Source: Chloranthus sessilifolius
Lineage: Eukaryota; Streptophyta; Magnoliopsida; Chloranthales; Chloranthaceae
Direction of reading: 5' to 3'
Assembly (NCBI GenBank): GCA_021018995.1
Contig: CM037591.1
Location: 74,799,901 to 74,863,900 of the forward strand
DNA: 64,000 nt
A model generated the notes under the pieces. It had not been told where the DNA came from. It did no database searches and was given only the letters and a program-made list of their open reading frames with translations. The position numbers and the translations under genes are program-made. Below, in pieces: positions 1-64,000 of the stretch (position 1 is its first letter; each line of letters opens with the position of its first letter).

Positions 1-2775
1 TCATCGTAGGTACGATGTTTGTTTCCCAATAATTAGCTCAAATTTTGATAGACCCTGGATCGTCTCATTCATTTATATCGCCATCTTTTGCTAATAAGAT
101 AAAGATAGAACTTGTCAAACTTATTGAAAATAGGTATGTGATTACTCCTACTAGAAAATAAGTTAAGATTCGAACTGTGTACCCGTCGTGTACCATAAAT
201 ATTAAGGATCATTTCCTTGAAGTCAATCTCTTTTTATTGAACATGAGAGACTTTGATGTTATCCTTAGAATGGATTGGCTTTCATTCCATCATGCCTATC
301 TGAATTGTCATGATAAGATTTTGACCTTAAGAATCCCTGGTCGAGCTGAGACGTCCCTGTCATTGATTCAAGAACCTTCATCATTACATGTATTTGTCCT
401 TGCTTCTAATCTCGTACAACAGGAATCCGAACTCACCCTCGATAGAGTCCCTATAATTAGAGAGTTTTCAGACATGTTCCCAGCAGAGTTGTCTAGCTTA
501 CCGCCATCCTGAGAAATTGAGTTCCGAATAGACCTGATACCCGAAACGAATCTTGTATCCCAACCACCTTATCGAATGGCATCAAAGGAGATGGACGGAT
601 TGAAAAATAAGTGCAAGAACTTAAAGATAAAGGGTATATTAGATAGAGTTCCTCACCTTTGGGAGCACCAGTCTTGTTCGTTAAGAAGAAAGAGGGTACC
701 CTATGAATATGCATAAATTTTTGCAAAATGAACCAAGTAATGATAATGAACAAGTAACCTTTACCTAGGATTGACGACCTGTTCAATCAACTGCAAGCCG
801 CTCGAGTCTTTTCCAAGATTGAAGCGTACCGGCTATCATCAGTTGTGAGTTCGTGAAGAAGATATTCCGAAGACTGCCTTCATACGGTCACTACGAGTTT
901 ACTGTTATGCCTTTTGGTCTGATGAATGCCCCGCCAGCATTTATGGACCTCATGAATCAAATTTTCAAGCCTTACCTTGATAAGTTCATCGTGGTCTTCA
1001 TCGACGACATCTTGATATGTTGGCCAAACCTGGAAGAACACGAGAGACACCTAAAGATTACCCTTATGACTCTTCGAGAGCACCAGCTATATGCAAAGTT
1101 CTCGAAATGTGAGTTATGGTTGATGAAAGTTACCTTCTTAGGACATGTAGTGTCCAGAGATGGAATTTCTGTTGATCCCACTAAGATTGAAGTTATGATG
1201 AGTTGGAAGAGATAGACCAGTGAGATACGTAGTTTCCTCGGACTGGCTGGATATTACTATCAGTTCATGGAAGGGTTCTCTAAATTGGCGAAACCACTTA
1301 CAGAACTGAATAAGAAGAAGACCAAGTTTGAATGGAATAAGGTGATCAAAGTACAACACTTAGATCCTCAGTTGGAGACCTACCAAGAGAAGGTGAGTGA
1401 TGGCACACTTCCTGACTTTTCTATTTCCTTCAATGAAGCCCATTGTTTCCGAAGGAGGTTGTGTGTTCCGAACAACACCAAGTTGAAGAAGGAAATTTTG
1501 ACGGAAGAACATCATTCCAAGTGTGCCATTCACCCCGAAGGTACGAAGATGTATCATGACTTGAAACAAAACTACTGGTGGTCCAGAATGAAGGACGTTG
1601 TTGAATTCATTTGTCGATTCTTGGTGTGTCAGCGAGTAAAGGCAGAACATAAGAGACCTGCAGGACCTTTACAATAATTAGATATTCCCCATTGGAAATG
1701 GGAGCACATCACTATGGACTTTGTGTCAGGACTCCCTACGACCAGTAAAGGTTACGAGGAGATCTGGGTAATCGTGGGTCACCTAACAAAATCAACGCAT
1801 TTCTTGGCTACTAAGCAGACTACTCCACTTGAGCAATTAGCCAATTTGTATGTTTCCAAAATCATATGACTACATGGCATTCTTTTGTCCATTATATCAG
1901 ACTGAGATTCCCATTTTACCTCTAAATTTTGGCGATCGTTTCAGAAAGTCCTGGGGACCAATATTAAGATAAGTACAACTTACCATCCCCAGCCTGATGG
2001 ACAATCTGATGAATGATTCAGATCCTAGAAGATATCTAAGAGCCTCTGTTCTCAACTTTCAAGGAAATTGGGACCAATACATGCCTTTGTGCGAGTTTGC
2101 ATACAACAGCAACTATTAGAGCAACATTAAAATGGCACCGTATGAAGCCATGTATGGGAGACCTAGTCGATTTCCACTTTGCTGGAGTGTCGGTGGTGAG
2201 AGATGAAATACTTGGCCCCGAGTTGGTCCAAATCACTGTCGAGAAGATTAGACTGATTCGATCCTGATTGATAGCCACGTAGGATCGATAGTAGAGTTTT
2301 GTTGATAAGAAGAGGCAGATACTAGAATTTGAAGTTGGAGAGAAGGCTTTTACTAAAGTATCTCCAACGAAAGGCGTGATTCAGTTCGGTAAACGAGGCA
2401 AGCTGAAGCCCCATTATATTGGACCTTACTCGATAATCACAAGGATTGGAACCGTAGTGTACCAGTTGTACCTCCATGAAGAGATGGCATAGTATATAAT
2501 GTCTTCCATGTCTCTACATTGTGACAATATATTTCAGATCCGAGTCACTTGTTTCCAAAAGAAGTTGTCAAACTAGGAGAAGACTTGACTTATACAGAGT
2601 GACAGTGCAAATTCTGGACCAGAAAGAACAACAACTACGTTCTAAAACTATCCCCCTAGTAAAGGTACTTTGGATAAACAAGGACATTGAAAGCGCTACC
2701 TGGGAGTTGGAATCTAAAATCAGAATCCACTACCCTCATTTATTTAAAGGTACCCGAACTACATTAGAATTTTAA
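1..2775 (+). mobile_element. Ty3/gypsy Tekay/Del-like pol remnant, broken
   Basis: Remnant of a chromovirus polyprotein without LTRs in the window. In order it shows a retropepsin-like stretch with DPGSSHSF near 50-80, a reverse transcriptase region (about 540-1215) with VVFIDDIL, an integrase region (about 1490-2270) with a zinc-binding part and a core, and a C-terminal piece at about 2640-2775 reading WELESKIRIHYPHLF, the usual end of Tekay/Del polyproteins. It is broken, with roughly ten or more breaks, and the left part lies outside the window. The right side is cut by the Tat-type LTR that starts at 2825, so it is older than that insertion. Lineage assignment is by eye. Confidence 0.85.
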
Positions 2776-3199
2776 CTGTAAAATTTTGATTGCTTGAATA
2801 CGATTCTAATTGTGCAAATATGACTGTAGACACCCAAATTTGGCCCAAGGCTAGACTGACTTGTACTTCGAAAAAGGTGTACTCCTGAGCTTCTGAAAGC
2901 ACTTCTCGAGCTCTTATAACTTAACCCAAACCTTTGAAAACCTTCCTGAACCGTTAGGAATCAACCCTAGCCTTCCCAGACCCATTAGAACCCTTCTAGG
3001 GCTCGATTCAAACCCTCCTGAACTGTTGATGGAGGGAGGAGTGCCAAAATTTACATGGACATCTTCTGAAGCTAAGACTTATATCGTTGGAAAGTAGAGG
3101 TTCCCAGCTTTCCAATAAGCTAAGAATCATCTGATTCTGAGTTGTATATCAAAAGATATGACAATTTGAAAAATAGGCAGAAATATAGGATTTACTCTT

Positions 3200-3421
3200 G
3201 TGTACATTGGATGTACGCATAGGCAATTTTTGGCCAGAAAGTAGCTATGCGTACAACCAATGTACTCATAGGCAATTTTTTTCAAATTTTGCTCATGCAT
3301 ACAACTAATGCATGCATGGCCAAACTTTTGGTTTTTGCTTCAGGAAAGGACGGGCTCTGAACTTCTCTACCTTGTGAAAAGCACTGTTCCTAAGCTATGC
3401 ATACAACCAATGTATGCATAG
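3200..3421. repeat. Near-palindromic motif array, four copies, in the Tat-type LTR
   Basis: Four copies at about 3200, 3245, 3294 and 3394 of a motif close to CTATGCGTACAACCAATGTA followed by CGCATAG. Each copy is an imperfect dyad. The same motif recurs in the leader (5262-5430) and near the 3' end (15157-15326). Confidence 0.8.
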
Positions 3422-3695
3422 CATAAAACCTTAAAATTTGTGAAAAAGGGCAGATTTTGAAATCAGGGTTTGACTTGTGGACCATCCCATTATTTGAGAT
3501 TTATTTCTTTAGGACCCTAATGCCCTCACTAGTTTAATTTATAACCCTTATGCCATCTAACCGATCACCCTCTCATCTACCATTAAACCCAATTCCCACC
3601 TTTCTAAGCCTTCAAAAACCTAGAAAACCTTAGATTTCATATTACCTAATTGCTAAACCCATTAGCACTTAATTATCTCCATAATCACCTCTCCC

Positions 3696-3705
3696 TTTAT
3701 AAATA
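3696..3705 (+). promoter_or_regulatory. TATA box of the Tat-type LTR
   Basis: TTTATAAATA in a pyrimidine-rich setting (ctcccTTTATAAATAgagag), about 275 bases after the last palindromic motif copy, as expected for the U3 promoter of an LTR. No transcription data are available. Confidence 0.6.
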
Positions 3706-4386
3706 GAGAGCCACGCCCCTTGTTTAAACGATCTTTTGAAATTTCCAAGAGAATAAACTAAACCAATTTGTCTCCTCATTTGCCTAGACTTGAGTTTTTC
3801 AAAAGCTTAAAGCCTTAGCCCATCTCATACCACTACTTCCATCATTCTCAAGCTCCAAGCCTCCAAACCTTAGAAGTTAGAACCCTGCTCTATCCTCAAT
3901 GTCCTATCGGAAGCTCACCGGTGTCATTCTCGCGCAAGACTGACCAACGGTGCTACAAGGGCCCGAGAGATCCGGCTTTCCCCTATATTCCTCTACCTTC
4001 TTTTTTTGCTTTTTCTCTATCTTAGAATTTGATCCGTTACGCCGCTAAAATTGCGGTGATTGCGGGGGAGACTCAAATATGATTGGAGTGCCTTCGAGCA
4101 AGGGGAAGTGTCGCTCACTTTTTTTCTTTATTTGCCATTTTATTTTCATTTGGCCATAGTAGAGATCGCTTACAAGCGGGTCAATTGGGTGCCTAACACC
4201 TTCCTGATTGATAATCAGAGTCCTTGCCTAGAGACTTTGGTGTAGACCGAATCAGAGTCATATTTTTGCACTTCGGTGCTTATAATATTAATTTTTGGGT
4301 ATCCCGGGACACCAAAGCCTCCGGGTGGCGACTCCATTCTTTAGCGCATCATCGTAACGGATTGATGAGATCCATGGTTGCACAGA

Positions 4387-4404
4387 TGGAGACTCCACTG
4401 GGGA
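4387..4404 (+). other. Primer binding site, tRNA-Arg type
   Basis: TGGAGACTCCACTGGGGA differs at two positions from the complement of the 3' end of plant tRNA-Arg(ACG), TGGCGACTCCGCTGGGGA. Ogre/Tat elements are known to use tRNA-Arg. A related TGGCGACTCC lies 61 bases upstream at 4326 and is probably part of the LTR end or a duplicated trace of the site. Confidence 0.7.
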
Positions 4405-4486
4405 TTAATTCTAGAGCTTCAACTTGAAGTTGGCCCCTCTTGCATGTGTTTATCCTTTTATTAACTTTTTGCTTAGTTTTTGCTCA

Positions 4487-4740
4487 CTTATCCCTACGAT
4501 TCCGTCCTTTTTATTTACCCCTAAGATTCTGCATTTTTTATACTTACCCCTATGATTCTATCATTTACCGCCTTAACCGTTTGGCTGGCCTACTTGATGC
4601 ATTTTTTACTTACCCCTATGATTCTGTCATTTCTCGCCTAAGCCATTTGGTCGGGCTACTTGATAGCTTAGATTTTATTTTCGTCATTTACTGCCTTAGC
4701 CGTTTTGCGGGCCTACTTGATGCAATTTATTTATTCCACC
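4487..4740 (+). repeat. Tandem repeat of about 85 bp in the element leader
   Basis: About three degenerate units carrying TTACCCCTATGATTCTGTCA, then a CGCCTTAGCCGTTTGG-like part and CCTACTTGATGC. It lies just after the primer site, in the untranslated leader. The repeat keeps one frame open for about 100 codons, which is an artefact and not a gene. The rest of the leader, to about 5870, shows no coding content apart from the array at 5262. Confidence 0.7.
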
Positions 4741-5261
4741 TAGTCACTTGACTAGCCCGTCATTTTTCTCATTCTTTGTTATATTCAAAGAGTGGACGCC
4801 GGCCGATAGAGGTGGCACGGGACTCTCACAACCCATTTTTAGACTTAAGCAAACTCCCTAAAATTTGAACTTAAAATTGAACCAAGAAGGGACTTAATTT
4901 TATTTTTATGCGGGTAGATTTTACAAAGGGGTGGGAAAAATACGCTACGATACACCCGACCCGGTTCCAAGTAGAGCGGCACCCCTAGTGGTGATGATCT
5001 TGAAAAGAACAACCCCATCCAATATCTGAGAAAGCGTTTGTATCAGAGGTATGTCGGGTGGGTGACCGAACTTTACATAGCCTTAAGATCTTGGGGAGCG
5101 AGTTAGTCGCATCGAAATAGCCGTGTATCCCTTAGGTAAGGAGAGGAGGGGCCCGAAAAATAGAGAAAAATTATCCCCGGAGGCATCGCTTCCAAAAACC
5201 CAAAATCAGCCCAACTCGAATCTGCAAACTGGAAAAAATGTATATATATATATATAAAGTT

Positions 5262-5430
5262 GTGCATACATCCATTGTATGCATAGGTAAAATTTCCAAA
5301 ACTTTGCTCATGCGTACATCCATTGTACGCGTAGTTTAATTTTTGGAAAATTTGCTCATGCGTACATTCATTGTACACATAGCTTAAAATCAAAGAAATT
5401 TGCTCATGCGTACATCCTTTGTATGCATAA
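5262..5430. repeat. Near-palindromic motif array in the leader, four copies
   Basis: Four copies with a period of about 47 bases of GCTCATGCGTACATCCATTG followed by TACGCATAG. It is the same motif as in the LTR of this element. Confidence 0.8.
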
Positions 5431-5875
5431 CTTAATTTCTATTGTCTAGATTTGGGACCTTTTTTGCACTGTCCCCCGAACTCCCCGCTTAGTGGTTTTA
5501 ATACTCCCGACAAATCCCACACTTTTGACACCCAAAACGCCCTCGCCGGTCAAGAGAGGTCACCCTCTTATTGACTCTTCTGAGGGATCAGGTTATCTCG
5601 TGAATTTTCATGCCTTTTCATAGAACAAAGGGTTTCCTTTGTCTCTTCCAAAGTGCATCAGGATCTCGCTGTGGGAGGCATTAGGGGCATGAAAGAGTCC
5701 CGAAAAGGGAGTCCCAAGGTCCTGAAAAGCACCGTAAGAAGAGGAGATCCAAAACTCATCTCCAAAGAAAGAATCATCATATTTTTAACAAAAATCCACA
5801 AAAAAAGAGAGTCTGTGGTGTCGTGACAACAGCATCTTCAAAGCCCCCATCATAGGGGAAGGAGAAAGAAAGTTT

Positions 5876-8756
5876 TTGGGCCACACCCAAGGAATCCATA
5901 CCCTATCCGCTGCCAAACCATGTCGTGGGAAGTTGATCCAACCATCTTTGACCCGAATTCATCCCCACCACCTTCCCCATTGCATTCCCACATGGAGGAG
6001 ATACCCATCTCCAATCCCCCCCACCCAATCCCGATTCAATGTCACCGGGCCATTTGGTGCACCTATTTTTCCATCCACCACCACTCAAAATTCCTCCCAT
6101 TTTCCCCCATCCACCCAAACCATGCCCCATTTTCCCTCCACATCAACTCCAAATCTGCCCCATTTTTCAACTACCACCACTCAAAATCCACCTCATTTTC
6201 CACCCTATTTTCCCTCCACATCCACCCAAAATCCACCCCATTTTCCTCCCGCATCCATCCAAAATCCAACACAACTTTCCACATTCACCCAACGTACACC
6301 CACTTTTCCCCCATTCACCCAAATCATGGCCCATTCTTCCCAAACACCCCCTTCATTGGAAGGGCCATCCACATCCATCCCCATAGTAGATCCCATGACC
6401 ATGATGGAAGACACGGTCAAGGCATATACAACATGGAAGGCCGCCCAAAGTCTTCTTCATCCAGTCCAAATACCTCCAAATCCATCCTAACCCTTCAAAA
6501 CCTCAACACCCATTTTCTCCAAAATCCTAATCAACCACCCATAATCCACACCACTCAAAATACCCCACATCAACCATGGAGCCATTTGAGTGGGCCTCTC
6601 AAAGGCCCAACCCCCAGTCTCAAGCCCATTTAGGCCCAAATCTAAGGGTAACATTCTTAAACCCTCCATCATTCCCCCAATTCCCCACATACACCCACAC
6701 CCAACAAACCCCCATTCCTCCTCAACTAGCAAACCCACTCATCTACCTCAATCCGGCGCAAGCTCCACTTATCCCCACCCAACCCAATATGAGAATCCAT
6801 CCCAAACCATCAACCTGCTTACTCACCCACTCATTTCCCAACCACATCCCCAAAGCATACCATGGCCTCATCAGGCACCCATCCAAAATCCACCATTCAC
6901 CCATCCCCTTACCCCTCAAACTCATCATCAAAGCTTTCCCCATATATAATGGTCTCATCAGGCCCCCATACACCCCACTCAGAACCAGCAGGACAACCTC
7001 ACCCTTCCCCCATCGTTTACCGATGCAAGTCATCAGTATGAGGAAGATGAGGCCCAAAATTGTGAAGCCTATATAGGGGCTTTTGTTGGGTTTAATCCCC
7101 CACCCCCCACACTCACCAATCAACAAGCTATCCAAAATGAGTGGAGGCAACCCAGTGGAGGACCAAACTCAGCCTTGCCATCAAGAGACAAAACTGCTGA
7201 AAGAACAGATGGATAAAATCCAAAAGCAGCTGATGAACCTAGGAGGGACTGAGATCCATGCCACATATTTTTTAGATCTGTGTTTATTTGCTTAGGTGCC
7301 TTAGCCACCTAAGTTCAAAATGCCGACCTTCGATAAATACAACGACACTGACAACCTGATTTCACACCTCAAGTCATATTGTTGGGACATATGTCAATAC
7401 AACGGAGATGAGCTGCTCCTCATCAAGGTATTCCAGAAAAGTTTGACGGGACCTACCTTAAGATGGTTCACCTCTATTGAACCATCCATGTTGAAAACCT
7501 GGAGAGATCTCACCCACATGTTTCAAAAGCAATATGTCTGTAACATTAACATAGAGCCGCAAAAATCTGACCTAGCTCGTTTAAAATAGAAACCCGATGA
7601 ATTATTCAATGAATACCTCGGGAGGTGGAGAGCAATGGCAGCCCAAGTAAAAAATTGGATACCCGATGATGAGCAAATTGAGATGATCTCAAAAAATACT
7701 CTCCCAATCATCTCAAATTTTTTGGTATACCAGCAATAATTCAGTTTTGCTGACCTAGTAAGAAATGCCAACTGCTGTGAATATGCAATCAGAAAGAGTC
7801 GTTTGAACAAAATCGTAACTAGTGGGGTCCAAAAGTTCATCGAGCAGAGGAACGAGAGAAGAATCGGGGCGGATGTCCAGGCAATAATAAACACCCATCC
7901 CAACACCAGCATGGCTCCATTCTAATTCAAGGCAGCACAACCAACCACGGCACAAAATAAACCAGCACAAAGAACAGGCAATGGACAAGGGATGCAGATG
8001 ACCCCAGAATAAAGAAGGGCCCAGTTTGATCGAGTCTTTACACCATTGGGACAATCCCTGAATATCCTTTTACCACTCTTAGTAGAAAAAGGTCTTGTCA
8101 CACCCTTCCAACCACATCCACCACCAAATCCCCTCTCGAGAAATTATGATCCCAACACTCATTGCAATTTCCACCAAGGGCCCGGTCACCCGACTGATCG
8201 ATGTTTTCCTTTAAAACATGTCATACCGGATTTAATAGAAGTTGAAAAAATCATTCCCCTAGCAAATCAGCACGCAAGCATCCATCAAGTTCCGCTAACA
8301 CCGCACCCACCGGGAGGAACGGGTCCAAGACCCACCATCAACATGATAGAAGAAGGCAAAGAGGACTTTGATCCCTCGGAGTACATCACTACCATAGAAA
8401 ATTTCATGGCATTGAAGCAAGGGAATCAGGATGATGGAAATATAGGAGTAATCGAACCATTAAACTTAGCTAATTACTTCCCTAGCCCAGTACCCCAAGC
8501 AGAACCCCTAGATTTAAGGATATATTTCCCAACACCGGCTCCCGTCAATCATGTTCAAACCCACTTGGCTCCATCACCACTATATCAACCATGTACAGCA
8601 CCAACCCCCTCCATTTACCTGATGCCTAGTCTCTTCCCATCATCCTGTCTGGCACCGGTCAATTACGATTGGCCCAACTTTGCTACATCACCCCCAGTAC
8701 AATCACCCTCAACTCCTATAGACCACATTTGGCCCACTTTCACCCCCCTTCTCTGA
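5876..8756 (+). pseudogene. gag region of the Tat/Ogre-type element, broken
   Basis: The N-terminal part (about 5876-7080) is extremely C-rich and encodes proline- and histidine-rich low-complexity sequence. The central part (about 7320-7740) matches the plant retrotransposon gag domain, with SLTGPTLRWF and TWRDLTHMFQKQY. The third part (about 8140-8250) holds a CNFHQGPGHPTDRCFPLKH stretch typical of the Tat-type Cys/His region after gag. A second proline-rich stretch runs to 8756. The product would be the structural protein that packages the RNA. It is broken, with several breaks. Confidence 0.8.
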
Positions 8757-8985
8757 TTTATCCATCTCCAACTATGGTGAACCATATTCTTTCCAATTAA
8801 CCCACACCATCAGTCTAAGTACCTCCGATACCCTCATCCAATCCGTTCCGGATCCCAGGACCAACCTACGACCCCCACCAGATCTCGCTCAATTACAATC
8901 AGACAGATATTAATGTAGGCAGCAAAAACGAAGGGCCATTGGATTTATCACACAATCAGGAAAAATCTCAAAGCAGCCTGAGGTA

Positions 8986-9720
8986 TTGGGACCAGCCCAG
9001 CCGAAAGAAAAAAGGGAACTCATAGTGATACATCCGTTGGAGAGAATGAGTCGAGAACATGTGTTAAAAACACAACTCAAAAGAACACCGGCTCACATCA
9101 TCATCTGGGACCTGCTAATGACATCCCCGCTTCACTTCCAAGCTTTAATGGGGGCACTAAAAGATGACCATGTATCAAATAAGGTCTCCCCAAACGAGGT
9201 GGGAGAGATGATTGGACAGATATTGGCTCCTAATGCCATCTCATTTTCAGATACCGACCTCCCAGCTGAAGGGAACAACTACTCTAGATCCCTCAACATC
9301 TCAGTCAAAATCAAAATCTTGATAATACCGTTGGTGCTAATAGACATTGAGTTTGCCTTGAATGTATGCCCATTATGAACTGTGACCAAGATTGGGGTCG
9401 ACCCGTCAATGTTTCGACCAGCAAAAATAGGAACCTGTGGATTCGATAACATAAGGAGAGAAGTAATAGGAGAAGTTGACCTTGAGCTCACCATCGGGCC
9501 AATGACCTTCTCCATCCCGTTCCAAGTCATGGATATTAAGTCCACTTTCAACATGTCACTAGGGCGCCTTGGCTACATGAAATTGGAGCAGTACTCTCCA
9601 CCCTACATCAACTGCTCAAATTCATATCAGAGAAAAAAATATAACTATCATGGGAGAGGGTCGAGAGGAGGTTCACAACATAGAGAGCTTAAAAACCCTA
9701 GACGTACCACACATAGCTGA
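8986..9720 (+). pseudogene. Protease region of the Tat/Ogre-type element
   Basis: Contains the Tat-style protease neighbourhood: FSDTDLPAEGNNYSRSLNIS, then an aspartic-protease-like core ending in LNVCPL, then VDLELTIGPMTFSIPFQVMD and LGRLGYM. In the family this enzyme cuts the Gag-Pol polyprotein. Broken fossil. Confidence 0.75.
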
Positions 9721-9794
9721 AGACACGGACCTCCATAGTTTTTAGTACGATATATCACTAGTGGAACCTGAAGCACTCAGGGAGGTCACCGCAA

Positions 9795-9915
9795 AAATCG
9801 GAGGAGGTATGGTCATAGTGGTAGCCATACTTCAAAAATGGGGCTATCAAAAGGGCAAAGGGTTGGGCCCTCAGTTACAAGGAAGAAGAGACCCGGTTAG
9901 AGTCAAGGGCGAATA
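9795..9915 (+). pseudogene. G-patch motif downstream of the protease in the Tat-type element
   Basis: Reads LQKWGYQKGKGLGPQLQGR, a close match to the G-patch glycine pattern (GYxxGxGLGxxxQG). G-patch motifs occur in RNA-binding proteins and next to the protease of some retroviruses, and are seen in plant Tat polyproteins. Here it lies between protease and reverse transcriptase. Its role in the element is unknown; RNA or helicase binding is an inference from other G-patch proteins. Confidence 0.7.
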
Positions 9916-10513
9916 GTAAGTCAAATTCAGCTTAGGCTACAAGCCTACTGATGAGGAAATTCAGGAGGCCAAGGAAAAGGCCCTCGCCATTGCCATTGTC
10001 AAATCTAGGAGGATAGACCTGAAGGATGAAGCTCGTCCAAGGCCTCACATCCAAAGCACTTTTGTAAGCGCATGGGTCGTCAAGATAGACCAGAATGGGG
10101 CAACACAGTTAACCCCACACAAACCGACAACCACTGCCCACCCAACCAATCCCCAAATCGTTATGTTGAAATTGACCTTGCCTCGCTATCCCTTTTTGAG
10201 GAAGAGGTACCCGCGCCTATACAGCTATCTACCTCAGCCCACCCCAAGCCCCTGTTAACGTTTGAGGACCAGGTCCCAATCAAAACCAATGATAAATATG
10301 ATGGAGGTTGATCCCCAAAAGCCGGCTCAATCAACCCCCCCCCCCACTAGACCAGGTAAAGGTGTAGCACCTCAAGTAAGAAATTAGACATCAGTGCCCC
10401 TCACTCTGGAAGCGTAAAAAAGCCGTAAATACGACACCTTCTAAAAAAAAATAATATATAAAAAGAGAGTTTAGCTCTTGGTGAACAACACCATGCATGT
10501 ATAAAGACCCACC

Positions 10514-11204
10514 TTGCCAAGGGCCCATCTCCAAAGAAAAGAAAAATCCTCAAAAATAGAGAAAATAAAAAATCTAAAACAATTATCTTTTAAAATTCCC
10601 GAAAAAAGTAAGAAAATGGATGCCTTAGAGAAAACACCCGCCCCGTGTGAAACCGACTCCTTTCCTGTAGAAATACAAGAAGAGGTAGGAGTCACTGATC
10701 TGGATGGCGAGGACTTAATCGAGGAGCTTCCCGATGAGCTCCTTGAACAATATGCCGATTTTGAGCTTGGCCCTACCCCGATTGTGGAAGAAACTAAAGA
10801 CGTCAATCTGGGAACCGAAGAGGTCCCCAGAATCACTAAGATCAGAACGTTGCTATCTCTCGAGGAAAGAAGAAGCATGATTGATTTACTTCGGTCATAT
10901 TAAGACGTCTTCGTATGCTCATACAAGGACATGCCTGATTTAGACACCGATTTGGTCGAGCATGAGCTGCCACTATATCCAGATTGTAAGCCAGTCAAGC
11001 AGAAATTGAGGTGTTTCAAGCAGCAATATGACGCAGGGTTTCTCATAGTCTCCAAATACCCGCAATAGATAGCCAACATCGTATTAGTATCAAAGAAGGA
11101 TGGAAAGGTTCGCATGTGCATTGACTTCAGAAATCTTAATAGGGCAAGTCTAAAGGACGACTTCCCCTTGCCTCACATCGATATCTTGGTCAATAACGCT
11201 GCCA
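10514..11204 (+). pseudogene. Acidic linker and N-terminal reverse transcriptase of the Tat-type element
   Basis: An acidic linker (about 10600-10800) leads into the start of the reverse transcriptase, with IVLVSKKDGKVRMCIDFRNL and DDFPLPHID, both typical of Ty3/gypsy RT. The domain is then interrupted at about 11205 by sequence from another element. Broken fossil. Confidence 0.8.
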
Positions 11205-11900
11205 GGCACGGGATGTGCAAACTCAAGCCCACAAGGCTATCGTACACGTTCCGTAGGGGATCACTTAGGCCAGCGACACATCATGTGGTTGTTAGATCCT
11301 TTCCCCATATATATGGTTTAAACATCAACAGTGCCAAAATAGCGGGAGGACCTCAAACCCCTTGGTTTGACATATCGCAACGCCTTGCACTGCTAACCCA
11401 GCTTGATCATATCACGACTGCATCACGTGCCCTGTTGGTACTGCATCACAACCCAAACTGCCACCATGTCACGTGCCCTCTTGGCTCACGACCGAAGCTC
11501 TTAGAGTACCAATGGCGAAGCCCTCATGGCTTGGTGACGCGCCGACGATGCCCCAGCTTCAACCCACCAATGCCTGATGCACTAGTGGCACAAGTGGCCC
11601 TACGGCTGACTCGGATGGCCACGCCGAGAGCCCACGTCACATCCTCCCCTACTCAGGTGCGCTGATGTCCTTGTCGATGCACTTCCAGTACTTCTTTAGG
11701 GCGGATTGGAAGGACAGGTGGGTACTCTCAAGTTCCCATGGAATTTCGGCCTCTGGTAGGCCCTTCAACTTCAAAAGGTACTCCACAGAAAATTCATTCT
11801 GACTGCCATCTTTCCTATTACTGCATCTGTGTGTAAGGATTTCTTCAACCTGTCTCTTCAACTACAAGGCTTTACGGCTCAAAGCGTCTGTGACTTGGTT
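11205..11900 (-). mobile_element. 3' end of a minus-strand chromovirus inside the Tat-type RT
   Basis: On the minus strand the order is a chromodomain-like piece (11861 down to 11649, with SVEYLLKLKGLPEAE), a polypurine tract GTAGGGGAGGA (11652-11642), then an LTR starting TGTGACGTGGG at 11641 and running down to about 11205. Chromodomain, PPT and LTR in that order are the 3' end of a chromovirus of the Galadriel/Reina/CRM type. The rest of the element is missing. Both edges are approximate and no target duplication was seen. Confidence 0.7.
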
Positions 11901-11904
11901 GGTC

Positions 11905-13235
11905 ATGCCAGGCTCTACGGCTCAACCGACGTGTTCTCAATGGGATGTGTCTTAGGGCAGCATGACGAGATCGAAAGAAGAGAACATGTCATTTACTACC
12001 TAAGTAAGAAATTCACAAATTACGAGACACACTATTCTCATATGGAGAAAATATGCCTAGCTCTCATATGGGCTACACAGACTTCGGCACTACTTGCTAT
12101 CTCAAGAAGTTCTCCTCTTAGCTCGAATGGATCCATTAAAGAACTTATTTGAAAAATCGGCCCTCACTGGCTGAACTGCACACTGGCAACTTCTTCTATC
12201 AGATTTTGACATCACATATGTCACGCATAAGTCAATCCAGGGGTGAGCACTCACTGATCATCTTACCGAAAATCATTTATTATTACGAGCCTCTGAAAAC
12301 CGAGTTCTATGATGAGGACATCTTGTTCATGATAGAGGATGATATAGAAGAAAAAAAGGACTCCTGGATAATGCACTTCGACGGGGCATCGAATGTCGAA
12401 GGCTAAAGAGTTGGCGCATTTCTAATCTCGCCAAAAGGGTCCCACGTAACAGTCTCCATCAAGCTCAATTTCCCTTGCACTAATAATATGGCCGAGTACG
12501 AAGCTTGCACAGCTAGCTTACAAGCAACTCTCAACCTAAACGTAACTCATCTCAAGGTGTTTGGCGACTCACAGTTAATCATATGCTAGACTAATGGATA
12601 TTAGAAGACAAAAGATGATAAATTGATCCCATACCATGAACATCTTGAGGATCTGATCGCCAGCTTCGACAACATTACATTCTCCTATGTCCCACGAGCA
12701 AGAAATCCGTTTGCTGACGCACTCGCAACCTTGGCATCAATAGTCAAAATTCTATATGACATCGATATGAAGCCTATCATGATTGAGCAAAGAAATGAGC
12801 CAACCTCTTGCCTCCAGATCGAGGGATCCACTGATACAGATGATGAGCCACCTTGGTTCTCGGATATCAAGAACTTCCTTAAAACTTGGGCATTCCTCGA
12901 GGGTACATCCAAGATAGACAGGCAGACCATCCAACATTTATCGACAGATTATGTCATCTGCGGCAAGTGCCTCTATAAGCGATCATATAATAACATCCTG
13001 CTCAGGTGTCTGACCGAGAGCTAGGCGGCCAATGTTGTAAAGGAGATACACGAGGGAGTTTGCAGGGCCCACGTCAATGGGCACATGCTCGCCAAAAAGA
13101 TCCTACAATAAGGGTATTTCTGGACCACCATGGAAGCTGACTGTTGCAAGCACATTCAAAAGTGCTACAAATGCCAAGAATACTCCAGTCTAATACATGC
13201 TCCTGCTATAGATCTGCACAACATGACGGCATTTC
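11905..13235 (+). pseudogene. RNase H, second RNase H-like domain and integrase zinc region of the Tat-type element
   Basis: Three parts follow one another. The first is a gypsy RNase H with GCVLGQHDE, VIYYLSKKF and EKICLALIWATQ (about 11930-12090). The second is an extra RNase H-like domain starting WIMHFDGASN (about 12365), with NMAEYEACTASLQATL and later ARNPFADALATLAS (to about 12750). The third is the integrase HHCC zinc region with EIHEGVCRAHVNGHMLAKKI and HIQKCYKCQ (about 13030-13180). Two RNase H domains are a known mark of the Tat group. The integrase core is not seen after this. Broken fossil. Confidence 0.8.
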
Positions 13236-13239
13236 ATTG

Positions 13240-13499
13240 TTAAGGCATGACACAAAAAAACTAGAAAAGAAAAATACATATACCCCAAAAAGAGAGTCTT
13301 CTTTTTTGTATAGACATACTTTGCGTGCACCACATCTCAAAAAGATAATCAGAGTGGCACCTAGCTTTACCTTTAAAAATTCAAAAAAAAGAAAGAAACA
13401 AAAACATCAAAAAATATAAACCAAATATATCTGTCAGGGGTCTTTACACCCATTTTCTGTGGTATTTGATCTGTGCAAAAAGTTATGTGCAGGACCAAG
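13240..13499. other. Stretch between integrase zinc region and reverse-strand ORF
   Basis: A-rich spacer with no recognisable coding sequence, part of the Tat-type element's 3' half. Confidence 0.4.
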
Positions 13500-14998
13500 T
13501 CATTGGGTCAACCCACACTTCAAATTGTGAATCTCCTCCAGCAAGGCATCCTCATGAATATTTTTATCACTCATCCACCGGCCATAGAGGCTTTTGTACC
13601 ATTTCCGAGAAGCATCAGTAGCACCAAGAGCATCACTCAAGGATCCTTCTAGATAGAGAACCTCACATTCAACGTCGTCTCTCACCTATTCATTCTCCAA
13701 GCGTTCCTGGAAGCCCCGCTTCTCATCCACAAGTAGCTCAATCCAGGTCTGCAATGCCATCTCGTACTTCAGCTATGGTCCCTTTGAATCACTACTCTCT
13801 ACCTGATCCAGTCAACACACAGAAGGCCTCTCAGATAGTAACCGAGCCTCATACTCTAGAGAAGTCCAAAGGAAATTCTCTAGCTTTAGATCACGCATAT
13901 GCATCGATTGACGCACTTCCCAAAGAGTGGCTATCCTCGCCAAATCCCCATAAGTCCCCCGAGATAAAATCAAACCACATAAGGGAGGTCTTGTCACACA
14001 AGGCACCTGCTGGGTGTAGCCAAACTAACACAAAACCCGAGAAGGAAAGCAATGGGTACAACCAGTTAGCCCGAGGAGTGTAATATCATCATGATCTCGG
14101 GATCGCACTATCGGGAAGGTCCCGTCAAGCCATGGAAGTCTTCATATGAGATCAACCTCAGTCAACCAAATACGCATCTTGCATGCATTCTTCTGAGGAA
14201 GCCTAGAACATCGGCCTAAAAAAGCAGCGAGCCGTCTCACCTCGTATCATGTAAAGCAGGGCACGGGCCCCAAGATAGCAAGATGCTCACCCAGCTAGAT
14301 CTGAAGGAGAATCAAGCACCCTCGAAAGCTTTCCACCTTCCCCGAAGCAAAGGCATCAAGTCCTCGATAGAGCTTGGCCAAGATAAAATGAGCGATAGAG
14401 CGACCCTTCTCAAGTTCTACCAATACGTCACAAAGCACAAGAGAGAAGCTCTCTCTCCTGTGTAAAAAAGGATCTCCGATATCAGGGCAAGGGAAAAAGC
14501 ATTAACATTGAAAATATTCTGGGTTGGCAATTAATGTAAACTTTTGTCGCCAAAAATCTCTCTCAAGAATTTCACTGAACACCTGGTGGGCCCACCGACT
14601 AAGCATTTCTCATACTCATTCTTTTTTAAGCCCAACATCGCAATGACGACCTTGGCATAACCTGTCTTTGGCACCACCTTAGCAAGGCCATGATGAAGCC
14701 TCAGACCCGATAAAATAAACAACTCTTCAAGTGTCGGGGTCAATTCACAAGTACCAAAACGGAAGACACGGGCTTCCGCATCCCAATGAGAAACCGCCTT
14801 GTGAACAAGGTCTAAAAAATGTGGCAGATCAAGGAAAGAGGGGATATGGGTGAGCCCCAGCTAATCCAAGCCCGCTAGCTCACTTTCATTTAAGCTGCTA
14901 TACCACTGTTTAAGGAAATTGGATCTGATACCTAAAGAGGAAAGTATGAAAGTCCCAAAAACCCCGAGAAATTTGGGGTTTTGAAGTGGGCCCATTTT
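13500..14998 (-). pseudogene. Reverse-strand ORF region with a plant mobile domain (PMD-like), broken
   Basis: Lies between pol and the 3' end of the Tat-type element, on the opposite strand. Its N-terminal part (about 14998 down to 14530) includes ILSSLGIRSNFLKQWYSSLN, AVSHWDAEARVFRFGTCELT and PTLEELFILSGLRL. This is the pattern of the plant mobile domain (PF10536): a helix, then W-D-x-E-x-x-x-F-x-F, then E-x-T-x-T-L-E-E. The C-terminal end (13685-13500) looks helical and may be a coiled coil. Extra ORFs in this position, often antisense, are known in plant Tat elements, and PMD proteins occur both as host genes (MAIN/MAIL) and in transposons. It is broken, with several breaks. Function unknown. 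Confidence 0.6.
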
Positions 14999-15156
14999 TG
15001 TACAAATTCGTCCCTAGGGATCACAAATCAATATAAAACGATGAACCCACCTTCAAAAAAAAAGAGAGAAAATTGGAGCAAAAACAATACCCAAGTGAAA
15101 ATAAAGAGAAAAATACCAAATCTCAGGCTTTAATAGCCGATGCTGTATATTTAAGC

Positions 15157-15326
15157 CATGCGTATATTCGATGTACGCTTGAACAAAAAGCCCCCAAATT
15201 TAAGCCATGCATACATCCGATGTACGCATGAACAAAAAACCCAAAAATTAAGCCATGCATACTTCCGATGTACGCATGAACAAATAATTCAAATTTTTGC
15301 CCATGTGTGCATCCGATGTACGCATA
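15157..15326. repeat. Near-palindromic motif array near the 3' end of the Tat-type element
   Basis: Four copies with a period of about 47-50 bases of AAGCCATGCATACATCCGAT followed by GTACGCATGAAC. It matches the LTR (3200-3421) and leader (5262-5430) arrays, which ties this stretch to the same element. Confidence 0.8.
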
Positions 15327-15333
15327 AACAAAA

Positions 15334-15376
15334 AGCCAAAAAAAAAAGAGAAGAAAAGAGAGGAAAAGAGAGAAGA
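15334..15376 (+). other. Long polypurine run
   Basis: A run of about 40 purines (A10, then GAGAAGAAAAGAGAGG-like). It sits just after the motif array, where a polypurine tract of the element would be expected, but no TGTAGACACCC LTR start follows it. Confidence 0.4.
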
Positions 15377-16250
15377 AATTTTCTTCTTCTTTTAGGTGAC
15401 ATGTGTTTAAAATTATTAGGCAAACCCCACCTGCAAAGGGAAAGTCACTCTTTACTCCTACAGATGGCACTTCGGATTACAAAATCGGAATGCCTAAAAA
15501 TTAATCTAACTGTTTTCTTTTTACAGATACCACTCTCATGACAGAAAGAAAGGACATACACGACCTTAGTTATGGGAACTAGTGCATAGCCAGGAATCAC
15601 TCCCTTATATTCTTTGCAAATGGCAACCTATTGTTGGTACGCGCTTTTTCTGGGCCTTTCGATCCCCGGAATAAGTGGCCCAATTCAGTCCAAATGGACT
15701 CTGGTAAGGGGCGATGGAGTAGTGAACTATGAAATATTAAATGCTGAAATTAAAAAGGTAAATTGTGGGGGAGAAATACCTGGGTTTGATACGATCACCA
15801 GCTATAGATGTTTATCGATGCTGCAACACGTCACTGTTCATGTTTTACGGGGTGTGGGATAACTCCTTTGTTGAACGTCGGTCGGACAACTCCAGCAGCT
15901 GTTAGTCTGTCTGACTTAACTTTATAATTCTTTTTTAAGTCTAATTAACTTCATTTCCTATCTTACTCTAACTGGCTAGGCTTCCTACTGTTACTGTAAC
16001 TCTAGTTATTCTAATCTCCTAATGTTACTCTGATTCTAATTAAATTCTTAATACCTCTCCAACTTTAATTAAGTTAATCTCCTAATAGTACTCTAACTAA
16101 AAAATGGGGTTGTGGTCCGTTTTGCTAAGGAGGATCGGCCTCATTCCCAAGTACCCTCCATAAGCTCCCTTGGGCAAATCGGTTGGCTAAGGATTATTTT
16201 GAAAATATTGTGAATTAAAAATTGAATTTAAGTTTAAAAGTTGCAGGTTT
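15377..16250. other. No gene recognised
   Basis: Moderately AT-rich stretch. The only longer open frame, 15614-15862 on the plus strand, matches nothing I know. It may be the distal part of the minus-strand LTR that starts at 17776, or 3' sequence of the Tat-type element. Confidence 0.3.
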
Positions 16251-16254
16251 AAGG

Positions 16255-16545
16255 ATCAAAATTAAGAAATTTAAAGATTAAGAATTGAAGCTAGAATTGA
16301 GGGCTATGAACTAGAAGTAAGAAAATCAGGAACTAGAACTAGAAATTAAGAACTAGAACCAAAAAGTGAGAACTAAGATCTAGAACTTAAAAAATTAAGA
16401 ACTAAAACTAGAAATTAAGAACTGAAATTAAGAACTGGTCCTAGGAATTAAGAACTAAACTTAGAAATTAAGAACTAAAACTTAGAAATTAAGAACTAAA
16501 ACTAAACTAGAAGCTAAAATGAAGAACTAAAAGCTAAGAACAAAG
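16255..16545 (+). repeat. Minisatellite, unit about 20 bp
   Basis: Repeated AAATTAAGAACTAAAACTAG with variants, more than ten degenerate units. Non-coding. Confidence 0.8.
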
Positions 16546-16559
16546 AAAGGATTACCTGA

Positions 16560-17776
16560 GGTCGTGCGCTGCAGAGAGTGCCTCGAAATTCCTAAGCTTG
16601 AAGGAGAGAAACTTGAAAAGTGGATGTGAAAATCGGATGAAAAATAAGTGAATTCGTTGTGTGTTGTTCTTTTTTGGGGCGAGGTAGCAGACTAATTCTA
16701 TGCAAGTGGGGTTGCGCAGAATTGATCAATTCCACGCATGTGAAGTTGTGCTTAATTGAATTTCGCGCAGTGGCATATGCGGTTGATTCAAGTTGAGTCG
16801 GCCTATGAACTGGAGAATGTTGGTTGTAGTGTGCTTAGGAAACTAATTCCGCGCAAGTGAGTTTACACTTAATTGAATTCCGCGCAGTGGAGTGTGCGCT
16901 TGATTCAATTTTAGTCGGCTTCCTTGTTCAAGTATGCTTGGGAAACCAATTCCACGCAATGGCGTATGCGTGGAATCAAGAGTTCAGGCAGTTTGGGGAA
17001 TTAAAGTCAAGGTTAGTTTGGGAACCAATTCTGCGTGTCCAGTGATGTGTGGGATTGAATTCCGCGCAGTGGCGTATACACAAGATTTAGGTCCCTAGGC
17101 AGTTCGGAGAGTAGAGTTCCAGTTCAATCTGGACCTATTCCGCATGTATGGGGGTACGTGGAATCAATTCTACGCAAGTGTATCTGTGCGAAATAGGGGT
17201 TTTGGGCGGTGTATGAAGGGCAACCCTAGTCCAAGTGGGACTAATTTTGAGCAATCGTGTCTGCGTGGAATCAAATTACACGCAAGTGTATATGCATCAA
17301 ATCTGGGCCTAGGCGGTGTAGGAAAGACATCCCTAGTCCAAGGGGGACTAATTCTGTTCATTTGTGTCTGCGCGAAATCCGGGTCTTAAGCGATCCACGG
17401 GAAGAGTAACCTTGTCCAAGTGGGATCAATTCCGCGTAACTGTGTCTGCGTGGAATTGAATTAAGCGCAAGTGTATCTACGTGAAATTTGGGTCTTAAGT
17501 GATTTGCACATGTGTCCACACGTGGAATCTATTTTGTGCAAGTGTATTTGCACAAAATTCAGGATTTTCCCAGGTCGGGTCGGGTCGGGTCTGAGTCGCA
17601 AAGCTATTGTTTCAGCCTAGGTCTCAACCATATAATATTGTTTCAGTAATGGTCCCGGTATTTAGGGTTTTAAGGTCTTTAGAGAAGGATAGTTCTTTTC
17701 TAGAGATCGTGGAAAAGGTCAAAAGTTGACCAAACAAGATTGTATACTCTGAGAGGGTAAAATTTGGGTGTCTACA
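16560..17776 (-). repeat. Start of a minus-strand 3' LTR, second Tat-like family
   Basis: On the minus strand the LTR starts TGTAGACACCC at 17776, directly after a polypurine tract (17790-17777). It runs left through an array of near-palindromic motifs (16690-17545). The left boundary is not known and could lie anywhere from about 15600 to 16560; no tRNA-Arg primer site complement was found. It shares only the first bases with the LTR at 2825, so it is another family. Confidence 0.55.
16690..17545. repeat. Near-palindromic motif array in the minus-strand LTR
   Basis: Many degenerate copies of AATTCCGCGCAAGTG, then a short spacer, then TGCGTGGAATTGAATT. The two arms are roughly complementary (TTCCGCGCA against TGCGTGGAA). 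Spacing is irregular, about 40-90 bases. Confidence 0.7.
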
Positions 17777-17790
17777 GATGCCCCTCTTCA
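17777..17790 (-). other. Polypurine tract before the minus-strand LTR
   Basis: On the minus strand GAAGAGGGGCATC directly precedes TGTAGACACCC. This is the standard priming site for plus-strand synthesis and shows that this element's internal region lies to the right. Confidence 0.65.
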
Positions 17791-18670
17791 GCGCATCATT
17801 GTGAAGTAAGGATGCGTCGAAGAAGTAGACACCCCTCTTTCGAGGTGTCTTCTATTTTCTTTGAGAGATCACAAGTGTAAACTGGGGAGCTGACATAAAT
17901 GCTTGGCTTTTTTATCTATTAGCACAAGCTAAGGAGGAGCATTCGGGCCTAGTAGTAGCTGTTGAGAGGTATATCCTCATATGTGGTTCAAGTGGCATCC
18001 CGCCACATATCATGACCTGCTATAAGGGGCAGTTAAACAGAGAAAAATTGATGCAATCGATGTACCGAGGGGCATCATACGAATGTCCAGTAATAAGGTC
18101 AAGTGACCGAATAATATGATGTAATTTGATGTAATGGCGAAGGCTTTCACAAGTCATGTCAGATCGAGCGCGTCATTGCTCACACCAATGGCACATCAGG
18201 GGCCCCTTTTCCAATAGGCATTTGTGGTTTCTCAGAATTGAGGATATTCAATGTTCAGTTTCCCAGGGGAAGGAACGGATTGGAGTGATGAGAGGTGAAT
18301 TTTGATAAATAGGAGGTTTATTTATTATCATTTTTTTTATATCTTTTTTGTTTGTGTATTTTATTTTTTGAAAGTTTGAGATTTTTAACTTAAGATCAAT
18401 TCGGTGGTAAAATGGCAGAAAATGTGGCTTCCGAGATGCTGCTGAGCAGATCCTTCGGAACAGGATTTGTGAACCCGACCGTTTATGTGATTGTCAAGAC
18501 AAAACTTGGTATACCGGATAGTCCGTCTAATCTTCCCACGAATACTGATGATTGTCTCTTATGGGAGGACTACAATGACTCACGGGTCGAGAGAGATGGA
18601 TTTTGAAAACATTTGACTTAATAGTAGCTAACTATACTTTAAAAGGAATATTTAGTAGAAAGAAAGGGGT
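17791..18670. other. Unassigned internal or 3' untranslated sequence
   Basis: No recognised domain. A 64-codon open frame (18412-18606, plus strand, MAENVASEMLLSRSFGTGFV at its start) has no family I recognise and is probably chance. By position this is the 3' untranslated part of the minus-strand element whose LTR starts at 17776. Confidence 0.3.
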
Positions 18671-18689
18671 GATACTTACCTGATTTGTT

Positions 18690-19545
18690 GTGCGATGGGA
18701 TGTCTGGATCGCCTGATGAGATTTTCGCGAGGGGACTTGGTAATTGTTGGGTGCAATGGGATGTCTGAGAAATTTCTCTCTTCTTCTATCAATTTCTGTA
18801 GTGGCAGGGTCTGATGATTGCTAGAGCGGTGGGTCATACGAATTGCCGCAGTGGGACATTCAAGGTGGTCTGGATTCGTTCTCCGCGATGGGACATTGGT
18901 TGAACTTCTCTTCTGGTTGTGTGTCGTGGCAGATTGCGACGGGACTTGGTGGTTATGCAATGGGGCATTTTTATTGTGGTCCTTTCTTTCTTTGGCAAAT
19001 CTTGGTTATACAATGGGTTGGGGTTAGCTTGAATGGTGTCTGAGATCGTGATGGGACTTGCATTTGGCCTTGGTGGTGTGGTGGGGCTTTAGCACCATGA
19101 TGGGACATGAGGGCATGGCTGATTTAGGCCAATGAACTTAGGAGTTGGGACAACGTTGGGTATGTGCGTTTGTCGCGATGGGACATGAGGACGAGTGATG
19201 AGGCATCAATGGCTCTCTCTCTGGTCGACGTGCGAGGTTATGCAGTAGGACAAGGGAGAGTGATTTTGATCGTGGTGGGATAAGTAGTGCAGAATGATTT
19301 ATCCTGTGGATACATTGTCATCCTTCAGGTTTCGCATTTGTGCCGCGATGGAACTTTTATCGTTTATTTCTTTATTATTTTTTTTTGGTCCTAGTGATTT
19401 GATTGTGATAGGGCATCAAGAGGTGTGTCATTGTGATGGGATTATGAGAAATAATAATTACTTTTATTTTTTATTTTTTATGTTACATTTTTTTGTAAGA
19501 TTATTTGCCACAGTCGAGGAGTGATTTGGTCGCGATGGGACTTCC
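18690..19545. repeat. Scattered short-motif array, core GCGATGGGAC
   Basis: About 17 copies of a 10-base core GCGATGGGAC or close variants (for example at 18692, 18847, 18884, 18935, 19048, 19176 and 19532), spaced 20-95 bases apart with unlike sequence between. The flanks of the core are often T-rich. Non-coding. Confidence 0.75.
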
Positions 19546-19559
19546 GGGGGCAATTTTCC

Positions 19560-20275
19560 TTTTAATTTTTGTATGGTTTTATTTTAACGCTTCATTTATA
19601 TATATTTTTTTTGAGTGATTTTACTCATTTTTATGGTCTAGATGGGCTGGGATTGTATTTTATCATTATTGATGGGGTTTTATGGCAAAAGGAAAATTTT
19701 GGGCAGTTTTTTTGTTTAAGGTATGGTTTTTTTCTTTTGGTTTTATATTTAGTTTGAATGACACTTGTGTGAATTAGGTTTAAGCATAGATAGGTGGTAG
19801 ATGTTTTAACACTATTGGTTCATCTATTTTGTGATGGATTTGTGTTTCTTTAGGGGTAAGTATTTCATAGCTATTGGTTATCTAAGTTTGTCATGGATTT
19901 GTTTCTTTTAGGGGAGTATGTGTTTTGTTTAGATTTAATTAGATGGAGGGAGCTTGGAAATGAAACACTTGTCATATTGTGACTAAGGGGCCTTTTCCTA
20001 TAAATAGGTATCTAGGTGTGGTTATATTTTTATTTTATTCTTTTTAGTGGATTTGTATTTATTATTTATTGGTACTTTTGATACTTTTTACTTTCTTTAA
20101 TTATGTTTCTCTGGTATTGCATCCTAAAGGGATTCGTCATAGTGATTTGCTCATTGTGGTATCGGGGTTGTTGGGATATAGAGTGGTGTTAGAGTCGATG
20201 ATGTTAATCTGACCCGAAATGCCACCTTATAGGGGAAAGAGATGGAAGAGTTAAAGGTGGAGGAAAGAAAATCAA
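19560..20275 (+). mobile_element. Possible LTR end, primer site and gag start of a truncated element
   Basis: A TATA-like CCTATAAATAGG lies at about 19995. Some 160 bases later TGGTATCGGGGTTG resembles the tRNA-iMet primer site (TGGTATCAGAGC). About 55 bases after that ATGCCACC begins a short basic stretch like a Ty3/gypsy gag start. The LTR start is not identified and nothing of the element is seen beyond about 20280. A weak call. Confidence 0.35.
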
Positions 20276-20289
20276 GGAAAAGAATTGCT

Positions 20290-21103
20290 TCAGAGTTCTC
20301 GTGATCGGTGCCAGTTGCTCCTTGGTAGGCTCTGTGGATTGACCTTTAGTCGGCCCTCCCTTGGTGGTTTCCAAGATCAGCCTTCTATAGTTGTATGCCT
20401 AAGATCCTGAGTTGGCTTCTATGAGTCACTCTTTCTTCTCTACCGGCTCGGGGCTCTGCGATACTGTCATTTTATTGTGTAGTTTGAAAGATTGCATCAT
20501 AAGCAGCATTGTTGGTTAATTCCTAGAGTGTTGTCTTGTTATTGGTGAGAAAACAATGGTGAATAAAAATAAATCAAAAGAAAAGAGATGGAAATTGGTT
20601 AAAATAATAAGTTTGAAATACACAGCCTGCAAGATACAGGGCTATTATAGCAAGTTTTGAGTAAGTAAGAGTTTGTCCCACAGAGAAATTGATCTAAAGG
20701 GTTATATTAGTAGGCCTCCAGATCTGGCTACATATCTGACAATCTTAAAGAAAGGGAGTTGGGTGTCACAACTACACTAAATTATCACTAAAAGAAGGAA
20801 AATAAAATATAGTCCTATTCTAAAAAAATGGTATGAAGAAAGTGGTGATGGTGTGTGTCAAAATAAAGATAAAATGATGTAAACTAAGTAGTTAAGCTAA
20901 GGTTAAATCAGCTACGTAACTTAGAGTTATGGTTGTCTCTATAGCAATCCCTCAGATGGCTACAAGCACATCTGCAAGGAGGATGTATCCAACTCAACCC
21001 TTATTGTTTGACCTAGTCTCTTAAGGCTATAACCTGTCCACTTTAATGGCCACAGGCTATCCAATAGAGAGGATCAAACCACATGAATTAAATCAGAAAC
21101 CAA
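20290..21103. other. Unassigned repeat-like sequence
   Basis: No coding content recognised. It contains GTTTGTCCCACAGAGAAA, a phrase also met in LTR-like non-coding repeats (compare TCGATCCCACAGGAAA at 47219). It ends abruptly at 21104, where the truncated 5' LTR begins. Confidence 0.3.
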
Positions 21104-22762
21104 TTCTGAGGATATCAATCGAATGAAATAAAATCGTTCGATCAATTTTGGGAATTTGTTTGAACGATTTAAATTTGTTCAATCGATTTTCCAAACTATT
21201 CGATTGATTTAAGAATCGTTCAATCGGTTTGATCCAAATTGGGCTTTTGTTGGGTTTTGCTTATGAGCTGTTTATAAGTTGGGGTTAGGCTTCTAAACCC
21301 AATGTTTTTACACCAATTGTGATATGTTGCATGTGTTTGGCCATACCTAGGTTGAGCAGGACCTTAGGGTGGTTATGACTAGCTCGGATTGAGGGATCCG
21401 TGGATTTAATTTGTGTATGAGGTAGGGAATATTCTAAACTTATACACTTGATTACAAAAGCATGTATGTAGTGATGTTCTAAGTATATAAAATTGTTTAA
21501 AACATAGTTAAGTACATGTGCTAAAATGTCAAGATAAGTATGTAAAATTAAGGTGTGTGCATACACAAAAATGAGAAAATAATGAGCATAAGAATTGAGA
21601 CATTCCAGGGATGTATATGTGAACTGGGCATCTAAGTGATGCATATGAATGTGTGAGATCCCAGGGATGTATAGTTAACGTGAATATCCACGTGATGTGA
21701 AAGTGCATGAATGAGATTTGAACGGGTTTTGAATTATTAATATATAGCAAAATTATAAGGTGAATAACTATATGTAGTTGCACAATTAATTTAAGGTTTG
21801 AAGAATATCTCACCGATACGGCGGTATACCCGTGACTAACTCGGCAGGATATCCATGACCGGTACGGCGGCCAATCCGTACACCAGTAAGACATCCCAGG
21901 GATGTATATGAGTTATGTGCCCCATCACCTATGTGAAAAGGACTTGGGTTATGTCACATGAAAAATAGTCTAATTGGACGACGATGGAGGGTATTTCATC
22001 GGGGCTCGATACTATATTGCTCAGGAATTATTTAAGTTAATTGATTTAAGTCATGAGACCAGCCCTGTTATAATATGAGAACCAGTTGAGCGTACGAGGC
22101 CATGTGTAGTGTAGCAAATACATTATGTTCATTCTTCTAGTATCTCAAACTGCTTTCTAACTATTTTATATTGATGAAATCATACTTCAATTATGTCATG
22201 AAATGTATGTGATTAAGATAGATTTACATATTCAGATATCTTCCCTATTGAGCTAGGATGTAGCTCACCCTTTTGACTATACGTTACAGGTTTTGAGATA
22301 GCGGCTGCATCTGGTGGCGTCGATCCCGAGGACTCGGATTACGTTTCGGTAGAGGAGTCTGAGCCCCCTCCTGAGAAGTTCTTTTAAAAGACCCTCTGTG
22401 TACTTTGATAGTTATTTTGAGAGAGATTATATGGCTTGGTATGTCCAGCCTGTTTTGTCGGGATAATATAATTATATGAGATATTCTTTTGTCGAACCAT
22501 ATGAGGTGACCATTGATACGTCACTAATGGTTCGGGTTGGTTCTTTTGCCCATGCAGTGGTATGGGATTAGAACTATCTTTTCGGTTATATGTTTTGGCT
22601 TTAAATTATAGAACTGGAGATTTAGTTCAGTACTTATTCTTTTCTACATGCTTTGCATATGGTTGTATGGATATACCAAGTGTTTCACGTATGTCATTGG
22701 GGCATAGCCTCAAGTTGTGCTGATGGCACAGGTTTCAAGGTGCCAAAATTTGGGCTATCACA
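21104..22762 (+). repeat. 5' LTR remnant of the Tekay/Del element
   Basis: Aligns with 31481-33141 of the 3' LTR from end to end. It ends GGGCTATCACA just before the primer site. The part matching 30575-31480 is absent. It keeps some TCGTTCGA-type motifs (21115-21222) and a TTTATAAG box at 21271. Confidence 0.9.
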
Positions 22763-22764
22763 AT

Positions 22765-22776
22765 TGGTATCAAAGC
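22765..22776 (+). other. Primer binding site, tRNA-iMet type
   Basis: TGGTATCAAAGC, one base from the usual TGGTATCAGAGC, three bases after the LTR end. Confidence 0.85.
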
Positions 22777-22865
22777 ATTTTCTTTAGAATTTTTGACAAG
22801 TCTTGGATTTCATCAGAGTGTAGGGATCTGCTGCTAATGAAACTTTTGTTTCTTGTGCAGAGTGT

Positions 22866-24213
22866 GATGTGCTCTAGAGGAAGGGGTCGACCTAGACGTA
22901 GCCAAAGTAGAAATTTGAGAAGTGAGGATGAATTCCTTGCAGGGTCTAGTAGAGAGCAAAGGAACCCTCATGATGGGAGAGATAGGAGAGGCGACGCTAC
23001 GGATCGGATGGTGTTGGCCATGGAAGTCATGGTCATCGCAATGGCACAGTAGACGCAACAGACCGCATTATTGGCCGAGCAGACCGCACTATTGGCTGCT
23101 AATAACGCCAATACCCATCAGCCACCACCACCACCCCCTCTAGCATTATTGCCCTTGTCATTCATCGATTTTAGGAGATTGAGACCTCCTAGTTTCTATG
23201 GGCAGACTGATCTGTTGAAGGCGGAGAAGTGGTTGAATCGGATGGAAAAGCTTTTAGATAGACTTCGAAGTACAAAGGATGAGAAGGTAGGTTGGGCTTC
23301 CTTCCAGCTTGAGGGAGATGTCGATCCCTGGTAGGAATTGATATTGAGAAAAAGAGAAATTGAGGACCCTCACCGTCTATGGACCTGGGCAGAATTCGTT
23401 AGGGAGTTCAACAGGGAGTACTTCCCCAAGTAGGTGAGAGTTCAGATGAAAGGAGACTTTGCAAACCTAGAGCAAGGAAGCATGACTGTACGATAGTATG
23501 GTGTCAAGTTTACACAATTATCATGATTCGCACCTGAGTCAGTGACCACATAATTAATGAAGGCCAGTAAGTTTGAGGAAGGTCTGAGGCTGAACGTCCG
23601 AGATAGAGTTTCTATATTTGAACTTGAAAACTATGCGGACATGATAGGAAAGGCGATAGTGGCTGAAAGGGATATTAATAATATGTACAAACGGAGGGAT
23701 CAACAGGATAAAGGTAGAACAGCTCAGGGGAGAGTGGGTGAGTATGACTCAGGGAATAAAAAGCTGAGATTTATGGCACCAGCTCCAGTTCCTAGACAAA
23801 TTGCTTACACAAATTATTCCAGGCCACCTATACCTACCTTGGCGAGACCAATCAGATATGAGGGCCCTACTGCCACCATGAGAATCTTAGTTACTCAAGC
23901 TTTCTCACAGGCAGCTTCTTCTACACCAAATGAGACGTGTGCCAAGTGTGGCAAGTCTCACAAAACAGCTGATTGTAGACGGGGAATTCGGGGGTGCTAC
24001 AAGTGTAGGAAGATAGGCCACATGATTCGGGATTGTCTGGAAATAAACAAGGGGAGAACGGCTTCTGCTTCCATATCGAGACCGATACAAGTGAAGAAGT
24101 CAGTCGTGCAAGGAAGGGCCTTTGCAGTTACGGCTCAGGATGCTCAGAACGCCAATGATATCATACAAGGTGAAACTTTAAATGAAATGATTGACACATT
24201 GCATCAATCGCAT
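22866..24213 (+). pseudogene. gag region of the Tekay/Del element
   Basis: The basic N-terminal start is rich in R and G (MCSRGRGRPRRSQSRNLRSE). The gag core has PPSFYGQTDLLKAEKWLNRM and VGWASFQLEGDVDPW. The C-terminal region carries a double zinc knuckle: CAKCGKSHKTADC, then CYKCRKIGHMIRDC. This is the structural and RNA-binding protein of the element. Broken fossil. Confidence 0.85.
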
Positions 24214-24333
24214 TGAATTTATAAATTTTTTATAGAAAAGGTGTACTTATATATAGATGGTCTATGTAGAGTTGTTTAATCAAATTGATTTTCATGTTTT
24301 GATATAATGCATGAGTAAGCTGCTAAACTATAT

Positions 24334-27300
24334 ATGCTTTATAGGTACTTACAAGTGTATGGGAGGGGGAGTGACATAGCATATGTGGCTAGAGTGTTGA
24401 TAGACCTAGGGTCTACTCATTCATTTATTACTCCTCGATTTGCAAAGAAGATGAAGGTCAGCCTAGAGACATTGGATTTTTGCTTGGCAGTGTCTATTCT
24501 GACTGGAGAATTGGTTGATACGGACTTGGTCTGTAGGTTGGTGATAGTGACCATTAGAGATGGGGACATCTTTCAACTAGCAGCAAACTTAGTTATGTTG
24601 GATATGCAAGGATTCGACGTGATCCTTAGCATGGATTGGTTGTCAACTCATTGTGCAACAGTCGATTGTAAGAATAAAGTGGCTATCTTTAGACCGAATA
24701 CAAGGAGATCGTTCCGATTTGTAAGGGTGAGAATGAAGTTTCTGTCACTTGTGTCCGCCATTAGAGTCGAGCGTTTGATCAGAATCGGATCCAGTGGTTA
24801 CTTGGCATTTGCGAAGGAAGACAAGGAAGGGAAGAATGTCATTTTTGAAATTTCAGTTGTATGTGAGTTTGAAGATGTCTTTCCGAAAGAGTTGCTAGGA
24901 TTACCTCCTGATCGAGAGGTGGAGCTCACCATCGACTTAGCACCTGGAACGGAGCCGATTTCCAAAGCACCATACCGAATGACTCCTGCTGAGTTGAAGG
25001 AATTGAAAGAGCAGTTACAAAAGCTCTTAGATAAGGGATTTATACGGCCGAGTATCTCCTTGGAGAGCACCGATCTTGTTTGTCATGAAAAAGGATGGGT
25101 CGATGAGGCTATGCATCGACTATCGTCAGTTAAATAAATTAACCATCAAGAATCAATATCCAGTGCCTAGGATCAACAATTTGTTTGATCAGCTGTAAGC
25201 AGCAAGATATTTCTCCAAGATCGATCTGAGATATGGATACCATCAGCTGAGAGTAAAGGCAGAGGACATCCAGAAGATGGCGTTCAAGACGTGGTATAGA
25301 CACTACGAGTTCTTAGTGATGTCATTTGGTTTAATGAATATACTGACGTCGTTTATGGACTTGATGAATCAGGTGTTTAAACCACACTTGGATACTTGTG
25401 CCGTAGTATTCGTTGACGACATTCTGATATACTCCAAGTCGAAGAAGGAACATGAGGAATATTTGAGAATTGCTCTACAAACTCTGCGTGAACACCAACT
25501 ATATGCCAAGCTCAGTAAGTACGAGTTTTGGTTGGAGAAAGTTAGCTTTTGGGGATACGTCATCTCAAAGGAGGGTGTCACAGTAGATCCAGCTAAGATC
25601 GAGGTAGTGGTGCAATGGGAACAACTAAAGACGGTAACAGATATCCGTAGTTTCCTTGGCCTAGTTGGGTACTATCGATGTTTTATGGAGGGATTTTCAA
25701 AAATATCGGGACCACTAACGAGGCTCGCACGGAAGGTTGTGAGATTTGAGTGAACTGAAGCATGCGAAAAGAGTTTTCAAGAACTCAAGAAAAGGCTCAC
25801 TTCAGCTCTAGTGCTAGCAATTCCTTCAGGCAGTGGAGGGTTTGCGGTATATAGCGATGCTTTTCATAACAGTTTAGGCTGCATACTCAACCAACACAAG
25901 AAAGTGCTTGCTTATGGGTCGAGGCAGCTGAAAGATCATGAGAAGAATTACCCGACACATGACCTGGAACTAACAGCAGTCATATTTGCATTGAAGATTT
26001 GGAGACACTATTTATATGGGGAGACCTTTGAGATCTTCACTGACCATAAGAGCCTCAAATACTTATTCACATAAAAGGAATTAAATATAAGGCAGTGAAG
26101 GTGGATGGAGTTTCTCAAGGATTATGATTGCTCCATACAATATCACCCAGGTAAAGCTAACGTTGTAGCGGATGCATTGAGTCGTAAGGGTTCAACTCAG
26201 TTAGCTAGCCTTGTGATGGGAATGCACAGGTAGAAATTGTTTAAAGATCTGTCATTGTATGATGCAAAGATCGAGGTGCAAGCTTCAAGGGCTTTCTTAG
26301 CCAACGTCAAAGTGAGATCGATGATTTTTGAGCATATTCACTAGCTACAGATGAAAGACTCAGAGTTAGTCAAGATTCGACAAGGTGTGACTGAAGGCAC
26401 CAAACCGGACTTCTCTATAAAGGAAGATGGCTCATTACTATTCAAGGGGCATCTCTGTATTCCAGTTGATGTCGATCTGCAGCAAACTATTCTAGACGAG
26501 GCTCATAAGTCTAGATATGTGATTCACCCCGATTGCACCAAAATGTATCAAGATCTGAGGAAGAGTTATTGGTGGAGAGGTTTGAAGCGAGATGTAGCCG
26601 AATACGTGTCAAGATATTTGACCTGTCAGCAGGTGAAAGTAGACCATAGATACCCTGCTGATTTGTTGTAACCTCTACTGATATCGGAGTGGAAATGGGC
26701 ATCAATCTCCATGAATTTCATCATGAGATTACCGCGGACAGCGAAAAGGTACAATGCAATTTGGGTGGTCGTTGATCGACTAACCAAGTCAGCTCACTTT
26801 TTTCCCTATAACACAATGTATACGACTGGAAGACTCGCAGATTTGTATATGAAAGAGATTGTACGTTTGCACGGGATTTCCAGCAGTATCGTCTCTGATC
26901 GTGACCCATTATATACTTCAAAATTTTGGCAGAAATTCCAAGAAGGCATGGGTACTCAATTAGACTTTAGTTCGACATTTCATCCACAGACTGATGGGCA
27001 AACAGAGTGAGTAAATCAGGTGATAGAAGATATGTTCAAGGCGTGTATGCTTGAATTACAAGGATCATGGGATCAACATCTACCCTCAATCGAATTTGTA
27101 TATAACAATAGTTTTCAAGCAAGCATAGGAATAGCGCCATATGAAGCTCTCTATGGGAGGCAGTGTAGATCGCCTATCAACTGGGAAGAAGTCGGTGAAA
27201 AGTTTATACTGGGTCCGGAGTTACTTGAAGATAATGCCAAAATCGTTTGTATAATAAGAGACTTAAATCTGCTCAGAGCAGACAGAAGAGCTATGCCGAC

Positions 27301-27755
27301 ATCAAAAGGATGACCGTAGACTTTGCTATTGGTGATCATGTGTTTGTGAAAATATCACCCATGAAAGGTGTGATGAGGTTTGGGGAGAGGAGAAAGTTAA
27401 GTCCCCGTTACCTTGGGCCCTTTGAAGTTTTGGGTTGAGTTGGCGAGGTAGCTTGTCGCATTGGATTACCTCCTTTGTTTCATCGGGTACACAACATGTT
27501 TCATGTCTCTATGCTCCGAAAGTATGTAAAAGACACTACACACATCTTGGGAGATCAATCTATCAAGATGCATGAAGACATGACCATGATCGAAGGGGCG
27601 GCTCAAATTTTGGATAAAAAAAAAATAAATTATGCGCACTAGGACTATCGCTTTAGTACTTGTCAAGTGGGGAAATCATTCGCCCGAAGAAGCAACTTGG
27701 GAGCACGAGGTCAAAATCAAGGAACTATACCCCCATTTGTTTGAGAAACCATAGA
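24334..27755 (+). pseudogene. pol region of the Tekay/Del element
   Basis: Domains in order: retropepsin with DLGSTHSFI near 24405, reverse transcriptase (about 24960-25650) with VVFVDDILIYS, RNase H (about 25811-26200) with [20 protein letters not shown], integrase zinc region and core (about 26470-27250) with HPDCTKMYQDLRKSYWWRG, SDRDPLYTSKFW and [10 protein letters not shown], and the C-terminal chromodomain-like piece (about 27650-27753) with SPEEATWEHEVKIKELYPHL. Broken, with many breaks. Confidence 0.9.
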
Positions 27756-28167
27756 CGCTAAGTGCAATGCGTAAAGCTAGATTCAAAATTTTCTTATAAT
27801 GCATATGTAGGCCTCTTAAATTTTGAATGCTATATGTAACACCAAGTTGATTTGTATTGACATCTATATAGTTGTGACATTGATGCACAAACTATGGTTT
27901 AAGCTGTTTCAGCATTGTGGAGTCCGAGTTGTGAACTTGGTGCATAAATAGTGGGTAAGTTACTATTTAAATTAGGTTGGTAAATTGGGAATTTGATGAA
28001 CAAGTTGCAGAAATGTATGTTAGTTAACCCTATATGCAGTGACATAGGGATTGGATGTAAAACTGATGTTAGGAATCTCAAAATTTCAAGCAAAAATTGA
28101 AGACTGTTGTAAATAGAGGGTGAAGGCATGCAAAAGCAGCCTTAGCTCTGTTTTGGTGAAAACCGTT

Positions 28168-28395
28168 CAATCGAATTTAAAATTCGATCGAACGAAATTC
28201 ACTGAGGTGAAGTCTAAGCAGTTGCCAGACAATCGTTCGAACGAAATCCCTGGGCCAGTGAGATCAAAATTGGCTAGGAAATAAGCTTTCGAAAATCGTT
28301 CGATCGGAATTAGTATCCATTCGAATGAAATTTGGGGGGCAGCATTTAATGTTCAAAAATCGTTCGAACAATTTAAAATCGTTTCAATCGATTAC
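28168..28395. repeat. TCGTTCGA-type motif array before the extra ORF
   Basis: Several copies of AATCGTTCGAACGAAATT or variants, near-palindromic around TTCGAA or TCGATCGA. The same motif fills part of both LTRs (21115-21222 and 31181-31610). Confidence 0.8.
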
Positions 28396-28401
28396 AAAAA
28401 C

Positions 28402-28410
28402 TATATATAT
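28402..28410 (+). promoter_or_regulatory. TATA-like box before the extra ORF
   Basis: TATATATAT lies seven bases after the motif array and about 275 bases before the ATG at 28685. The sequence between looks like an untranslated leader (pyrimidine-rich, with a possible GTAAAT to GGTTTAG intron at about 28571-28629). Promoter use is inferred. Confidence 0.4.
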
Positions 28411-28684
28411 GGCATGCAATTTTTTTACCCATTCACCATTAAAAAAAATTTAATCTGTTTTTCTCTCTTGGGGAGGCTCTAGCGCTTGTGAGTGACACCC
28501 GAAGTTGGAGATTTTCGGGCATCTTCATGCTTGGATCATCACACAAGCAACTATTACTAGTGTTAAGAGGTAAATTTTCACCTCTTTCAACTTTTAAATT
28601 TGACATTTTGTTACATACCCTAGGGTTTAGTAAGTTGGGGCAAAACCCTTCCTCCATTTCTTGGAAAATTGGAGTGTCATTGTA

Positions 28685-30037
28685 ATGGCTCCTAAGACTC
28701 GCCAAGCCAGGGCGAGTGCCGCGTCGAAGAAACCCACGACGGGTTCTTCATCACAACAACCACTGAAGAAACCCTCAACACCGATGGGTTCTTCAACGAG
28801 ACCGCCTACACAGGCCCAACCACCACAACAAGCACCGCCCCCACCACCTCAACGTGAGCGACCCAATGAGTGGTGGGCCGATAAAGATTTTGAACCGGAG
28901 TGGTTCATTGATCCTAAGACTTTTGCCAAGCGTGAGGAAACGCTTTGGGCTTTCAATTTCCTTTCCACGGATGGTTTAACCGGGATACTCCAATCGTGCA
29001 AGGAGAATTTCTACCCCCGCATTGTAAGATTGTTTTACCAAAATATAGAAGATGTCAAGAACCCGACCATCCTTAGAACGAAAATTGACAATAGCCACTA
29101 TGAGTTCACGTATGATGGCGTGGCCGATGCCTTGGAATGTTTTCATACTTATAACCATGAAGACATCGCTTTGGCCAAACCTTTTCTAGCCCCTTGGGAT
29201 TATAAGTATGTAGCGGCCGAAATGACTCATGGTAGAACGGGATCCGGTCACTCAATTAAACGAGTTGACCTACCATGCAAGCTATGGATGCTCGATTCTA
29301 TCATAAAGTGCAACTTATATCCATTGCGGTATAGAACGGAACGTGTGGGAGAAATCCAAATGGCTCTATTTTCGGCTTTTAGTGGCCGATGATTTAACGC
29401 GTCACGTGTCGCTATTGAGGGAATGAAATATGCACGCAAGAAAATGCTTGAGGGAGTGAAGAAACCCGTTGAGGATATGCCCTATGCGCGTCTCATCTCA
29501 CTAATGGTTGAGGATTACGCGGGTGATGAGACGTAAACCCTCTCAAAGAATGAACCAAAACTAGCGGGAAATGTTCAACCATACACTATGGTTGATTGGA
29601 ATTGTATGCTTGTGAAACTAACCAAGAAACCAGCTATATAGGAACCACCACAGCCTGAACCACATGCTCAAGAACAGCCACCGCATGACGCTCCTACTCA
29701 GGATGAACCAGCTGCTACCTTTCTGCTTCAGCAACGTACCCGACGCCGTACGCAAACATATGCACCACCACCACCTGAGGGCGCCCCTACACTGACCATC
29801 GCCAACCTTTATGCACTCATGGAAGCGAATACTCGTCAAATGGCGGAGAACAATCGGTTACTCATTCACCATTTGGATTATTATGGCGCATTACACGCCG
29901 AAGAAATGCGCTTCATGTACCCCGCCGATTATCTTCAACGGATGGAAGCTGCACAAGCATGGTTCCCGGATGCATCGAGTTTCGATGCGGGAGACCGTGG
30001 TGATGACGGGGATCAGCCTGGTGACGCGGGAACTTGA
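28685..30037 (+). pseudogene. Extra sense ORF region between pol and 3' LTR, plant-transposon-protein-like
   Basis: Begins MAPKTRQARASAASKKPTTG with a basic, proline-rich head. A folded region follows, with NFYPRIVRLFYQNI, SHYEFTYDGVADALECF and LPCKLWMLDSIIKCNLYPLR. This order (a FYxNI-type helix, a short beta part, then a helical block before N-L-Y-P) resembles the domain known as 'putative plant transposon protein' (PF20167). The tail is proline-rich, then helical with TIANLYALMEANTRQMAENN, perhaps a coiled coil. It is not part of the usual Gag-Pol set. Broken, with a few breaks. The family match is by eye and the function is unknown. Confidence 0.6.
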
Positions 30038-30561
30038 AGGGTGTTGTGAGGAGTTTAAAGTTTTGAATAGTTTTATGAAAAGTTTTGGATATTGTAAATA
30101 CTTAAAATAGGTACCATTGGACATGTATCCTTTTAAAACGATCGTGGCATGGGTGCCACACAAATCTATACATAACTTCTTGGTGATGCCTTCTATGTTT
30201 TCTGTTTTGATGTACACAATGATTCAGATATAGCTTAGCTCTTTGCAGGTCCTCTATACATTAGTGTAGTAATGTGTGCTAAGAACCTTTTGTTATGTAA
30301 TCATTCTACTTATTTGTTTATACGGTTTTGTTGGAAATGTGGTTGTTGAAGGCGGGTACAAATTTGATGTACTGCTTTGTGGGACACGATTGCAAATTTT
30401 CTTTTGCAAGGTGTTACTCTCTCGTGTTGACTGTATATGTGTGATTTGAATTTTTACAGGATCTCTTGCTGTGAATGTGTCCATAAACGTATTTTAAAGA
30501 GTGTGTGGGCTTCCCATGGAGGGGGAGCCCTTTAGTCAAATTTTCGGGGACGAAAATTTCC

Positions 30562-30574
30562 AAGGTGGGGAGAA
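30562..30574 (+). other. Polypurine tract of the Tekay/Del element
   Basis: AAGGTGGGGAGAA directly before the LTR start TGTAACGTCCC. It is preceded by TTTCGGGGACGAAAATTTC, the conserved pre-PPT phrase of Tekay/Del elements. Confidence 0.9.
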
Positions 30575-33141
30575 TGTAACGTCCCAAAAATTTTTGTACT
30601 TTAAATAGTGCACCTCGGGAAGTGTGCTCGACTGGTCGCTTGTTGGACCGAGTCAAAATTGGCTTGGTTGACTTACTTGGTAAATTTTAGTTAGATAAAC
30701 TAAGTATGAAGTGTGGTGTGTGTAATAAGAGTGAGATGATATGGGTCATATATACCTAGGAGGTATGTGTGCTTTACACCTAACTAAAGAAGGGGTTATA
30801 ACAAGGGGAGAATTTATTTCTCCTAGCTTAGGTTGTTGAGAAATTTAGAAGGAAATAAATGAGAAGTGTGATGGTGTGATTATGTGTGGACATTTAATAG
30901 GTATGATTAGGAGAGGATCGGGAAGGATTCGCTAATTTAAGGCTTCACATCGAAGTGAGATCGGGGATCTCGAGTTTGTGAAACCCTTGTGGTAAACGAA
31001 GTGCAGGATCAAGGGATCCGACCGGTTAAAAAGGTGAGACCAGCTATTTTAATGAGTTATAGTTGCTATGTTGTAGATCTAATTGGTTAGGTGTGAAAAA
31101 TGGGTAAGAAAGGAAGTAGATGTTGAAGAGATGAGTTCTAAAGGATAGAACTCGATCTATTCTGGAAATGGGCAAAACCGATCGAACAAAATTAGTAACC
31201 GTTCAATCGATTTTTCTCAAGGAGTAAAGAAAGTATAATGCAGAGTTCTGGAGAAATCGTTCGAACAAATTAAGATTCGTTCGATCGATTTGGAAAACTG
31301 TTCGAATGAAATTTAAACCGTTCAATCGGTTTTGGCCAAAGAAGAAAGAAGTGAAATGCTAATTTCTGAGAAAATTGTTTGAAAGATTTATGAATCGTTC
31401 GATCGATTTGGAAAATCATTCGAACGAAATTAAGATCGTTCGATCAGTTTTGCTGCAAAATAAAAATAGGTGTAAAGGATTTCTGAGGAAATCGATTGAA
31501 TGAAATAAAACCATTCGATCAATTTTGGGAATTCGTTTGAACGATTTAAAATCGTTCGATCGATTTTCCAAACTGTTCGATCGATTTAAGAATCGTTCGA
31601 TCGATTTGGGCTAAATGAGGCTTTTGTTGGGTTTTGCTTATGAGCTGTTTATAAGTTGGGGTTAGGCTTCTAAATCCAATGTTTTTACACCAATTGTGAT
31701 ATGTTGTATGTGTTTGGCCATACCTAGGTTGAGCTGGACCTTAGGGTGGTTATGGCTAGCTCGGATTAAGGGATCCGTAGATTTAATTTACGTATGAGGT
31801 AGGAAATATTCTGAACTTGTACACTTGATTACAAAAGCATGTATGTAGTGATCTTCTAAGTATATAAAATTGTTTAAAGCATAGTTAAGTGCATGTGCTA
31901 AAATGTCAAGATAAGTATGTGCAATTAAGGTGTGTGTGCGTACACGGAAATGAGAAAATAATAAGCATAAGAATTGAGACATCCCAGGGATGTATATGTG
32001 AACTGGGCATCTAAGTGATGCATATGAATGTGGGACATCCCAGGGATGTATAGTTAACGTGAATATCCACGTGATGTGAAAGTGCATGAATGAGATTTAA
32101 ACGGCCTTTGAATTATTAATATTTAGCATAATTACACTGTGAATAATTATATGTAGTTGTACAATTAATTTAAGGTTTGGAGAATACCCCATCAATACGG
32201 CGGTATACCCGTGACTGACTCGGCAGGATATCCATGACCGGTACGGCGGCCAATCCGTACACCAGTAAGATATCCCAGGGATGTATATGAGTTATGCGCC
32301 CCATCGCCTATGTGAAAAGGACTTGGGTTATGTCACATGAAAAATAGTCTGATTGGACGACGATGGAGGGAATTCTATCGGGGCTCGATGCTATATTGCT
32401 CGGAAATTATTTAAGTTAATTGATTTAAGTCATGAGACCAGCTCTGTTGTAATATGAGAACTAGTTGAGTGTAAGAGGCCATGTGTAGTGTAGCAAATGC
32501 ATTCTGTTCATTCTTCTAGTATCTCAAACTGTTTTCTAACTATTTTATATTGATGAAATCATGCTTCAATCATGTCATGAAATGTATGTGAGTAAGATAG
32601 ATTTACATGTTCAGATATCTTCCCTATTGAGCCAGGATGTAGCTCACCCTTTTGACTATACGTCACAAGTTTTGAGATAGCGGTTGCATCTGGTGACATC
32701 GATCCCGAGGACTCGGATTACATTTCGGTGGAGGAATTTGAGCCCCCTCTTGAGAAGTTCTTTTCGAGGACCCTTTGTGTACTTTGATAGTTATTTTGAG
32801 AGAGATTATACGACTTTGCATGTCTAGCCTATTTTGTTGGGATAATGTACTTATGTGAGATATTCTTTTGTCAAACCATCTGAGGTGACCATTGATACGT
32901 CACTGATGGTTCAGGTTGGTTCTTTTGCTCATGCAGTGGCATGAGATTAGAACTATCTTTTGGGTTATATGTTTTGGCTTTAAATTATAGAACTGGAGAT
33001 TTAGTTCAGTATTTGTCCTTTTGTACATGCTTTGTTTATGGTTGTGGATATACTAAGTGTTCTGCATATGTCATTGAGGCACGACCTCAAGGGTTGTGTT
33101 GATGGCACGGGTTTCGGGGTGTCAAAATCCGTGCTGTCACA
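30575..33141 (+). repeat. 3' LTR of the Tekay/Del element
   Basis: About 2.57 kb, from TGTAACGTCCC to GCTGTCACA. It contains the motif array (31181-31610) and a TTTATAAG box at 31648. Its right neighbour is reverse-strand gag sequence of another element. Confidence 0.9.
31181..31610. repeat. TCGTTCGA-type motif array in the 3' LTR
   Basis: About a dozen copies of AATCGTTCGAACGAATTTAA or TCGTTCGATCGATTT, near-palindromic, ending some 40 bases before the TTTATAAG box. Confidence 0.85.
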
Positions 33142-33774
33142 CTATCTCGTATTCTGCCATAAACATTTGGCCTTACTGCAACTAAATAAATTTGACTTTG
33201 TATTGATCTCTGATCGCTTCAGGGAAGTACTTTTCATTGAACTTCTTGGTAAACTAAGCCCAGGTCCACGGTGTATTCCACGTTTCTTGTTCCCGGGTCC
33301 TTTCCATGGATTTCCACGATGGATCTACTTTCCCTTCCAATTGGAATGACGCCCATCTGACTTTTTCATCTTCCATGCAAGGTACTACGCAGAAGATCTT
33401 TTCCATTTGATTCAGCCATGCTTCTACTTCGCCAGGGTCTGCTTTTCCTAAGAAGCTGGGGGGTTTCATCCTTCTAAATTTCTGGAATCCAGAGAGTTGG
33501 TACTTGGTCGTAAGCAGGGTAGTCTATTATGTTATAGTAATCGCCTGTTGTGCCATCGTATTCGCCATAGTCTTCAGGGTTTGACTAAGATGTGCGTTGT
33601 TAGTCTCCTCCCAACGAAATGTCAATGGCACCTATGGAAATTTCAACTCCGTCCGACTTGCCATCAGTGTTAACAATTCTTGGTCTACCACCCGGTGTAA
33701 TGAGGATCTGTCACTAACGAACAAAAGTCTAAGCTATGTTTTGATAGAATCTAAGGCCAGTCTCTGATACCAAT

Positions 33775-36365
33775 TGTAACGACACCGAATTTCCAACTCC
33801 GAAACACGTGGAAATTACAAATCGCTAGATCATAGTTCACAATCTAATTACAAAAATTCTTTGGTATTTAATAGAGAGCAAGCCATTTAACTAGTGCATA
33901 AAAGTTCATAATGAAACTGTAAAGTCATAAGTAAAACCACCGGTGACGGTCGTAAGTCACACAAACAGTGGTGCACAATATAATCGATAATCAATGTCTA
34001 CTAAATCCATGATGTACCAAGTCTAAGTGTCCCAAAATAGATCTACGGATAAAACTGCTCAGGATCCAGAACTTCTTCGATACCTATGACACATTGTGTC
34101 AGGGTGAGCTAACAATCTAAGCTCGGTAGAGAAAGCTCAAGACCAACTATAAGTTATCCAGTTAATACATAGTTTCAATGATTAACTTCAAAGGCATTTA
34201 AATGTCCAAATAGAATTTTAAGGATCTAAAGTTCAAAAATCACATGTTCTGAATTAGAGTTTCAAATAAGGTTCAATGATGTCATTCTCTAAGGTTTCAA
34301 ATGAGTATTCACTTTATTCTTATCGAAATTCAGATGCAATTTCTTATTCAGTGTATATCTTAAATCCATAACTTAAATATCTCCAATGCAAATATAACAT
34401 TGGCAATTTCCAATAATCGATGGGAATCCCCTCCTAACCATCGTCGTTCAATGAATAATTTTCTATGTGCCCAAGCCCCTGCGTCTTGAGGGATACTTGT
34501 GCCGTTCAATGGTTCAAAAGTGTCGAAGCATAGGATTCGTTCATTTAAATCTCAAATCAAAGACAAAGTTCTAAGGGTTTCAAGTTCAAAAGTTCAAATA
34601 TTAATATGAAATAGAGTTCAAGCTCTTTCAAAGTTCGAAGAGTTCAGATTTCCAAATAATCAATAATTCATGAGCAATTCAAAGAGTTCGATATATCAAT
34701 GTTCAATGATTCAAGAGTTTAATATTCAAATATTCAATAATTCAAAAGCAATTCAAAGAGTTCGATGTTCAAATACTTAATAATTTCATATTCAAATTCA
34801 TTATTAAGCCTACGATTCAAAGTTCAAAATATAGTTATGCATTGAAATTCTCCCACCTCGATTTAGAAGATCGTATGATTCGAAATGAGATACGTCCCTT
34901 GTAATAGGTCTGATTCTCTCTTCTATGGTCCATGTACAATTGATACATAAAAGAAATAAATCATCAAAGGTTCAAAATTGGTTGATTGATTCGGATAGGC
35001 AAATCATCTTCTGATTTCACTATTCACGACTCGCTGCTGTCCTATGACAGTGAGTTGTGGTCTGTTTACAGCAAGCTGTGGATGTACAACCATCAAAACT
35101 TTATTCTATTTTAATATACATAGCTCACTGCTATGCTATGACAGCGAGTTGTAGTTATGTTCACAGCGAGCTGCGGCTATGGATTTTCCCAAAGTGCATT
35201 CTGTTTTTGGTATCCACAGCAAGCTGTCATATATCATAGCAAGTTGCGACTATTTTCAATCCCATTGGATGTATCATCTCGAGCTACTTTAAAATGATAT
35301 ATTATAATGATCAATTAAACTTTTCTATCAAAAGTTATGGTCTCCTGAAGACACTTTCTTCATAGCGACATTGATTTTCTTTCAGTGACAGTAAGCCGTG
35401 AATCGCTCGGTTCCTTATTTAAAATTTTGTTTCTTACTATCGGTTGTCAGACATCAGACTGTGGTATTTTCACAACACGCTATGACATATGATAGCGCAT
35501 TGTGGGTCTTATCACAGTGAGTTATCATTGTCGTCTTCAAGATCCAAGTTTCTTATGTATTTGAGATCCGAAGATTGAGATCCGCTTATTATTCTAATGA
35601 TTTAGAAAATCATAAATTTGATTATCTAATGTAATTTCAACCCTATAGACCATAATTAATAATTAAAACTACCTCTTGTAGGGAGACCAATGATCCTACG
35701 ATGGTTGGGAGATCTCAATGCTTTACATGTTCTCACGTCAGGGTTCCCCCTTCTAAATCGTAAGGATGCTAGTGATCAAAGCGTCTTAAAGAGAACGCCT
35801 TGATGTTCATAGAGAGTTTGAAGATGAAGGCCAAAGGAGAAAGCTAGAGAATTTTATGAATAATAGAAAAGAGGAGGTTAGGGGGTTATAAAAAAAAAAA
35901 GGAGGTTAGGGCTCTTATTTAAAGGGAAAAGGTTAGGGTTTCTCTTACGGTCCTTCTAATTAGAGTTTTAGAGGGTTTAGGAAATAGTATTCTCAAGAAC
36001 CCACAAATTCTAATTTGTACATGAGTTGTCTTTTTCCAACTCTTTGGATAACGTTTGGTGCTAGGTTGGCACACCTAGCTTAAATGTATAGGTTGTTGGT
36101 TTAAAGTCCAAAAATAAAGTTTTTAGAGTCTCTAGCAAGGTTTGATCCCTAAACCTTTTTCTTAGAATTCAAGTCTTTTACTACTGGTGCTCTCACGAAG
36201 CTTATGTAACTATTTATACAATTATATGCATGAATCATTTTTAGACCAAAGTGTATATTTTAAGTTTAAAATATTTCAAAGTTAAATAGCATATATTATA
36301 TACCTTATTAAGCATATACATCTATTATGTATATTAATGATTTTTTGAAAAAGTGGGATGTTGTA
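33775..36365 (-). repeat. LTR of the minus-strand Tekay-like element
   Basis: About 2.59 kb. On the minus strand it begins ACATCCCACTTTTTC-like and ends GTGTCGTTACA before the primer site. It holds a motif array at 35037-35540 and a degenerate repeat of CAAAGAGTTCGATATTCAA at about 34620-34800. Confidence 0.8.
35037..35540. repeat. Motif array in the minus-strand Tekay-like LTR
   Basis: Repeated CACAGCGAGCTGTGG-like units and their complements (for example at 35038, 35069, 35122, 35142, 35160, 35216 and 35470). Each unit is an imperfect dyad around AGCT or GAGTT. Confidence 0.7.
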
Positions 36366-36917
36366 GGGACAAATCTACAAGGCAACAATTTAAAACTTTA
36401 AAATATCTAACTGGGCATTGGTTACCCTGACCCCTAGACCGGACCAGACCCATGGACACTGTTGTAAAGTGGAAACGATGTGAACCGTTTGAAAGAGGAG
36501 TTGATCTCTTTATTAGAAAAGATTATAATTTGTAAGATTTCCTATTAATCAAATGTTAATGGGGGCCCTTAACCTCGATTATTAAAAAAAGTCTATGCTA
36601 CTATTGATACTAATGAATATTCAACTCCTCCTAGAAAAAATATTAAGCTTATAACAATTAAATTTTCTTAATGCCACAAGAAGCTTACATTTAAATGACA
36701 AATCCTATTATAAAATCCTTCTAGGTAAACTTTAGAGCCAATTTATTTAATTAGTCATGCATTGCGCTCAACTGTTATTTTGTATCGATGAAAGAGTGCT
36801 TCTTACGGCATTCCATTGTTGAGCTTTCGACTAAAGGAGAAGAAGACCAGATTACGGAACCCATCACTGCTAGCAGCCAGACGAGGTGTTCAGGGGAAAA
36901 TTAAAGTAGCTGCAATG
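36366..36917. other. No gene recognised
   Basis: AT-rich stretch between the LTR and the host gene fragments. No coding or terminal-repeat sequence was recognised. The left end of the presumed gene-capturing transposon would be expected here or further left. Confidence 0.3.
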
Positions 36918-37450
36918 TGGCATATATCCTTTGGGTTGAGGAATCAAACTAATTCCTATAAACAGTAATCCTAGGAATCTTATCAGTGGTATCTTCATCT
37001 GCTGCCCCTAATAACATATTGAAGTTGTGATTCAAAAGATAACAATTCGAGATTGTAACGTCAGTCAACCCTTGTAGGACACTGACCAATCCTAAATTCC
37101 CATCACGGGAACTCAAGTGATCAATCCACATGGACAATGTCGAACACCTCAAAGTTATGAAAAATTACATTCTCTACTGCTGCGAGAGTGACGGCATTCC
37201 CAACAAGAGTGACATTTACACCTCTCCCATCTATACTTTTTCCTCAAGTGTGATCACAATGCTTTCTTTGAAAATTATCCAAGCTCCTTCATTTTCTCCA
37301 GCAGAATTAATGGCAAAACGAAGAGTACCAAGAGCCAGATTACTCGGGTCATCATCAGATCTATTTACCATATAATATTAGCCCTTTGCACCACCAGTGG
37401 TTCCTGCAACGAAGCCAATTCCACAAAGGGGAAGTTTGTTGCCTTGTTCA
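36918..37450 (-). pseudogene. Pectate lyase (PL1 family) gene fragment
   Basis: On the minus strand the sequence encodes pieces of a plant pectate lyase, a secreted enzyme that cleaves de-esterified pectin in the cell wall. Visible parts in order: [56 protein letters not shown], then SMWIDHLSSRDGNLGLVSVL and VTISNCYLLNHNFNMLLGAA. The IDGRG, WIDH and VTISN...LLGA segments are family hallmarks. The stretch changes frame and lacks joins between exons, and the C-terminal half of the enzyme (after VYRN) is missing. No signal peptide is seen. It is a pseudogene fragment within a cluster of unrelated host gene pieces. Confidence 0.75.
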
Positions 37451-37469
37451 TATGGTGAGAATTGACATT

Positions 37470-37789
37470 TGGTGCCATCAATGATATAGTTGTTGTTTTC
37501 CTTCTCTGAGAAAAAACTTGTTAGTCCATATGTTTGGCTTTTGGGATTTATGATTTTACTGCTTTCTTTACAAGCAAACAGTTGTAGAAGGTCATATGCT
37601 CCTTTAGCTTGGACTAGAGCCTGCTTGGCAAACTCTAGTCGCTTCTGGAATATGTACCTATTTTTTGTATCGAGAAAGAAAGAAATAAAAGTTAGTTCAT
37701 AATTAGAAGCATGGGTCAAAATTTCAGCCATGCAATTTTCACCTGATCGTAACCTCGTTGCAAAAACAAAGAGTATATGGCCCAAATTG
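37470..37789 (-). other. Open stretch joining two host gene fragments, origin unknown
   Basis: A 142-codon open frame (37806-37378) runs from the EDR2-like piece to the start of the pectate lyase piece. The middle, with [20 protein letters not shown], is not a family I recognise. It may come from a fifth gene or from an intron. Confidence 0.35.
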
Positions 37790-38058
37790 AGAATCCCATA
37801 GTTCAAACGTTCTCGAAATGCTTCAAGCCCTTTTCTTGAAATGTAGCTAAAGCGATGTATATCAAGGTCAATTTAAAAGTAATTAGGGCCCTGCATGAAA
37901 ATAGAATAAGGTGAGATTAGGAAGAAATCACAAACGGAGCATCACAAGAAAATTAAAACTTACCATAAGGTACCCAAACATAGTGCCAGTGGTGGCACTT
38001 GGATAAATCTCAAAACTGAGTACTACAGGCACTAGCTTATCATCTTCGGACTGCCCAC
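37790..38058 (-). pseudogene. EDR2-like (DUF1336) gene fragment, two exons
   Basis: First exon (38058-37964) reads SEDDKLVPVVLSFEIYPSAT then TGTMFGYLM. It is followed by a 73-base intron with GTAAGT and GCAG ends (37963-37891), then a second exon with [20 protein letters not shown]. This is the C-terminal DUF1336 region of ENHANCED DISEASE RESISTANCE 2-like proteins, which in plants carry PH and START lipid-binding domains. Only part of the last domain is present, the second exon has an internal stop (in place of the usual E before IDLDIHRF), and it runs into unrelated sequence after about [12 protein letters not shown]. The kept intron means the copy came from DNA, not from mRNA. Confidence 0.7.
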
Positions 38059-38606
38059 AAAATTTCAGCCGAAAATCAAAAATTTTGGTTTCGGTCCAGC
38101 CCGAAACCGAAACAAAATCTGAAATTTTGATCCTTGGCATGAGGTGTTTTCTTTCTTTTTTTTTCTAAGATGAGACTCAACCCAAAATTGATGCTTGTTA
38201 GAGGGTATCTAACCACCTGATCAAACCACATTTTGTGCGTCAATGTGTAGGTTAGGACTGTATACGTCCACCCTGTACGTACGTGACCAACAGTGGGTAA
38301 TGGCCTTTTATGTGCTGAGCATGAAATAAAACAACCTAAACCGCTTACACTTTGTATATAATAGACGCTGATATCAACTATAAATATGATGCTACAAGCA
38401 CTAAAAGGAATGCATTTTAATATTCAAATTACAATACACCATATAATTTTTTTGGGGATAGATTTGAAATCCACTGTGTAGGGTGAATTGCTTGAAAAAT
38501 ACAGTAACTAATAACTGCAAAAAACTCTTCGACCAAGTTTTTGACGTATCCAAGCACATAAATGATACTTGAGTATCATTAGCAGACAACCATTAAAGAA
38601 ACTAAC

Positions 38607-38801
38607 CTTCAAGAAGCTTCCAACTTCTGCCTCAAGTCAACAATTTCAGATTTAGTAGTAACGAGCCTCTGTTTGGATATTGCTTCAGCTTCATTGGCTG
38701 CTTTAACACTCATTTCCAAGTTGTGTTCATCAAGAGGCGATTTAAGACTTTGAACATGAGCCCATGCTTTATATTCCAAGTCCCTAGCGTCCATGAGATC
38801 C
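38607..38801 (-). pseudogene. HUB2-like (BRE1-type E3 ubiquitin ligase) exon fragment
   Basis: One exon-sized piece with a consensus acceptor (CCGTAG) and donor (GTTAGT) on the minus strand. It encodes DARDLEYKAWAHVQSLKSPL, DEHNLEMSVKAANEAEAISK and VDLRQKLEAS. This matches the coiled-coil part of plant HUB1/HUB2, the nuclear ligases for histone H2B mono-ubiquitination. The frame ends in a stop just before the donor, so the piece would not splice on in frame. No other HUB exon is nearby, and the RING finger is absent. Identification is from memory of the family's coiled coil; HUB2 is more likely than HUB1. Confidence 0.65.
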
Positions 38802-39664
38802 CTACGGATGGAAAAGAAAATCTGAGCATAATGTAAATTTTTTTGCTCCAGACACCGACCGAACCTTTCATACACTCTAAGCAACCTACTTTACGCAATA
38901 TAAAATTAGCTGATCTGCCAAATCCTTTTCCCATTTTATATGGTATTATACAATACAATTACATGAACATGAAGCGATAAATCACTTGACCTTTATAAAT
39001 TCCTTTTTATGAATCATATCTAATTAAATAAGAATATGCCAATGACCAGTTCTCAAATCAATGCATCTATTTTTCCTTATGACTGCAAAATGGAGTAGAG
39101 ATCAAAGAAAGAACCAATAACAAACCCCCCAAAAAAAACCTCTTTGATTATTGAAATCAAGAATGACTCCAGTACATGGGAACATAACCAACATAAATAA
39201 AGAACATAACACACTGAACTAGTAACAAAATGAGTTTGATACAATATGCGCAATAAGGTAAAGAGTACGACTACTAAACTGCAACAGAAAGTGCGCTAGA
39301 TGTTGTTAACACTTGACTGAAATGTGAAATCTCAAATTTGAAGTGATCCAGATCATATAATTGTACAACATATTCTAGCATTGAAGATCTTTATTTGCAT
39401 CCTGGAAGAACAATGTACAACATCATATTTATAGTTTGGTATTTGGTCTTTATTTGCATCCAGTGAGGAAAATATGAGTGGCGAAAATATAATTTGGTAT
39501 TTGGTATGAAATTGTTGAAAGTGGAACAAAAAATTCAAGATTCATAAGTGAAATAAATGTTGAATTCTTTATTTTGATGAAATTTGAGAAGTTGGGTATT
39601 GTTTATGGAAATTGATGTTTCGATGCAAGTGAAACTCATGTTAAAATTTATGTGACATGTACAG
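38802..39664. other. No gene recognised between the HUB2-like and DXS pieces
   Basis: AT-rich non-coding stretch. Parts next to the HUB2-like exon and to the DXS exon are probably their introns carried along. Confidence 0.35.
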
Positions 39665-40254
39665 GTGGTGCATGATGTGGATCTTCAAAAAGTACCCGTT
39701 CGGTTCGCATTGGACCAAGCTGGTCTAGTCAGAGCAGACGGGCCTACCCATTGCGGAGCATTTTATATCATGTACATGGCATGCCTACCGAACATGATTG
39801 TAATGGCCCCATCCAATGAAGCTGAGCTGATGAGCATGGTTGCTATCGTAGCAACCATTGATGACAGACCAAGTTGCTTCAGGTTTCTAAGGGGCAATGG
39901 AGTTGGTGCAAGTCTGCCTCCTAGTGGCAAAGGCACCCCTCTTGAGGTCATTATCTCAATCTCTCTAACAAATTCTTCCGAAAAATATTGCAATAATAAC
40001 AAAATAAAACAGCTGATTTGTCAAATGGTTTGTCGTTTTAACAAATTGGAAAGGGAAGAATTCTGATGGAAGGCAATAGAGTTGCTATTCTCGGATTTGG
40101 GTCTGTAACCTAGACATGTATCGAAGCTGCAAACAATCTTAAATCCAACGATATCGATGAGATCCTAATTACGGTGGCGGAAGGTTCAATTGGAGGATTT
40201 GGGTCTCATGTATATCATTTATTGGCGTTGGATGGTCTCTTAGAACAAAAGTAG
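39665..40254 (+). pseudogene. DXS: DXS (1-deoxy-D-xylulose-5-phosphate synthase) gene fragment
   Basis: DXS is the plastid thiamine-dependent enzyme that opens the MEP isoprenoid pathway. The first exon (39665-39946, after an ACAG acceptor) encodes [30 protein letters not shown] and [10 protein letters not shown], the transketolase pyrimidine-binding part. The second (about 40045-40254) encodes [20 protein letters not shown] and [20 protein letters not shown], the transketolase C-terminal part. The intron between keeps a GT but its AG is lost. The second exon has an internal stop after GFGSVT, and about 27 residues normally between the KSxDI segment and the ITVEEGS segment are absent. Only about 160 of the usual 700 residues are present. 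Clear pseudogene, opposite in strand to the other three host fragments. Confidence 0.88.
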
Positions 40255-40260
40255 TTCAGG

Positions 40261-40599
40261 ATAAGGCTAATATATTGTATATATTATGTATTTTAGACGT
40301 ATGCTTTATAGTTTTCACTTTGTAATTCTTAACAGTCCCCTCTTTTGTGACAGAAGACTTCATAAATCCTTTGAAACTTGAAAGTGCTTTGCCTTTTAAG
40401 TGGTAGTGTTTATGGTCATGGTTAAAATCTCAATTTTTCAATATGTATGCTTGATACCAATACCAAGAATGCGTCGGGCAGAACAAACTTGCATAAAAAG
40501 AAAGCAATAAAAAAATTGCATTAAAAAAAAGAATTAAAAAAAAATTGTATTTACAAAAAAAATTTGCATAAAAAATTGTTGGCGTAATTTTTTATTTTT
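40261..40599. other. No gene recognised, A-rich
   Basis: Non-coding with a long A-rich stretch (about 40495-40560). It lies between the DXS piece and the CACTA-type end. Confidence 0.3.
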
Positions 40600-40840
40600 T
40601 TTTAAATTCCATAAAAATCCGACTGCCCAAAACAGTGATTTTTATTTCTATGACTGCTAAGAGCAGTCGTTGTTGAAATTCATAAACCACTGTGGTGTAC
40701 AATAGTAAAAAAAAAATCACTATTTTGTTTAGAACTGGTTAGGACAGTATGTTTTTTGAAAAAATCGTTGTCAAAGATAGTCGTTTTTTGAAAAAATCAC
40801 TGTTTAAGGCAGTGATTTTTTTTGTTTTTTTCACGTAATG
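40600..40840 (-). mobile_element. CACTA (En/Spm)-type terminal and subterminal repeat region
   Basis: Read on the minus strand from 40840: CATTACGTGAAAAAAAC, close to the CACTA-type terminal repeat, followed by several subterminal repeats of both orientations, such as AATCACTGCC, CAGTGATTTTT, GACTGCTCTTAGCAGTC and ACTGTCCTAACC. Such short mirrored repeats of ACTG/CAGT before poly-A or poly-T tracts are typical of plant CACTA ends. The first bases are not exactly CACTA, and the matching left end was not found. No transposase is seen. Confidence 0.6.
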
Positions 40841-41800
40841 TTTTGCTCCTTCGTACAGTGTGATAACTTGCACTATCTTTTGACTCCTTCATTTGCACAA
40901 CCAGTTTCTTCAAAAAAATTGAAGCACAAGGGAGCAAATGAGCACTATAACCACATGTGGGCTTTGTCACAAAATTCTCCGAATTAATAAAAAATTTAGG
41001 AGTATTCTCCGAATAGGTGGTCCGGAGAACTTTTTGCCGCGCTTCGTTAGTTGATTCTTTGGAAAAAAAAATTGTTTTTCTTTTGAATCCCTGAATTTTT
41101 TTCCAACATTTTTCCCCTAATCTTTTTATGTATTTATACTAATTATGCTGAAGTAAAACACCCCACCGAATTATTTCTGGATCGAAACTTGCATGTGGAT
41201 GGGGGAGGTATGAAAGTCCCCCAATATTTACCACGGATATTTATGCACCATTAGGGCACGTTTTATTAATGTAATTAAGGATGCGTTATTAATATGCAGT
41301 TGACTCTAAATGCATTTTTTATTGGAATGTGAATTTACTACTTTATTATTCCTTAATACAAAATCATGCAATTTTGCCACACGAGACAATGAGTCTCGTT
41401 TCACTTCATCGTTACACATAATGGAGATAATTAAAACAGGTCGTTGGGTCATTTGCAATCAAATGTGCCCTTAGTCTTAACGCATATTTCTATTGTGTCA
41501 AAGGGTCAAGGTGACATACTAAAATGGTCCGTTCGATCTGATATAATTTGAACAGAAATTAATGAGCAAGTTGACTTAATCAAAATGTATAACAATTATA
41601 AACCTTATACAAACCAAAATATCAAGCATAAAATTAACTTGATCATGAAAAGAGTGAAAGCCATTAAGATTATGGGAAATAGGTCACAAATATTGGTTTA
41701 AAATATTAGCCAAAATAAAACACAGAGAAAATACAAGAGTGCAGGACCTAAGAAATCTTGAGGTCCTTAAATTCATATTTGCCCCACCACTTTGAATAAG
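40841..41800. other. No gene recognised
   Basis: AT-rich intergenic sequence without recognised coding, terminal repeats or RNA genes. Confidence 0.4.
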
Positions 41801-41809
41801 TGATCATTA

Positions 41810-42105
41810 AGGCTGTCAATGGGCCACGCAAGGCTTGGCCCTAGGCCGGGCTGCAAAGGTAAGCCCTAGCCCGGCTTTAGGCTGGGACAACATATACTCA
41901 GCCCAGCCCGACCCTAAGCTGGGCCGGGCCTGGACGAGGGCCATTTTTTATTTTGAAATTTCTTTTATGTATTAATTTCTTCGTAAATTCTTCTTCTTTA
42001 GACATGTTTGATTTGAAAAAAAAATTATAAATCTAATTTTGATACATGCCAGGACGGAAACCAGGGGGGTGGTCGTGCCATGAGAGAGAGAGAGAGAGAG
42101 AGAGA
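41810..42105. mobile_element. Partial hAT-like MITE end and (GA)n run
   Basis: TAAGGCTGTCAATGGGCCACG at 41812 is close to the TAGGGCTGTCAATGGGC end of many plant hAT MITEs. It is followed by GGC-rich sequence (GGCCGGGC repeats). The matching other end was not found. A (GA)n microsatellite lies at 42082-42105. Confidence 0.4.
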
Positions 42106-42896
42106 AAGTAATTCCTTGTACGTTGAGGGTTTTTGCAAAAAAAAACTTAATATACTCTTGAGGGTACTTTACTAAAATATACCCCGATTCAATGTGTGGG
42201 AAAAATATCACCTGAGGGTATTTTTGTAACCCTCTGATTAAAAATCTAATTTACATATATAATGAGTACTCCGGCTGGGTAAAAGTGGGTTACACATCAT
42301 TGGGCCCTAACCCAGCTCGGGCTACACTTGCCCGCCACAATGACAGGGGGAAGAGGATACCAGTTGAGCTATTGCTTAACCCGTAAAATTCAAAGTGGTA
42401 AAAGGTGAAAAACGACTGTCCAAAATCAAATAAATTCACAGAATAATAAATTATGTATGGTGTTACTATCACATCACTTTATGTTACATCCACCTCACTT
42501 AAAAAAAGAAAACTACGTTGATTTTTTTAAAAGAGAAAATAAACATCATTTTCTGTCTCAATCATCCACACAATAGATCTTGACCTCAAAGGCCTCCTAT
42601 CAAACGGTCAGATGTTGATTCCATGGGACATACATTCCAAAAAGTGAACATGATCTAGGTACCATCAAATATAATTCACATTCACTATTTGAGATTTATC
42701 TCACGTGGAATCAACATCAAACCGTTTAATAGCAGGCCCACGATCTCAACTTGTAATTAGGTGCCTTGGTGAACGGCATAGTGGACCAAACATCACACTT
42801 GAGGTGTTTGTGTTTAATGCACAATAAATTTCTTATTGTTTTTAGTAAAGATAAAACTCAGCGGTTCCAATACCAAACATGACACTTGAGCTCATG

Positions 42897-43290
42897 TAGG
42901 GATGCAAACTCTAAATCGAAACCCGATATAGAACCGAAAATCGAGCACACCGAGCCGGCCCAAATCACACCGAAAACCGAAAAAAACCAAACCAAATCTA
43001 ATTCGGTTCGGTTTCGATTTAGGGTGGCAAAAATAGAAAACCGAGGGGGTAGGATGAGTAAACCAAAAAATATGAAAAAAACTGATAAAACTGAGAAAAT
43101 ACATTAAAAAATTAAAAAAGTAGGTAAAATACCCACACCAAACCGAGAAAAATAATAATTTCGGTTTCGGTGTCGGTTTGAAAACATCAAAAAGCTACCG
43201 ACCCGACACCAATGATTCAGTTTCGGTGTGGGGTGTACCGAACTGAAAACCGAAAAAATCAGTTTCGGTTCTATTCGAATTTGCATCCCT
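42897..43290. mobile_element. hAT-type MITE with 8 bp target duplication
   Basis: 394 bp, with ends TAGGGATGCAAAC and ATTTGCATCCCT as inverted repeats and AGCTCATG on both sides (42889-42896 and 43291-43298). The interior is full of ACCGAAACCGAA and its complement. The empty site is present in copy B at 62280. Eight-base duplications and these ends are typical of hAT. No coding capacity; the short open frames inside are not genes. Confidence 0.85.
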
Positions 43291-43932
43291 AGCTCATGGT
43301 GACCAAAAACGCATTTTTTTCCAGAAAAATGCATTTAAAATATTGTTTTTGTTAAAAAATGAAAAAAAAATGCCATTTTCAAAAAATTCCCTTTTTTTTC
43401 TGAAAAAACCATTTTGAACCCATTTTTTATAATAAAAAGTCATTTTTTCCCATTTCTTTCCTGTTTAAAACGTTTGGCCACAACATAAAAATGTTTTAGT
43501 TTTTATAATTACTATTTTATTTTTTTTTGTAATTTTCTTAGTTTTTTCCTAAAATTACCAAAAATTACTATTTTTTTCCATATATTTCGAGAATCATTTT
43601 ATTCTCGTACCTAGACTTGGTCACTATACTTGAGCTAGGTTTGCAAATTTGGTCAGGTCAGGTTGGGTTTAAGAGTGACCCAAGACCAGCATGGCTAGGA
43701 GGGACTCAAATTGGAACTGGGTTAAACTCAATCATAGGTCCATCCCACTTAATTGTTAAGGCCTAGCCCATTGGACCTTACCTTGGCAGGCTCTTTGATC
43801 CCAACGGACCAGCCTAATGAGTAGGGTTGTCGATATGTCTAGTCAGACTGTGCAAAAATTTCAGTTGTCGGACGGTAGAGGGCATATATCCAACCCTAAC
43901 TGATCTGATGGTGCACCCTCAGTCGATCTGAC

Positions 43933-45474
43933 TGGTAACATTTTATATTGTACCTTGTCTTAACCTATTGCAAGCGCACAACGGTATTGTAGTATGTGTA
44001 AAATAATAATAATAATAATTTTGTTTAAAACTAAAGTGTTGGATTGAAATAAAATTATTTTAATGACAAAATTTAAGTTCTCTATCGCAAATTTTTGTAA
44101 TCCTAATTAATTATAACTTCGTTCTCTGAATTTCATATGATTATCTTAAGGCGGCAACGATAATCTAAGAAGAATAAAAGATCGGTTTAACGACAACATC
44201 AAATTTTCTAGCATGAATATCGTTAACAAAACTAAGGCAACATAATCAGGTGATGGAAGTCTAGTAATCTCAATCCTACAACAACAATGATAACAACGAG
44301 AAAGAAATTATGGAAATCGTGAAAACTTTTCAAAACTCATATTTGTTAACCAATCACAATTCTGAATTTAGAAAACTCATAAATTTTTAAAATTCATAAT
44401 CAATTTTTTATATCGGGTTCCTAAACTTATAAAAGAAATTAGCAACTCATTATTCTATAAAATTGAAAAATAATTATAGTAAAAATTAAATTAAAACTAA
44501 TCTAATCATTAGTCTTCCAGATCTTGGTCGTCAATTAAAATCGAGAATCCTTTAGATGAACTAAATAGAGAAATTCTAAAACAAAAATTAAAATTAAAAC
44601 TAAAATTGGAATTGAAAGATGGAAATTTAAATTGCTAAAAACAAAAATTACACTAAGTTGATCTTTCGACCTCTTCAATCTTAGTTGTCAATTAAGATCA
44701 AAACTCCTTAGATGATTATTCTTAGGCGCATGCTCTCTTATTTATAGATGCATAAGAGGCTGGTTACAAAATTGTAGGACTCTATTCTAAGTTAACTTCC
44801 TAAAGCAAAACTACCTAATACATATCTTCCTTATTTAGAACTTCTAGAGTGGTGGAGAATCTTCTTTCTTAATATTCAACAACAGTAAATCTCGCTGAGC
44901 TTTCTTGAATCATGGAGTGCATGAATTCAGCTTGCAGTTTTACGATTTTGCATAGTTGTGCACTGTCTCGTAAGTCTTCAGGAATCAATCGTGTAGTTTT
45001 AGGGGACAAAATCGTGAATACGATTTTGTATCTTTCTTATATTCTTCGTACAATTCTTCATTCGATCGCTTGTAAGCTTCCTTGATCTCTCTCGGTTTAC
45101 TCTTTTCTACTTTGCAAGTTGTCGTACCAATCTGGAGCCAATAATATGGTTACAATCTCTCATTTTGTTTAATCGCAAGGCTGCGATTTTATTCTTTCTC
45201 TGGTTCTCGCTCTCAATTGTGTTTTCTTTACTTTGACTGGATTGTAGGACTTACGATTTCTTTTTATCCTCTCGTAAACTGGCATTTCAGCTATGATTTT
45301 ACTCTTCTTTCCTTGTGATCTCTGCGTTCATGCTTTCGAAGCTCTTTTTGGCATAGATTTGCACTCTCTTCTTCTTCTATCTGCTGATTAAATGTTTACT
45401 ATCTAAACACTATTAGTAAAAAACTATTAACTATCAGTTGAGGGCATCAAAGTGGTAAAATATGTAATTGGTCA
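43933..45474 (-). repeat. Left LTR of the coding-free element (3' LTR if minus)
   Basis: Direct repeat of 47144-48792, starting TGGTAACATTTTA and ending ATTGGTCA on the plus strand. Confidence 0.7.
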
Positions 45475-47088
45475 CACCACCAAACTTGAGTTTTGCTAGT
45501 CCCTAGCAAACATGGGAAAGATATGTATTCCTACTAATAAATTAAATGCTACTTTTGTAGGGACCAAGATTGCATTTAGCAGATGCACCAAGCCTTTAAA
45601 CTCCTAGGTGATCTCTAGTGGAGGAGTTGTCGCCCAAAGGTTTCTAGCGAAGGTACCTACAAGCTTCCAAAATTTTTGAATGTTTCAAAACTTTTCAAGA
45701 CACTAACCTACAATAATACACTTAGTCAATCATTACATGGTTGCAAAAATTTTCAAAAATATGATTCCATTTCTGAATTACTTCCCATCCTAGTTATCCT
45801 TAGTCAGATTCTCAACAGTCTCAATTCATGCAAAGTATGTAGTGTATGCATACCAATGATAGAATTCTATTCGTTATAAATTTTTTTAAACTGCAGATTT
45901 AGAAAATATTTTCATTCAAATCTCATTGTAGCATACACTCTCAAAAGATATTGAAGTTGTTGGGTTCTCTCGAAATGATATATATGAGAATTTTTCAAAG
46001 ATATATAAACAATGTAAATCTCATAAAAAAATAATCCACATATTCTGCTCTTATGCTATCAGAATTTCATAGTGCTTATTAGGAGCATCTCTATTATGCT
46101 CTTACTTTGTGAATCTTAGATCAAAGAGGGCATTGATTGACTTGTAATGGGGCTTGAGTTAAAGGTTCCAAAAAAAGAGTAAGAGGATTCAAAGTTTCTG
46201 AGATTTCAGTTCATCTCTAACCTACTCTTTTACATCTTTTTTTTTTCTTTAGTAAGGATCTAAAAAGTTAGGTCACTTCTTGCCAATTTCTCATATAAAT
46301 CCCTTTTCTTTCTTCTTTATTCTTGCACTCTCTCGATTCTTTCTTTTTTCTTAGATTAGAAACCTTTTTTGCTTCTCTCTCTCCTCTTTTTATTTTCTCA
46401 TATTTTCACTTTCAGATTTTATTTCTTTTTGAGAAGTAACATTTTTGGAACATTCCCTTTTCAATTTTTTTATACACCTTCCACTCCTCTTTTCCCTTTG
46501 ATCTAAATTCTCAGAAGTACAATGGTAAAAGACTAATAATTTTAGGATGTATTTTTGGTTAAGGGCTATAAAATTTGGTACAAAGAAATTTTTCGATTTC
46601 AGACTTCAAATATGAGTTCGAGAGGCAAATATTAGGGATTTTGACTTTTTAGCTTAGACTTATAGAAGGATGGTCTCTTCTCATTCCCAAGGTAATTAGT
46701 AATGTTGTCATATTGTGTCAATACTTATGATAAATAGTTCTAGATCACAAATAACACAATCATAGTCATGGATTCAAAATAGCAAATATGAGATTTCAGT
46801 TTAAGCAATCAAGAAGTTCAAAGGAAAATTGAAAAGGTTAGACATAGTATTCTCTCAATGAAAAGATAAGGCTCCAAAAGCTTACTCAAAAACTCAATTT
46901 TGGTACAAGTGCACAATTGGACTAAACATGAATATCAATTGCATCAAATCATTGATTTTGAACTCCTTTTAAGATGATGGTACTATGATTGAAATCAAAT
47001 TTTATCTAAAACTTTACTCATATATAATGGTTAACTAAATCAAACAGTTAAACTTAAAATCATAAATAAACACTAAACTAAATAAAAC

Positions 47089-47142
<54 letters not shown>

Positions 47143-47143
47143 T
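45475..47143. other. Internal region of the coding-free LTR element
   Basis: AT-rich with pyrimidine-rich stretches and no open frame of note. It ends in a (TA)n run (47095-47140). Confidence 0.6.
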
Positions 47144-48792
47144 TAGTAGCACTTTATACTATACATTGTCTTAACCAATTGCAAATGCGTAACAATATTG
47201 TAATACCTATATTAGGTATCGATCCCACAGGAAACGTATATATCTAAAAAATCTTTATTTGCCTTTAAAGAATAAAAAAAATAGTTTTGTATAAAATTAA
47301 AGTGTTGGATTGAAATAAAATTATTTTAATGCAAAGTTTAGGTTCCCTATTGCAGATTTTTATAATCCTAATTAATTATAAATTCATTATTTGAATTTCA
47401 TGTGATTATCTTAAGGCGACAACGACAACATAAGAAGAATAAAAGATCGATCTAAGACACAATGGCAACATAAATGTTTTTAGTATGAATATCGTTAACA
47501 AATTTGACTAAAGCAATATAGTCGGGTGATAGAAGTCTAGTAATCTCAATCCTATAGAAACAACAACAATAAAGAGAAAGAAATTAAAAAAATCGTGAAA
47601 ATCTTTCAAAACTCATAGACAAGTTTTAAAACTCATATTTGTTAATCAATCACAATTTCCAATTTAAAAAACTCATAAATTCTTAACTATTCATACTTAA
47701 TGTTTGATATCGGATTCCTAAACTTATAAAAGAAATTAGCTTCTCATTATTCTATGAAATCGAAAAACAGTTACAAGTACTGAGTTTAAAATTGTTGAAA
47801 GTAAAAATTAAATTAAAACTAATCTAATCATTAGTCTTCCAAATCTTAGTCGTCAATTAAAATCGAGAATCCTTTAGATGAACTAAATACAGAAATTGAA
47901 AAACAGAAATTAAAATTAAAATTAAAACTAAAACTGGAATTGAAAGACAGGAATTTAAATTGTTGGAAATAAAAACTACACTAAGTTGATCCTCTGTCCT
48001 CTTTAATCTTAGTTGTCAATTAAGATCAAAGCTCCTTGGATGATTATTCTTAGACATAGGCACTCTTATTTCTAAAAGCATAAGAGGCCGATTATAAAAT
48101 TGTATGACTCTATTCTAAGTAAACTTTCTAAAACTAATTTTCCTAAAACTAAACTACCTTATACATATCTTCCTTATTTAAAACTTTTAGAGTCGTGAAG
48201 AATCTTCTTTCCCTGAATCGTGAAATGCATGGACTCTTCTTATGATTTTACAATTTTGTATGGTTGTACACACACGTAAGTCTTCAGAAATCAATCGTAT
48301 AGCTTTTCAATGGGCAATCGTGAATATGATTTTATATCTTTCAATATATTCTTCGAACGATTCTTCATTCGATCACTCGTAAGCTTCCTCGATCTCTCTG
48401 TGTACTCTTCTCTACTTTGCTAGCTCTCACACACAATCTGGAGCTAATCATATGGTTACAATCTCTTATTTTGTTCAATCGCAAGGTTGCAATTTTGTTC
48501 TTCCTCTTATTCTCGCTCACGATTGTGTTTTCTTTACTTCGACTACATCATAAGACTTACGATTGACTTACGATTTCTTATCATTGTTTAGTAAACTGAC
48601 ATTTTAGCTACAATTTTACTTATCTTTCATTGCGATCTCTGCGTTTGTGTTTTCGAAGCTCTTTTTGACACAAATTTACACTTATTCAATCTGCTAATCT
48701 AAATGTTCACTATCAAAACACTATTAGTAACAAACTATAGACTATGAGCACTCAGTTGAAGACATCAAAGTGGTAAAATATGTAACTGATCA
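47144..48792 (-). repeat. Right LTR of the coding-free element (5' LTR if minus)
   Basis: About 1.65 kb. It carries about 70 bases near its left end (with GGTATCGATCCCACAGG) that the other LTR lacks. Confidence 0.7.
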
Positions 48793-49505
48793 CTGACCCA
48801 ATGGTGCACCCAAAATTACAAATAATTTGACATTTTTTTTTTTTCATTCAAGTGCATCACCCTTTTCCTGGGTTTAGGACATGGCCTTACCTTAGATAAA
48901 ATCTTTGATTTAAGCAAATCATTAGTCTAAATATAGTATGAAAAGAGTGAATTGGATGCATAGTGACAAATTTCGTTTTCAACAATATTTTGATAGGGTT
49001 ACGGGAAATTTTCTGGGAGTATAAAATATATATAATAAATTTATTAAATATTTATAAAAATCTATTTATTATTTTTAAAAAAAAATTAAAATTAAAATTC
49101 ATTAATTTCTGTGATGCGTTGTTAATTTCACAGAAATGATTGAAATTTAGGAGATTTTGGAGAAATTGGTGAAATTTCAGCAAAAATTTCATCCAACCCC
49201 TTCTTTGCTAAATTTCAGAAAAAATTTAGAGATATTTATTACCATGATTGGGAGGACGGAAATTTTAAAATAATTTATTTAATTATTTTAAATGATTAAA
49301 ATGTCCTAACTTATAAATCCCTTTTAAGATTAAAAATTCAGCTCTCGGAATCTCTTATTGTCTATTCTTTTCGTCTCCAAATCTTTCCTTCATTATCCCT
49401 CGCCCATCCCACAAACCCTAATAGCCCTCCTGTTCCTAATGCGTCGCCTCCATCTCTCTCTCTCTCTCTCTTAGGCTATACAAAATCATAAATTATTACT
49501 AAAGA

Positions 49506-49507
<2 letters not shown>

Positions 49508-49535
<28 letters not shown>
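49508..49535 (+). repeat. Poly-A run
   Basis: Run of about 27 A bases at the right edge of duplicated copy A; copy B has only a mixed A/G stretch here. Confidence 0.8.
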
Positions 49536-49537
<2 letters not shown>

Positions 49538-49540
49538 TTG

Positions 49541-49991
49541 AAGGTCCGAATATAAATGTCAGCCACGAATGATCCACACTCTCCGCACCGCCCTTTGTTC
49601 ATCACATCAGAATCTCCATCCAATCTAAAAAGATACTGCTTAATCTTGAAGGTTCATTTCAGAGTGACACTAGCCAGCCCATTGCATGAGTCCAAATGTG
49701 CCAGCAAGGGGGACCAATTCAACTAACTGCCAGTGCCAGCCAATAGTGGACTAGTCAAATGTAATCCACAGCTACCGAGAAATGCAAAATGCAAAATGAA
49801 GTAACAGCAACAGCAACAGCAGGTTCGAGGCCAGCTTACCCATCCACAAAAACAATAAAATAAAATAATGGGGGTTGGTTCTTCATCAAGGAATGCTTTA
49901 ATCATCTTCACTGTCATGGACATGTAGCAAATGAATTTTGTTACCTGACAAGGTCGTACAGCTCGACAGTCAGATTCATGTTTACTGGGCA
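49541..49991 (-). other. 3' flank of the Kdo transferase exon
   Basis: Directly follows the stop codon on the minus strand and probably holds the 3' UTR. It contains a CTG/TTG-rich stretch (49805-49820). The short open frames here have no family match. Confidence 0.4.
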
Positions 49992-50183
49992 TTAGCCTTT
50001 ATCTGGTTTTGGGAAAGCCCATCGTTCTATGATATGGTTATTGATTAGATTCCAAACATTTCCCACAACACCTCTCGACATAGCCAAATATGCTTGTTTT
50101 GCAGCTGCACGACGCGCTTCCAAAACTTGAGAATTGCTTAACAGCTCATTGAGGGCTTCCATGAGCTCTAGTTTTCCAGAAAC
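49992..50183 (-). CDS. KDTA: Terminal exon of a Kdo transferase (KDTA, GT30) gene
   Basis: An intact 63-codon exon with a TTTTTGCAG acceptor and a TAA stop. It encodes VSGKLELMEALNELLSNSQV, then LEARRAAAKQAYLAMSRGVV and GNVWNLINNHII, matching the C-terminal end of plant 3-deoxy-D-manno-octulosonic acid transferase. That enzyme adds Kdo to a lipid A-like precursor, and in Arabidopsis it is reported in mitochondria. No frame break is seen. No other exon of the gene was found in the 13.8 kb to the right, which is filled by a retroelement, a SINE, LINEs and a repeat segment. Either the last intron is very long or this is an isolated fragment. The tail after NNHII (ERWAFPKPDKG) is longer than I would expect. 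Confidence 0.65.
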   Translation of the reverse strand, partial: VSGKLELMEALNELLSNSQVLEARRAAAKQAYLAMSRGVVGNVWNLINNHIIERWAFPKPDKG

Positions 50184-50218
50184 CTGCAAAAATAATTGAT
50201 ATTTGGAGCTGTGTTTGT

Positions 50219-50221
<3 letters not shown>

Positions 50222-50253
<32 letters not shown>
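50222..50253. repeat. (TA)n microsatellite in the putative last intron
   Basis: About 16 TA units, 38 bases upstream of the Kdo transferase acceptor. Confidence 0.9.
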
Positions 50254-50257
<4 letters not shown>

Positions 50258-51282
50258 ACCCAAGGTGGGTTGAAATGCATGGTGGATCCATGCATTTGAA
50301 TCAGGTGGGGTTCGCGTGGCATCCATACAAAGGATTAGGTGCCACGGCAACTTGCCCGAGGGTGATCAGAGGCCACCCAAAAACTTTAGACATAACCCGA
50401 TGCATATCTACCGTCCAAAATGTAGTCAAAGGAGAAAAATTCAATGCACCAGGATGTGTGGGGCGGTACACAAACTTTGACCACAGTTTTGACCATAAAC
50501 AAAACAAAACAAAACAAAAAATAATTTTTTTTACTTTTATAAATCACATACTATGTGACACATAATGCCAGAATGGGTGTTGTTTGGGGATCACTATGTT
50601 TTTCGCATAAGTCATGATGGCATATGCGATACAGGATACTATGTGATCGCATACACCTCCAACATTCATAAATATGACCGTTGGAGTTTTTTTCTATTTT
50701 TTTTTTTACATCTTAGGTCTCCCTAAAGCTTATAAATAAGGGGTTCCTCTTCTTAATTCATACCACATCCATTCAAAGCATGATTTTTGTCTCTTTAGTC
50801 TTTTTTTTGAGTTTTAAGTGCTCTCTCTCTCTGTCTCTTAAATCTTTGTTCATAATGTTTTTGCTCTATTTTGTAATTAATTAAGCAAAGAGTTGAGACT
50901 TGAGAGCTTCAATCTTCATTAGTATTCCATCATTCTTCATGCAAAGACTTGAGAGTTCTACTATTTTGTTTAACATCAATGAAATTTATATTTCTCCTTC
51001 TAACTTATAGATTATCTACTTATCTTGTACACTTTTATTCCGTATTCTAGACACTATAAAATTAAGAGAGCACAAAATTAACACAACATATATTATACAC
51101 TTTTGAGGATTTTTTGGGTTTTTTTGAAAAAAAATAAAAATAAATAAATAAATATATATATATATGTCATTGCATATGCGATTAACAACATTGGCCAATG
51201 GCATGTGATCTAGGATTCGAGTGCATGGGTTCATATCTGTGCACTCCAACCCATGTACCCTTTTTCCACACACACACACACC

Positions 51283-51346
<64 letters not shown>

Positions 51347-52080
51347 AGAACTTTATTATGAGATTTATCAGCATTTTAATGATATTTTGGGCCTGTTTGC
51401 ATTAGATTTCATGGATTGAGAGAGAATTCATCTGAAACCCTCTTTCATGATTTATTGGGGCTTGAAACCTATCCAACCGTTGGATCTATGAATCGTTTCA
51501 AAGAGTTGACCATTTTTTTGGTGGGAATCACCAGATTTAGTTACTAGGCAATCGGAGTTTGCATTTGCGAAGTTTTGCTCTCAAAACTGTGGGCATTTAC
51601 TGGTTTTTTGGGCAGTTGCTCCAAATTTGACCTGAATGATGTTTGGGTTGATGTTTTAAATGTCATCAGAATATATTTCAAGTGATATTGGCCAGTGGGG
51701 TGGGGTATTTGGAGGTAGATTGATGTTATCTTGAGAAGATTCGAAACCTTTGTCACACATATACAGTGTATCGACTAGTATTGATATATGTGGCTGTACA
51801 TTTGTTGCTGTTTACCTTGAAATGCGTATTTCTCATTGATGCTGATACTTAGCTTCCAGAAGCAGTATGGAGCGTGTAGTAGGTTGGAAATGGAAGCATC
51901 ATTAGAAGCTTGAAATTGAGCTACTTCATGGTTGGAAGCCGTAGTGGGAGCGAGATTCCAAAGCTGGAGCAGCACACTAAGTAGAAGATTCCTTGTAATA
52001 GGTGCTGATGTCTTGAAAACAAACGAGTTGCTTCCTTTCAATGGTTCGCATGAAAGATCCGTAAAATTATTTGGTTATTG
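50254..52080. other. Non-coding stretch with a promoter-like patch
   Basis: No gene recognised. Around 50680-50840 GACCGTTGGAGTTTTTTT is followed by CTTATAAATAAGG (50728), CATACCACATCCATTC and a (CT)n run. This layout resembles the 5' ends of plant PIF/Harbinger-type elements, but no transposase follows. (TA)n runs lie at 51284-51342. Confidence 0.3.
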
Positions 52081-52085
52081 CTGCC

Positions 52086-53108
52086 TGATGCGGGAACTTA
52101 CTAAATGCAATGTTAGGGCTGAGATTAGGATTAACATTAATTTAATCAATTAAAATAACAATTTCTCATAACAAATTATCACGAAAATTCTAGAAATTGA
52201 ATTAGGTGATCTAATTTCGGCCCAAAATAGTGTTACTTTTGTGTGCGTTCCCTATCGCGGATCTAGAAGACTAGAATTCTTATAAACGGCTAGATCTCCA
52301 ATAGTTTTAGGACGTCGAACGAACTCGCAAGCGGGTTCTCTCGATACCAAACGAAAATAAAAGGTTAATAAAATTAATGATGAACAAAATATTGATTTAG
52401 GGCTTTGATGAGATCAATTAAATAATTAGAATTACGCTACTTACGCAAACCGTAGATCTAAAGAAGATAGAGATGGAAGAAGAGTTGGCCTCGCACCAAA
52501 CCGCAAGCGGGAATCGAAGAATCGCTCTTCGTTTTGAGAGAATCACACCCTTACGAAAGTTTAGAACTCTCAATTTGCATAAGCAATTTTCATTAACCAA
52601 AAACTCCTCATAAAGTTTACAAGCCTTTAAATGGGCTAGCCAATGCATAAAATTAAAAATCCTATTATAACTCTAATTCCTAATTCAAATAAAAGAAATA
52701 TCCTAATTCTTCTAAAACAATAAGGAAACTAATCTTATTTCTAATAAAAGAAACAACTTACTTTCTAAAATAAAATAATAAAAGATACTAATCCTAATTC
52801 AATTAGGATTCTTAAAATTCGTCACTTTATGTCCAGCTTCCGAAAACTGACCATAACTTCTTCAATACTTGTTGGAATTGCTTAAATTTTGGCTCATTGG
52901 AAAGCTACTTCGATAAGCTTTTAACTATGATCAATTTTGTATCAATCCGACTTCGTTTAACACTTCAAAATAGGCCAAACATAAAAGTAACGGGATTAAA
53001 AGTTACTCTTCTGCCGATAAGTTACTTTTCTTCTTTCTGATTACTTTGATGTTCTTCTTTTACCTCCGATATGTTATGGGCGGTTGCTTGAATCGGATGT
53101 CCCCATCA
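52086..53108 (-). repeat. 3' LTR of the minus-strand chromovirus
   Basis: 1023 bp. On the minus strand it starts TGATGGGGACATCC and ends TCCCGCATCA. Confidence 0.92.
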
Positions 53109-53109
53109 A

Positions 53110-56100
53110 CTCTCCCTGGGTTCATCCCCGATGAATGTTGGTTGTGATAACGGTCCAAATGATCCGGATCAAGCTGTTGAAATTCCTCTTGTGTAATCTA
53201 AGTATTTTCTGTGTCGGCCTTGTTCTTCCACTTGACGAAGTACTTCTGAAGTCCCCCATGGTTGGTGGACACAATTTGATCTTCCAACACATCTTCGCTG
53301 ATCTCACGGATTTGCCAAGTAGGTGGGGTAACGGTGTAGGAAGGGGAATAATTGGATCATCGGATGCAGAAGCCTCAAAGGGGTTGGCAGGGATGGTTGA
53401 AGGGTCATGGAATGGAACAAAGTCCTCTACATTAAAAGTCGCGCTAATCCCTAATTCCGGAGGAAGATCTAAGATGCAAGCATTAGAACCAGCACGCTTA
53501 AAGATCTGATAGGGTCCAGCACCACGAGCTTGTAACTTCTTTGCAACTCCTTGCGGGAATCGCTCGGGTCTATTTTGAACAATCACAAAATTACCCTCTT
53601 GAAATTCTTTGAACCGTCTATGAGAATCTGCAGAGAACTTGTATTTTTCATTCTTTAAATTAATTCTTTTCTTAATCTCAGCATGCAACTCATGAATGCG
53701 ATGCGCAAATGTGGATGCAGACTCTGATGACCGATAATGAATGGACATTGGAATGAGATCTACTGGTGTCCTAGGTTTATACCCATGCACAATTTGGAAC
53801 GGACTCATACCTATGGTTCTATTAACCGAATTGTTATATACAAACTCAGCGACAGGTAAGATGGAATCCTAACTCCTCATGTGCTCGCCCACTAGACACC
53901 TTAACAGATTTCCTAGACTCCTATTGACAACCTCGGTTTGCCCGTCAGTTTGGGGATGATAAGCAAATGAAAATTGTAGTCGGGTTCCCATTTTGTGCCA
54001 TAGTGTCTTCCAAAAATAACTGACAAATTTAACGTCACGGTCAGACACTATCGTCTTAGGCAAACCGTGTAGATGAACGACCTCATTAAAGAACAGGGTA
54101 GCAATGTGACTAGCATCGGAGGTCTTCGCACACTCAATGAAGTGGGCCATCTTAGAGAAATGGTCCACAACAACGAACACTGAGTCGTGCTTTCGGAAGG
54201 TTTTAGGGAGGCCTAACACGAAGTCCATTGATAGGTCTTGCCATGGGTGTGTGGTACCGGTAAAGGTGTATACAATCTCGTGTTTTGCCTCTTTTGCTTT
54301 GCCAACTGGGAAACACGACACTGACTGATAATTCTGGCAACATCTCTGGTGAGATTAGGCCAATAGAATCGGTCTTTAACCAATGCGACAGTTTTATTGC
54401 GACCAAAATGACCAGCAACCCCTCCGGCGTGTAATTCCCAAACGAGAAAGTCTCGCAAAGAAGTGCGAGGAATACACAATCGGTGTTTCAAGAACAAATA
54501 CCCATCCTGTAGGGTATATTTACTCCCTCTGACAGGTTGTCCGCTCACAAGTGAGGCATACTCTTCGCCAAAATCCGGATATGTGGGGTAATCCTCCACG
54601 AGGTGTTCGAATCCGGTTACCTCAACGCTTAATGAGTGCAACGTCACCATTCTGCGGCTAAGCGCGTCAGCCACTCGATTCTCCACACCGGTCCTATATT
54701 TCAGCACAAAGGTAAACCCTTGAAGTTGTTCAACCCATTTCGCATGTCATGGGTTTAACTTCTTTCGAGAATTCAAAAATCGCAGGGCTTCGTGGTCCGA
54801 GAACAAGACGAATTTATGTGGTAATAGTTAGTGCTTCCAATATTTAAGGGATTGGACTACCGCGTAGAATTCTTTGTCATAGGTCGAGTACTTCTGCCTG
54901 GCCTCATTTAGCTTTTCACTGAAATAAGCTATCGGATGGCCCTCTTGGCTCAGTACTCCTCCGATACTTACGTCTGACGCATCACACGCAACTTCAAAGA
55001 CCTTAGAGAAGTCAGGAAGGTGCATGACAGGAGCTTTCGTCATTCGAGATTTAATCTCCTTGAAAGCCTTAGCCGCAGTAGGTGTCCACTTAAACTCTCC
55101 CTTTCTAATGCAGATAGGGAAGTTATCAGACCGGGTTACGATGAACCGCCAGAAATGTATAACCCATGGAAGCTATGAACTTCGTGAATGTTTCGAGGTT
55201 CGGGCCATTCAACGATAGCTTTGACCATTTCGAGGTCTGCAGTCATTCCATCAGAGGTCACAACGAACCCTAAGAAGACAACGCGATGTGACATGAACGT
55301 GCACTTCTTTAGGTTCGCGTACAACTTCTCTCCTCGGAGAGACACAAACTTGCCTTAAATGGTCCAAGTGTTGTTCCTTATTGTGACTGTAGATAAGGAT
55401 GTCGTCAAAATAAGCCACAAGGAACTTGCCGATGAAAGGTCGTAACACCTGCGTCATGATACACATAAATCTACTCAGGGCGTTCGAAAGCCCAAAAGGC
55501 ATGACAAACCATTCGTACAAACCATCTTTGATTTTGAAGGCCGTTTTCCATTCGTCCCTGGGACGAACTCGGATTTGATGGTACCCACTTTTCAAATCGA
55601 TCTTCGAAAAAATTGTGGCACCTACCATCATGTCTAACATAACGGATTAAGTTGTATTTTCTGACCTTTGTGAGTGAAGGAACACACGTTCGATCGACCG
55701 AATAGTGTAACATCCATGTCATACAACCAAGGCATCCCGAGGATGATATGCCCCACATCCATGGGCACAACATCGCACCACAAGGTGTCCTTATATGATC
55801 CGAATTGTATAGGAACCTGACACCTTTGTGAAACAGGGATGGATGATGAATTAACCCAAGCAATCTTATAGGGTCGTGGGTGAGCTACGGGCGTGAGCCC
55901 CAAACGAGAAACTGTACTTTCAGAAACCACATTGGTACAACTTCCACTATCAACAAGGACTCGACAGGCTTTCATCCTACACGTGGCTATGGTATAAAAG
56001 ATATTATCCCGTCGTCAATCATCACTCTCCTTTGATTGGGCTACAGCACATCTAACCACAAGAACCCGCGAGGTATTATCCTCTCCAACGGGATAGGAGA

Positions 56101-57223
56101 CATCCCTAAGACACGCCATTGTTCGTTCCCCTACACAATCTTCATCACTAGGAAACGACTCAGGCTCGTAAACTTCAACAATACCTTCATCATGCTCATT
56201 TTCAGTGTCCTCAACTATGAACAAATTTCGAGATGGGCATTGTGCTGCAAAATGCCCAATGCCGTGACACTTATAACATTTATTTTGACCACCACTATTA
56301 GGGCCTTCGAGCATTGGACTCTTACCCATATCGACTCGAGTTACCGGTGTAGTAACGGGGTTGGACCTAGCAGACGGGGCACTAATGTTGGGCTTTGACT
56401 CAGGTGCATTGGACCGATAACTAGACTTATAACTAGATGGAGTACTAGCTTTGAGGTACCGCTCTAGCTCTTCGACTCTAGAGAAACATTCGTCTAGATT
56501 ATCAACAGGGTACGGAATAAGTTCCCCTTCCAGTTCTGGGCGAAGGCCCATTCAAAATCAGGATAGGGTAACCTTTTCCGGTTCAGTCACATCGGCCTGG
56601 GTCTTTAGTTCTTCGAACTTATCGATGTATTCAGTGACCAATGAATTTCCTTGACGCAATGAATGCTACTGATCAAGAATGCATTCCTCGAAGGATAGAG
56701 GAACATATTTATCGCTCAAATGGTCCTTCATCTCTTCCCAAGTGGAAATGGGAGTAAGACAATTGGATTATCTTCGGCGCTCTAGACCCATCCAATAAAG
56801 TCGAGCTTGGCCTGTAAGTTTCACCTTTGCAAAGCGAACCTTTCGCTCTTCGGACATGGCATACCACTCGAAGTAGTTTTCCATACCGGTGACCCACTCG
56901 AGAAAGACTTTAGGTTGCCTTTTCCCATCAAAATTAGGGGCGTCCATTTTTACTGATTTCATGATTTTATCGTCCTGTTCGGTGTGGATTTCGCGAAGAT
57001 GAGGAACTTCCCTCCTACGTTCATGGGTATGGACTCTATTGGGGTTTTCAGCGATGAGCTCTTTAATTTCTTCCATGCGGGTTTCTAAAGTTTCATGCCG
57101 GATTTGTAGGTCTTGCAACTGTTGTTGCACCTGATTGTGGTGTTTATCCATCTGGGCGGTCAGGTCTCTAATCAGGACTTCTAACTTATTAGGATCCACG
57201 ATGATGCAAGGAAGTTTAGACAA
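53110..57223 (-). pseudogene. gag-pol region of the minus-strand chromovirus, broken
   Basis: On the minus strand: gag (57223 to about 56560) with a coiled-coil head (MDKHHNQVQQQLQDLQI) and PKVFLEWVTGMENYFEWYAM. Then a zinc knuckle CYKCHGIGHFAAQC (about 56285-56240), protease VLVDSGSCTNVV (about 55960), and RT with [13 protein letters not shown] and [11 protein letters not shown] (about 55640-55370). Then RNase H with FEVACDASDVSIGGVLSQEG (about 55005), integrase with [18 protein letters not shown] and [12 protein letters not shown] (about 54520-53870), and a chromodomain with KYFVKWKNK (about 53235). Broken fossil. Confidence 0.88.
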
Positions 57224-57333
57224 AGACTAGACTAAAAAATAAATTTAGACAAAGCTTTCCACAAAAAAAAAGACAAAATTTAGACGAAAATTGCAGACAA
57301 AAATTTTCAGACAAAAGCCAGACGGATCGGAAA

Positions 57334-57381
<48 letters not shown>

Positions 57382-57440
57382 CTAAAAAAAATAAAAACCT
57401 AAAACCTATATAAGCACTAAAACCCTAAAACTAAACTGAT

Positions 57441-57452
57441 GCTCTGATACCA
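57441..57452 (-). other. Primer binding site, tRNA-iMet
   Basis: Perfect TGGTATCAGAGC on the minus strand, three bases after the 5' LTR end. Confidence 0.9.
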
Positions 57453-57455
57453 ATT

Positions 57456-58496
57456 TGATGCAGGAACTTACTAAATGCAATGCTAGGGCTGAGATTAGGA
57501 TTAAAATTAATTTAATCAATTAAAATAACAATTTCTCATAACAAATTATCACGAAAATTCTAGAAATTCAATTAGGTGATTTAATTTCCACCCAAAATAG
57601 TGTTACTTTCATGTACGTTCCCTATCGCGGATCTAGAAGACTAGAGTTCTTATAAACGGCTAGTTTTCCGATAGTTTTAGGGCGTCGAACGAACTCACAA
57701 GCGGGTTCTCTCGATACCAAACAAAAATAAAAGGCTAATAAAATTAATGATGAACAAAATATTGATTTAGAGCTTTTATGAGATCAATCAAATAATTAGA
57801 ATTACGCTACTTACGCAAACCGTAGATCTAAAGAAGATAGAGATAGAAGAAGAGTTGGCCTCGCACCAAACTGCAAGCGGGAATCGAAGAATCGCTCTCC
57901 GTTTTGAGAGAATCGCACCCTCACGAAAGTTTAGAACTCTCAATTTGCATAAGCAATTTTCATTAACCAAAAACTCCTCATAAAAGTGTTTACAAGCCTT
58001 TAAATAGGCTAGCCAATGCATAAAATTAGAAATCCTATTATAACTCTAATTCCTAATTCAAATAAAAGAAATATCCTAATTCTTCTAAAACAATAAAGTC
58101 CTAAAACATTAAGGAAACTAATCCTATTTCTAATAAAAGAAACAACTTACTTTCTAAAATAAAATAATAAAAGATACTAATCCTAATTCAATTATGATTC
58201 TTGAAATTCGTCACTTTATGTCTAGTTTCCGAAAACTGACCATAACTTCTTGTATCTTGTCGGAATTGCTCAAATTTTGGCTCGTTGGAAAGCTACTTCA
58301 ATAAGCTTTCAAATAGGACCAATTTTGTATCAATCCGACTTCGTTTGACACTTTAAAATAGGTCAAACATAAAAATGACGGGATTAAATGTTACTCTTCT
58401 GCCGGTAAGTTACTTTTCTTCTTTCTGATTACTTTGATGTTCTTCTTTCGCCTCCGATATGTTATGGGTGGTTGCTTGAATCGGATGTCCCCATCA
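57456..58496 (-). repeat. 5' LTR of the minus-strand chromovirus
   Basis: 1041 bp, matching 52086-53108. A TATTTAAAGG box on the minus strand near 58005 is a possible TATA element. A (TA)n run lies just inside the element at about 57335-57379. Confidence 0.92.
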
Positions 58497-58507
58497 CTGC
58501 CCCTAGG

Positions 58508-58620
58508 GTTTTTTTTTCGTTTTTGATAGGTAGGGCTGGGATTGAACCCATCACCTCAAGATTGCAATATTGACAAATTTCCACTTACCTACAGGCCCAA
58601 TCCCTTGCTACCCCTATTAT
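58508..58620 (-). mobile_element. tRNA-derived SINE
   Basis: On the minus strand a box A-like TAGGTAAGTGG (58591-58581) and a box B GGTTCAATCCC (58548-58538) stand at pol III promoter spacing. They are followed by AGCCCTACCTATCAAAAACG and an A-run (to 58508). Size about 110 bp. It lies beside the 5' LTR of the chromovirus. A target duplication is not certain. Confidence 0.6.
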
Positions 58621-58635
58621 TGCTTCCTGTGGGTA

Positions 58636-60495
58636 TTTTTTTTTATCGGTAACAAAGAAGTTTATTAAAAACATAAAAAAAGTAAAAAGGGATCATACCA
58701 GAAAAGGTAGAGAGAATCTACCCAAAAGAGGCAGAAGAAAACCCCGGTGCTATGGCAGTGAGAGTGACAAGGAGCGCCATCGAAAATGTCAAAATGAGGG
58801 AGGGATATGAAGGGCAAGAGGAGGCTGAGGGGCTAAAGGCTAAAAGGGAAAAGAAGCTATCATTAATGCGGCAGGTGATCCCAATTGGACAGGAATTAGA
58901 TTTGACTTTGGTCCGACTGTAGGATGCCCCAGCTGAGAAGGAGGTCTCTAACAGATTTGAATACCAAGCAATGCGTTCCATTGGTGTAACATCTCCGAGA
59001 TGTTCTTAGGGAAAACCCAACAAATCCCCAAGATCCGGAAAACCGCACCCCAGATATGATTTGAGAAAGGACAGAACAAGAGTTTATGGGTGTTTGCCTC
59101 CTTACCTTCCATAGACAACAGGCGTTGATTTCTAATATAGATGCCTCTTCTCCTGAGCTGATCCTGAGTTATAATTTTCCTCCAAGCTGTTGACGAATCA
59201 AAGAACCATATCTTGGGCGGGATTTTAATTTTCCAGAATTTAAGCCACTTCGGCTTATCCCCCCTCTGTACGCTGCGAAGCTGAAGATGGTCATAGAAGC
59301 TTTTAACTGTAAAAACTCCTTTATCATTAAGATTTCAGATCCCCTAATCACTGTGAGCAGTATTCGAATTGGCAGAGTGGAGGACCTAGTAAAGGCTGAT
59401 ATACTCATCGACTTCTTCATCCTTAAGTCTTCTCCTAGTAGAGACATTCCACGTTGCAATCTCATTTCTCCATTCAACAATGGAGCCTATCGTAGCAGAG
59501 TCGCGATACTGTAGATACAGGGAAAGCTTGCAACAGATTGTGTCCCCCGTCCAGATGTCCTCCTAGAATCGGATATTGGTTCCATCTCCCCAGCTATAGT
59601 GAAAACAGGCGCTGAAAGAGTCTAAAACAAAAGTGATACCCTTCCACCAACCCAAGCCATTGCGGACAGTAAGACGCTCCAAGTGCCAGCCATTTTGCTC
59701 AAATCCGTATTTTGCCTTGATGACCGTCCACCAAAGTTAACCCATTTCTTTGTCGTCCCCGTTTCTCAAATCCATTTCCCCAGCAGAGCCTTATTAACTT
59801 TCGCCAAGTTTCTAATTCCTAGCCCCCTCTTCATTATTACTGCTGCAGCACGTGTTCCAGTTGACAAGGTGTAACTTCCCACTCTGACCCCCCATTCTCC
59901 CACAGGAAGTCTGACAATCTTTTCTATTTGGGCAATGTCTTTGCAAGGAGCCTCATAAAGGGACACATAGAAAATAGGCAAGGCTGCAAACGTGGAATTG
60001 ATGGGCGTGAGTCGACCGCCGTTACTCAGAAACCTACTTTTCCAAGTGGCCAGCCATTTATGAAATCTGTGGATGACCGGCTACCAGTCACAAGCCTGGA
60101 GTTTGCCCAATCCCAAAGGAAACCCAAGATAAGAGAAAGGCAACTTCTCGACAAGGCATCCAACTAGATCTGCTGAATCATCCAAACTAGCACTGTTTAG
60201 GTTTACCCCAATGAGCTTTGACTTATGTAGGTTAACCCTCTAACCAAACACAGCTTCATAAACCGTTAAAGTGCTAATGACTGCATTCACCTCTCCATTA
60301 GAAGCCCTACAAAAAATGGCCATATCATCTGTATATTGGAGTTGAGAGACTGAGCAGCTTTGGTCAATCTTAAAATCTGTGAATAGATTATGGACTGTAC
60401 AACGATCCAGAATTTTATGTAGAGCCTCACCCACCACATTAAAGAGCAACCCTTGACGCAGGCCCTCGTACCTCAAAATAAACCTTTGGGGCAAC
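58636..60495 (-). mobile_element. LINE (plant L1 type), 5'-truncated
   Basis: On the minus strand: the end of a reverse transcriptase (about 60494-60240) with EGLRQG and LQYTDDMAIF (the F/YxDD site, here YTDD), then the C-terminal region with RGLGIRNLAKVNKALLGKWI (about 59830-59768). A zf-RVT region (about 59480-59000) follows, and a poly-A tail appears as T9 at 58636-58644. The DPLSPF-like segment usual after EGLRQG is absent, as a gap of about six residues in frame. Endonuclease and most of the RT palm and fingers are missing. Dead copy with further frame changes. Confidence 0.85.
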
Positions 60496-61934
60496 CATTA
60501 AGTTTGTGTGAATTGCTTAATTCAAAGGACTGGTAGGTCCTGATTTCATTATTCACCTCTCCTACCTCTGCTCATATTTTCAGCCATTGTACGACCCTGT
60601 ATAGTTATCCAAGTTGTTGACAGTGTCACAAAATCATTGCTGTAGTGGTTGGCTAATCCGACATTCTGCTATCAATATGGATGAGGCTCTTGGATTTCAA
60701 GATGAGCAGGGGCATAAGTGATTCTAGGGTTAGAGATTGATTGTAGGCTAGTTCTATTAGGGTTAGAAAGGTGGTATTAGGGTTTGTAAGAGGTATTAGG
60801 TTTAGGTTAAAGAAGAAGAGGGAGAGGGAGAGAGAGTGAGAGTGAGAGAAAGGCCCATGCGGATTTCATATACAACTGTGAAAAACTCTTATGAGACTGC
60901 GGACATCGCACATAAGTTTGCTGCAATCTGTCTTCCATGGGTGTTTCGTCCCTCACTTGAATATATAAATAGAGTTCATCATATGAACATACATATCATT
61001 GCTTGGCTCGCCTACTGTGCTCCATCTACTTCGGTCTCCGATACATTAAGTATGTTGGTTATCTACTCTACTCAATGTCAACGATCTCCGGGACTCCTAA
61101 GTATACCATAACAAAAGGCCCACGTAGATTTTCTCACTCGTAATGAACCTTAGCAACTGATATAAGACCTAGAAAGCAGCATAAAAGACTGCTCAAGTTT
61201 CATACCAGTATGCTGGCATCTGTCTTCCATGGGTGTTTGGTCCCTCACTTGAATCAGAGGATAGAGTTCATCATAAGAACGTATGATTAGAGAAGCACTC
61301 CATCAATGCCCATGAACTTGCACGTTCTCATAAAGGACTTTTATGGTCTCATATTGGTCTTTTAGGTCGTGTGTTTGACGGATCATTTTTATATGCTGGT
61401 TTGTATGATTATGAAACATGCAACACAGTGATTTTCTTTTAAATTAAGTGATCTTTGTATCATGTCCTTCGTATCTGCAAGTGTTACTGGCATTCTTCAC
61501 GTGACAATTCTCCTATGATAATAACTGCATATTACACCAGAGTTGTGGGCATCATCAATCTCCCAAAACTTCCACGGTCTCACAAATGACTGTTATTGCC
61601 TTGCATGTGACTGCGGTAGTCTCACATAAGTACATAGTGATTTTTATACAAATTAATTGATCTTTGTATCGTGACATTCGAATCTGCAATATGTGGTCTA
61701 TTGTATAATTTAACTAATTTTTATATAAATTAATTAATTTTTACACTGAATGGTCTATTGTAGAGGCCTATTGACACAAAGGGTCTCATGAAAGACTCTT
61801 AAGAGACCTTAAACAACTCTTAAGAGACGTTACTGAACTTAAATGATACGGGACCTACCGAGGTAATTTAGTCTTTTCCACTCCTCTAAAATTTGCAACT
61901 TAAACTGCTTTAAAATGCACGTGGCGATTATGGT
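60496..61934. other. Non-coding stretch with an internal direct repeat
   Basis: No gene recognised. A purine-rich (GAGAGG)n-like run lies at 60805-60850. ATCTGTCTTCCATGGGTGTT with TCCCTCACTTGAAT and ATAGAGTTCATCAT occurs twice, at about 60927 and 61209. Around 61780-61830 the repeated AGACTCTTAAGAGAC-type dyads stand out. Origin unknown. Confidence 0.4.
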
Positions 61935-63551
61935 GATCATTTTCTGCCCAACCATCCACACAATAGATCTTGAGCTCATAGGCCTCCTATCAGATGGTCA
62001 GATGTTGATTCCACGGGGCACACATTCCAAAAAGTGAGCGTGATCAAGGTACCATCAAATGTGGTTCACATTCACTGTATAAAATTTGTGTCACGTGGAA
62101 TCAACATCTGACCGTTTGATAGTAGGCCTGCGATCTCAACTTGTAATTAGGTGCCTTGGTAAAGGGATTAGTGGACCAAACATCACACATGAGGTGTTTG
62201 TGTTTAATGCACAATCCATCTCTTATTATTTTTAGTAAAGATAAAACTCAGCGGTTCCAATCCCAAACATGACAGTTGAGCTCATGGTGACCAAAAAAGT
62301 GTTTCTTTCCATAAAAAATGTAATTTAAAATATGGTTTTTTGTCAAGAAAATGAAAAAAAAAATGCCATTTTTGAAAAATTCCCCTTTTTTCTTCTTAAA
62401 AAAATTGCATTTTAAACTCGTTTTTTTTTTATATACAGAAAATCGTTTTTTCCCATTTCTTTCTTGTTTAAAAGGTTTGGTCACAACATAAATATGTTTT
62501 AGTTTTTATAATTACTAATATTTTTAATTTTTGTAATTTTCTCAGTTTTTTCCTCAAATTACCTAAATTTACTATTTTTTTTTCCGTATATTTTGGGAGC
62601 CGATTCATTCCCATACCTAGACTTGGTCACTATACAAGAGCTAGATTTGCAAATTTGGTCAAGCTCGGTTCGGGTGTCACCCAAGACCAGCCCCGTTTAT
62701 GGGCTGGGCCGGACTCAAATAGGAAATGGGTTAAACTTAATCATAGGTTCATCCCATTTAATTGTTTAGGCCCAGCCCATTGGACCTTACTTTGGCAGGC
62801 TCTTTCATTCCAACACTCCAGCCTAATGAGAAGGGTTGTTGATGTGTCTGGTCGGATTCTGCAAAAATTTCAGTTGCCCAACGGGTAAAGGGCATATGCC
62901 CAACCCAATCTGATCCGATGGTGCACCCAAACTTACAAATAAATTGTCATTTTTGTTTTTCGTTCAAGAGTATCACCCTTTTTCTTAGTTTAGGACATGG
63001 CCTTGGCTGACATAGAATCTTTGATTTAAGCAAATCATTACTCTCTATATAATGTGAAAAAAGCGTATTAGATGCATATAGTGACAAATTTCGTTTTCAG
63101 AAATATTTCGATTCATTTCACCTAATTTTCGGCAAAATTTTGAAAAGGCTCGGGAAAATTTATGGGAGTACGAAAAATGTATTAAATTGTAAAAAATTCA
63201 TTAATTTCTGCAAAACTTCGCTAATTTCGCCAAAGTTATTGAAATTTTGGTGATTTTCGAGAAATCAGCGATATTTCACCACAAGTTTTGTCCAACTCCT
63301 GTATCAATAAATTTTGGAAAAAAGTGAGAAATTTTTCACTATCATTGGATGGGAGGACGAAAATTTTAAAATTATTTATTTATTTTAAATGATCAAAATT
63401 TCCTAACTTATAAAACCCTCTAAAGTTTAAAAATTCCTCTTTGAATCTATTATTGTGTAATCTTTTCATCTCCCAATCTTCCCTCTCCATTATCTCTCGC
63501 ACATCCCATAAACCCTAATAGCACTCCCATGTCCCTAATGCATCACCTCCA

Positions 63552-63583
<32 letters not shown>

Positions 63584-63745
63584 CTAGGCTTCTTTCGACA
63601 TGTGCATCACACTAGTACTAAAGCATCCAAGTTGCTTTGTATACAAAATCATAAATTAATCCCAAAGATAAAAAAGGAAGAAACTCAAGACAGAAATTAT
63701 AAAACAGGATCCTTCAGGATTCGCAGGTTAGGCAAAGTCTCCATA
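61935..63745. repeat. Duplicated segment, copy B
   Basis: Aligns with 42543-49540 apart from that copy's insertions, so it shows the empty sites of the hAT MITE and of the coding-free LTR element. It ends in a (CT)n run (63556-63585) and about 160 bases more. Confidence 0.8.
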
Positions 63746-63749
63746 TAAA

Positions 63750-64000
63750 TGTCAGGCATTTATGAAATCTGTGGATGACCAGCTGCCAGTGACAGGCCTG
63801 GAGTTCACCCAATCCCAAAGGTAACCCAAGATAAGAGGAAGACATCTTCTCGACAAGGCACCCAACAAGATCTGCTAAATCATCCAAACTAGCACTGCTC
63901 AGGTTTACCCCAATGAGCTTTGAGTTATGTAGGTTAACCCTCTGACCCAACAGTGCTTCATAAACCGTTAAAGCGCTAATGACTGCATTCACCTCTTCAT
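63750..64000 (-). mobile_element. Second LINE fragment, runs off the window
   Basis: About 90 percent identical by eye to 60053-60304 of the first LINE. It encodes AVISALTVYEALLGQRVNLH and SYLGLPLGLGELQACHWQL, the region after the RT active site. Its 3' boundary (63750) joins directly to duplicated copy B without a poly-A run. Confidence 0.8.

Follow-up and report, generated by a model that had tools for sequence, protein, structure and literature searches.

CACTA transposons that carry pieces of unrelated genes have already been described in plants. Tgm-Express1, a CACTA element found in the wp allele of soybean, packs exonic and intronic sequence from five unrelated genes into 5.7 kb (PMC1947982). 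Pack-CACTA elements of Arabidopsis and maize are non-autonomous CACTA elements with captured coding DNA, which in maize often comes from more than one locus (PMC8903248). The model for such capture is the joint mobilization of neighboring insertions (PMC8903248; PMC13317346).

The cluster of decayed gene pieces described here is an incomplete example of this kind of object. It lies in a 64 kb stretch of DNA that was analyzed as a whole and is called the window below. The region from 32500 to 42500 was read directly, each claimed piece was translated in all three frames of its strand, and matches to the pieces were sought in Pfam and in the Protein Data Bank (PDB).

Results

A cluster of decayed gene pieces adjoins a CACTA-like end

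Four gene pieces in both orientations span 3.4 kb and adjoin a CACTA-like end. Identification is firm for the DXS and pectate lyase pieces, weak for the EDR2-like piece, and putative for the HUB2-like piece. Every piece is interrupted by one or more stops or frame breaks, and the cluster now likely codes for nothing that works. Intron borders occur in three of the four, and these three are traced to genomic DNA because introns are kept (DXS and EDR2-like) or intron-like borders flank the exon (HUB2-like). We interpret the cluster, with moderate confidence, as a fragment of an old non-autonomous CACTA (En/Spm) transposon with captured genomic pieces of unrelated plant genes. Nine distinct frames in and around the cluster, a selection of those present, gave no credible Pfam match to other gene pieces; the best matches among them, Cac1_C (E 0.07) and ANP (E 2.5), were both rejected. 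A transposase domain was likewise not seen in the selected frames that were scanned, and a search with Rfam at gathering thresholds returned no match across the window.

The right end has CACTA-like repeats and a near-CACTA terminus

Both features that the initial annotation had placed at 40600–40840, mirrored ACTG/CAGT repeats and a near-CACTA terminus, were recovered. This CACTA-type right end, to which no strand is assigned, consists of ACTG/CAGT subterminal direct and inverted repeats and has the terminus CATTACGTGAAA. Nine ACTG/CAGT motifs fall within the 240 bases from 40601 to 40840, whereas the window averages 1.3 per 250 bases, and in 2000 dinucleotide shuffles of this segment the count was never reached. 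The density is the highest in the window, with a maximum of six elsewhere among the top 25 positions listed. Mirrored repeat units (AAAAATCACTG..CAGTGATTTTT) are present, and the minus strand, treated as single-stranded DNA, folds better than all of its shuffles (200 of 200). Subterminal direct and inverted repeats, as in gene-capturing CACTA elements, were found at this right end only.

The outward terminus CATTACGTGAAA lies at 40840–40829 on the minus strand and reads CATTA instead of CACTA, one change in the first five bases; TTT follows directly after the end. The string CACTACGTGAAA was found in none of the transposon papers searched; it occurs in one paper on fermentation, apparently unrelated. 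Since this 12-base string is an extension made by the initial annotation and is absent from the transposon literature searched, only CACTA and the repeat cluster were counted as evidence. The repeat cluster starts about 350 bases from where the DXS match stops.

DXS and pectate lyase pieces

The DXS piece was confirmed on the plus strand. An open exon piece of 94 codons (39665–39946) matches Transket_pyr (PF02779, E 1e-14), and in the PDB comparison 39662–39946 corresponds to residues 442–536 of a chloroplastic DXS (7bzx, E 2.7e-45), which we take to be from Populus. The CAG at 39662–39664, just before the exon piece, may encode residue 442 or serve as an acceptor. The following 98 bases (39947–40044, plus strand) begin with GT and end with AA instead of AG; they are read as a retained intron because the exon parts on either side of them meet at residues 536/537 of 7bzx. 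The next exon piece (40045–40251, plus strand) matches residues 537–574 and 598–629 (E 4.3e-18), lacks ~23 residues (roughly 575–597 of 7bzx), and has one in-frame stop inside the matched part and another directly after it. The first part is identical to 7bzx at 67 of 90 compared positions, and 9 of the 51 positions common to 7bzx and Escherichia coli DXS are altered in it, among them the G of GADG and the D of GAFD. The DXS piece is a nonfunctional copy of genomic DNA. Intron borders had earlier been credited to the HUB2-like and EDR2-like pieces only; both have them, but DXS also keeps an intron.

A pectate lyase (PF00544-type) piece occupies 36890–37467 on the minus strand, with outer limits that are estimates. 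Its identity, proposed from the sequence at the outset, was borne out for 36949–37164 (minus strand), which matches PF00544 (E 9.7e-06, 25.8 bits against a cut-off of 24) and the PDB entry for Jun a 1 (1pxz, E 2.7e-08). The remainder stands differently: the pieces between 37164 and 37467 had no Pfam match when run alone, and they are tentatively assigned to pectate lyase by IDGRG-like and TTGGA-like stretches that resemble the family sequence. One adjoining piece run alone matched pectin lyase B in the PDB (1qcx, E 5.1), a match given no weight. By reading, the piece is broken by stops and by frame changes near 37240, 37131 and 36923, with probable internal losses near the first two, and no intron was seen in it.

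EDR2-like and HUB2-like pieces

The EDR2_C/DUF1336-like piece (37754–38050, minus strand) was read as two exon parts separated by a 73-base GT..AG intron (37963–37891). The second exon part has an in-frame TAA and matches PF07059 (E 0.0015, 18.8 bits), and a longer frame over the same part gave E 0.024 and 14.9 bits, both below the curated cut-off of 24.7; the first part (29 residues) had no Pfam match. The initial assignment of this minus-strand piece keeps its intron and its family resemblance, but with a match under the cut-off. Just before the piece is a short imperfect palindrome (38055–38140, CAAAATTTCAG..CTGAAATTTTG) with TTTCGG/CCGAAA inside, possibly a small foldback element.

Between the EDR2-like and lyase pieces, an open stretch that starts after an AG (37468–37657, minus strand) had no Pfam or PDB match at E up to 10. 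The chance that one given 68-codon stretch stays open is P ~0.0125 at the local stop frequency, uncorrected for the choice of stretch, and for this reason the ~63 codons here may be a further coding piece; they could possibly belong to another gene or be an early exon of the lyase gene. A stop-free frame of 164 codons (37378–37872, minus strand) runs from the EDR2-like piece through this stretch into the start of the lyase piece.

The HUB2-like piece is a single exon (38607–38801, minus strand) that by reading has AG before it and GT after it, and is open except for an in-frame TGA (38611–38609) just before the 3′ border. Its name is putative, given for its resemblance to plant HUB2 sequence. 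The PDB returned 0 matches at E up to 10, Pfam only LepA_C below the cut-off (E 0.069), and a comparison with genome-contig and viral-contig collections gave 92 and 22 pattern stretches, of which 0 were confirmed by tblastn. The minus-strand piece first reported as HUB2-like is a single exon bounded on each side by intron-like borders, and its family name is putative, with no relative confirmed in the databases compared.

No left end was found, and retrotransposon-like sequence lies to the left

The initial annotation had suggested looking for a left terminus. Searches by terminus, repeat, density, and flank comparison across the 64 kb window revealed neither such a terminus nor another subterminal cluster. 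Allowing up to two mismatches, CACTACGTGAAA has three matches in the window against 4.05 expected by chance. The sole match on the strand that a left end needs, at 17475, was rejected, with two mismatches in its first bases. Matches to CAYTACGTGAAAA with up to three mismatches were many and chance-like, and by eye none was followed by subterminal repeats except the right end itself. The right end compared with the window by BLAST gave nothing better elsewhere than E 0.15 among the matches listed, and ACTG/CAGT density showed no second cluster in the window. A 15-base inverted match at 36338–36352 to a subterminal unit was rejected as A/T-rich and without an ACTG cluster around it.

The left end may have been lost, may have decayed, or may lie beyond, or have been removed by, nested retrotransposons to the left. 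Retrotransposon-like sequence does lie left of the cluster, and a motif that we take to be primer-binding-like, TGGTATCAGAG, was read on the minus strand near 33765. Further left, a 12 kb element (21104–33141) is bounded by direct repeats of ~1.66 kb that are 91.5% alike (21104–22762 and 31481–33141) and carries a retroviral-type protease and a zinc knuckle. The unassigned interval ~36100–36890, which separates the retrotransposon-like sequence from the first gene piece, was counted against the CACTA interpretation, as were the missing left end, the CATTA reading of the terminus, and the weaker identities of the HUB2-like and EDR2-like pieces.

Other repeats were observed in the window. Degenerate repeats at 34640–34800 (TTCAAAGAGTTCGAT) and 35014–35530 (TATGACAGYGAGTTGT) lie inside the presumed retrotransposon repeat. 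A second pair of direct repeats (52086–53122 and 57456–58510) is 92.7% alike. A 4.9 kb insertion (43919–48800) interrupts a repeat that is uninterrupted at 62279–63570; it has internal direct repeats of ~1.5 kb that are 78% alike, does not start with TG, and is flanked on both sides by ATGGTGCACCC, an apparent 11-base duplication.

Discussion

Other routes to the cluster

That no CACTA left end is visible in the window also fits a different origin, in which a Helitron gathered the pieces by rolling-circle capture and a short CACTA remnant lies beside them by chance. Helitrons too carry several gene fragments (PMC1947982). A strict scan for CTRR with a hairpin found 0 in the window, a result of low power that says little, since five shuffles gave 0, 0, 0, 1 and 0. 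With relaxed criteria and no shuffle control, scanning found eight per strand over 64 kb, and the one between 33 and 43 kb (37381, minus strand) is probably due to chance because it falls within the coding part of the pectate lyase piece. The 5′ ends of Helitrons are too short for a scan to exclude them. Overall, we consider a Helitron origin unlikely.

The pieces could also have been joined with no single carrier element, by break repair that brought in filler DNA or by successive insertions and deletions. Such a history would suit a region that sits among retrotransposon-like sequence and in which the flank comparison found no pair of bounding repeats. Several unrelated pieces within 3.4 kb, three of four with intron borders and all directly inside a transposon end, are in our judgment more than the usual scattered filler would leave, and we regard this history as quite improbable.

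The same flank comparison bears on carriage by a Pack-MULE or another element with long terminal inverted repeats. Pack-MULEs can also hold material from multiple loci (PMC8903248), but the long terminal inverted repeats of such elements were not found to bracket the region (33000–37200 against 39901–42600, a comparison that strongly diverged repeats could escape). The best inverted pair has 20 bases at 95% identity (41958–41977 with 34957–34938, E 0.002) and is A/T-rich; the next has 15 bases. A carrier of this type is very improbable. That the pieces are gene remnants at their ancestral positions is scarcely credible, and nothing was found in its favor. Within 3.4 kb, unrelated genes are represented by one or two exon parts each, in mixed orientation, and nothing else of them was recognized in the nearby frames scanned.

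Proposed origin in a CACTA transposon

We infer that the gene pieces and the right end form one element, and also the route by which the pieces would have been captured. In the likely mode, as proposed for Pack-CACTA, two neighboring CACTA elements would be mobilized as one unit by transposase acting on their outer ends. Host DNA between the two elements would be carried along, and repeated rounds could accumulate pieces that come from different loci. The proposal of the initial annotation, that a CACTA element captured the gene pieces, agrees with decayed, unrelated sequences in mixed orientation, three of the four having intron borders, beside a CACTA-like end, but the window yielded no left terminus to complete the element. 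A more ambitious proposal is a very long shot: that a CACTA family with CACTACGTGAAA-type ends repeatedly stacks gene pieces, and that the 164-codon frame at 37378–37872 (minus strand), or small RNAs arising from the pieces of DXS and the HUB2-like gene, affect the parent genes.

If confirmed, the locus would be one more CACTA transposon that gathers pieces of two to four unrelated genes. It would add to the tally of gene-shuffling elements and by itself raise no new question.

Comparison with known systems

The chimera had been thought undescribed, and our literature search did not find it, but the kind of object is described, as Tgm-Express1 and Pack-CACTA. The likeness to Tgm-Express1 lies in the CACTA superfamily and in the exon and intron regions of unrelated genes. 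Tgm-Express1 has inverted-repeat ends, lies in an intron of F3H, and has pieces that are spliced into transcripts (PMC1947982), whereas the present cluster, read from sequence alone, has one end only, decayed pieces, and different genes. Annotation of Pack-CACTA elements relies on paired TIRs, target duplications, and clustered copies (PMC8903248); the cluster here shows the right end only. CACTA elements of Chenopodium are similar in combining CACTA ends and subterminal repeats with captured gene fragments (PMC8978399). Their captured pieces lie upstream of a TAD domain of the element (PMC8978399), whereas no transposase domain was seen in the selection of frames scanned here.
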